Below, one piece after another: positions 1-41,597 of a DNA stretch of 41,597 nucleotides. Position 1 is the stretch's first letter; every line of letters starts with the position of its first letter. The stretch is from positions 1-41,597 of the forward strand of contig JACCWM010000011.1 of NCBI GenBank assembly GCA_013697635.1. The letters are read 5' to 3'. The notes beneath the pieces were generated by a model. It had not been told where the DNA came from, did not search any database, and saw only the letters and a list, made by a program, of their open reading frames with translations. The DNA is from Lujinxingiaceae bacterium. Its GTDB lineage: Bacteria > Myxococcota_A > Bradymonadia > Bradymonadales > Bradymonadaceae. Position numbers and translations under genes: made by a program.

Positions 1-2768
1 GCCTCGTAGCCAAAGGAGCCGGCCATGCCGCAGCAGCCGGTGGGCAGCGTCTTGGTCTTGTAGCCGGCGCGTTTGAGCACGCGCTCGGTGGCGCCGAGGC
101 CGACGATTGCCTTTTGGTGGCAGTGGCCGTGCAAGACCAGCTCGGGTTCGTCGCGGGAGAGCCAGCGCACATCGAAGCGGTCGCGGCTCTGGGCGTCGTC
201 GACGAACTCCTCAAAGAGCTGGCAGCGCTCGGCAAAGCGCAGGGCGGCGGCGCGCAGGTGCTCGTCGACCAGATCGGGCGTCTCGTCTCGAAAGGTCAAC
301 AGCGCGCTGGGCTCGAGGCCGACGACGCGGCGCTCGGGGTGAGCGTCGATAAGCCCTGAGAGCCGGGCGATGTTGCGGTTGGAGAGCAGCTTGGCGCGTT
401 TGACCAGGCCCTTGGAGATCAGGGCGCGGCCGTCGTCGGCGATCGGTAAGATCTCGACGCTGTAGCCGGCGGCCTCGAGCACGCGCAGCGCGGACATCGC
501 GATCTCCGGCTCGGTGTATTCGGTGAAGGGATCGACGTAGAGCCAGACCACCTCGGGGCTGCCGCCGGGCTCGGCCGTGCGCTCGCGGTGGGAGCGCAAG
601 AGCTGGGTGAAGGTGCGCCCGGCGTAGGCGGGCAACTTGCGGTGCTCGGAGATGTTGAAGACCAGGCGCAGCATCCAGCGCGTGAGCAAAAAGCTCATCA
701 AAGCGTTGGCAAGCCAGGGTATCATGCCGGCCAGCCGGCTAAGCGCGGCGTAGTAGCCAAACAAATAGGCCGACCAGGGCGTGCCGACGCGCTCGTAGTG
801 GTGCTGGAGAAACTCGGCCTTCATCTTGGCCATGTCAACGTTGGCCGGGCACTCGCTCTTGCAGCCCTTGCAGGAGATGCACAGATCGAGGGCGGCGTGC
901 AGCTCCTCACTCTCGAAGGCGCGCTGGGGGTCGGCGCCGGTCAGCAGCGTGCGAAAGACGTTGGCGCGCCCGCGTGTGGAGTCCTTCTCGTCGAGCGTGG
1001 CCATGTAGCTTGGGCACATCGTGCCGCCGGCCTCGGAGCGCTTTCTGCAGGCGCCGGCGCCGTTGCACTTCTCGGTGGCGCGCACCAGACCCATGTCACG
1101 CGACCAGTTGAAATAGGTGCGCACCTCGGGGGTGGGGCGGCCGGGCTCAAAGCGAAAGTCGGCGTCGATCGGTTTGGGGTCGACGATGATCCCGGGGTTG
1201 AAGATGTTTTGCGGGTCGAAGGCGGCCTTGACCTCGCGGTGCAGGTCCATGACGTCGCTGCCATAAAAGCGCTCGAGCAGAGGAGAGCGCACGCGCCCGT
1301 CGCCATGCTCGCCGCTGATCGCGCCGCGGTAGCGGCGCACCAGGTCGGCGACGTCCTCAGCGATGCCTTTGAAGCGCTTGACGTCTTCGACATCCTTCAA
1401 GTTGAGCTCGGGGCGAAGGTGCAGCTCGCCTACCGAGGCGTGGGCGTAGTAGACGCAGGCTGTGCCCCAGGCGTTCATGATCTCGGTGAAATCGCGGATG
1501 TAGTCGGGCAAAACGTCGACGGCCACGGCCGTGTCCTCGACCACGGTCACCGGTTTGACGTCGCCCTCGATGCCCATCAGGATGCCCAGCCCGGCCTTTC
1601 GCAAGTTCCAGACCGCGGCGTCGTGGGGCGGGCGCAAGATCGGGTAGGCGTAGCCAAAGTGTTCGGCCTCAAAGGCCGCGATCAACTTGGCCGCGGCCTG
1701 CTCGAGCTCCTCGTCGCTGTCGCGGAAGAACTCGACAGCGAGGATTGCCTCCGGATCGCCTTGCACCCAGCCGCGGTTTCGCTCCTGCTCGATGTTGTGG
1801 CGCGTCTGATCGAGGATGCGCTTGTCGATGAGCTCGACGGCGGCCGGGTTGTGGCGCACGGCCACGACCGTGGCGCGAAGCGAATCCTCCAGCGAGTTGA
1901 AGTGCACGCAGACGGCGAGTTTCTTGGTCGGCTTGGCGACGAGGTTGAGCTTGGCCTCGGTCATGATCGCCAGCGTGCCCTCGGTGCCGCACAAAAAGCG
2001 CGCCAGTGAGAAGGGCTGGCCGCCGGGCGTGTAGGGCGCGCGGTTGGCCAGATCGTCGAGCGGATAGCCGGTGTTTCGACGCAGCACGTCGGCGCGCGGA
2101 TAACGCTCGAGGATCAGCTCGCGGTTGGCGTGAACGACGCGGTCGAGCACCTCGAGCGCCTGGCCCAGCCGGTCGCCGCGGCCGCGCTGCTCGCGAAAGG
2201 CCTGCTCGTCCCAATCGCCGAGCATCGCAAAGGAGCCATCGGAGAGCACCACCCCGAGCTCGAGCACGTGAGCCATCGTATTGCCGTACAAGATCGAGTG
2301 GGTGCCGCAGGAGTTGTTGCCGATCATGCCGGCGATCATGCAGCGGTTCGAGGTCGAGGTGTCCGGGCCAAAGTAGAGCCCGTGGCCGGCGAGCAGACGG
2401 TTCAAGTCGTCGAGGATCACGCCGGGCTGCACGCGCACCCAGCGCTCTTCGACGTTGAGTTCGAGCACCTGGTTCATGTGCCGGCCGGTGTCGACCACAA
2501 GCCCCTCGCCGACGCACTGGCCGGCCAGGCTGGTGCCGGCCGCGCGCGGCACCAGCGAGAAGCCGCCGAGCTGTGCCATGCGCACGATCGACTGCACGTC
2601 CTCGCGGCTCTTGGGAAAGGCCACACCCAGCGGCTCGGCCTGATAGACGGAGGCGTCCTGGGCATACAACATGCGCGAGAGCAGGTCGTGGTGCAGCTCA
2701 CCGTCGATCTGTTGTGCGAGATCCCCGAGCGCGTTCTCGATGCGCACCACGTCCACTGCAACTGCCAT
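1..2768 (-). CDS. FAD-linked oxidase / Fe-S oxidoreductase fusion (GlcD-GlcF type D-2-hydroxyacid dehydrogenase), C-terminus cut by window edge
   Basis: The minus-strand frame is open from 2768 to the left edge (about 922 codons). The N-terminal half is a PCMH-type FAD-binding domain (PRAAGTSLAGQ, then GPDTSTSNRCMIAG and GNNSCGTHS) followed by a FAD-oxidase C-terminal domain (ISGEHGDGRVRSPLLERFYG). A ferredoxin-like segment follows (CNGAGACRKRSEAGGTMCPS; CISCKGCKSECP), then a Cys-rich CCG region (LHGHCHQKA, GCCGMAGSFGYE) at the edge. This order matches the roughly 1000-residue YdiJ-like D-2-hydroxyglutarate/D-lactate dehydrogenases, which oxidise a D-2-hydroxyacid and pass electrons through Fe-S clusters to the respiratory chain. 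Probably only a few dozen residues are missing. I chose ATG 2768 because GGAG lies 9 nt upstream; an in-frame ATG at 2783 lacks a good ribosome site. Substrate cannot be read from sequence. Confidence 0.9.
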   Translation of the reverse strand, partial: MAVAVDVVRIENALGDLAQQIDGELHHDLLSRMLYAQDASVYQAEPLGVAFPKSREDVQSIVRMAQLGGFSLVPRAAGTSLAGQCVGEGLVVDTGRHMNQVLELNVEERWVRVQPGVILDDLNRLLAGHGLYFGPDTSTSNRCMIAGMIGNNSCGTHSILYGNTMAHVLELGVVLSDGSFAMLGDWDEQAFREQRGRGDRLGQALEVLDRVVHANRELILERYPRADVLRRNTGYPLDDLANRAPYTPGGQPFSLARFLCGTEGTLAIMTEAKLNLVAKPTKKLAVCVHFNSLEDSLRATVVAVRHNPAAVELIDKRILDQTRHNIEQERNRGWVQGDPEAILAVEFFRDSDEELEQAAAKLIAAFEAEHFGYAYPILRPPHDAAVWNLRKAGLGILMGIEGDVKPVTVVEDTAVAVDVLPDYIRDFTEIMNAWGTACVYYAHASVGELHLRPELNLKDVEDVKRFKGIAEDVADLVRRYRGAISGEHGDGRVRSPLLERFYGSDVMDLHREVKAAFDPQNIFNPGIIVDPKPIDADFRFEPGRPTPEVRTYFNWSRDMGLVRATEKCNGAGACRKRSEAGGTMCPSYMATLDEKDSTRGRANVFRTLLTGADPQRAFESEELHAALDLCISCKGCKSECPANVDMAKMKAEFLQHHYERVGTPWSAYLFGYYAALSRLAGMIPWLANALMSFLLTRWMLRLVFNISEHRKLPAYAGRTFTQLLRSHRERTAEPGGSPEVVWLYVDPFTEYTEPEIAMSALRVLEAAGYSVEILPIADDGRALISKGLVKRAKLLSNRNIARLSGLIDAHPERRVVGLEPSALLTFRDETPDLVDEHLRAAALRFAERCQLFEEFVDDAQSRDRFDVRWLSRDEPELVLHGHCHQKAIVGLGATERVLKRAGYKTKTLPTGCCGMAGSFGYE

Positions 2769-2795
2769 ACTCGTGTTCTCCATTTCAGACGCACA

Positions 2796-2826
2796 AAAGC
2801 CCACGTTGATAAACAACGTGGGCTTT
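2796..2826 (-). terminator. Intrinsic terminator after rplI
   Basis: A perfect 13-bp stem (AAAGCCCACGTTG with CAACGTGGGCTTT) encloses a 5-nt loop. Read on the minus strand it ends in GGGCTTTTG, so it fits a terminator for the rpsF-rplI unit. It lies 28 nt upstream of the dehydrogenase start codon at 2768, so that gene is either reached by read-through or has a promoter overlapping the hairpin. Confidence 0.75.
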
Positions 2827-2862
2827 GGAATCTGCCTTTGACCAGAAGCCAACGCGACAAAA

Positions 2863-3306
2863 TTACATCGCGACGACCCAGACCTTCACGTGTGCGTAGA
2901 CGCCGCTGGCGAGCTTAACGGGCACCTTGTAGATGCCCAGCTCGTCGAGGTTGGTCTCGAGCTCGACCTGGCGACGCTCGATGGCGTGACCCTCGGCGGA
3001 GAGCACGTCGGCGATCTCACGCTCGGTCACGGAGCCGTAGAGCGTATCGCCCTCGGCCACGCGCTTGGCGATCGTGATCGAGACGCCGTCGATCTTGGAG
3101 CGAATGCCCAGGGCAGCCTCGCGCTCCTTTTGCTTCTTGGTGTCGATGAGCGCGCGCTTGTGCTCGAGCTCCTTCTTGCGTGCCGCGCTTGCGGGCAGGG
3201 CAAGGCCCTTGGGGATGAGGTAGTTGCGTCCATAGCCTGCGGCTACTTCGACGACATCGCCCATCTCTCCCAAGTTTCGTACATCTTCGGTAAGGATGAC
3301 TTCCAT
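2863..3306 (-). CDS. rplI: 50S ribosomal protein L9
   Basis: The 147-residue product starts MEVILTEDVRNLGEMGDVVE and continues GYGRNYLIPKGLALPAS, the typical L9 N-terminal domain that binds 23S rRNA. A charged connecting helix (about residues 40-75) and the C-terminal domain follow, so the length is normal. L9 sits near the L1 stalk and affects reading-frame maintenance. The start is only 3 nt after the rpsF stop codon. Its ribosome-binding site (GAGGAGGAA) lies inside the last rpsF codons, which encode the acidic DEEE tail, so the two genes are translationally coupled. The usual rpsR gene between them is absent. A strong terminator follows. Confidence 0.97.
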   Translation of the reverse strand: MEVILTEDVRNLGEMGDVVEVAAGYGRNYLIPKGLALPASAARKKELEHKRALIDTKKQKEREAALGIRSKIDGVSITIAKRVAEGDTLYGSVTEREIADVLSAEGHAIERRQVELETNLDELGIYKVPVKLASGVYAHVKVWVVAM

Positions 3307-3309
3307 GGC

Positions 3310-3711
3310 TTATTCCTCCTCGTCGAGGACGGGGATGATCTCCTCAATGTCTTCCTCGACCGGGCGAGCGAGACGCTCCTCCGGAATGAGGTCATCTTCG
3401 ATCTTGACCGTCATGTATTTGAGCACGGTGTCCAGAATGTTCAGGTTGCGCTCGATCTCGTTGACCGTATTGGGCGCGACCATATAGCGGTAGTAGTGAT
3501 AGAGGCCGCGCTCGTAGCGACGTGCTTCACCCCGGTCACGAATCTCGTAGGCGAGCTTGCGCTGGCCCCAATCATCGAACTTGAGGAGATGACCGCCGGT
3601 CGACTCGATCACGCCCTCGACCCGGTTACGGATCTTGGTGATGTCCTCGTCGCCGACTTCTGGCCTCATAATGTAGATCGTTTCGTATTCGCGTTGTCTT
3701 TCAACTGGCAT
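3310..3711 (-). CDS. rpsF: 30S ribosomal protein S6
   Basis: The 133-residue product has the S6 core: REYETIYIMRPEV, then the GGHLLKFDDWGQRKLAYEI region and the YMVAPNTVNEIERNLNILD segment. A long acidic C-terminal tail (VEEDIEEIIPVLDEEE) resembles the Glu-rich tail of many S6 proteins, which RimK modifies in E. coli. S6 normally forms a heterodimer with S18 on the 30S platform. ATG 3711 is preceded by GAGAGG at 10 nt. rplI follows immediately, whereas in most bacteria rpsR (S18), and often ssb, lies between rpsF and rplI. Confidence 0.97.
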   Translation of the reverse strand: MPVERQREYETIYIMRPEVGDEDITKIRNRVEGVIESTGGHLLKFDDWGQRKLAYEIRDRGEARRYERGLYHYYRYMVAPNTVNEIERNLNILDTVLKYMTVKIEDDLIPEERLARPVEEDIEEIIPVLDEEE

Positions 3712-3778
3712 TTTCGAGTAACCTCTCGGTTTTTTGCCCCGTTTTCCAATGAACGGAGCGAGGTCTGTTGGTGCGCCA

Positions 3779-3801
3779 GGCGCTCTCCCATCGAGAGCGC
3801 C
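3779..3801. other. Hairpin in the hppA-rpsF spacer
   Basis: GGCGCTCTC and GAGAGCGCC form a 9-bp stem with a 5-nt loop inside the 110-nt spacer between hppA and rpsF. No T-tract follows on the minus strand, so it is not a textbook terminator. It could be a 3' end for hppA, or part of an rpsF leader of the kind bound by S6:S18 in other bacteria. I could not confirm the conserved features of that leader. Confidence 0.4.
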
Positions 3802-3821
3802 CAGGCCGGTGGTGCCGTTCT

Positions 3822-6191
<2,370 letters not shown>

Positions 6192-6324
6192 GGCTAATCT
6201 CCTACGTCTTCAAGTCGTCGATAAGGTTGGTAAATTACGCTTAATTCGTTCACAAAGTTGGGCCGCCAGGGCGCGCGGTCGCCGTTGTGTACTCTCTCGA
6301 TGCCCCAAAGGCAACCGGAGAACG

Positions 6325-6885
6325 CTAGTTGTAACGATTTTGTGCGGCTTCCATGCCTTCAGCGAGCAAAGTTTCCAACGCATCGCAGGCCGTCTCGAGC
6401 ATGGCATCGACACCGGGCTGCTCGTCGGGGCGAAAGCCTGCGAGCACGTGGGCGGTGACATTGCCGTGCTCTGGGCGTCCGATGCCCAGGCGCAGGCGCG
6501 AGAAATCCGGGTTTCCCAGCCGGGCGATGATGTCACGAAGGCCGTTGTGGCCGCCGTGACCGCCGCCGGCTTTGATGCGCAGCGTGGCGAGCGCCAGATC
6601 GAGCTCGTCGTGGGCGACGATGATATGCTGCGAGTCCAGATCGAAGAACTTGGCCGCCGGTGCCACCGCCTGGCCGGACAAGTTCATAAACGTCTGGGGC
6701 TCGAGCAAGACCAGGTCGTGGACGCCGACCGAGCCGGTGCCATAGCGACCATGAAACTTGGTCTGCGTCAAAGAAATCTGATGACGCCGGGCAAAGCGCT
6801 CGACGAGCCCAAAGCCAATGTTGTGGCGTGTGCCCTCGTATTTGGTGCCCGGATTGCCCAGGCCCACGATGAGATAGCGACTCAC
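6325..6885 (-). CDS. pth: Peptidyl-tRNA hydrolase
   Basis: The 186-residue cytosolic enzyme releases peptides from peptidyl-tRNA after abortive translation. Signatures are YLIVGLGNPGTKYEGTRHNI (catalytic His and conserved Asn), LLEPQTFMNLSG, VAHDELDL and GGGHGGHNGLRDI, in the usual order; length is typical. I place the start at GTG 6885, because the open frame extending to 6951 reads through the rplY terminator hairpin (6917-6946), and family members start just before YLIVGLGNPG. A modest GAGAAG lies 8 nt upstream. Pairing with rplY is common in bacteria. Confidence 0.95.
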   Translation of the reverse strand: MSRYLIVGLGNPGTKYEGTRHNIGFGLVERFARRHQISLTQTKFHGRYGTGSVGVHDLVLLEPQTFMNLSGQAVAPAAKFFDLDSQHIIVAHDELDLALATLRIKAGGGHGGHNGLRDIIARLGNPDFSRLRLGIGRPEHGNVTAHVLAGFRPDEQPGVDAMLETACDALETLLAEGMEAAQNRYN

Positions 6886-6916
6886 AAGATCTTCTCGACG
6901 CGATAAAACAGTAAAA

Positions 6917-6946
6917 CCGAGCACGCCCTTCGAAGGACGTGCTCGG
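6917..6946 (-). terminator. Intrinsic terminator after rplY
   Basis: CCGAGCACG pairs with CGTGCTCGG (9 bp); the inner CCTTCGAAGG can extend the stem. On the minus strand the hairpin is followed by TTTTACTGTTTT. It lies about 30 nt upstream of the pth start, so pth depends on read-through or on a promoter overlapping the hairpin. Confidence 0.8.
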
Positions 6947-6981
6947 CTCAATTTTGAAGCGCTGGCTAAGAGGCCAGTGCT

Positions 6982-7602
6982 TTACTTCTTGCCCTTCTTT
7001 TTGGCCTTGGGATCCTCGGCTTTGACGGCAACCTTGCGCGGCATGATGATGCGTGCCATGGCAAAGTTGTCCTTGAAGCCGGGGGTGACGCCCGCGGGCC
7101 AGTTGACGTCGCTGGCCATGAAGACCGACTCGGGGCCGAGCTCGTTGACGTCGATCACGATCGACTCCGGGATGTCTCCCGGGCGACACTGGACCTTGAT
7201 CTCGGGACGGACCAGGCGAAGCCGGCCACCCATGCGAACCCCCAGCGGGCGACCGATGCTCTCGACGGGCACGACCACGTCGACGAGCTCCTTCATGTCG
7301 ACCACCATCAGGTCGGCATGAAGCAGCGTGCGCTTGATCGGGTCGACCTGGTAGTCGCGAAGCATGACGTTGTCGATCTGCTTGCCCGCGTCGAGCTTGA
7401 TCGAGAAGACGGTGTTCTGGCGACGCTTGGTCGCAAGAATCTTGTCGAACTCGCTGGGGTTGATCGCAAGCGGCGTATTGGTGGTGTCGATTCCGTAGCA
7501 GACGGCCGGGATCAGCCCGTCGGCGCGAAGCCTGCGAGCAACACCTTTGCCAGTCTCACTGCGCGCCTGAGCATCCAGGGTGGGGTTTTGTTGCGCTTCC
7601 AT
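6982..7602 (-). CDS. rplY: 50S ribosomal protein L25, long CTC/TL5 form
   Basis: The 206-residue product has an N-terminal 5S-rRNA-binding L25 domain (ARSETGKGVARRLRADGLIP) and the C-terminal beta-rich TL5 extension (LVDVVVPVESIGRPLGVRMG; RPGDIPESIVIDVNELG). It ends in a Lys-rich tail (PKAKKKGKK). L25/CTC binds 5S rRNA in the central protuberance. The start is ATG 7602, preceded by a near-perfect GGAGG at 6 nt; upstream in-frame codons give an unconserved extension. tRNA-Gln lies upstream on the same strand, and pth downstream after a terminator. Confidence 0.96.
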   Translation of the reverse strand: MEAQQNPTLDAQARSETGKGVARRLRADGLIPAVCYGIDTTNTPLAINPSEFDKILATKRRQNTVFSIKLDAGKQIDNVMLRDYQVDPIKRTLLHADLMVVDMKELVDVVVPVESIGRPLGVRMGGRLRLVRPEIKVQCRPGDIPESIVIDVNELGPESVFMASDVNWPAGVTPGFKDNFAMARIIMPRKVAVKAEDPKAKKKGKK

Positions 7603-7773
7603 TGTATTCCTCCATAGGGGCTTTGGGCGGCGTGCGCTGGCCTTGAAAGCCAAGCTCAGGTGCACGTACGGCCAAAACGTCGGTCCCGCGATCTTGTCGA
7701 ACAAACGCGCAGATTTTCGGCTGTTGTTGCCAGAAATGCTGCGCGGTTTTGGGCCTGAGGCCCGCCGGTGCAG

Positions 7774-7845
7774 TTGGGGTGCCAGGATTCGAACCTGGGA
7801 ATGCCGGGATCAAAACCCGGTGCCTTACCGCTTGGCGACACCCCA
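7774..7845 (-). tRNA. tRNA-Gln (anticodon TTG)
   Basis: The minus strand folds as a 72-nt cloverleaf: acceptor TGGGGTG/CACCCCA, anticodon stem CCGGG/CCCGG around the loop TTTTGAT (anticodon TTG, reading CAA), T-arm CCAGG-TTCGAAT-CCTGG and discriminator A. CCA is not encoded. A tRNA-Gln beside the prs/rplY/pth genes is a recurring deltaproteobacterial arrangement, though prs is absent here. Confidence 0.96.
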
Positions 7846-7906
7846 GAAGACACGTGCGTCTCTGAATCTGGAGAGCACAGAATTTGTGCCTCCAAAGTGG
7901 AGTGGC

Positions 7907-7935
7907 TAATTAGCACGCACCCTGACCACTGTCAA
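7907..7935 (-). promoter_or_regulatory. Sigma-70-like promoter of tRNA-Gln
   Basis: On the minus strand a perfect TTGACA (7930-7935) is followed by a 17-nt spacer and TAATTA (7907-7912), giving a leader of roughly 55 nt before the tRNA. The tRNA-Leu promoter at 20265-20293 has the same two hexamers and spacer length. The leader can form an imperfect hairpin at 7869-7894. Confidence 0.6.
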
Positions 7936-7985
7936 GCAACCACAAGGGCGATTGTCCGGTCAGAGTGCATGTCTTTGGGTCGCGC

Positions 7986-8846
7986 TTACTGGCAGACGCC
8001 AAATGACGCGCCAATATTTGTGCATGTCTGGCCAACAGCGCAGGTCGCTGCGCCGCCTACGACGCACATGTTCCTGCAGGTGGCCGCCTCAATCGTCGGT
8101 CCGACGCAGGCTTGAGCATCGTTGCACTGCGTAGGGTTGGTGCAGGCATCGCCCTCATTGGCCGCAGCGTTGTAGGGCTGGCACTGGTTGCCCACGTTGG
8201 TCAGCACACAGTTTTGGTTGTCGGGGCAATCATCATTGGGATACATGGCACAGCCATCCTCGATCGCGGCGCAAATACCGATTCGAAAATCGTCCTGGAT
8301 AAAGCCCGCACACGATTCGTTGGTGCCGCACTGTGAGGGATCATTGCTGCCCGGCACACAAAACTTGTGGCAGCTCAGCTCCGTTGCCGAGGGCCCCACG
8401 CAGTTGAAGCCAAGCTGGCAGGGCGCGCCCTCGTTGCATGCAGCACCCTGGCCGCCGGGGCCCACCGGAGCACAAGCCGTGAGAGGTGCCGTCGCGCCAG
8501 GCGGCGTACCCATCACGCAGTTCTCGTTCACCGCGCAGCCCGTCTGGCACAACGCATCACAGGCCGAGCCAATGGGCGGCGAGAGGGGCTGACAACCCGT
8601 GTTGTTGTTCGGGTTGCTCGTGGCATCGTCCAAGTTGTCGACGTCATCACCACCGGCCACGTCATCATCGGTGCCTGGAAGGTTAACGTCCTGATCGCTT
8701 CGGGCGTCCGTCTCGTTGTTGGCGTTGTTGGAGCCCTTGCGGTCGTCGCCAGCACAGCCAAAAGTCAGTGCGACGAGCAGACCGATCAGCACAACGAAGA
8801 AGCTTCCTGAACCATTCCTTGGGGCGATTGCAGTCTTCAAGAACAT
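7986..8846 (-). CDS. Cys-rich secreted lipoprotein, unknown function
   Basis: A 286-residue protein with a signal peptide ending LTFGC (lipid Cys about residue 31). An Asn/Asp-rich, low-complexity linker (about 32-83) is followed by a domain with many paired cysteines in short repeats of the type C-x-C-x(5)-C. The acidic linker probably holds the Cys-rich domain away from the membrane. The start ATG 8846 has AAGG 9 nt upstream. It is the last and shortest of four co-directional Cys-rich lipoprotein genes. Such proteins are abundant in Bradymonadales and Myxococcota genomes. No enzymatic motif is seen; surface adhesion or matrix roles are guesses. Confidence 0.85.
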   Translation of the reverse strand: MFLKTAIAPRNGSGSFFVVLIGLLVALTFGCAGDDRKGSNNANNETDARSDQDVNLPGTDDDVAGGDDVDNLDDATSNPNNNTGCQPLSPPIGSACDALCQTGCAVNENCVMGTPPGATAPLTACAPVGPGGQGAACNEGAPCQLGFNCVGPSATELSCHKFCVPGSNDPSQCGTNESCAGFIQDDFRIGICAAIEDGCAMYPNDDCPDNQNCVLTNVGNQCQPYNAAANEGDACTNPTQCNDAQACVGPTIEAATCRNMCVVGGAATCAVGQTCTNIGASFGVCQ

Positions 8847-8908
8847 GAGCGCTACCTTTTCAAATTTTTCGTCTGGTTAAACGGGCACCTGGCCCAGCAG
8901 TCCAGGCG

Positions 8909-10207
8909 TCACTCACAAAATCCACCGATACATACCGCCGCGCAGCTGTTCGAGCCTGCACAACACTCCTGGATGGCATTGCCGTTGGGGCATGCCTTGC
9001 GGCACAAGCCGGCGTGGCAACTCTCGCCGCTGCCGCACTCGTTGTTACGCGTACATCCTGGCCAACAGATTCCGACCGCGTTCGAGCCGTAAAAAAAGTA
9101 CGGATCGCACACTGTCGCCTTACCATTGATGCTGCCATCAGGGAAGCGGACTCCCAGACAGTCGTTCAAGCCCGGACGACAATAAGCCAGGCAATAGTTG
9201 TGGCTGCCAAAGGGCATGCAGCGCACGGCGTCGTTGCACATGGCACCGGCGACATTGCACTGTTGGAAAGGCTCGAAGACGTGTTCGGGCTCGACGTTGG
9301 TGCTGCACACCCCCATGCGTGGCCACACCGTCTGGCAGAGTGCCTGCGTATTTTCTCCACAGTCGTACACCTCCGACCAGGGATCGCAAAGTTTTGAGCA
9401 GCGGCCATTGCCGCCGCCAGTCGCCCGACAGTAAAGATCTTGCTGGCATCTCTGGGCGCCATTGACCACGCAGGTGGCGCCTTCGCCAAGCGCGCCGCCA
9501 GCATAGCACAGTCCATAGGCGTTGTCGTACTGAAGGCAGCTTCCGGCGTTGTTGGCCGTGGTGCAGTGTGCGTGCGCGCTGCAGTCACTGAGGTAGCAGG
9601 CCAGGGCCGGGTCGGACGCGCTGCCTCCGTTTCGGCAATAATGGCCCTCGGCGCAGCTATCGGCGCGCCCGGCGCGCTCACAGCCGACCAGGCAGATGCC
9701 GCCGCCCCGTCCATCGGAGACGCAGCGGAAATCACCCTGTTCGACCTGGGCGCGATCGCAAGGCTGGGAAAGGGTGGTGCATGCCAGCAGCGGCGGCCCG
9801 GGGTCGACATCGGCCTGGCCAGCATCGTTTTGCACGGCGCCTGCGTCGGAGTCGGCATCGAGCTCAGCGTCGCGATCGATCACGGGATCGTCGACATCCT
9901 GCGCGTGGCCGACGTCGGGATCGCTGACGTTTCCGATGTTGTTGAACTCGTCGTTGTTAAAATTGTTCGTCGGCGGATCGGTGGGCCGTGCCGGAGGGGT
10001 AAGGGGCACCTCCGGCTCAACGCGCGCGGACTTGCAGACGCCCTGGGTCGTGTCGCAGCTCATCCCTTCGCTGCACTGCAGATCGCTTTGACACGCAGGA
10101 CTGACGGGCGTCTCGCCCGAGGCGCAGCCCGCCCAAAAAGACGTGCAGCAAAGTAGAGCGAGTAGTGCCGTGTGGCCCCGCCGTAACCAAGTTCTTGAAC
10201 CGTTCAT
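8909..10207 (-). CDS. Cys-rich secreted lipoprotein, unknown function
   Basis: A 432-residue protein with a lipoprotein signal (SFWAGC, Cys about 28), a short Cys knot (CQSDLQCSEGMSCDTTQGVC), a Pro/Asn/Asp-rich linker (about 63-140) and a Cys-rich remainder ending in CAAVCIGGFCE. The spacing of cysteines resembles EGF/Dickkopf-like knots, but I recognise no named domain. It lies 62 nt upstream of the 286-residue lipoprotein on the same strand and downstream of the two large DUF4397 lipoproteins, so a shared transcript is plausible. The ribosome-binding site for ATG 10207 is weak. Confidence 0.85.
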   Translation of the reverse strand: MNGSRTWLRRGHTALLALLCCTSFWAGCASGETPVSPACQSDLQCSEGMSCDTTQGVCKSARVEPEVPLTPPARPTDPPTNNFNNDEFNNIGNVSDPDVGHAQDVDDPVIDRDAELDADSDAGAVQNDAGQADVDPGPPLLACTTLSQPCDRAQVEQGDFRCVSDGRGGGICLVGCERAGRADSCAEGHYCRNGGSASDPALACYLSDCSAHAHCTTANNAGSCLQYDNAYGLCYAGGALGEGATCVVNGAQRCQQDLYCRATGGGNGRCSKLCDPWSEVYDCGENTQALCQTVWPRMGVCSTNVEPEHVFEPFQQCNVAGAMCNDAVRCMPFGSHNYCLAYCRPGLNDCLGVRFPDGSINGKATVCDPYFFYGSNAVGICWPGCTRNNECGSGESCHAGLCRKACPNGNAIQECCAGSNSCAAVCIGGFCE

Positions 10208-10309
10208 CTTGCCAATATCTCAGTGATTTTCACTTCAGCATTCGAATCTGGGGCATTGTCTGCACAACACCTACATAAGTCAAATCATGGCCCGAATTGA
10301 GGCCCTGCT

Positions 10310-13147
10310 TCATGGTTGGGCCAGGCAGTAGCCGACATCGTTGGCCAAAGGCGCGCATCGAAAGCCCTGGGCGCAGGTGCTTCGATGGAAAACGCCCGCG
10401 GTGCTGCCACCGGTGTACTGACAGAACTGATAACACAGGGTCTGAGCGCCATTGATCGCGCAAATCGAGTCTTGCCCGCAGGCTTGGCCGGGATGCGCGC
10501 AGGGCTCACCGGGGCTGACCTGCTCGACGATCGGCGCGCAGTGGCCGACCTCGGCGCTGAAGGGATAATTGAACAAGCAGGTCTCACCATCGGCGCAGCG
10601 ATGGGAGCTAGAGTCACCGTCGAACGGGTCACATTGCGCCGTGCACACCGGCGACAGGTTCGACTGGCCAAAGTAGGGCGAGAGCAGGGTCGAGACGAAG
10701 TCGAACTGCGTCGAGCGCGGGTAGAGACACTCCGAGCCCGGCACGCAATCGGAGGCAAAACAGCCCTGGCCGACGCCGATGTTGCCCGAGGCCGCGCAAA
10801 ATGGCTGCTCCTGCTCGACAATCGGTGGTGCGTTGGCCGCTCCCGCGAGATCGTTGGTGAGCGATGCAACGGGCTTGCAACTGCCCAGCCCGGCTGGACA
10901 GGCAGCGCTGTCGGAGAGCTTAAGGTCAGGGCTGCAGGCCCAACCGCATGCGCCGACATTGAAGTCGTCCGTGTGCGTCAAGGGCTGGCAGGACTGGCCC
11001 TGGGCGCAGGAGAGTGTGGGATGTTGCGCATCGCCCGTGGCGCAGTAAGACGTGCACTTGCCACGCTGTCCGCTTGGCCCGTAGTGCGCCGCGCTGTTTC
11101 CGTACTCGAGGCAATACAAGCCTTCAGCGCACTCACCGTGGTTGAGCCACGGATTGCAAGCCTGGCCCGGCGTGAGAGCTCCAATCGGCGCGCAGAGATT
11201 TCGCCAAGCGTCGTTGGGCTGCGAGTACATCGGCCGACAGCCCATCGCATCGCCATCGCAGCGCCAGCGGCGGTAGTGATCGGGCCCGTCGCAGCGCTGC
11301 TGGCAATAACCAAAGACGGCGTTGCCCATATCGATGCAGCTCGTCGCCGGCTGCGTGTCGTCATTAAGGCGCGTAAAGCTGTTGAGAATCTGGGTGGCAC
11401 CCAGGGCGTTGGCATCGTCGGTATCGATGCTGCCCCGCAGCAGCAACATCGCCACGGGGTCCTGGGCGACGAGCGCCAGATCCCGCTCGACGAAGAGCGC
11501 GTCATCGCCCGTGCGCCCTGCGCTCTGGGCGTCAAACACGTACAGATCGTAGCGGCCCGCCTCGAGTGTGCCGGCCTCGGTGGCTGCGCCCATCGTGAGG
11601 TTGCGGGCGAGCACCACGGCGTCGTCTTCGCCGCTGAGCGTTTGAGCATGCTCGATGGCCAAGACGTCAACCGCGCCCATGTCGACGATCGCGTGGCCAA
11701 GCGACACGCGCAGACGAATGGCGCCCATGGCCTCGAATGGTCCTGCCGCCAGCGAGAGCATCGCTGCGCTGCTCGGCGTGCTCGGCGTGCTCGGTAGCAC
11801 GGCCCACAGGCGCGTCTCACCGGCGGCAAGCGTGGTGGTCCAATCGACCAGGGGAAAGTCCGTGGCCGCGGCGCCCGCGGCGCGAACGACGACGCGGTGG
11901 CTGCCGGGTGTCAAGCGCATGAATCCAGAGACGGCATTCGGGCCGCCCTCATAGGCCTGCTCGAATCCAAGGCCTGCGATCAGTGGGTTGGCGGCGTTGC
12001 CCAGGTAGATGTCGAGCGCGCCGTGCTCCTGGGCCAGGTGCACGAAGTTTGCAAAGGCGTCCAGTTCCTGGGGTTGGGGGCAGGTGGCGTCGCGCAGGGC
12101 CTGAGCGCGCTCGCCGATGCGCCCGTCCGCGCCGGTAGGGCCGACCGCCACGTTGCAAATCGGGTGACAGCGCGCATAGCTGGCCTGGCCGTCGCGCTCC
12201 TCATAGGCGACGCACAGCAGTCCGTCCTCGCACTCCTGCTCGCCAGGTACGCAGCGCGCATAGGCTGTGGCGTTGCCGGCCGGGCGGCAATAGCCCTCGT
12301 CGCTGTCCAACGGGTGGCAGCTTGCCAGGGCACCGCAGCCGCCAGCCTCAAAGGGCGTGCAGTCTTTGGCGCAAAAACCCGCGCCAGCGCCGCCCAGACT
12401 CGCGCCGACTCCCACGCAGCTGTCGTCGCCTCCACAGCCATCCGAGGTATGACAAAGCGTCTGACACTGGCCCTGGATGCAACCAAGGCCCAGGCCACAG
12501 GTGTTGGCAAGCTCGCCCTGGGAGAGCGCCTGGCGCACGTCCCCACAGGACTCGCCATGGCCACGACCGCCGGCCGGATAGCAGAAATTGGCGCCGTTGC
12601 CGAACTCGTAGCAGTTCGCTCCCTGCGCGCTGCAGATAGCCGCACCACTGACCGTGCCGCTGCACTCGGCATCGCGGCAGGCGTTTAGCCGACAGCGCCC
12701 CTGGATGCAGCGCTCACCCTCGGAGCACTGGGAGTGGCTCGAGCAGACGGAATCGGCGTTGCTCGAGAGCACGAAGCAGCCCGTGCCGCTTGGACACTCA
12801 CCGCTGGCGCAAGTCGCCGAGCAGGTGCCGACCTCAAGGCCGCCCGCCCAACTGACGCAGGCGAGCGCGCCGGGCTGCTCCGCAAAAGGATTGCATTGCT
12901 GGCCCTCGCGCGTGCACGGCGCTTCGGTCCACGCGCATTGGGCCTCGAGACAGATCTGGCCCGGCAGGCATCCCGCGCACGCGTTGCCCGAGACGCACAC
13001 CGCGTCGATGCAGGACTCGCCTACGGCGCAGTCGTCGCCGCAGGGGTCGGCCTCGCAGCCCGAGCAGGCTGCCAGGCCGAGGATCAAGGCCAGGCTCACG
13101 AGAAAACCACAAAAGTGGGCGATCCGTCTCGAGGTTACAGCTCTCAT
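10310..13147 (-). CDS. Large Cys-rich lipoprotein with central DUF4397-like region
   Basis: A 945-residue protein. The signal peptide ends GLAACSGC (lipid Cys 28). Residues 30-355 are Cys-rich short repeats (CSEGERCIQGRC, CGLGLGCIQGQC). A Cys-poor beta-sandwich-like part follows, about 365-595, starting FANFVHLAQEHGALDIYLG and containing TPGSHRVVVRAAG and AGRYDLYVFDAQSAG, which matches the style of DUF4397. Residues 600-945 are Cys-rich again. It shares order and a linker motif (LRDATCP before the DUF4397 part) with the neighbouring 947-residue protein, so the two are paralogs. ATG 13147 has GAGG 5 nt upstream. A terminator hairpin ends about 12 nt before this start. Confidence 0.88.
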   Translation of the reverse strand: MRAVTSRRIAHFCGFLVSLALILGLAACSGCEADPCGDDCAVGESCIDAVCVSGNACAGCLPGQICLEAQCAWTEAPCTREGQQCNPFAEQPGALACVSWAGGLEVGTCSATCASGECPSGTGCFVLSSNADSVCSSHSQCSEGERCIQGRCRLNACRDAECSGTVSGAAICSAQGANCYEFGNGANFCYPAGGRGHGESCGDVRQALSQGELANTCGLGLGCIQGQCQTLCHTSDGCGGDDSCVGVGASLGGAGAGFCAKDCTPFEAGGCGALASCHPLDSDEGYCRPAGNATAYARCVPGEQECEDGLLCVAYEERDGQASYARCHPICNVAVGPTGADGRIGERAQALRDATCPQPQELDAFANFVHLAQEHGALDIYLGNAANPLIAGLGFEQAYEGGPNAVSGFMRLTPGSHRVVVRAAGAAATDFPLVDWTTTLAAGETRLWAVLPSTPSTPSSAAMLSLAAGPFEAMGAIRLRVSLGHAIVDMGAVDVLAIEHAQTLSGEDDAVVLARNLTMGAATEAGTLEAGRYDLYVFDAQSAGRTGDDALFVERDLALVAQDPVAMLLLRGSIDTDDANALGATQILNSFTRLNDDTQPATSCIDMGNAVFGYCQQRCDGPDHYRRWRCDGDAMGCRPMYSQPNDAWRNLCAPIGALTPGQACNPWLNHGECAEGLYCLEYGNSAAHYGPSGQRGKCTSYCATGDAQHPTLSCAQGQSCQPLTHTDDFNVGACGWACSPDLKLSDSAACPAGLGSCKPVASLTNDLAGAANAPPIVEQEQPFCAASGNIGVGQGCFASDCVPGSECLYPRSTQFDFVSTLLSPYFGQSNLSPVCTAQCDPFDGDSSSHRCADGETCLFNYPFSAEVGHCAPIVEQVSPGEPCAHPGQACGQDSICAINGAQTLCYQFCQYTGGSTAGVFHRSTCAQGFRCAPLANDVGYCLAQP

Positions 13148-13159
13148 AATGCCTCTTTG

Positions 13160-13203
13160 AAAAAACGAGAGCCCGTCTTCCGTATTTGGGGGAAGACGGG
13201 CTC
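13160..13203 (-). terminator. Intrinsic terminator after the 947-residue lipoprotein gene
   Basis: A 13-bp stem (GAGCCCGTCTTCC with GGAAGACGGGCTC, loop 13182-13190) is followed on the minus strand by TCGTTTTTTC. The T-run ends about 12 nt before the start codon of the next lipoprotein gene (13147). Confidence 0.85.
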
Positions 13204-13262
13204 AGGTGTGCTTCACGAGCCTTGCAATGAGCAGCCGTAAAGCGGCTGCTCGGGCTCGAATA

Positions 13263-16106
13263 TCAGGCGCCGCAGCGGCCCCATCCGGGCAGGATCTGGT
13301 TGCTGTTGTCGTCCTCCCAGGCGCGGCAAACCTCACCGCCCAGGCAGCCCGCGAGGGTATCAAAGTTGCAAACGCGCACACAAACGCCCTCGCCATCGCC
13401 GCCGTCGACGCAGAAGGCGTTGTCGCCGCAAAGCTTGCCGACGTCGGCGCGCGCGCAGCTCTGGTTGGCCGGTCGGCTCGGTCCGCTCTCGACGCAGTGA
13501 CCAACACCACCGCTGAAGGTGGGACCAGGCATGACCGGCGAGCAGGCCATGTTGGCCGGGCAATCGGTGGTGCTGGGGGCTGGCTTGAATGCCTGGCACA
13601 TCGGACGGCAGGTCGCCGTCTCACCCTGACGAAGCTCGTTGAAGGGCTCGACGAGAAGACCGTTGAAGGTCGGCACGGTCTTTGCGCACATGGCGCCCGG
13701 TACGCAGTTTTGCACGGTCGGCTGGCCGCAGTTGGCACCGACCGCTACCTCGCCCGAGCCATTGCATACGGCCAGGCCTTCGGTTGCATAGCAGGCCTTT
13801 TGATCAGCCGGGCAGCTCGCATCGGTGTAGTTCGTTCCGGGCTCGCAGCCGATACGGCACTCTCCCAGGTTGAGGAAGCCGCGAATCGGCGCGCAAATCT
13901 CATCGTCCGTGCAGCTAAGCGCGGCGTTGACCTGGGCGTTGGGCTCACAGTACGAGCGGCATGTGCCGCTGCCTGCGCCGTTGGTGTCGCAGGACAGTCC
14001 GTCGAGGCACTCGTTGGTCTCCTTGCAGGGGCCGCCCACTTCGCTCTGGCCGGACGGGAAGCACCACTGGCGCTCCGGTGAGCCTGGATTACAGGCGTTG
14101 GCGCCGCCGCCGCTGCAGGCACCGGTGCCGTAGTGGCTGTTGTCGGTGCAGTTCTCAAAGCAGATGCCCAGGCCCTGAATCGGGGCTTGTTGTCCGCCGA
14201 GCAAATCGATGCAGTTGCCCGAGAGCACACGCGCCGAAGCAGCCACGGAATGCGCGACGAACTCCAAGCGCAGATCCTGGTCGTCTTCGCTGTTGGCCGT
14301 TCCGATCAGGTAGATCGTCGCCACGTCGCCCGTGGTGACCTTGACGTCTTCGAACAAGACGATCTCGTTGCCCAGGGTGCGCTCGGTCGCCGGGAAGACG
14401 TAGACGTCGTAGCCAAGCGGCTCCGTGATCTCGGGATCCTGGTCGGTTTCGACGGCAACGAAGCTCGAGGCCTGCCCAAAGCTCAGCCCGTTAGCGAAGC
14501 GGCGATGATTGGCGACCAGATCGAAGCTCTCGCCGGCGCGCACGATGATCACGTCCACGACATCGGCGTCGGCCACGCCGTGAACCAGGCGAAGCTCGGT
14601 GGTGTCGCCAACGGCTGTCGGCGCCTGGCGAGGCTCGGCCACGGTCAAGATCTGAATCTTGACGTCTTCTTCGGAGTTCGGATCGGCGACCACGACCAGG
14701 TTGAGCGCCTCGTTACCCACGAGGGTGATGTTGTCCTCGAAGACTTTGACGCCATCAAGGTGCACCGAGACCGTATGGGTTCCGATAGCAAGCGTGAGGA
14801 AGTCGCCATTGTTGGCGAGCTCACCAAAGGCCAAACCTTCGGCCAGGGGCGCGCCGTTGAGGTGGATGTCGGCCGCGCCAATGCCTTCGGCCAGGTGCGC
14901 CAGACGCACGAACGACTGGGGCAAGGCGCCCGGGCAGGTCGCATCGCGCAGCTCCTTGGTGGCCAGCGTCGGGTTACAAAGTGGCAGGCAGCGCGCGTGG
15001 CCCGTGGTCACACCAAAACACCATGTGCCGCTTGGGCATTGGGTGGTGTCGCTGCTGGCATCGCACTTGGCATAGGGCTCGGCGCTGTTGTCGGCCTTGA
15101 GCAGGCACATGCCGTCGGTGTTCGAGATCGGCAGACAGCTCTTGTCGTCGGCGCAGTTCTGCTCGTCGATGTTGTAGGGATTGCATCGATCGCCACAGAT
15201 GCCCGCGCCCTGAAACAAGTTGATGTCGTCGCCGATGCAGCCCTCGTCGCTCTTAGAGCAGGGGGTGTTCGCATTGCAGGGCTCGGCGCAAAAGGTCTTG
15301 AAGGTCGAGGTCTGGCTCAGATCGAGGATTGGGATGCGGCTGACGCAAACCAGGCCGCTCTTGCAAGGCTGAGCGCGCGCACACTCGTCGCCGAGTTGGC
15401 GGGTACCAGCAGGCACGCACAGGTTGGCGTAGTTTCGGTACGCGTCGGTCTCACGGCTGCAGGTCGAGCCGTTTGGAAACTTCGACGGATCGGCCTGAGC
15501 AATCTGGTCACACGTGGCCTGACCGTTCAACACACCCGCGCACTCCGAGGGACGGCAGGCCTTGCGGTCGATACAAATCGAGCCGGGCGTACAGGTATAG
15601 GAGACGGCGTTGCCGGCGCTCGAGCCGAGCACACAGGCTTCATAGCACTTGGGGCCGGCACCCATGTCGTGGCAGGCAAAACCGGGACGCTCGAGGCGAT
15701 TGAGGTCACAGTTCTGACCGACGGCCGTGCACTGGCGAGGAAGCTCGATGCAGGCGCCTTCCTGGCACTCGCTACCAATCGGACAGCTATTGGTGGCGTC
15801 ACACTGCTTGGCAACGCAGGCACTGCTGATGCAGACCCGCCCAGCCGCGCATTGGTCGTTGCCCGAGCAGCTCGTGCGCGTGACGCATTCAAAGTTGGAG
15901 GTGCACTGCTGGTGGCCCAGGCACTCGTCATCGGTGCGGCAATCCACGATCTCAAGCGCGCATTTGCCGTCAAGGCAGACGTTTCCTGCTTTGCAGTCTT
16001 GGTCGTTCGAGCAGCTAAGCTCGTCTTCCGGCCCACATGCTGACAAAAAGGCCAGACAAAGACTCAGAAAGCTAAATAACAGGAACCTGGGGAACGCGTG
16101 CGACAT
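13263..16106 (-). CDS. Large Cys-rich lipoprotein with two DUF4397-like units
   Basis: A 947-residue protein with lipoprotein signal FLSACG (lipid Cys 24). Residues 30-395 are Cys-rich short repeats (CKAGNVCLDGKC, CAAGRVCISSAC). Two DUF4397-like units follow: about 399-490 (FVRLAHLAEGIGAADIHLNG; LTLAIGTHTVSVHLDG) and about 495-640 (LRLVHGVADADVVDVIIVRA; EPLGYDVYVFPA). A second Cys-rich region runs to the C-terminus. DUF4397 units resemble beta-sandwich domains of cell-surface proteins; their ligands are unknown. ATG 16106 has a strong GGAGGAG site, and a promoter candidate lies at 16162-16190. A terminator follows the gene. Confidence 0.88.
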   Translation of the reverse strand: MSHAFPRFLLFSFLSLCLAFLSACGPEDELSCSNDQDCKAGNVCLDGKCALEIVDCRTDDECLGHQQCTSNFECVTRTSCSGNDQCAAGRVCISSACVAKQCDATNSCPIGSECQEGACIELPRQCTAVGQNCDLNRLERPGFACHDMGAGPKCYEACVLGSSAGNAVSYTCTPGSICIDRKACRPSECAGVLNGQATCDQIAQADPSKFPNGSTCSRETDAYRNYANLCVPAGTRQLGDECARAQPCKSGLVCVSRIPILDLSQTSTFKTFCAEPCNANTPCSKSDEGCIGDDINLFQGAGICGDRCNPYNIDEQNCADDKSCLPISNTDGMCLLKADNSAEPYAKCDASSDTTQCPSGTWCFGVTTGHARCLPLCNPTLATKELRDATCPGALPQSFVRLAHLAEGIGAADIHLNGAPLAEGLAFGELANNGDFLTLAIGTHTVSVHLDGVKVFEDNITLVGNEALNLVVVADPNSEEDVKIQILTVAEPRQAPTAVGDTTELRLVHGVADADVVDVIIVRAGESFDLVANHRRFANGLSFGQASSFVAVETDQDPEITEPLGYDVYVFPATERTLGNEIVLFEDVKVTTGDVATIYLIGTANSEDDQDLRLEFVAHSVAASARVLSGNCIDLLGGQQAPIQGLGICFENCTDNSHYGTGACSGGGANACNPGSPERQWCFPSGQSEVGGPCKETNECLDGLSCDTNGAGSGTCRSYCEPNAQVNAALSCTDDEICAPIRGFLNLGECRIGCEPGTNYTDASCPADQKACYATEGLAVCNGSGEVAVGANCGQPTVQNCVPGAMCAKTVPTFNGLLVEPFNELRQGETATCRPMCQAFKPAPSTTDCPANMACSPVMPGPTFSGGVGHCVESGPSRPANQSCARADVGKLCGDNAFCVDGGDGEGVCVRVCNFDTLAGCLGGEVCRAWEDDNSNQILPGWGRCGA

Positions 16107-16161
16107 ATCTCCTCCACAAAAACGCCAACTTAGGGCAAAAACTCAAGACTACAGCTGGCGA

Positions 16162-16190
16162 ACCTTATTGAAAGGCCGGAACGGTGTCAA
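16162..16190 (-). promoter_or_regulatory. Sigma-70-like promoter of the lipoprotein gene cluster
   Basis: On the minus strand TTGACA (16185-16190), a 17-nt spacer and TAAGGT (16162-16167) lie about 55 nt upstream of ATG 16106. The rest of the 252-nt gap (16107-16358) holds only a 7-bp hairpin (16267-16287) and a short CA run. Confidence 0.5.
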
Positions 16191-16358
16191 TGAACACTTC
16201 CTGACCCGCATCTGGCCTCACACACACACGAACCGACGAATTTGCGCGGGCCAGCGCGCCAGACTGCTTGCGCCTTACACGCGCAAGGCATGCGAGACGA
16301 TGTGCAATAAGCGTTCCGTAAGTTTTTGAACGGGGGCGGCTGAGGGCAGGGCGCGGAC

Positions 16359-17435
16359 TTAGTGAAGCCCGAGGTGGGGGAAATCGCGCAACAGCTCACG
16401 GCCCTCGCTGTGGTGCGAGAGATGCGCTATCTGGGCCATTATGGCCGACTCCAGGCGCAAGCCTTGCTCGCCGAAGAGCTCGTCGCTGCCGCGGTAGGTC
16501 TCGTCGATCAGGGTGAGCATCTGCTTGAGCCGGCCGACGAGATAATTGGACGAAGCAAAAGAAAAGCTCGAGCCGTCGAGCATCGTGGCGCGCACTTGAC
16601 GCTCATTCTTGGCCCGAGAGATCGCACGAAAATTGGCTACGAGCATCTGCCAATAGGTGCCCATGAGCTCGGCAAAGAGCGGTTGCAGGCTCGAGGCCTG
16701 GCGTGAGGGTTGATTGAGTGCGATCTCAATGTCCGGGGCGGGCAGGCGCATCGCGTCGAGGCGCTCGAGGTAATCGCGAAGGGCAGGGTAGGCCAGCATC
16801 CGCGCGCGCCCACTGGGGTCACGAAAGTATTGGCCCAGCGCGCCGTAAAGCGCGAAGTCGGCCACGCTGGGATAGCCCTCGAACAGGTACAACGGACCCT
16901 GGTTGAGCAGGACATCGAGCGCGTTTAAGAGGCGATCGCGTGAATTCTCCAACGTCACGGCGTTCGAGGCGCGAACGCCCATGTGCTCGATGCTCTTCTT
17001 GACCGCGCGTGAGCCCAGGCGCCCGGCCGCCGAGGAGAGGCCGGGCAGGTTGTGGGCCAATTCGTTGCCGATGATCCGTGAGACCTCGTCGCTATCGCTG
17101 CGGTTGGTCCAGCGAGAGTAGAGCACCCAGCGAACTACCCACTCGTCGGCGAAGTCCTCCAACAACCAGCAAAGCGCGGCGTGGTGGCTGTTTTGCGGTA
17201 GCATCGGGCGCGCGCTGAGGGCCATGACGTGCTGCGCGATGTGCGTCGAATCGCTCAACGCCCAATCGCCGTCACGCAGCATGGGCACCGCCGTGCGCCC
17301 GGTCAGCTTCTTGATCACCGTATAGCGATTGATCGCGTTTTGCGTGCTCAGCTTGCACGCCAGGCCGCTGTAACCGATCAGGGCCGAGACCTTGGCCGAA
17401 TAGGGGCTGACGCTGTTTACGTACAAGGTGTACAT
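16359..17435 (-). CDS. Glutathione S-transferase-like protein with C-terminal extension
   Basis: The 358-residue protein begins with a thioredoxin-fold GST domain (MYTLYVNSVSPYSAKVSALI). It has the cis-Pro motif AVPML (49-53) and the Asp-Ser pair that binds the glutathione gamma-glutamyl group (SDSTHI, 61-66). The helical GST C-domain follows, with YPSVADFALYGALGQYF as its N-cap region. About 130 further residues after the GST core make it longer than ordinary GSTs (about 210). The active-site position reads SPYS, Ser rather than Cys, so conjugation or binding is likelier than thiol-disulfide exchange. ATG 17435 has GGAG 5 nt upstream. It lies 42 nt after an unknown gene on the same strand, probably one operon. 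Confidence 0.85.
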   Translation of the reverse strand: MYTLYVNSVSPYSAKVSALIGYSGLACKLSTQNAINRYTVIKKLTGRTAVPMLRDGDWALSDSTHIAQHVMALSARPMLPQNSHHAALCWLLEDFADEWVVRWVLYSRWTNRSDSDEVSRIIGNELAHNLPGLSSAAGRLGSRAVKKSIEHMGVRASNAVTLENSRDRLLNALDVLLNQGPLYLFEGYPSVADFALYGALGQYFRDPSGRARMLAYPALRDYLERLDAMRLPAPDIEIALNQPSRQASSLQPLFAELMGTYWQMLVANFRAISRAKNERQVRATMLDGSSFSFASSNYLVGRLKQMLTLIDETYRGSDELFGEQGLRLESAIMAQIAHLSHHSEGRELLRDFPHLGLH

Positions 17436-17477
17436 CGGGACTCCGTAACCAGTGAGGGTGCAGGGGTGAGTCGAGCC

Positions 17478-17972
17478 TCAACAACTTACGGTTTGTGGCG
17501 CACAACGCAAGCCGATCAAATCGTCGACCTCCAGGCCAAACAACTCGACGACAACCCGCTCGATCGCCGCGTGCGTAGCAAGGGCGTCCGGCGCACTCGC
17601 CGCCTTCATGGCAGCGAGGAGCATGCTCAATTGTACCTCGGCGCCGCGTGAGATCGCGGGCCAGGGCAGGCGCGCGATCAGCATAGGGCTGGTCGCACCG
17701 GCGTCGGTGCCGCGCATCCAGCGGCATAGGTCACCGAGCAATTGTGAGCCTAAAACGGCTGCAACCGCCCCCCAATCCAGGCTTTGTGGACCCGCTCGGG
17801 CGACCAGATAGACGAGCGGTTCATCGGCCACCGCCACAGCGAGCGCGTCGGCTGCGGGCCGCTCGCAGACGTCGAAATGCTCGCCCAACCTGGCGAGTTC
17901 GCCTCGAACGATCTTGGCAAAGACGCCCTGGTGGGCCATATCCTCTTGGTGCGTGTTCTTTGTCGAATTCAT
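17478..17972 (-). CDS. Hypothetical protein, about 164 residues
   Basis: A mixed alpha/beta, Ala/Leu-rich soluble protein (ARLGEHFDVCERPAADALAV; then VLGSQLLGDLCRW; C-terminal ERVVVELFGLEVDDLIGL). I recognise no family. The start ATG 17972 is chosen over an upstream codon at 18011 because GGAGAG lies just upstream. That leaves only 16 bp to the divergent HD-protein start at 17989. Immediate downstream placement of the GST gene suggests a shared operon. The shape (an early hydrophobic strand pair and a C-terminal helix pair) could suit a small partner or chaperone, but this is a guess. Confidence 0.7.
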   Translation of the reverse strand: MNSTKNTHQEDMAHQGVFAKIVRGELARLGEHFDVCERPAADALAVAVADEPLVYLVARAGPQSLDWGAVAAVLGSQLLGDLCRWMRGTDAGATSPMLIARLPWPAISRGAEVQLSMLLAAMKAASAPDALATHAAIERVVVELFGLEVDDLIGLRCAPQTVSC

Positions 17973-17988
17973 CAGCTCTCCAGATGCC

Positions 17989-19401
17989 ATGAAGAAAAGA
18001 CAACCTGCCATTCTTTTGCCCGAGCTCGGGCTGAGCGCTCACCGCACCGGGAGTTTGCGCATCCCGGAGGGGCGCAATATAGCGATCACCGAGCGCGTGC
18101 GCGAGGTGATCGATCACCCGGCCTTTCAGCGGCTTCGTCGCGTGCGCATGTTGGGCCCGACGCATCTGGTTTATCCCGGCGCCGTGCACACGCGCTTTGA
18201 GCACAGCCTGGGCGTCTATGGCTGCGTGCAGTGGTATTTGCTCGAGCTGCTGCGTACCCCAAGCTTTGCGGACAGCGCCACCGAGCAGGATTTGCTCACG
18301 GTGCTCGCCGCCGGGCTGCTTCACGACATCGGCCACTATCCCTTTGCACACAGCCTCGAGGCGCTGCATCTCAAGGGCCGCGATACACCGCGCCACGAGG
18401 AGGTCGGTGGGCAGATCATCCACGGTGAGTTTGAGCACTTGCGCGGCGTGGAGTCGATAGCGTCGCTGCTTCGACGTCGCTGGGGCGTCGATCCTGAGCG
18501 CGTGATCAGGCTTTGCACCGGTCGACTCGGCCGTCGCCCTTCCAAGATCGATCGGATCTTGCACTCGATCATCTCGAGCACGATCGACGCCGACAAGATG
18601 GATTACCTCGAGCGCGACAGCCACCACATGGGCGTGCCCTATGGTCGAAACTACGATCGCGACCGCCTGCTGGCCGGCCTCACGCTCAACCAGGGCGAGG
18701 ACGCGATCGCGATCTCGTCGAAGGGCAAAGTCTCCGCCGAGATGTTCGTCTTTAGCCGCTATACGATGTTTAGCGAGGTGTACTGGCACCATACCGTGCG
18801 CGCGGCCAGCGCCATGGTCGAGAGCGCGCTTGCGGCCTTTCACAGCCGTTCATCGCTTGATGCGGCCGACTTTCTCACCCAGTTGTTGAGTTGTAATGAC
18901 GATGAGTTCTTGGCCTGGCTTTGCCACACTACGCCGGCCGGCAGCGCCACGCAGTATCTGGTGAGCGGAATGCTCGCCAACCAGCGCAGCCTCTACAAGC
19001 GCGTTGCAACCTTTAGCCGCGTCTACGTCGAGGCCTCCAAACAAAAGGCCTACGAGCGCATTTATGCCATGGAGAGCGCCGCGCTCTACGATCTGACCTC
19101 ACGGCTGACCGCGCGCCTCTCGGCGGTGGTTGGACGCTCGCTGCATCCGGCCGACGTGATCATCGACATTCCACCACGCGACAAGGATCGCCTCGAGAGC
19201 GTCGAGGTCGTCTACGCCGATGTCAGCGGCCAGCGCCACTATCCGCTCCACCAGCTCTCACGCGTGGTGGCCGGTATTCAGGATGACTTCATCGCCGTGG
19301 TTAAGAAGATTCGCATTTTTGCAGAGCCGCGCCTGGCCGCCGAGCTGCGTGGGCGCGCCGATCTCGAGCAGATCATCGTCTCCGAGATTTTGCGAAACTA
19401 G
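17989..19401 (+). CDS. HD-superfamily phosphohydrolase (COG1078-like)
   Basis: The 470-residue protein carries the HD metal-binding set: His72 (HTRFEHSLGVYG), His112-Asp113 (GLLHDIGHYPFAHSLE) and Asp200 (STIDADKMDYLERDSHHMGV). The last is the characteristic COG1078 signature. Relatives hydrolyse nucleotides, for example dGTPase/SAMHD1-like dNTP triphosphohydrolases, but the substrate is not defined by sequence. Length suits the family. I use ATG 17989, which starts MKKRQPAILLPELG; a longer frame from 17914 would overlap the divergent gene, and no clear ribosome site is visible. It ends 26 nt from the convergent small gene at 19428. Confidence 0.9.
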   Translation: MKKRQPAILLPELGLSAHRTGSLRIPEGRNIAITERVREVIDHPAFQRLRRVRMLGPTHLVYPGAVHTRFEHSLGVYGCVQWYLLELLRTPSFADSATEQDLLTVLAAGLLHDIGHYPFAHSLEALHLKGRDTPRHEEVGGQIIHGEFEHLRGVESIASLLRRRWGVDPERVIRLCTGRLGRRPSKIDRILHSIISSTIDADKMDYLERDSHHMGVPYGRNYDRDRLLAGLTLNQGEDAIAISSKGKVSAEMFVFSRYTMFSEVYWHHTVRAASAMVESALAAFHSRSSLDAADFLTQLLSCNDDEFLAWLCHTTPAGSATQYLVSGMLANQRSLYKRVATFSRVYVEASKQKAYERIYAMESAALYDLTSRLTARLSAVVGRSLHPADVIIDIPPRDKDRLESVEVVYADVSGQRHYPLHQLSRVVAGIQDDFIAVVKKIRIFAEPRLAAELRGRADLEQIIVSEILRN

Positions 19402-19427
19402 AAACTAGGAGTGCGGATCGTGCGGAT

Positions 19428-19580
19428 CTAAGGCGTGTGGCTGTTGGGCGTCGAGGCTTCGTGGCGCTTGTCTTCTTCGATCTCGCGCTCCTCTTTTCGC
19501 AGGATCGCGATGAACGCGATGGCCAAAATGGTGGCCGGAATGGCGATATAAAGCGCAACAATGAGCATACTGTCGACCAT
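19428..19580 (-). CDS. Small single-span membrane protein, 50 residues
   Basis: ATG 19580 begins a 50-codon frame: MVDSMLIVALYIAIPATILA, a continuing hydrophobic helix to about residue 27, then a charged tail (LRKEEREIEEDKRHEAST). GAGG lies 6 nt upstream, which supports real translation. One membrane helix with a charged C-terminus resembles the small accessory subunits of respiratory complexes, but no family motif (such as that of CcoS) is present. No co-directional partner is adjacent. Many annotators would miss it because of its length. Confidence 0.65.
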   Translation of the reverse strand: MVDSMLIVALYIAIPATILAIAFIAILRKEEREIEEDKRHEASTPNSHTP

Positions 19581-19705
19581 GATTTACCTCTACAAAGTGA
19601 TCGGCGCGTGTCGTGAACATCGCCTCGTTGCGAGCGCAGTCGATCAGACTGGGCACACAACGGGCGTGGGCGTTCAGAACAAGCTAAACACTCTTGCAGT
19701 ATTGG

Positions 19706-20128
19706 CTAGTCTGGCCGGATCTGGCCGGTGACCAGCAAGCGCAGCACCTCAGCCAGCGCTGCCGGCGTCGGGCGCTCGAGCGCCTCGGCCAGCAGGCGAA
19801 CGGCCTGTTGGCGCGCGGGCGCTGCCAGCGGCTCGTCGGCCACCATCGCCAGCACGGCGCGCCCGAGCGCGGCCTCGCCCGATCCATCGGCAGCGCGGTT
19901 GGCCGCCAAAGGGCCGGGCGGGCTCACGCTCGTCGGCCCGCTCGGGCTTGCAGGGCTTGTCGGCGCGCTGAGCTGCTCGGCCAGCCCGCGCGCGATCGTC
20001 TCACGCAGGTGCACGAGCGGATCGCCCGTGCTGGTCTCGAAGCCTGGCGCCGCGGGCATGATGCGCGCCGCGGCGATCTGAGCTTCGAGCTCGCTCAGCG
20101 GATCGTTGGACGGTGGAGGCATGGTCAT
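19706..20128 (-). CDS. Hypothetical protein, 140 residues
   Basis: An Ala/Pro-rich soluble protein. It has an N-terminal helix (DPLSELEAQIAAARIMPAAP), a low-complexity Pro/Ser linker (SAPTSPASPSGPTSVSPPGP) and a helical C-terminal part (ALGRAVLAMVADEP; RQQAVRLLAEALERPTPAAL). I recognise no family. ATG 20128 has only a weak purine-rich upstream site. The gene stands alone between the small membrane protein and the tRNA-Leu promoter. The C-terminal helical part could be a small protein-interaction domain; the linker composition makes database calls unreliable. Confidence 0.55.
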   Translation of the reverse strand: MTMPPPSNDPLSELEAQIAAARIMPAAPGFETSTGDPLVHLRETIARGLAEQLSAPTSPASPSGPTSVSPPGPLAANRAADGSGEAALGRAVLAMVADEPLAAPARQQAVRLLAEALERPTPAALAEVLRLLVTGQIRPD

Positions 20129-20264
20129 GATCTTCTGCTCAGACGGGCTGCAAGGGCGGACAGTCGCACGGCCGCGCTCAGTGTACGCACCCTGCGTCGA
20201 AGCGCAACATCTGTGGCCAAGGAATCGCGTCCACGCCAGGGGCGTTGGATCGAAGCATTTGTCG

Positions 20265-20293
20265 TTGACAGCGTCTTTAAAGCGACGTAATTA
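20265..20293 (+). promoter_or_regulatory. Sigma-70-like promoter of tRNA-Leu
   Basis: TTGACA (20265-20270), a 17-nt spacer and TAATTA (20288-20293) place a start site near 20300, about 35 nt before the tRNA. The arrangement is the same as at the tRNA-Gln promoter (7907-7935). Confidence 0.65.
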
Positions 20294-20335
20294 TCGACAC
20301 CAATGTGTCCGGTGAATTTTGTCGGCACAAACCAC

Positions 20336-20420
<85 letters not shown>

Positions 20421-20422
20421 CA

Positions 20423-20466
20423 AACACAAGAGCCCCGTCCATTTGAGGACGGGGCTCTTGTGTTTT
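20423..20466 (+). terminator. Intrinsic terminator of tRNA-Leu
   Basis: A perfect 19-bp stem (20423-20441 with 20448-20466) and a 6-nt loop begins 2 nt after the tRNA. Its right arm ends in TCTTGTGTTTT, giving the U-rich tail. Confidence 0.9.
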
Positions 20467-20554
20467 AATCAGCCCACACTCAGGCTTTCTCTTGGCCGTT
20501 GTTTTGGTTACACTCACCCGGCATTGAAATCTCTCGTATCCGGAGCCGGACACC

Positions 20555-21118
20555 ATGATCAACCGCCTGCCCTTTCGCGCCGCTTCGGCGCTGCTTGCCA
20601 TCGTCATGCTCACCACCTTGGCCTCCTCGGCCAGCGCAGACGATCTGCCGTACAGTCCCAAGAACATCGCGCGCGCTGAGCTGATCGATCTGGGTTACTT
20701 CAAGCGAAGCCCGTTGAAGCTGCCCTGGCTGCTGGTCAGCGTCACCACGGTCAGCCGCAACGGTCGCATGGACTTTGAGCACGTCTACGATGAGCCCTAT
20801 GAGCGCGTGGTCGCCTATTTTCAACATGGCTACGACAACCGCGAGCCGGTCGTGCCGCTGGCCAAGGAGATGGCGCGCTATTCGAGCCTGACCGATCTGC
20901 GCGTGGTCGGCATGCAGGTCGGCGCCAACGAGGCCACCATGACCCTGGGGGTTCCGGGGCTTCCGCGCCATTTTACGATTCACATCGGCCAGCGCGGCTA
21001 CCAGACGACGGTGGTCTTCGTTAACGCCGCCAATACGATGGAGTACAGCGGCGTGATGCCTGCGCGCGCGCCTCTTCGCCCGGCCGGCGCCAAGACTGTG
21101 CCCTTTCGATGGAATTGA
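20555..21118 (+). CDS. Small secreted protein, unknown function
   Basis: The 187-residue product has a classical signal peptide (hydrophobic ALLAIVMLTTLASS, cleavage expected after SASA, about residue 28). The mature part is about 160 residues with no lipobox and no cysteines, alternating strands and helices (PWLLVSVTTVSRNGRMDFEH; MTLGVPGLPRHFTIHIG). It is likely periplasmic or exported. I recognise no family. The start has GGAG about 10 nt upstream. It follows the tRNA-Leu terminator by about 90 nt and precedes the sirtuin by 90 nt on the same strand. Confidence 0.75.
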   Translation: MINRLPFRAASALLAIVMLTTLASSASADDLPYSPKNIARAELIDLGYFKRSPLKLPWLLVSVTTVSRNGRMDFEHVYDEPYERVVAYFQHGYDNREPVVPLAKEMARYSSLTDLRVVGMQVGANEATMTLGVPGLPRHFTIHIGQRGYQTTVVFVNAANTMEYSGVMPARAPLRPAGAKTVPFRWN

Positions 21119-21208
21119 GCGCGCCCCGGCGTGTTTGGTTTGCACGGGCGTTTCGATGGCTGCAGCCGGGCGTCCGCTCATGATCACCCTTGATCGGATA
21201 AGACAACG

Positions 21209-21967
21209 ATGAACCTTCACGCCGTGCGCAAAGCCAGCGCGTACCTGATCGGTTCGCCCACGGTTCTGGTGTGCGTGGGCAGCGGCCTCTCAGCGGAGTC
21301 GGGCGTGCCCACCTTTCGCGGGCCCGATGGCATGTTCACCGATCCCCGAATCGCCAACTTCACCCAGGTCGACACCTTTGAGCGCGAGCCCGAAGCGATG
21401 CTCACCTGGTACCAGGAGCGGCGCACACAGCTCAACAGCGTTCGGCCCAACACGGGCCACGCCGCGCTGGCGCGCATGACGAACACGGGCAACTACACCA
21501 TCGCCACCCAAAACGTCGACAACCTCATGGAGGCGGCCTGCAAAGCCGAGGGCATCGAGGCCGCGATCCACCACCTGCACGGACTGCTCAGCCAGGTGCG
21601 CTGCCACGAGTGTGGCAAGCACTTCGACGATTTGAGCTTCGATCTCTCGCGCTGTCCGCGCTGCGAGGCTTGTGGCGGCCGCCTTCGCCCCGGCGTCGTC
21701 TGGTTTGGTGAGTCACTGCCCGAGCCGACGCTCGAGATGTGTATGCAGGCTGCCCGCGACGCCGACGTCTGTCTGATGCTGGGCACCTCGGGGCTGGTCT
21801 ATCCGGCCGCGGCGCTGCCCGAGATGGCCCGAAGCCACGGCGCAAAGCTCATCGAGATCAACACCGAGTTGACCGCACACTCCGATCTTTGCGAAGTGAT
21901 CGTGCGCGGCTCGACGGCCACGGTTTTGCCCGTGCTCGAGCGCGTGATCCGCGACGCCGCCCACTAA
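21209..21967 (+). CDS. cobB: Sirtuin, NAD+-dependent protein deacylase
   Basis: The 252-residue sirtuin removes acyl groups from lysines using NAD+. It has the NAD motif GSGLSAESGVPTFRGPDGMF (24-43), TQNVDNL (100-106), catalytic His124 (HHLHG), four zinc cysteines (CHEC 132-135; CPRCEAC 149-155), RPGVVWFGESLP and GTSGLVYPAA. Tyr68 and Arg71 (WYQERR) match the Tyr-x-x-Arg pair of class III sirtuins (SIRT5, CobB), which favours succinyl- and malonyl-lysine. The usual NIDNLH reads NVDNLM. The gene ends 8 nt before the convergent GAF-type gene. Confidence 0.93.
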   Translation: MNLHAVRKASAYLIGSPTVLVCVGSGLSAESGVPTFRGPDGMFTDPRIANFTQVDTFEREPEAMLTWYQERRTQLNSVRPNTGHAALARMTNTGNYTIATQNVDNLMEAACKAEGIEAAIHHLHGLLSQVRCHECGKHFDDLSFDLSRCPRCEACGGRLRPGVVWFGESLPEPTLEMCMQAARDADVCLMLGTSGLVYPAAALPEMARSHGAKLIEINTELTAHSDLCEVIVRGSTATVLPVLERVIRDAAH

Positions 21968-21975
21968 TCCCCCGC

Positions 21976-23718
21976 TCAGCGAACGCCCAGCGCCCAGAAG
22001 GCATACGCCAGCTCGGCAGCGAGCAGCTCCCAGAAGAGCTGGCCGCCAAAGCCTGTCCACCACAGCCAGTCGGTGTCCTTGTCGACTTCGATGGTCAAGA
22101 CGCCCAGCGCCTCGTGGCCAAACAATATCGGATAGGCCAGCGTCGCATACGCCGTCTGGCGCACCGGCTTGTAGTAGTCGCTGAGGCGAACCCAGGAGGC
22201 GTCATCGGCGATCATCGTGGCCTCCGGGCTTCGGGCGTCGATGAGCTGGGCCGATTCCTCATGAACGAAGAGATAATTTCGAAAGGCCAGCGCCTCGCCC
22301 TGGCCATGGCCGCCGGCCAGCACAAGCGGGCGCGCCAGGCGCACGGCCAGGCTGGAGACCCCTGAGTCGACGCGATCGGCGGGGTCGACGTCGACAGCGA
22401 GCTCGAGCTGATCGAAGTGGCTCCATCCCTTGGGATGCACGTAGCGCAGATGGCGGCGCGCGCTCTGCAGCGGGCCGGCGGAGCGTTGAATATAGCCGAT
22501 CGCAAAGCTCGGGATCTCGACGTGGCGCCCGATCAAGGCCGAAACCTCGCCGATGAGCTGCTCGACCTTGGCCGTGCCCTCATCGGGCGCCGCGAGCGTG
22601 CGCGCGAGGGCCTGGCGCGTCTGGGTCAAGATCCACAGTTTGCGCGCGCGCAGCGTGTACAGCGGTGAAAAGCGCAAGGTCGCCGCGAGCTTGTCGCTCA
22701 TCTCGACGATCGTCGGTCCGATCGAGGCGGCAAGCTCCGTGTTCGTGCGATAGGCCAGGCTCAAGAAGCCCAGCAACTCCGTGTCGGCACCCTCCTGGGC
22801 AAGCAGCGGAACGAGCACGTACATGCTCTCGTCGTCGCGGCCGCTGACACGGTGCAGGCCCGGAAAACTCTGGTGCTCCTCGCCCTGGAGCACCCACTGT
22901 GAAGGGTCTTCGCCATCGCGCACAAAGACGTGGAAGGGCACCTGCGGCTCGCGACGTTGGCGCGCGATCGCCGCGCGCAAGATGCCGCTCGAGGCATCGC
23001 CCAGGCTGACCGACATGCCGACCAGGCGCTCGACGCCGGCGCGCTCGTGCTCGAGGAAGAGGCGCTCGGCCAGCACGCTAAAGCGCGCGCGCTCGGAGTC
23101 CTCCAGGGTCATCGCCTCGAGATTGCTCGTCAGGATGAACGAGGCCGAGTGATCACAGCCCGACCACTCGGGCAGGTGGCTCATCAAGCGGTACAAGAAG
23201 GCCTTCATCGCCAGGGCCTTGTTGTCGTCAAAGAACAGGCGAACGGCGTTTCGCCGCCCGGCGCGCACAGCCTCGGCGACCTGCTCGCTCAACTCGGGCA
23301 TCGCTTCGGGCGTGAGCTTGTCTCCGCGCAAGATCAGGACAAAGGCCAGCAGCGCTCGGCTGGTCACGCCCTCGGGCGCGTCGTCGTAGACCGGCGTGAC
23401 CTCGTAGCTCACCGAGTCGCCATCATCGCCGCCCTGTTCGAGGCGCAGACGCCCGTCGCCGTATTGACAGGTGTGGATCAAATCGTCGAAGTTCCAGCCC
23501 ACGGCGACCGCGCGTGACTGGCCGACACTGAGCGCCACGGTGGTCGACTCGCACGCGCTCTTTTCAAATCCCACGGTGACCAGTACCCTGTCGCGACCGT
23601 GGCGGCGCAACCAGATCGCCACGTACCGATGAAGGTGAAAGGCCAGGACATCGCGCCCCGACTGGGTCATGCGCGGCATGCCCACGTAACAGATTGCATC
23701 GTCGGATTTTGCGGCCAT
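21976..23718 (-). CDS. Tandem GAF-like domain protein without visible output domain
   Basis: A 580-residue soluble protein. About 200 unrecognised N-terminal residues are followed by two regions with GAF-like pattern. The first (about 215-355) includes ESMYVLVPLLAQEGADTELL and a following helix. The second (about 400-570) includes YPILFGHEALGVLTIEVDK, the typical last strands of a GAF. No kinase, cyclase, GGDEF or DNA-binding part is visible, so it may be an orphan sensor that acts by binding a partner. The start ATG 23718 (MAAKSDDAICYVG) has GAGGAG just upstream; a GTG at 23751 would add 11 residues. It is divergent from the IgGFc-type operon. Confidence 0.7.
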   Translation of the reverse strand: MAAKSDDAICYVGMPRMTQSGRDVLAFHLHRYVAIWLRRHGRDRVLVTVGFEKSACESTTVALSVGQSRAVAVGWNFDDLIHTCQYGDGRLRLEQGGDDGDSVSYEVTPVYDDAPEGVTSRALLAFVLILRGDKLTPEAMPELSEQVAEAVRAGRRNAVRLFFDDNKALAMKAFLYRLMSHLPEWSGCDHSASFILTSNLEAMTLEDSERARFSVLAERLFLEHERAGVERLVGMSVSLGDASSGILRAAIARQRREPQVPFHVFVRDGEDPSQWVLQGEEHQSFPGLHRVSGRDDESMYVLVPLLAQEGADTELLGFLSLAYRTNTELAASIGPTIVEMSDKLAATLRFSPLYTLRARKLWILTQTRQALARTLAAPDEGTAKVEQLIGEVSALIGRHVEIPSFAIGYIQRSAGPLQSARRHLRYVHPKGWSHFDQLELAVDVDPADRVDSGVSSLAVRLARPLVLAGGHGQGEALAFRNYLFVHEESAQLIDARSPEATMIADDASWVRLSDYYKPVRQTAYATLAYPILFGHEALGVLTIEVDKDTDWLWWTGFGGQLFWELLAAELAYAFWALGVR

Positions 23719-23739
23719 CAGCTCCTCGGTGCCATGAAA

Positions 23740-23768
23740 TTGTTTCACCACGCAGGCGGTTGTAAAGT
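23740..23768 (+). promoter_or_regulatory. Possible promoter of the IgGFc-type operon
   Basis: TTGTTT (23740-23745), a 17-nt spacer and TAAAGT (23763-23768). The start site would be near 23775, about 23 nt before the first mini-ORF. It lies in the divergent gap to the GAF-type gene. Confidence 0.4.
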
Positions 23769-23797
23769 GCCCTTAGCACATGCACGCAGGAGACGCC

Positions 23798-23836
23798 ATG
23801 GAAGTACACACGCGCCACACCTTAGCGGGGTTTTGA
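23798..23836 (+). CDS. 12-residue leader mini-ORF
   Basis: ATG 23798 encodes MEVHTRHTLAGF and stops at TGA 23834-23836. CAGGAG lies 5 nt upstream, the best ribosome site in this region. The stop overlaps the next ATG as TGATG. It is likely a translated leader that delivers ribosomes to the genes behind it, but it is too short for homology evidence. Confidence 0.4.
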   Translation: MEVHTRHTLAGF

Positions 23837-23868
23837 TGGCCAGGCCGTCCAACAGCGAGGGGCGATGA
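23836..23868 (+). CDS. 10-residue second mini-ORF
   Basis: ATG 23836 encodes MARPSNSEGR and stops at TGA 23866-23868, which overlaps the lipoprotein start ATG 23865 as ATGA. Its codons for SEG and R also contain the GAGGGG ribosome site of the lipoprotein gene. Translational coupling is the simplest reading. Confidence 0.35.
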   Translation: MARPSNSEGR

Positions 23869-25868
23869 TCGCATGGACGCCAGGCTTGATTTTGGTGCTC
23901 GCGATGCTGACGAGCGTGACGGGCTGCGTTGACGGGCCGACGCCGCGCGACGTGTTTGGCTCCAATCCGGGGAGTGAACCGTCACCGGACGCCTCGACCA
24001 CGCCCACGCCCGACGATCCCAAGGATGTGCTGCCCGCGCTGCGACCGCTGTGCGTCGCCGATGCGCGCCGCTGCCCCTTTGAGAACAGCCCGATCTTTGA
24101 GCAGTGCACGGGCGACCAGGCCAATTACAAGCGCGGCCTCTGCCCTGAGGGCACGGTCTGCCACGAGGATGGCTGCTTTCCTTTCGCCTGCACGCCCCAT
24201 CGCGATGTGTGCCTGGGGCCGACCATGGCGGCGACCTGCGATGTCACCGGCCAGGGATACACCAACGCGCGCGCTTGCGATGCGGCCAGCGGCCTTTGTC
24301 GCGGAGGCTATTGCACCGACCCCTGCTCGAGCGCGGCCGCCTCGGGCTCCTACATCGGTTGTGAATACTACGCGCGTGAGTTGCCCAACCATAGCCAAAG
24401 AGCGACGGCCGGAATCTTTGCCGTAGTCCTGGCCAACCCCTCGCGCCAGCTCGACGCAATCGTCAGGCTCACCGACAGCACGGGGCAGCCTGCCGACTTC
24501 GTTCGCGAGCGCCGGCTGGTGCCGACGACGGCCTTGCCCGATGCCCAGCCGGCGACGGTGAAGTCACGCTTCTTGACCGCCGATGGGCCGCGCATCTTTC
24601 CCGACGACACCGATGCGATCGCCGTGCCCCCGGGGGCGGCGGCAGTCTTCTTGCTGGATCTGGCGGCGCTCGAGGATCAGAGCGCCTTCAAGGTCACGAG
24701 TAGCCGCCCCGTGGTGGCCTACCAGTTCAACCCCTACTGCTGCAATTTCACGGCCTCCAACGACGCGAGCTTGCTGCTGCCCGCGGCCACCTGGGGCACG
24801 CGCTACCGGGTGGTTAATTATCCGACCATGGCCACCCCCGATGAGGATCTAAGCTCCTATGTTCCCTACATCACGGTGATCGCCAAGCAAGACCAGACGA
24901 CGATTACCGTCGATTCACCCGTGCTGCTCCAAGAGGGCGTCGAAGCCGACGCGGCCCTGACCTTTCGCCAGGCGAGCTTCGTGCTCGATGCCGGACAGAC
25001 GCGCACTCTGGGGGCCCAGAGCCTGAAGGTGCATGCGGCCGACGGCTCCGGCATGGATCTCTCGGGCGCGGTGGTCACGGCCGATGCGCCGGTGGCCGTG
25101 ATGGTGGGTCACGTGTGCACCTTCGTACCTCAGGACAAGTGGGCCTGCGATCACCTCGAGGCGCAGATGCCGCCGGCGGCGACGCTGGGGCGAAACTACG
25201 TGCTCAGCCCGGCCCGAAGGCGCAACGCCGTCTCCGACATTCCTACCAACGAGGGCATCTACTGGCGGCTGGTGGCCGATGAGCGCTCGCAGCTGACCTT
25301 CGAGCCGCCGCTTGGGGAGCTGGCGCGCTTGCCTCACTCGACCGTGGCGACGAAGAACTGTCACGACCTTCTGGGCGACGATGGTCTGCTCGAGCTCGAG
25401 GCCGGCGAGGTCTGTGAGTTTGGCACCCGTTCGCCGGTCAGCCTGAGCAGCACCGGGCGGATCGCGGTGGCCGGCGTGCTCTCCGGCCATCAGTCGACCG
25501 GGCTCGCGGGCTTTGGCTCCAAGGCCGGCGATCCCTCGATGTTCATCTTGGCCCCGGTTGAACAGCTTCGCCGTGAGTATGCCTTCGTCGCGCCGCCGAC
25601 CTATGCCAAGACCTACGTCTCCGTGGCCATGAGCGCCGATGCACCGCTCTTGCACAACGGCAAGCCCGTCACGATCGCCCAGCGCCTGGAGCGGCGAAAG
25701 CTCACGCATGCAACGCAGTCCTGGGAGGTGTTTGCTGTCGCCCTGGAGCCGGGCGTGCACGCGATGGAGTCGAGCGAGCCGTTTGGCATCATTGTCTATT
25801 CCTACGACGACTACGTCAGCTACGCCTTCACCGGTGGGCTGAACCTCTTGCCCAAAGGCGCGCCCTGA
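23865..25868 (+). CDS. IgGFc-binding-type surface lipoprotein
   Basis: A 667-residue lipoprotein (signal ending SVTGC, Cys 21) with a Pro/Asp/Thr-rich linker, a Cys-rich part (about 60-160) and a large beta-rich region (about 170-660). That region has the style of the IgGFc-binding N-terminal family: PVVAYQFNPYCC, SNDASLLLPAATWGTRYRVV, a DLSGAVVTADAPVAVMVGHV repeat and HLEAQMPPAATLGRNYVL. The family is named after a mammalian mucus protein; in bacteria it sits in predicted surface proteins of unknown ligand. ATG 23865 overlaps the preceding mini-ORF, with GAGGGG about 3 nt upstream. Its stop overlaps the next gene's start (TGATG), so the pair is a coupled operon. Confidence 0.85.
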   Translation: MIAWTPGLILVLAMLTSVTGCVDGPTPRDVFGSNPGSEPSPDASTTPTPDDPKDVLPALRPLCVADARRCPFENSPIFEQCTGDQANYKRGLCPEGTVCHEDGCFPFACTPHRDVCLGPTMAATCDVTGQGYTNARACDAASGLCRGGYCTDPCSSAAASGSYIGCEYYARELPNHSQRATAGIFAVVLANPSRQLDAIVRLTDSTGQPADFVRERRLVPTTALPDAQPATVKSRFLTADGPRIFPDDTDAIAVPPGAAAVFLLDLAALEDQSAFKVTSSRPVVAYQFNPYCCNFTASNDASLLLPAATWGTRYRVVNYPTMATPDEDLSSYVPYITVIAKQDQTTITVDSPVLLQEGVEADAALTFRQASFVLDAGQTRTLGAQSLKVHAADGSGMDLSGAVVTADAPVAVMVGHVCTFVPQDKWACDHLEAQMPPAATLGRNYVLSPARRRNAVSDIPTNEGIYWRLVADERSQLTFEPPLGELARLPHSTVATKNCHDLLGDDGLLELEAGEVCEFGTRSPVSLSSTGRIAVAGVLSGHQSTGLAGFGSKAGDPSMFILAPVEQLRREYAFVAPPTYAKTYVSVAMSADAPLLHNGKPVTIAQRLERRKLTHATQSWEVFAVALEPGVHAMESSEPFGIIVYSYDDYVSYAFTGGLNLLPKGAP

Positions 25869-27523
25869 TGGCAACTCTTCGCCAGGCGCTGGTTGTTGCG
25901 CTGATCCTGAGCCTCTGGAGCTTTGAGGCCGCAGCGCAGTCCGACGATGCGGTGGTCGTCGTCTCCTCGGGAGGCGTGCGCCACGTTCAACTCTTCGATC
26001 TCGAGGCCTACGACGGCACGATCGAGGCTTTCGCGGCCGGCCGGCGCCGGATTTTGCCCGACAGCGCTGCAGCGTCGACCTTCACCGACATCAAGGTTTT
26101 GCCCGACGGCAGCTTCTTGCTGGCCGACGCCAGCGGGCGCGGCTTCATGGTCAGTGACGCCGACGGCGCGCTGCGCTACGAGCTTCGCCCGCCCAACGCC
26201 ATTCCCTCGATCGCCAGCGCCTCGGTGGTCTCCTATCTGGGCCCGGGCGCGCCCCATCAGGTGTTGATGGGCGATAACGCGACCTCGCGCGCGAGCGTCT
26301 ACGACATCTTTGCCCAGGGCTACAGCTGGAGCTACGACTTTGGCGCGAGCGGCTCGCGCGCCGTGATCACGCAGGCGATCGCCATGCCTGGCGAGCGCAT
26401 CGCGGCTGCGGTCAACTGGCCGGCCCAGGGCCTCTCAAGCGTTGATGTCTTCAAACTGGGCCCTGGCGAGGGGCCGGCCCATCGCCGCTTTGCCAACATC
26501 GATCATTTCGGAGGCCCGCGCGATCTGGTGATCGTCGAGGGGCTGAACACGGTGCGCGATCTGATGGCGCGCGCCGACGGCAGCCTGCTCGTGACCACGC
26601 GCTTTAGCCTGCTGTCGCTCTCGCCAGCTGGCGAGGTGCTCTGGCAGCTCAACGTGGCCGACGATCTGGCGCTCAACGGCGAGCTCGCCACGGCGCGCTG
26701 GCTGCCTTCGGGGCGCATCGCGCTGGCGAGCTTCGAGCCGGGCCACTGGGTGCGCCCGCACACCAATCATCGCATTCACTGGATCGACCCGAGCAGCGAG
26801 GGCGCGCCGAGCGTGGTTGCGACAAGCGAGGTGCTCGACGCCGCGCCTGTGCGCCTCGATGCCCTGCGTGGCCACGGCGGCACAGGCACCTTTGGTTTTG
26901 AGACCGACGGCGGCGAGCCGGCATTTGGCGATGCCTCGGCGCTGGTGCTCTCAGCCGAGTTGATCGTCAATGCGATGAGTTTTCGAAGCGGCGATCGCCT
27001 CAGCGCAAACGCGACGCTGCTCAACCCGGGCGCCCAGCCGATCGCCCTCGAGCGCGTCGGCGTCGTCGGTCTGCCTGGCCGCTGTGGCAGCCCCCACGGC
27101 ACAGCGCGCACCTTCTTCGAGTATCGCGGGATTCGACTGGAGAGCGCGGCTGCCTTCGAGTTCGACGGTGCCGTGATCGTGGACCCGAGTTTTGTGCCCG
27201 GTCCCTGGTGTGTGTTCGTCTCCACGCGCGATCGTTTCCTCGTCGAGCGTGCCGTTGGAGATCCGATCGAGATCGAGATCGAGGCCGAGCGCATTCGCCC
27301 GCCCGATGTGCGCGATGTCGAGCTGCTCGAGGACGTTGGCGAGGGCGATGTGGGCTTTGAGCTGAGCGAGCCGCCAACGCCGGCTGAGAGCGAGCAAGGT
27401 TGCGCCTGTCGCCTGGCGCCTGGCAGTGGCACGTTGGGCGGCGCAGGTTGGCTGGCAAGCCTTGCGATCGTGCTCGCCCTGGCGCGCGTTCGAAAGAGAC
27501 GTCAGCGGCCCCTGCGCCGATGA
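25868..27523 (+). CDS. Secreted propeller-like protein with MYXO-CTERM-like C-terminal tail
   Basis: A 551-residue exported protein. The signal peptide ends EAAAQ (about 24). Residues 50-320 have repeated strand motifs (VLPDGSFLLADASG; MARADGSLLVTTRFSLLSLS; EVLWQLNVADD) like a beta-propeller of the arylsulfotransferase/PQQ type. A beta-sandwich-like part follows (FRSGDRLSANATLLNPG). The C-terminus has GCACRL, a hydrophobic helix (GAGWLASLAIVLALA) and an Arg-rich end: the layout of MYXO-CTERM sorting tails processed by myxosortase. ATG overlaps the stop of the lipoprotein gene. The last 22 nt overlap the convergent gene's 3' end. Confidence 0.8.
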   Translation: MATLRQALVVALILSLWSFEAAAQSDDAVVVVSSGGVRHVQLFDLEAYDGTIEAFAAGRRRILPDSAAASTFTDIKVLPDGSFLLADASGRGFMVSDADGALRYELRPPNAIPSIASASVVSYLGPGAPHQVLMGDNATSRASVYDIFAQGYSWSYDFGASGSRAVITQAIAMPGERIAAAVNWPAQGLSSVDVFKLGPGEGPAHRRFANIDHFGGPRDLVIVEGLNTVRDLMARADGSLLVTTRFSLLSLSPAGEVLWQLNVADDLALNGELATARWLPSGRIALASFEPGHWVRPHTNHRIHWIDPSSEGAPSVVATSEVLDAAPVRLDALRGHGGTGTFGFETDGGEPAFGDASALVLSAELIVNAMSFRSGDRLSANATLLNPGAQPIALERVGVVGLPGRCGSPHGTARTFFEYRGIRLESAAAFEFDGAVIVDPSFVPGPWCVFVSTRDRFLVERAVGDPIEIEIEAERIRPPDVRDVELLEDVGEGDVGFELSEPPTPAESEQGCACRLAPGSGTLGGAGWLASLAIVLALARVRKRRQRPLRR

Positions 27524-28002
27524 AAGGCCCGCTCGACGGCGCGCCCGATCGCGAGTTCTTCGGCCTTGGCCTGGGCTTTGAGCGGGTCGCGCTCGTCGAT
27601 CAGCGCCCATTGCAGCTCGCCATCGAGCTCGCTGGCGCGCTGGTACTCGGCGTTGACGTTGAGGGCGATGCCGGCGCGCGTGGCGAGCACGCGCGTGACA
27701 TAGCGCCGGCGCAGCGCCGGGGAGAGCGCCTCGTAGCGCGAGCTCACCAGCAAGAGCTTGTCCGAGGCGATGTCGACAGCAAGCGCGCGCTCCTCGTAGA
27801 CGCTGAGCGCGGCCAGGTAGAGCAACTCGGCGTCGTGCACGCCCTCGCTGGAGCGCTCGGCGCGCTCGCTCTCGCTGCTCGAGGCACAGGCGCCCAGGGC
27901 GCCGACCAAGAGCGTGAGCAGAGCGGCCGAGACGACGAGCCTTGCGATGGCCGCGCTCAGGCGGTAGTTTCGTGCGTCATTCATGGTCGTCGCGTTGTTC
28001 AT
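27502..28002 (-). CDS. Small lipoprotein, unknown function
   Basis: A 166-residue lipoprotein whose signal peptide ends VGALGACASSS. The mature part is helical and charged (SEGVHDAELLYLAALSVYEE; RRYVTRVLATRAG; AKAEELAIGRAVERAFHRRR). I recognise no family. The start is taken as ATG 28002 with GAGAG upstream; ATG 27984 is also possible. The 3' end overlaps the convergent propeller-type gene by 22 nt, so both proteins end in Arg-rich residues from opposite strands of the same DNA. The 5' end lies 46 nt from the divergent TPR-lipoprotein start. Confidence 0.7.
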   Translation of the reverse strand: MNNATTMNDARNYRLSAAIARLVVSAALLTLLVGALGACASSSESERAERSSEGVHDAELLYLAALSVYEERALAVDIASDKLLLVSSRYEALSPALRRRYVTRVLATRAGIALNVNAEYQRASELDGELQWALIDERDPLKAQAKAEELAIGRAVERAFHRRRGR

Positions 28003-28048
28003 AAACTCTCGTCGCCTGTTTATCCCCAACGCATTGAGGAGATTCTGC

Positions 28049-28861
28049 GTGAAACCAACTTTTTTGCTTCGATCGACCGCCCTGGTGGCGCTGATTGCGC
28101 TTCAACTGGCCTGCTCTTCGGCGCCCACGCCCGTCGAGCGCACCCGCAAGTCCGAGCAGACGGTCAAGGCGCCCACGGCTCAAGAACACTTCTTACAAGG
28201 TAACGCATTTCTCGACCAGCAACAGTGGGCCGAGGCGATCGATGCCTACACCAAGGCCGTGGCCCTCGAGCCGAAGCGCTGGGACATCCACATGAACCGG
28301 GCGATCGCGCACTCGGCGAACATCGAGTTCGAGCTGGCCTTGGCCTCGATCGAGGCGGCTTTGGACAACGGCGGCCAAAACGAGCGCGAGGTCTACTTCA
28401 ACCTGGGTAACATCTACCAGAATCGCGGACTCTACGGTCAGGCGATCGACGCCTACCGCGCCGGCATGGCGATCGACGGCAAGCTCGACGTCGACAGCAT
28501 GCTCAACATCGGTGCGGCCTACGCGATCTTGAACGAGCTCGACCTCGCCCGCCAGACGTTGGAGAAAGTCCAGCAGCTCGCCCCCGATGATCCGCGCGCG
28601 CCCCATGGCTTGGCCCTGGTGCTCCAGCTCGAGGAAAAATATGACGAGGCCTTGCTCGCCTACGAGCGCGTCGAAGCCATGGCGCCGAATTTTTCCCTGA
28701 GCTACTTCAACCGCGGCTATGTGCTCACCCAGCTTCGTCGTTATCGCGAAGCGATCGCCGCCTATGAGCGCTACATCGCCCTCGATCCCGAGGGCCCCTA
28801 CGTGAAGCGCGCCCGGCGCAGCATCGAGACGGCGCAAAAAGCCCTGGAAAGCCGCTCCTGA
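28049..28861 (+). CDS. TPR-repeat lipoprotein
   Basis: A 270-residue envelope lipoprotein (signal LIALQLACSS, lipid Cys about 22; the -3 position is Gln rather than the usual Leu). About five to six tetratricopeptide repeats follow, for example AEAIDAYTKAVALEPKRWDI, YGQAIDAYRAGMAIDGKLDV and REAIAAYERYIALDPEGPYV. TPR arrays hold protein complexes together, often in outer-membrane assembly or motility machines. GTG 28049 has GAGGAG 7 nt upstream, so the start is well supported; the longer frame from 27983 is not. It precedes the cold-shock leader. Confidence 0.9.
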   Translation: MKPTFLLRSTALVALIALQLACSSAPTPVERTRKSEQTVKAPTAQEHFLQGNAFLDQQQWAEAIDAYTKAVALEPKRWDIHMNRAIAHSANIEFELALASIEAALDNGGQNEREVYFNLGNIYQNRGLYGQAIDAYRAGMAIDGKLDVDSMLNIGAAYAILNELDLARQTLEKVQQLAPDDPRAPHGLALVLQLEEKYDEALLAYERVEAMAPNFSLSYFNRGYVLTQLRRYREAIAAYERYIALDPEGPYVKRARRSIETAQKALESRS

Positions 28862-29137
28862 GCAACAGATCCAGTATAGGTGTACGAATCAACGACGTTC
28901 ACCTTCACTGTAATTTTTGTCCTCAAAAATAAGAAATCAAAGCGTCTTGACGATCGCTTTGCCCTCCCCAATATATGTACGTGTATTCGCGGTCCTGTTG
29001 GATGTGCATCCAAGGAAGGTTGTACGTTGCAACACATCCCAGTGGCGGGGGTCATCGGGATGAGTGGAGAGTGATAATGGATTTCACTCTTTTGGGGACT
29101 GAAACATGTATTTTTTGTTGTATTAGGGAGGGTAACA
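28862..29137 (+). promoter_or_regulatory. AT-richer leader of the cold-shock gene, with promoter and hairpins
   Basis: This 276-nt gap is visibly AT-richer than its surroundings. A promoter candidate is TTGACG (28947-28952), an 18-nt spacer and ATATAT (28971-28976), giving an mRNA leader of about 155 nt. The leader holds a self-complementary TTGGATGTGCATCCAA and a 7-bp hairpin (AGAGTGA with TCACTCT, 29068-29090) followed by TTT. Long structured leaders are usual for cspA-type mRNAs and sense temperature in E. coli; that role here is inference. Confidence 0.45.
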
Positions 29138-29362
29138 ATGGCAACAGGTTCTGTGAAATGGTTCAATAATGCGAAGGGTTTTGGGTTCATCACTCAAGGA
29201 GGAGACGACGACATTTTCGTGCATTACAGCCAGATTCAAGGCGACGGTTTCAAGACCCTCAAAGAGGGCGAGGTCGTTGAGTTCGAGTTGCGACGCGGTC
29301 CCAAAGGTCTTCACGCCGCCAACATTTTGCGCATAAACGGACAACAGGATTTCTCGATCTGA
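29138..29362 (+). CDS. Cold-shock domain protein (CspA family)
   Basis: The 74-residue single-stranded nucleic-acid-binding protein has [15 protein letters not shown] with RNP1 KGFGFI (13-18) and RNP2 IFVHY (26-30), then [15 protein letters not shown]. It should melt RNA secondary structure as an RNA chaperone. Length is normal. The ribosome site GGAGGG lies 5 nt upstream of ATG 29138. Its codon use is less GC-rich than that of its neighbours, which fits a highly expressed conserved gene or a separate origin. A terminator follows at 29464-29500. Confidence 0.96.
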
Positions 29363-29463
29363 CCCTGCGCGAAACGACATAATGGCTTCACGCATACGCT
29401 GCGCCGATTTGAAGTGGGGCGGTCGCGGCGATGCCTAAGACCAAAAATTGAAAGCATTTCAAG

Positions 29464-29500
29464 AACAAGGGCGACCCTGGTACAGGGGTTCGCCCTTGTT
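29464..29500 (+). terminator. Intrinsic terminator after the cold-shock gene
   Basis: AACAAGGGCGA pairs with TCGCCCTTGTT (11 bp), enclosing CCCTGGTACAGGGG that can extend the stem. GCGTTTTG follows. The stem core (AAGGGCGA/TCGCCCTT) reappears in the next hairpin. Confidence 0.75.
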
Positions 29501-29542
29501 GCGTTTTGGGGCGGCCACGGTCTAGGGCTTTAGCCAAAAACG

Positions 29543-29575
29543 AAAAGGGCGACCCCCTTTGTGGGATCGCCCTTT
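29543..29575 (-). terminator. Intrinsic terminator after the FHA gene
   Basis: AAAGGGCGACCC pairs with GGGATCGCCCTTT (12 bp, one bulged base). On the minus strand TTCGTTTTTG follows, so it ends the FHA transcript, facing the cold-shock terminator. Confidence 0.75.
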
Positions 29576-29597
29576 ATTTATTGCATGAACCCTTGGC

Positions 29598-30380
29598 TCA
29601 GGCGTTGATCTCGACGCGCATCAGCTCGCTGCCAAAGCAGACATAATCGCCATGCTCCATGGGGTGCTCGTTTTGAAGGCGCAAGAAGGTGCCATTCTTG
29701 CTGTCCATATCGCTGAGCACGACCTGATCGTTCTCGAAACTGACGCGGGCGTGCTGGCGCGAGATGTGGCGATCGTCGGCGAAGAGCACGTCGGCGCCCT
29801 CGCGGCCGATCACCAGGTCGTTGTTCGGCGAGCAATAGGCCGCGCCAGGCTTGCCGCCGGCTAGCACGTGCACAATGCGAAATTTGTAGTCGCGCGGCGG
29901 GCTGATGTACATCAAGGTCTGCTCGCGCATCGGATACTCGCGCTCGAGATCGAGGCGTTGCAAGCGAAAGAGCTGCTCGCCGACCATGAAGTGATCGCCG
30001 TCTTTGAGCACGTGGGAGCTGCGAATGCGCACGAAGGTGCCGTTGGCGCTGGCCTCGTCGCGCAGATAGAGCTTGTTGTCGCGATAGATGAAGCTGGCGT
30101 GCTTGGCGCTCAAATACTCGTCTTCGGGAAACAAGATCGCGCCCACGCTGCGCCCGGCGACATGCTCGGTGGCGTTGAGGTGGTAGCTCAAGCCCTCGAG
30201 GCCCTCGCCCTTGATCAAGATGAGCTTGGCGCGCCCGGGCGCCTGCATGGCGCCGAAGAACAGGGTCTCGTTTTCGGCACCGAGGCCGTTCTCGTTGTGG
30301 CTTGCACCACAGCGTCCACAATAATGGTGGCCATCGGGCACGATGGCGTTGCAATTTCGACAGTTACGCGCGCTGGACAT
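29598..30380 (-). CDS. Zinc-ribbon protein with two FHA domains
   Basis: A 260-residue cytosolic protein. An N-terminal zinc ribbon (Cys7, Cys10, Cys21, Cys24) is followed by two FHA domains. FHA1 (about 50-142) has AGRSVGAILFPEDEYLSAKH and SANGTF. FHA2 (165-258) has IGREGADVLFADDRHISRQH and DSKNGTF. Both keep the Gly-Arg, Ser, His and Asn-Gly positions that bind phosphothreonine peptides, so both are likely functional. Such proteins act with Ser/Thr kinases, none of which is in this window. The 70-nt gap upstream links it to the TPR/HEAT gene on the same strand. Confidence 0.92.
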   Translation of the reverse strand: MSSARNCRNCNAIVPDGHHYCGRCGASHNENGLGAENETLFFGAMQAPGRAKLILIKGEGLEGLSYHLNATEHVAGRSVGAILFPEDEYLSAKHASFIYRDNKLYLRDEASANGTFVRIRSSHVLKDGDHFMVGEQLFRLQRLDLEREYPMREQTLMYISPPRDYKFRIVHVLAGGKPGAAYCSPNNDLVIGREGADVLFADDRHISRQHARVSFENDQVVLSDMDSKNGTFLRLQNEHPMEHGDYVCFGSELMRVEINA

Positions 30381-30451
30381 ATTGGCTCCGCATCAAAGGT
30401 CCCAATTCGCCGGCCAGATTACGGCCATTGGGCGTCAAAATCAAGCAGCCA

Positions 30452-33400
30452 TCACAGCTTACCTGAGCGTCGCAGCTTCATTCCCCACTGCTCGTCGTAG
30501 CCGCTGCGCGCGGCGCGTGATTCGTCGGTGTCGATGCGATCGAGCGCGTCGAGGATCGCCGCCTGCACGGGCTGGGTCGATGTGGCGAGCATGGACTGCA
30601 GGGCGCCCACGGCCACGGTGGCGCGGCTGCGCCCCAGCGCCTCGATTGCGGCAAGCCGCACGCTGACATAGCGATCCTCGGTGAGCTTGACGATCTTTTC
30701 GACCGCCTCGGCGTGGCCCTGATCGGCCTTAATGCTGCGTCCAAGGCTTGTGGCCGCTGCCGAGCGCACGCTGTGGTGGCTGTCCTCGAGGGCGGCCACC
30801 TGCAAGGTCGTCGCGGCGGCCACGGTGCCAAAGCCCGCGAGGGCCAAGACGGCGGCGCGGCGCACCTGGGGTGAGGCGTGTCCCACATGTGCCGAAACCA
30901 GGGCGAGGTCGTCGCGCTGGCCGATCGTGCCAAGCAGGCGAAGCAGCGCCGGGTCGACGTCGGCGCCGTCGGCGCGCGCGCGACTCTTGAGCGCGGGGTG
31001 AAGCCCGGCGACGATCGCGGCCAAGATCTCGGCGCGCCGCTCGAGGCTCTCGGCATCGCTCGCTGACGCCGATGTTATTATACCCAGAGCAAGGCTGCTG
31101 CTGGCCTCGTCAAAAAGATCGGCGCTGACTAGCCTTGCGCCCGGGCCGCCGGCGGCGAGCCTTCGAGCGGCGATGCGCACAATCGCATCCTTGTGGCTGG
31201 CCAAAAACGCGGTGGAATCGCCGGCCACGATTGAGCTCGACGAGCGCACCAGGTACTCGAGCAGATTCTCGACGCGGATCGCCCCGCGGCGCATCTCGAT
31301 GTGGCGCACCTCCTGGAGCAGGCTGGACGTGGCAAGACGGGCTTCTTTGGCCTGATCGTGGCGCGCAGCAGCCCACGCCAGGCCGCTGCCCGCGCGGTGG
31401 CGAAGGGCGTCCGGTGCGCTCCAATAGGCTTCGAACAGCGCCTCGGTGGCGGCGCGCTCGCCGATTTGCACCAGGCCCAAGACGGCCATGGCCGCGACCG
31501 CCTCGGGGGCCTCGTGCATGACCTGAGCGAGCGCGTCGGTGGCCTTGGGGTCGGCCGCCTGGCCAAGCGCCCAGACCGTGGCCAGCGCCAGGGTGTTGGA
31601 GTAGCCCGAGCTTTGAGCGCGTGACAAGGTCAACAAGAGCACGTCGACGGCCTCGCGCGAGCCGATGCGCCCCAGGCTGATCGCGGCCAGCGACTGTTGA
31701 TTGATGTTTTCACCGTCGGCCAGCACGCGGGCCAGGCGATTGACCGCACCCTTGCCCCCGGTATGGCCAAGCGCCCAGGTCGCGACATCGCGAATGCCCG
31801 GCTCGGCGTCGTCGAGGGCCCGCACGAGCGAATCGGTGGCGCGCGCGTCGCCCACATGGGCCGCAGCGATCGCCGCCGGCACACGCAGCGGCTCGGCGGG
31901 GTCTTCGATCAAGCGAGCGATCGAGGCGGCCGCGTTGCCAAGGCCCAGATCGCCCAGCATCTGCATGGCCATCACGCGCTGGCTGACGTCGTTGTCGAGC
32001 AATGCGTCGAGCAGCACGGGCATCGCGCGCGCGCCTATCTGCTCGAGCTTGCTCGTGGCCTTCTCTTGCCTGGCCCCACTGGCATAGCGGGCCTCGGCGA
32101 TGAGCGGCGTGGTCATGCGACCGTAAAGCTCGACGAGCAGCTTGCGGTAGACCGGACGCGGCGGATTGCGAAAGAGCATCGGATGAAGCTCGGCCTCCAT
32201 CTCCTCGAGGCGTCCGCGCGCATGGGCCAGATCCATGGCCTTTCGCGCCACGACGACGACCAGCGAGTCGTCGGGCGATTGGCGCGCCACGGTGCGGTAA
32301 AGCTGCTCGGCCTCGCGCAGATCGCCCAGCTGGCGAACGATCTCGGCCAGGCTGATGTAGACCGGGTAGGCGCGCGGATCGAGCTCGATCGCGGTGCGGT
32401 ACTGGCGAGCGGCGTCCTCGAGCTGGCGCATGTTGTGATACACCTCGCCCAGGCGGGCGTGGGCCGCGGCGTCGTCGGGGTTCTCGTCGAGCGCGCGGCT
32501 GGCGTATTTGACCGCCTGATCGTCGGCCTGCATGCGAACGCTCAGATCGGCCATGCGATGGTAGAAATCGCGCGCCAGATCGGGCATCGCTGCCGCGAGC
32601 TCCTCGAGCACGCCGAGCGCCTTCTCGAACTCTCCACGCTGGGTATAGATCTTTTCCAGCGCGAGCAGCGCCTCGAGCGCCGGCTTGCCGGCGGCGCGCT
32701 CGAGCTCGAGGATGCGCCGATAGATCACCTCGGCTGGCTCGACCTCCTGGAGCTTGATGTGCGACTCGGCCAAAAAGTAGCCGGCGCGCACCTCGGGCGG
32801 GCGCGCCTCGAACTGGGCGGCGAACTCGCGCATCTTGGCCCGCAGACGGTTCTGGCGCCGGTAGATCTCGATGATCCGCGAGCGGCCCTCGGCGGCCATG
32901 TGGGGCTGGGTGGCACCGTCGAGCAGCGTCGTCCAGGCAACGATCGCCTTGTCCCAGAGCCGCGCGCGCTCGTAGGCCTGGGCCAGGCCGCGCTGGATGC
33001 GCACGTCGTTGGGGGCAAGCTCGACGGCCTTCTCGAAGTGGCCGATGCCAAGCTCCACCATGCCGCGATCGACGAGCACCTCGCCCAGGCGCGCGTGGCC
33101 CTCGACGGTGCCTAGCTGGGAGCCGACGAGCTTTTTCCAGGTGTCGACGGCCTTTTGGCGCTCGCCGTTTTGGAAATAGAACTCGCCCAGGCTCAGGATG
33201 AAGCTGTCGTTTTTGGGCTCCTGGCGCACCAGGCGCTCGTAGATCGCCAGCGCTTTGTCGCTCATGTCGTAGCGCGTGTACTGGTCGGCGAGCATGACCT
33301 GGACGTGGCTGTCACGGGCAAAGCGGCGGCCGACCTCCTCGAGCACGCGAAGCGCGCGGGTGCGCTCGCCCATGCGAAAGAAGTGGCGCACCAGATCGAA

Positions 33401-34543
33401 GTGGTACTGATAGCGCGTGGGCGCGATGCGAATCAGGCCCTCGTAGGCTGTGACGATCTCTTTGTCGTCGCCGCGGCGCTCCAGGATGCGGATGATCTTG
33501 AGGCGCGGGTCCACCGAGCGTGCGTTTCGGCCCGCGGCGCGCTGGTAGAGGCGCAGCGCGTCGTCGATGCGCCCGACCTCCTGGTACATGTCGGCCAAGA
33601 GCATCATCTCGTCGAAGTCGCCCGCGCTCCAGCGCGCGGCGACCGTCTCGATGTATTCGTTGAGCCGGTCCTGGCGCCGGTAGATGTTGACCACGCGCCC
33701 CTGCACCTCGCGGCTGAGCCAGCTGCCGTCTCGCACCAGGCGCGTGACCTGGCGGTAGGTGTCGAGCGCCTTGTCGTCCTGGCCCATCTGCTCGTAGACG
33801 TCGGCCATGTCGCGAAGCGTCGTGGCGCGCGCGGCCTGGTTGCCGCCGACGAGCTTCAAGACGGCCTCGTACTGGGCGACGGCCTTCTCGTAGCGCTTGT
33901 ACTGCACGAGCGCCTGGGCGTACTCCATGCGCAAAAACTCGTTGCGCGGCTCGAGGGCGACGAGGCGATCGAAGTACTTCTCGGCGCGCTCATAATCGCG
34001 TGAGGCAAAGGAGAGATCGGCCAGCTGGCGCAAGATCTCTTGCTGGCTCTCGCGGTTGCGCTCGAGCTCGAGGGCTTTTTCAAAGTCGTTGGTCGCGTCG
34101 GCGCGCTTGCCGATGAGCATGAGCACCTTGCCCCGGCTGAGCCAGGCAAGCGGCATCGTCGGCGCAAGCTCGACGGCCTTCTCGTAGTGAAGCAGCGCCT
34201 CCTCGTTGTCGCCGCGCACACGCAAAAAGTGGCCGAGCACCAGGCGCAGGTTGGCGCGATCGGGGCGGTTGGTGACCTTCGTGCGGTACTCGTCGATCAG
34301 GCGATCGAGGCCGCGCGCGCGGCCTACATACTCGAGCACCCGGTTGAAGGCCATGCCTTCGGTCGGGTTGCTCTCGAGCATGCTCTTGTAGCGGTCTACG
34401 ATCTCCTGGCGGCGTTGATCGCCGCCGTCGACGCTCCAATCCTGGGCATGAACCGGGGAGGGTGCGCTGGCAACACCGGCCAAGAGCAGGCTTGCGGCGA
34501 GCAAAGCGCGCAGCGTGCGCGCGCAAAAGGTACATCGAATCAT
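30452..34543 (-). CDS. Large exported TPR plus HEAT-repeat protein
   Basis: A 1363-residue protein with a signal peptide (LRALLAASLLLAG, cleavage near VHAQ, about 34). Residues about 40-800 are a long array of TPR units (EEALLHYEKAVELAPTMPLA; YEKAVAQYEAVLKLVGG; EDAARQYRTAIELDPRAYPV). Residues about 840-1350 are HEAT/PBS-lyase-type helical repeats (ARATDSLVRALDDAEPGIRD; GRIGSREAVDVLLLTL; APDALRHRAGSGLA; SVRLAAIEALGRSRATVAVG). It is expected in the periplasm or outer envelope as a scaffold, with no enzymatic part. ATG 34543 has only a weak ribosome site. A terminator-like hairpin with a T-run lies about 25 nt upstream. Confidence 0.9.
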   Translation of the reverse strand: MIRCTFCARTLRALLAASLLLAGVASAPSPVHAQDWSVDGGDQRRQEIVDRYKSMLESNPTEGMAFNRVLEYVGRARGLDRLIDEYRTKVTNRPDRANLRLVLGHFLRVRGDNEEALLHYEKAVELAPTMPLAWLSRGKVLMLIGKRADATNDFEKALELERNRESQQEILRQLADLSFASRDYERAEKYFDRLVALEPRNEFLRMEYAQALVQYKRYEKAVAQYEAVLKLVGGNQAARATTLRDMADVYEQMGQDDKALDTYRQVTRLVRDGSWLSREVQGRVVNIYRRQDRLNEYIETVAARWSAGDFDEMMLLADMYQEVGRIDDALRLYQRAAGRNARSVDPRLKIIRILERRGDDKEIVTAYEGLIRIAPTRYQYHFDLVRHFFRMGERTRALRVLEEVGRRFARDSHVQVMLADQYTRYDMSDKALAIYERLVRQEPKNDSFILSLGEFYFQNGERQKAVDTWKKLVGSQLGTVEGHARLGEVLVDRGMVELGIGHFEKAVELAPNDVRIQRGLAQAYERARLWDKAIVAWTTLLDGATQPHMAAEGRSRIIEIYRRQNRLRAKMREFAAQFEARPPEVRAGYFLAESHIKLQEVEPAEVIYRRILELERAAGKPALEALLALEKIYTQRGEFEKALGVLEELAAAMPDLARDFYHRMADLSVRMQADDQAVKYASRALDENPDDAAAHARLGEVYHNMRQLEDAARQYRTAIELDPRAYPVYISLAEIVRQLGDLREAEQLYRTVARQSPDDSLVVVVARKAMDLAHARGRLEEMEAELHPMLFRNPPRPVYRKLLVELYGRMTTPLIAEARYASGARQEKATSKLEQIGARAMPVLLDALLDNDVSQRVMAMQMLGDLGLGNAAASIARLIEDPAEPLRVPAAIAAAHVGDARATDSLVRALDDAEPGIRDVATWALGHTGGKGAVNRLARVLADGENINQQSLAAISLGRIGSREAVDVLLLTLSRAQSSGYSNTLALATVWALGQAADPKATDALAQVMHEAPEAVAAMAVLGLVQIGERAATEALFEAYWSAPDALRHRAGSGLAWAAARHDQAKEARLATSSLLQEVRHIEMRRGAIRVENLLEYLVRSSSSIVAGDSTAFLASHKDAIVRIAARRLAAGGPGARLVSADLFDEASSSLALGIITSASASDAESLERRAEILAAIVAGLHPALKSRARADGADVDPALLRLLGTIGQRDDLALVSAHVGHASPQVRRAAVLALAGFGTVAAATTLQVAALEDSHHSVRSAAATSLGRSIKADQGHAEAVEKIVKLTEDRYVSVRLAAIEALGRSRATVAVGALQSMLATSTQPVQAAILDALDRIDTDESRAARSGYDEQWGMKLRRSGKL

Positions 34544-34567
34544 AGGGAATTCTCGAAAGCCCAGATG

Positions 34568-34606
34568 AAAAAAAAACCAGGTGCCGCAATCGCAGTCTTA
34601 AACCTG
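34568..34606 (-). terminator. Probable terminator after the 184-residue membrane protein gene
   Basis: CAGGT and ACCTG bracket a second GC-rich inverted pair, followed on the minus strand by nine consecutive T residues (34568-34576). The stem is weaker than in other terminators here. It lies 25 nt before the start of the TPR/HEAT gene. Confidence 0.45.
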
Positions 34607-34620
34607 CGCCAGCCAGTGTC

Positions 34621-35175
34621 TCATTCCGAAAGCGTGGCCTCAACCCACTCGACCTTGAAGCGCCCCTGCTTGAAGAAGTCGCGCATCGCCTCGCTGATGG
34701 CCGTCAGCTCGGAGGGCCGCCAACGCGTCTGGCAGATCACCTCGCGGTGTCCGCCCTCGAGCCCGACCTCGATCGTGCTCTGCTTTGGTGACGCCCGCAA
34801 GGTCACCACGACCGTGGCGATCTCGCGAAGCTCCACCGATTCGTCGTGAGTCACCCCGTAGAGCGTGCGCGTGTGGTAGGCCAAGCGGCGCTCCTCGGCG
34901 TCAAACACCCAGCGCTCGTGGCGCACGTAGCGAAGCACGGCCAGCAGCATACTCACAAAGGCCGCAAGCGCCACGATCGCGAGCAGGACCAGGCCGCGAA
35001 AAGGCTCCTGTTCGGCGTAGCGTCCGACATAGTCGGGCAAAAAGAATAGGATCAGCCCGAGCAGCGCCGCCGGCATCACCAGCGCCCAGCGCTCGAGCGC
35101 CCAGACCAGGCGGCCCCTGGCGCTTGGGCCCACTTCCAGGCGGCCCTTGTCGACCAATGTGTAAAAGAGTTTCAC
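34621..35175 (-). CDS. Two-helix membrane protein with PH-like soluble part
   Basis: A 184-residue protein with two membrane helices (about 31-50 and 61-82) and a cytosolic part. The stretch RHERWVFDAEERRLAYHTRT with VELREIATVVVTL and TIEVGLEGGHREVICQTRW looks like a short beta-rich bacterial PH-type fold; this is judged by eye. The start is GTG 35175 with a weak upstream site. It lies upstream of the TPR/HEAT gene and is divergent from the paired gene set starting at 35326. I recognise no named family. Confidence 0.65.
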   Translation of the reverse strand: MKLFYTLVDKGRLEVGPSARGRLVWALERWALVMPAALLGLILFFLPDYVGRYAEQEPFRGLVLLAIVALAAFVSMLLAVLRYVRHERWVFDAEERRLAYHTRTLYGVTHDESVELREIATVVVTLRASPKQSTIEVGLEGGHREVICQTRWRPSELTAISEAMRDFFKQGRFKVEWVEATLSE

Positions 35176-35325
35176 GTAACTTGTCTGCTCGCGACGGTTT
35201 AGCCGTGCACTTCCCTCTTAATAAAACCACCAAACCCATGTATGACTAGCGGGTCGTTGGGACTGCGAAGCTAACACAGTGCCCTCGCCTTGAATAGCGG
35301 CCCGCCTGCACCCTGGCTTGAGTTG

Positions 35326-37293
35326 ATGTTCGCTCCATCGCGTCGAAAACAGCGTCGTGTCCTGCCCTACCGTGTGGCCTTCTGGCTGACGATGGCCCTG
35401 ATTGCGACTGTGATGTACCTGCAGCGCTCGCCGATCGGCCTCGATGGTGATCCCCAGAGCAGCGAGGGACTCGAGATCACCCGCGAGGCCAGCGCCGATG
35501 TGCTCGTGGTGCTCGACTACAAGGCGATCCGCGCCAGCGGCGAGAGCTTTGAGACGCGCGATTGGAGCGCGGTCTGGATCAACATAATCGAGCAGGAGGT
35601 CGGGCCAGTGACGATCGCCACGCCCCAGTCGCTGAGCCAGCAGAGCCTGAGCGCGGCGCGCGTGGTGATCTTGACCGCAAGCGTGGCCAACCAGATCAAC
35701 GACGCCTTGTTGCCCACGCTTCGCCAGTGGGTGCTCGACGGCAACCTGCTCGTCGTCGACCAGCCCGAGGGCCGGCTGCGCGAGGCCTTTTCGGCCAACG
35801 GGCGCGCCGGCTCCAGGCGCGGCCAGCAGATCACCTTTGCGCGCGATCTGCCCAATCCCTTTCATGCCCAACTCCAGGAGATGCCGCTGTCGACGAGCTA
35901 TGTCGGCTCGACGGCTGCCCGCAACGACGCGACCACCTTGCTCGCGATCGACGGCGCGCCGGCGATCTATGCCGCCACGATCGGCACCGGCACGGTGGTC
36001 ACGATCGACTTCAACTTAGGCGAGCAGCTCGTCGCCTTGCAGCAGGGCAAGCCCACGGCGCGCTTTGCCGTCAAGGCCGCTGCTCGCCCCGAGTCGAGCA
36101 CGCCGAGCACCGAAGATCTCGTGCTCGACGAGCGTTTGCGCGGGGCCAGCGTGCCCTATGCCGACTTGTTGGAGCGCTTCATCGTCTACGGCGTCTTGAT
36201 GCGCTACGCGCCGCTGCCCGCTTTTTGGCAGTTTCCCAACGGCGCCAAGGGCGCGGTGATCCTCGTGCACGAGGACTCCCAGCTTGGCGACGGCGGCGGC
36301 TGGATGCTCGAGCACGAGACCACCTTTGGCGCCGTGTCGACGCTCTTGACCACCGTCGACGCCGGCTTGACCAGCGAGGGCGCCGCCCAGATCAACAAGC
36401 GCGGCGGCGAGGTCGGCCTCTTGTGGCGGCTGGCCTCGAGTCCGGCCGAGGTGCGCGAGCCTGTGGGCATGGGCCGCTTCAAGCCGGTGGCGCGCCCGAT
36501 CGATCTGGCCACCCAGCTCAAGGCCCTCAAGGCCACCTTGCCCGTCGACTTCGTTCGCAGCACGCGCACGCTCGATGGCTGGTGGAGCGAGAGCTGGTCG
36601 GGGCCATTTGAAACCATGGCGGCCAACGGCATTCGCATCGATACGAGCTATGGTTTGCGCTCGACCTCGGGTTTTGCCTTTGGCACGGGCCTGCCGTTTT
36701 TGGCCTTCGACAGCCGCGGCATGCCGCTTGGCGTTCGCGAGATGCCCGTTATCGTGCCCGCCCAGGCGATCGCCGGCCCCTCGCTCGAGGAGCTCTTGCG
36801 CATCAGCGCCGAGGGCCACCACCAGGCGCTGACGGTCTCAATGGACCCGGCACTCTTTGCCGATTTTCCCGACGCCGAGCGCTTTGAAAAATGGCTAGCG
36901 ATGTTTCAAAGCGTCCAAGACGCCGAGCACGTGATGACCAGCGCGCTGCGCTTTGACACCTATCAGCGCAATCGGCGCGCCGGCAGCATTCGAAGCCGTC
37001 TCGTCGAGCGTGCTCCGCTACCCGAGAACGCACGCAGCTCGGCCACCGCACCCAACCATCAGGGAACGGTGCTGCGCATCAGCGCCGAGGCCAAGGCGCG
37101 CAACATGTTCATCGTCGTCCCCCAGAATCTTGGCGAGCGCCGCTTCTTGATCGCGCGCCAGGGCGCAAAGCGCGTGCAAGGCGAGCTGCTCTCGACGGCG
37201 GCCGTCACCGAGCCGGCCTCGATCGTGGGCTTCGAGCTTCGCCGCATAGCCCTCGAGCAGGGATTCAATACCATCGACATCTATTACCACTGA
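35326..37293 (+). CDS. Membrane-anchored protein, polysaccharide-deacetylase-like in part, first of a tandem pair
   Basis: A 655-residue protein with one N-terminal membrane anchor (VAFWLTMALIATVMYL, about 16-31). About 200 residues of Rossmann-like alternation follow (ADVLVVLDYKAI; LSAARVVILTASV; NLLVVDQPEGRLREAF), reminiscent of glutamine-amidotransferase-like domains. A TIM-barrel-like part has GAVILVHEDSQ and NGIRIDTSYGLRS, which resemble NodB-type polysaccharide deacetylases. The catalytic Asp-Asp and His-x3-His pairs are not clear, so activity is doubtful. Start ATG 35326 gives MFAPSRRKQRR before the anchor; a TTG at 35290 would add 12 residues. The next gene is 24 nt downstream. Confidence 0.75.
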   Translation: MFAPSRRKQRRVLPYRVAFWLTMALIATVMYLQRSPIGLDGDPQSSEGLEITREASADVLVVLDYKAIRASGESFETRDWSAVWINIIEQEVGPVTIATPQSLSQQSLSAARVVILTASVANQINDALLPTLRQWVLDGNLLVVDQPEGRLREAFSANGRAGSRRGQQITFARDLPNPFHAQLQEMPLSTSYVGSTAARNDATTLLAIDGAPAIYAATIGTGTVVTIDFNLGEQLVALQQGKPTARFAVKAAARPESSTPSTEDLVLDERLRGASVPYADLLERFIVYGVLMRYAPLPAFWQFPNGAKGAVILVHEDSQLGDGGGWMLEHETTFGAVSTLLTTVDAGLTSEGAAQINKRGGEVGLLWRLASSPAEVREPVGMGRFKPVARPIDLATQLKALKATLPVDFVRSTRTLDGWWSESWSGPFETMAANGIRIDTSYGLRSTSGFAFGTGLPFLAFDSRGMPLGVREMPVIVPAQAIAGPSLEELLRISAEGHHQALTVSMDPALFADFPDAERFEKWLAMFQSVQDAEHVMTSALRFDTYQRNRRAGSIRSRLVERAPLPENARSSATAPNHQGTVLRISAEAKARNMFIVVPQNLGERRFLIARQGAKRVQGELLSTAAVTEPASIVGFELRRIALEQGFNTIDIYYH

Positions 37294-37317
37294 ATTTGAG
37301 TTCGAGGAGTCTGGCAG

Positions 37318-39264
37318 ATGCGACGCGAACAACCGAGCCTGGGAGGCCTCAAATGGGATGTCGGCCTTGTGGGCCTGGTGATCCTGGCCACGGTCGGCGT
37401 CGCCTCACTGCGTGAGCCACGGGTGCAACCGGCCGTTGAGGCGACGATCGCCGGCAGCCGGCCACCGGATCGCGCCGAGGGCGATGTCTTGTTGCTGCTG
37501 CCCAACACGCCGGCGGCCGAGGCGACCAACTTCGCCGAGCTCGACTGCAGCTATGGCTGGTTCAACAGCCTCTGGCAGGAATACGGCAGCTTCGCCACGG
37601 CGCTCTCGCGCCAGTTGAGCCCGGAGATCTTGGCCGGTCGCAGCGTCGTAATCGTGCCCGCGCGCGTGGCCGAGACGATGCCCGAGTCCGGCATGCGCGC
37701 GCTCTCGAGCTTTGCCAAGGCCGGCGGCCAGGTGGTCATCGAGATGCCCGGCGAAGGTTGGCAGGGCCTGACCCAGGTGGCGACCAGCGGCAAGACCCTG
37801 CACGCCACGCGCATCACCTCGGTCGAGGGCATGAGCGTGCACGGCCCGATGCGCGAGCACCTGGTCGACGTGCCCCTGACCGGCCGGCTCCTGCCCACGG
37901 CTCGCCTCGACGCCTATCCGGTCGGCCCGATGCTGCTCGAGGTCGAGGAGCAACCCGGCCTCGTGGTTCATCCCCACGGCCGGGGCTTTGTCTATACGCT
38001 GCTGTTTGACTACGGCTGCTCGCTGACGGCGATGCACCAGGGAAAACCCACGCGCGAGATGGCCTTTGGCCTGCCCGACGCCCCAGATTTGATCACGACC
38101 GCCGAGCGCGTCGCCCACGAGCGCATGCTCACCTCGCACGTGCCCTACGCCGATTTGCTCAAGCGCGCCCTGTTTCAGCGTTTCTCGCTTGCGCGCCCCG
38201 TGCCCAGGCTCTGGCCCTTTCCCACCACCCACGCCGGCGCGATGATCGTCGGCCACGCCACCCCCGAGATGACCCGCGCGGCCCTCGGCTACGCCGACTG
38301 GGCACGAAAGCAGGGCGGCATCTCGACGATCTTCATCGCCCCCGACCGCCTCACCCTCACCGAGGCCACCGTCGCTCGCCAGACCGGCGCCGAGATCGGC
38401 CTGTTGTGGGTGCGCGGCGCCGAGCGCGAGCAAGCGATCGAGACGATCGGCATCGGCGCGCTTCGCCCGGTGGCCCGCGAGCTCACCTTGAGCCAGCAAC
38501 TGGGCCAACTCCAGGGCAACCTCGGCCACGGCCACACCGTGCGCCTGGCCCGCACCGAGGAGTCCTTGTGGCACAACGACTGGGCCACCACCTTCAAGCA
38601 GCTCGCCGCCGCCTCGATTCGCATCGACCACAGCTTTGGCCCCAAGAAGCCCGAGCATTTTGGCTATCTCTTTGGCACCGGCATGCCCTACTACCCGATC
38701 GACGAGCGCGGCCTGCCCCTGGCCCTGCTCGAGCTGCCCTACGTGCTCAACGGCGCCAGCATCACGCCCCAGCGCCTCAAGCGCATGCTCGTCAACAGCG
38801 AGAGCAACTTCCACCAGGCGATCGCCATCAACCTGCCCGCCGACGCCATGCGCCGCGAGCCCGCCCCCGGCATTCTGCTCGGCTTTCGCGACGCCTTCGC
38901 CATGGCCAAAGCCCACAACCACTGGGTCACCACGGCCGGCGACTTCGTCGACTTCCTCTCCGCGCGCCGCCAATCCGTGCTCACCAGCCAGTGGTCCGCC
39001 CCCGAGCGCCGCCTCACGATCAGCGCCAACGTCATGGGCGCCCGCCTGCCCACCATGGAAGACGGCGCCGTACCCGGCATCGCCTTCCCCCGCACCTTCG
39101 ACGGCGAGGACATCATCCGCGTCGTCGTCGACGGCAAGGACGTCGCCCTTCGCCACCTCGTCTCAACCGGCTCCAACGTCGAGCGCATCCTCAAGGTCGC
39201 CCCCGGCCGCCACACCGTCCAAGTCTTCTACGCCCAACCTGCCGCTGAAGCGCTGAATCGCTGA
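37318..39264 (+). CDS. Membrane-anchored paralog of the preceding gene product
   Basis: A 648-residue protein with the same layout: one N-terminal anchor (VGLVGLVILATVGVASL), a Rossmann-like half (GDVLLLLPNTPAAEAT; AKAGGQVVIEMPGEG) and a barrel-like half. Paralogy is clear: ASIRIDHSFGPKK aligns with NGIRIDTSYGLRS, and GTGMPYYPIDERGLPL with GTGLPFLAFDSRGMPL. The strand equivalent to AVILVHEDSQ reads AMIVGHATPEM, so the acidic metal-ligand position is lost. It is thus likely inactive, or binds rather than cuts glycan. It overlaps nothing and ends 4 nt from the convergent hydrolase gene. The two proteins may form a heterodimer. Confidence 0.75.
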   Translation: MRREQPSLGGLKWDVGLVGLVILATVGVASLREPRVQPAVEATIAGSRPPDRAEGDVLLLLPNTPAAEATNFAELDCSYGWFNSLWQEYGSFATALSRQLSPEILAGRSVVIVPARVAETMPESGMRALSSFAKAGGQVVIEMPGEGWQGLTQVATSGKTLHATRITSVEGMSVHGPMREHLVDVPLTGRLLPTARLDAYPVGPMLLEVEEQPGLVVHPHGRGFVYTLLFDYGCSLTAMHQGKPTREMAFGLPDAPDLITTAERVAHERMLTSHVPYADLLKRALFQRFSLARPVPRLWPFPTTHAGAMIVGHATPEMTRAALGYADWARKQGGISTIFIAPDRLTLTEATVARQTGAEIGLLWVRGAEREQAIETIGIGALRPVARELTLSQQLGQLQGNLGHGHTVRLARTEESLWHNDWATTFKQLAAASIRIDHSFGPKKPEHFGYLFGTGMPYYPIDERGLPLALLELPYVLNGASITPQRLKRMLVNSESNFHQAIAINLPADAMRREPAPGILLGFRDAFAMAKAHNHWVTTAGDFVDFLSARRQSVLTSQWSAPERRLTISANVMGARLPTMEDGAVPGIAFPRTFDGEDIIRVVVDGKDVALRHLVSTGSNVERILKVAPGRHTVQVFYAQPAAEALNR

Positions 39265-39268
39265 ACGC

Positions 39269-40066
39269 TCAGCGTTGGATGAATTCGATGATCGCGTCGC
39301 GAAATTGGGTGGGGGCTTCGATGGGGATGGTGTGGCCGATGGCGCCGAGGAGGGTGTGGTCGCCGTGGCAGAGCTCGGCCAGGTAGGCGGCGCCGTCGGG
39401 GTCGGCCAGCAGATCGTCGGTGGCGGAGATCACCAGGGTGGGGGCGCGCACGTTTTTGGCGAGCGATTCGAGGTCGGGGTATTTCATCATGGCCTCGAGC
39501 AGGGCGGTGACGCCCTCGACGGTGTTGCGGGCGACGCTGGCCTTGACGATGCTCGAGAGCAGCCGCTCGTTTTGCGCCAGGTACTGCTCGCCCAAGATCG
39601 TGGGGAGCGAGGACCAGGCCATGGTCTCGAGGCCGGCGCGGCAGAGCACCTCGTACCAGGAGCGCACGATCGTGCGGGCCAGGGCGCTGGGGCGCGCCGT
39701 GGCGCTGCACAAGATCAGGTGGTCGAGGCGGTGGGGGGCCTGGTTGGCAAAACCCAGGGCAACGCGCGCGCCGTGGCTGAAGCCCACAAGGTGGGCACGG
39801 GCCACCTCGAGGTGATCGAGCAGGGCGATCAGATCGGCGGCGTGCTGGTCGATACCGAGCGGGCTTGGACCGATCTCGCTCTGGCCCTGGCCACGCGCGT
39901 CGTAGGTGAGCAGGCGGTACTGATCGCGCAGCGCGCGCGTGTGCGTCGACCAGTGCTGGGTGGTCTGGGTCATCCCGTTCAAAAAGACGATCACCTCGCC
40001 ATCATGGTCAAAGCCATGGGTCTCGTAGTAGAGCTTGCAGCCGTCGGTGCGGGTCAGATGCGGCAT
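39269..40066 (-). CDS. Alpha/beta hydrolase
   Basis: A 265-residue alpha/beta-hydrolase-fold enzyme. The nucleophile Ser97 is in GFSHG; the acid is probably the Asp pair in SATDDLLADP and the base His in AIGHTIP. FLNGMTQTTQHW holds the oxyanion-hole segment and DARGQGQSE follows. It resembles 3-oxoadipate enol-lactonase/PcaD-type and esterase members, but the substrate is not defined. ATG 40066 starts MPHLTRTDG; a longer frame to 40123 would translate the palindromic repeats (40078-40134) as repeated SPSPQVGRG, which is an artefact. Confidence 0.9.
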   Translation of the reverse strand: MPHLTRTDGCKLYYETHGFDHDGEVIVFLNGMTQTTQHWSTHTRALRDQYRLLTYDARGQGQSEIGPSPLGIDQHAADLIALLDHLEVARAHLVGFSHGARVALGFANQAPHRLDHLILCSATARPSALARTIVRSWYEVLCRAGLETMAWSSLPTILGEQYLAQNERLLSSIVKASVARNTVEGVTALLEAMMKYPDLESLAKNVRAPTLVISATDDLLADPDGAAYLAELCHGDHTLLGAIGHTIPIEAPTQFRDAIIEFIQR

Positions 40067-40077
40067 AAGTGATAGCG

Positions 40078-40137
40078 TCCCCCTCCCCACTTGTGGGGAG
40101 GGGGATAGAGTCCCCCTCCCCACTTGTGGGGAGGATC
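40078..40137. repeat. Two copies of a G/C-rich palindrome
   Basis: Copy 1 (40078-40105) is a 13-bp inverted repeat (TCCCCCTCCCCAC, then TT, then GTGGGGAGGGGGA). Copy 2 (40111-40134) has the same left arm and a shortened right arm. They lie 33 bp apart in the divergent gap. CCCCTCCCCACTTGTGGGGA-type palindromes recur as dispersed extragenic repeats in several genomes, so this is probably a member of a REP/MITE-like family. Confidence 0.8.
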
Positions 40138-40170
40138 AAGGAGGGGCGTAGTAGGCACGGTCAACGATCT

Positions 40171-40199
40171 TTGACAGCGCGTGTGATGAAAACCACAAT
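40171..40199 (+). promoter_or_regulatory. Sigma-70-like promoter of the metallophosphoesterase gene
   Basis: TTGACA (40171-40176), a 17-nt spacer and CACAAT (40194-40199) point to a start site near 40206. This supports ATG 40261 rather than ATG 40186, which lies inside the promoter. Confidence 0.5.
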
Positions 40200-40260
40200 C
40201 GCGTGGGCGGCCATTCTGGCAGCTAGGCAGGGCTGGAGCAACGGCTATAAGCGGCGTTTT

Positions 40261-41259
40261 ATGATTGAGCGCGGGAAAATATGGCGGGCGGGGGCGATCC
40301 TGATGGTCGTGATGGTGCTGATGGTCCTCGGCACGCCCGATGTGGGCGTCGGCGCTGAGAAGACCCTCGCTGCCAGATCCGAGGCCGACGTCCTCACCGT
40401 TGCTGTGATCTCGGATCTCAACGGCCGCTACGGCTCCAAAGAATACCGCGCCACCGTCCACGACGCCGTGCGCTTCATCATCGACGACGTACGCCCCGAT
40501 CTCGTGCTCACGACCGGCGACATGGTCGCCGGCCAGCGCGCCGATCTCGATTACAAGGGCATGTGGCACGCATTCCACGCCGCCGTAAGCGATCCCCTGG
40601 CCCGCGCGAACATTCCCTTCGCCGTAACCCCCGGAAACCACGACGCCTCGGCCAGCCCCGCATTTTTTCGCGAGCGCATCCACTTCGTCAATGAATGGAT
40701 GGCCCGAAAACCCAACCTTCGCTTCGTCGACGCAAGCTTCTACCCCCTCTACTACGCCTTCGAGCTTGGCCCCGCCCTGTTCATCTCCATGGACGCCACC
40801 ACCACCGGCCCCGTCGACGACGACCAACGCACCTGGCTTGCCACCCTGCTCGAGCGCCACAAGCACAAGCAAACCAAGATCGTCTTTGGCCACGTCCCCC
40901 TCTACCCCTTCGCCCGCGGCCGCGAACACGAAATAATGGACGACCCCGCCCTCGAAGCCCTCTTCGTCCAACACGGCGTCGACATGATGATCACCGGCCA
41001 CCACCACGCCTTTTACCCCGGCCGCCGCGGCCCCCTTCGCCTCGTCGGCATGGCCTGCCTCGGCTCCGGCGCCCGCCGCCTCGTCGGCACCGAGGAGCCC
41101 TCCGACCAATCCGTCACGGTCCTTCGCATCTCCAAGCGCGGCATCGAATCCCTCGAGGCCTACAAGGGACCCGGCTTTGCCGGCAAGGTCGAGCGCACCG
41201 ACTTGCCCGAGACCCTCAACCGCGGCGCCTGGCGCATCGTGCGCGACGACCTGGAATAG
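40261..41259 (+). CDS. Secreted metallophosphoesterase, calcineurin-like
   Basis: A 332-residue exported phosphoesterase with an N-terminal hydrophobic signal (AGAILMVVMVLMVLG). The metal-binding motifs are in order: SDLNGRYGS (motif I), LTTGDMVAG (II), TPGNHDAS (III), VFGHVPLYP (IV) and TGHHHAFYPG (V). In motif I the usual SDxH has Asn in place of His, as in the SDLNG-type metallophosphoesterases I recall. The enzyme should hydrolyse phosphomonoesters or diesters in the periplasm; the substrate is unknown. I chose ATG 40261 because the promoter lies at 40171-40199. The 12-bp tandem repeat follows. Confidence 0.88.
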   Translation: MIERGKIWRAGAILMVVMVLMVLGTPDVGVGAEKTLAARSEADVLTVAVISDLNGRYGSKEYRATVHDAVRFIIDDVRPDLVLTTGDMVAGQRADLDYKGMWHAFHAAVSDPLARANIPFAVTPGNHDASASPAFFRERIHFVNEWMARKPNLRFVDASFYPLYYAFELGPALFISMDATTTGPVDDDQRTWLATLLERHKHKQTKIVFGHVPLYPFARGREHEIMDDPALEALFVQHGVDMMITGHHHAFYPGRRGPLRLVGMACLGSGARRLVGTEEPSDQSVTVLRISKRGIESLEAYKGPGFAGKVERTDLPETLNRGAWRIVRDDLE

Positions 41260-41300
41260 CGCCAACCCCAACAACGGCGGTCTCGACCGCCACCGCAATT

Positions 41301-41434
41301 GAGAACGCGACCGAGAACCGAGAACGTGATCGAGAACCGAGAACGTGATCGAGAACGTGATCGAGAACGTGATCGAGAACGTGATCGAGAACGTGATCGA
41401 GAACGTGATCGAGAACGTGATCGAGAACGTTCTC
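41301..41434. repeat. 12-bp tandem repeat, unit GAGAACGTGATC
   Basis: Seven perfect, directly adjacent copies run from 41339 to 41422. A further perfect copy lies at 41320-41331, separated by a 7-nt partial unit, and diverged units flank the array (41301-41312 and GAGAACGTTCTC at 41423-41434). Each unit carries one GATC site. The unit length is a multiple of three, so all frames stay open (RERD, IENV and their complements), and apparent reading frames through it are not evidence of coding. Confidence 0.95.
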
Positions 41435-41476
41435 GAGAATGGCCCTACAAACCGCTGGAGCCATGGTCGCAGTCCA

Positions 41477-41545
41477 CCCGGGGCCACAAGGCCCCGGGCT
41501 CGTGCAAGGCCTGGGTCCGCTTTTCAGGGCAAGCCCTGGCGGACC
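41477..41545. other. Two adjacent hairpins at the right edge
   Basis: Hairpin 1 (41477-41498) is a 9-bp stem CCCGGGGCC/GGCCCCGGG with loop ACAA. Hairpin 2 (41514-41545) has a 7-bp outer stem GGTCCGC/GCGGACC, a one-sided TTTT bulge and an inner CAGGGC/GCCCTG. They are the only structures in the right-hand intergenic stretch apart from the tandem repeat. No gene is seen in 41260-41597. Confidence 0.5.
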
Positions 41546-41597
41546 TAGACATGACGGTGGCGAGCAAACGCGCAATCACGTGCTAGCTTCCCAGGCT

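Follow-up and report, generated by a model that had tools for sequence, protein, structure and literature searches.

A conserved tandem pair of PelA-like deacetylase relatives forming a probably non-catalytic envelope system

Described relatives and architecture of the pair

PelA, the CE21 enzyme that deacetylates and hydrolyses the Pel polysaccharide, consists of a hydrolase domain, a mixed alpha/beta domain with ThuA-like neighbours, a deacetylase domain and a beta-rich domain, and its first motif reads H-x-D-x-D (PMC12022489). A NodB-like barrel is also found in the CE4 and CE18 deacetylases, represented by an insect chitin deacetylase (5zns), Agd3 and the proteins of PF01522. In some proteins of the NodB fold the residues of the metal site have been lost, as in Ba0150 (4M1B), EcCDA (2VYO) and 3CL6, the last being an enzyme that works without a metal (PMC10967932). 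GATase-like domains are represented by DUF4350 and GH42M. Bradymonadales are contact-dependent predators, and the account of their genomes makes no mention of polysaccharides (PMC7460792).

The two genes described here, A and B, lie on a stretch of 41,597 bases (the window) out of a genome of 6.2 Mb (Table 1). Their products of 655 and 648 residues are real tandem paralogs, with 30% identity over 527 residues (E=2e-54), and the local alignment of NGIRIDTSYG with ASIRIDHSFG, on which the original prediction of paralogy drew, is present in the pair. B follows A on the same strand after 24 bases, and a genome-wide search with A as query returned A and B only. Hydropathy analysis revealed one hydrophobic segment in each protein, N-terminal in both. 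AlphaFold models were obtained for A (pLDDT 94.1, pTM 0.93; 69 relatives aligned) and B (pLDDT 92.7, pTM 0.90; 36 B sequences), and in both of them the predicted order is a membrane anchor, a GATase/GH42M-like Rossmann domain, a NodB-like barrel and a C-terminal beta domain, in agreement with the anchor and the Rossmann-like and barrel-like halves that had been proposed.

Table 1. Genes, domains and residues of the locus (window coordinates)
Feature	Position	Strand	Basis or remark
260-aa protein, zinc ribbon and two FHA domains	29598..30380	-	Same module as TPR/HEAT
1363-aa TPR and HEAT repeat protein	30452..34543	-	N-terminal hydrophobic segment (probable signal peptide)
184-aa protein, two hydrophobic segments, divergent from A	34621..35175	-	Hydropathy; PH-like in the original prediction
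Gene A, 655 aa	35326..37293	+	ORF, AlphaFold, Foldseek, orthologs across class
A N-terminal hydrophobic anchor, aa 12-30	35359..35415	+	Hydropathy; model helix 5-34
A GATase/GH42M-like Rossmann domain, about aa 55-250	35488..36075	+	AlphaFold, Foldseek, profile searches
A NodB-like barrel, about aa 301-545	36226..36960	+	AlphaFold, Foldseek, profile bridge to PF01522 / DUF7033 proteins
A His315-Glu316-Asp317 (HED)	36268..36276	+	E316 occupies Asp position of intact relatives
A L366	36421..36423	+	Replaces His invariant in intact relatives
A L416	36571..36573	+	Replaces His invariant in intact relatives
A D507	36844..36846	+	Replaces His invariant in intact relatives
A C-terminal beta-rich domain, about aa 546-655	36961..37290	+	AlphaFold model
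Gene B, 648 aa, paralog of A	37318..39264	+	ORF, AlphaFold, Foldseek
B N-terminal hydrophobic anchor, aa 13-31	37354..37410	+	AlphaFold model, hydropathy
B NodB-like barrel, about aa 299-545	38212..38952	+	AlphaFold, Foldseek

Comparison of the models with the PDB using Foldseek showed that one part of A and B resembles the GATase-like domains of GH42 beta-galactosidases and related proteins, while another part resembles chitin deacetylases and CE4 enzymes, 5zns being matched by both proteins. The best PDB match of B was PelA of Pseudomonas thermotolerans (9cgy, E=1.4e-8, prob 1.00). Since whole-protein TM-scores normalised by query were at most 0.35, the claim of a common fold holds per domain. 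Pfam and NCBIfam scans of A and B gave no model above cut-off, including those for deacetylases. The family profile matched PDB sequences, among them 7bob and 5vym, through the GATase-like half only; it also reached a protein with PF01522 above cut-off (L086) and another in which DUF7033 is combined with a barrel bearing deacetylase-like motifs (L087), and it was via these intermediate proteins that the link to NodB was obtained at sequence level. A NodB-like barrel was looked for and found in both models, and the relation to deacetylases, originally drawn by eye, holds for the predicted structures of A and B.

The last three domains of PelA are matched in order by A and B, whose first barrel motif also resembles that of PelA in having a conserved His. 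PelA, however, possesses an N-terminal glycoside hydrolase domain that A and B lack, since these start with the anchor and the Rossmann domain. Unlike PelA, they are membrane-anchored, occur as a pair and, in the lineage of the window, have no Asp/His metal site; no pel-like genes were seen among the neighbours examined. With the CE4 and CE18 deacetylases they have the NodB-like barrel in common, and the profile link to the PF01522 protein, but they differ by the absence of active-site residues and by the extra GATase-like domain. The loss of metal-site residues within a NodB fold is what they share with Ba0150, EcCDA and 3CL6; these have been described as single proteins, whereas A and B are two ancient paralogs in one operon with a joint loss.

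The N-terminal half of the A/B family resembles the GATase-like domains of DUF4350 and GH42M. DUF4350 was matched by 12 of the 69 family members (best E=1.9e-8), but not by A and B of the window in the Pfam scan. Because A has no cysteine at all, its GATase-like domain has no nucleophile, and the catalytic Cys of class I glutamine amidotransferases is missing from it; in B, Cys 77 and 234 are the only ones, for which a nucleophile role would be hypothetical. Between the Rossmann domain and the barrel, both A (aa 240-243) and B (aa 241-244) carry an invariant Q-G-x-P stretch that might represent a family signature; its Q-G is invariant also in intact relatives and in the outgroup.

Occurrence of the pair and fate of the barrel residues

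The family is carried by 40 of the 57 genomes of the class, and in 36 of these 40 A stands directly before B on one strand, with a gap of -4 to +24 bases in most genomes. The exceptions are genus g2, where A and B of its two genomes lie on different contigs and another gene follows A, and the genomes G048 and G039, in which the contig ends or A is missing. The pair is absent from families f3 and f7, G032 of f3 having distant relatives only, and in G201, a genome from elsewhere in the phylum, A and B are unlinked. The phylogenetic tree, obtained by a rapid LG+G4 search, has long outgroup branches and leaves the branching order of f2, f4, f5/f6 and f1 unsettled. It consists of one A clade and one B clade with the same families inside each; because these two clades are clean, the duplication is older than the class. 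A scan of named genomes with the single query P0001 gave zero matches; with close orthologs as queries it gave 12 loci, including Lujinxingia vulgaris, and the nearest named relatives are Bradymonadales.

Four barrel positions (316, 366, 416 and 507 of A) are occupied by D, H, H and H in outgroup proteins and in intact relatives. All four are present in five outgroup proteins, the sixth agrees at all three alignable positions, and no variation at these residues is seen when outgroup and intact members are aligned. The window has E, L, L and D in A and A314, L363, E414 and P507 in B. In the register of the alignment the catalytic Asp of CE4/CE21 motif 1 is therefore missing from A (E316) and from B (A314), and so are, at the other three positions, the His residues of the metal site and the catalytic acid. 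The sole residue of the barrel site that both keep is H315 of A, equivalent to H313 of B, which is near-invariant in both families. An apparently intact GATase-like plus NodB-like unit, with D, H, H and H all present, is also contained in the products of two exceptionally long ORFs (1557 and 2975 aa; L084:5518-10167 and L085:1148-10075).

It had been proposed that A is a working deacetylase by virtue of its His-Glu-Asp and B its inactive regulatory partner. The triplet is indeed present at residues 315-317, and H315, D317 and W326 are invariant among the 16 family members of A compared, while the acid is not kept in B. D317 sits one residue off the Asp of the intact relatives in our alignment, but in the H-x-D-x-D register of PelA (PMC12022489) it would match the catalytic Asp. 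Under either register, however, the three His of A are lost, and those positions would offer no metal-binding His even if D317 served as base. The triplet as a whole is typical only of A's own family; the position of E316 is taken elsewhere by P, G, T, D, R or other residues and varies, to P, G, T and D, even within the family of the window. Its His is moreover shared by B. The prediction of lost catalytic positions was hence right in that both proteins are degenerate, but not in confining the loss to the second.

The comparison between genomes points in the same direction. Among the 37 genomes in which both genes could be scored, both copies were degenerate in 33 and both intact in four, and opposite states were found in none. 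All four residues are kept by both copies in three of the four f2 genomes and in G201, whereas both copies retain 0 or 1 of the four in the fourth f2 genome and in every genome of f1, f4, f5 and f6. With A lacking D/H/H/H in the window just as B does, and with A and B in the same state in all genomes scored, the division into an active and an inactive partner was rejected, and we consider it very improbable. On a tree built without the motif columns the smallest number of changes is two losses for each of the two genes. The losses are likely more numerous than this minimum because f1 and f2, unlike f4, f5 and f6, are placed in a common order, a count that rests on taxonomy labels and vertical descent. 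As the independent loss events are few, the concordance of A and B is suggestive rather than proven.

Conservation of the pocket was analyzed separately. For the family of the window, conservation of the loops lining the pocket did not exceed that of the barrel (A p=0.13, B p=0.44), although an earlier, looser definition of the pocket that included the FGTGxP stretch had looked more conserved; such unremarkable conservation would be in line with a loss of catalysis. Constraint has preserved the fold but not the metal centre. In A of f5, by contrast, conservation of these loops exceeds that of the barrel (p=0.001), and therefore some pockets still do something. A and/or B might thus be enzymes that work without a metal, the NodB pocket being put to new use by H315, D317 and D439 in A and by H313, E414 and D437 in B. 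H315/H313 and D439/D437 are near-invariant, E414 is invariant in B of the window's family where intact relatives carry His, and 3CL6 is a precedent for a NodB-fold enzyme of this kind. Against this, the conserved residues differ from family to family, some may be structural (the RxDxSY strand), and the pocket loops of the window's own family do not stand out. A reshaped pocket in A and B is possible, but we regard metal-independent catalysis as unlikely. Judged from the residues, A and B of the window are likely inactive as deacetylases; the loss of metal ligands does not by itself prove inactivity, since a NodB-fold enzyme without metal exists (PMC10967932).

Proposed role

The ancestor of the pair was probably a PelA/CE21-like deacetylase of envelope polysaccharides with a Rossmann/GATase-like domain, a NodB-like barrel and a beta domain, which gave rise to an ancient tandem pair. 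A and B, each with its N-terminal membrane anchor, would be co-produced from one operon and, according to the predicted topology, hang from the inner membrane on its periplasmic side, where they most likely form a heteromeric complex. In the lineage of the window both barrels lack a metal-dependent deacetylase centre, and because both have lost it a non-enzymatic binding role is the most likely one: the complex would bind or hold an envelope glycan or another periplasmic ligand without removing acetyl groups. The pairs of f2 and G201 may still deacetylate. For this reading as a whole, a glycan-binding and non-deacetylating A-B heteromer derived from a PelA-like enzyme, we put the chances at about even. 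That the pair has been retained in much of a bacterial class points to a joint role in the envelope, probably a non-enzymatic one, and A and B can be regarded as PelA-like deacetylase relatives that have become a paired and probably non-catalytic envelope system. More tentatively, and with the balance somewhat against it, they could represent a two-subunit receptor or scaffold of PelA-like pseudo-deacetylases, in which, on repeated occasions and in both subunits alike, an enzyme pair has become a non-catalytic, glycan-binding machine of the periplasm.

NodB-fold pseudoenzymes are described singly, whereas in this case the state of two ancient paralogs, intact or degenerate, is the same within a given genome and the operon is retained. 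The intact pairs of three f2 genomes and G201, together with the degenerate pairs of f1, f4, f5, f6 and one f2 genome, constitute a natural series that allows one to study which functions other than deacetylation a paired deacetylase has.

Neighbouring genes

Two further genes had been assigned to the same gene set, namely that of a PH-like protein with two hydrophobic segments, divergent from A, and that of an exported TPR/HEAT protein. Both are present with the features described, although Pfam gave nothing above cut-off for the 184-residue PH-like protein; the segment initially delimited (34621-39264) covers this gene, A and B, while the TPR/HEAT gene lies outside it. The PH-like gene occurs in 18 of the 21 genomes of the window's family (f1), usually beside A. 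In most of f1 the PH-like, TPR/HEAT and FHA genes adjoin A-B with their order kept, so that the expected neighbourhood does exist, and in one f4 genome FHA and TPR/HEAT adjoin A-B as well. On this ground A-B and the PH, TPR/HEAT and FHA proteins might form a single envelope complex. The linkage is, however, not found wherever A-B occur. PH, TPR/HEAT and FHA genes lie together on contigs other than those of A-B in f6 (G031:C286) and f2 (G023:C783, G025:C208), and in G007 TPR/HEAT and FHA are about 0.2 Mb away from A-B, with the PH-like gene still beside A. FHA relatives were found in f3, a family without A-B, and the search did not detect TPR/HEAT in f5, where A-B persist; this absence is weak evidence, since searches of this kind do not distinguish TPR/HEAT orthologs well from other repeat proteins and several f1 genomes with a TPR/HEAT neighbour fell below the cut-off of the ortholog search. 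The three genes constitute a separate module, conserved independently of A-B, which is found apart from the pair in f2, f6 and partly in genus g8. One gene set including TPR/HEAT was consequently rejected, and a single complex appears quite unlikely. Relatives of the zinc-ribbon/double-FHA protein are present in 56 of the 58 genomes searched. No glycan export system was seen beside A-B in the loci read.

It is likewise rather improbable that Ser/Thr kinase and FHA signalling regulates the pair or that the pair acts as a sensor for it, and we treat this link only as a weak lead. A Ser/Thr kinase gene lies immediately upstream of A at seven loci of f5 and adjoins A in divergent orientation in G201, in three f2 loci a kinase gene lies just behind B and a gene for a FadL-type outer-membrane protein, and FHA genes are near A in f1 and f4. 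But the genomes contain 41 to over 130 kinase matches each, so that about one locus in ten would be expected to have a kinase no more than three genes away, and the association was noticed after the fact. Examples of such kinase neighbours are L045:10382-12361, L081:9552-11834, L046:3348-5498 and L100:5791-7581.

Elsewhere in the window, two adjacent proteins of exported type (667 and 551 aa) are encoded at 23865-27523, and relatives of the second lie near A-B in several f1 genomes. Two long ORFs of 945 and 947 aa on the minus strand (10310-16106) group as paralogs. Near the end of the window, at about 41300-41450 on the minus strand, an ORF that reads (ITFS)n suggests a 12-base tandem repeat.
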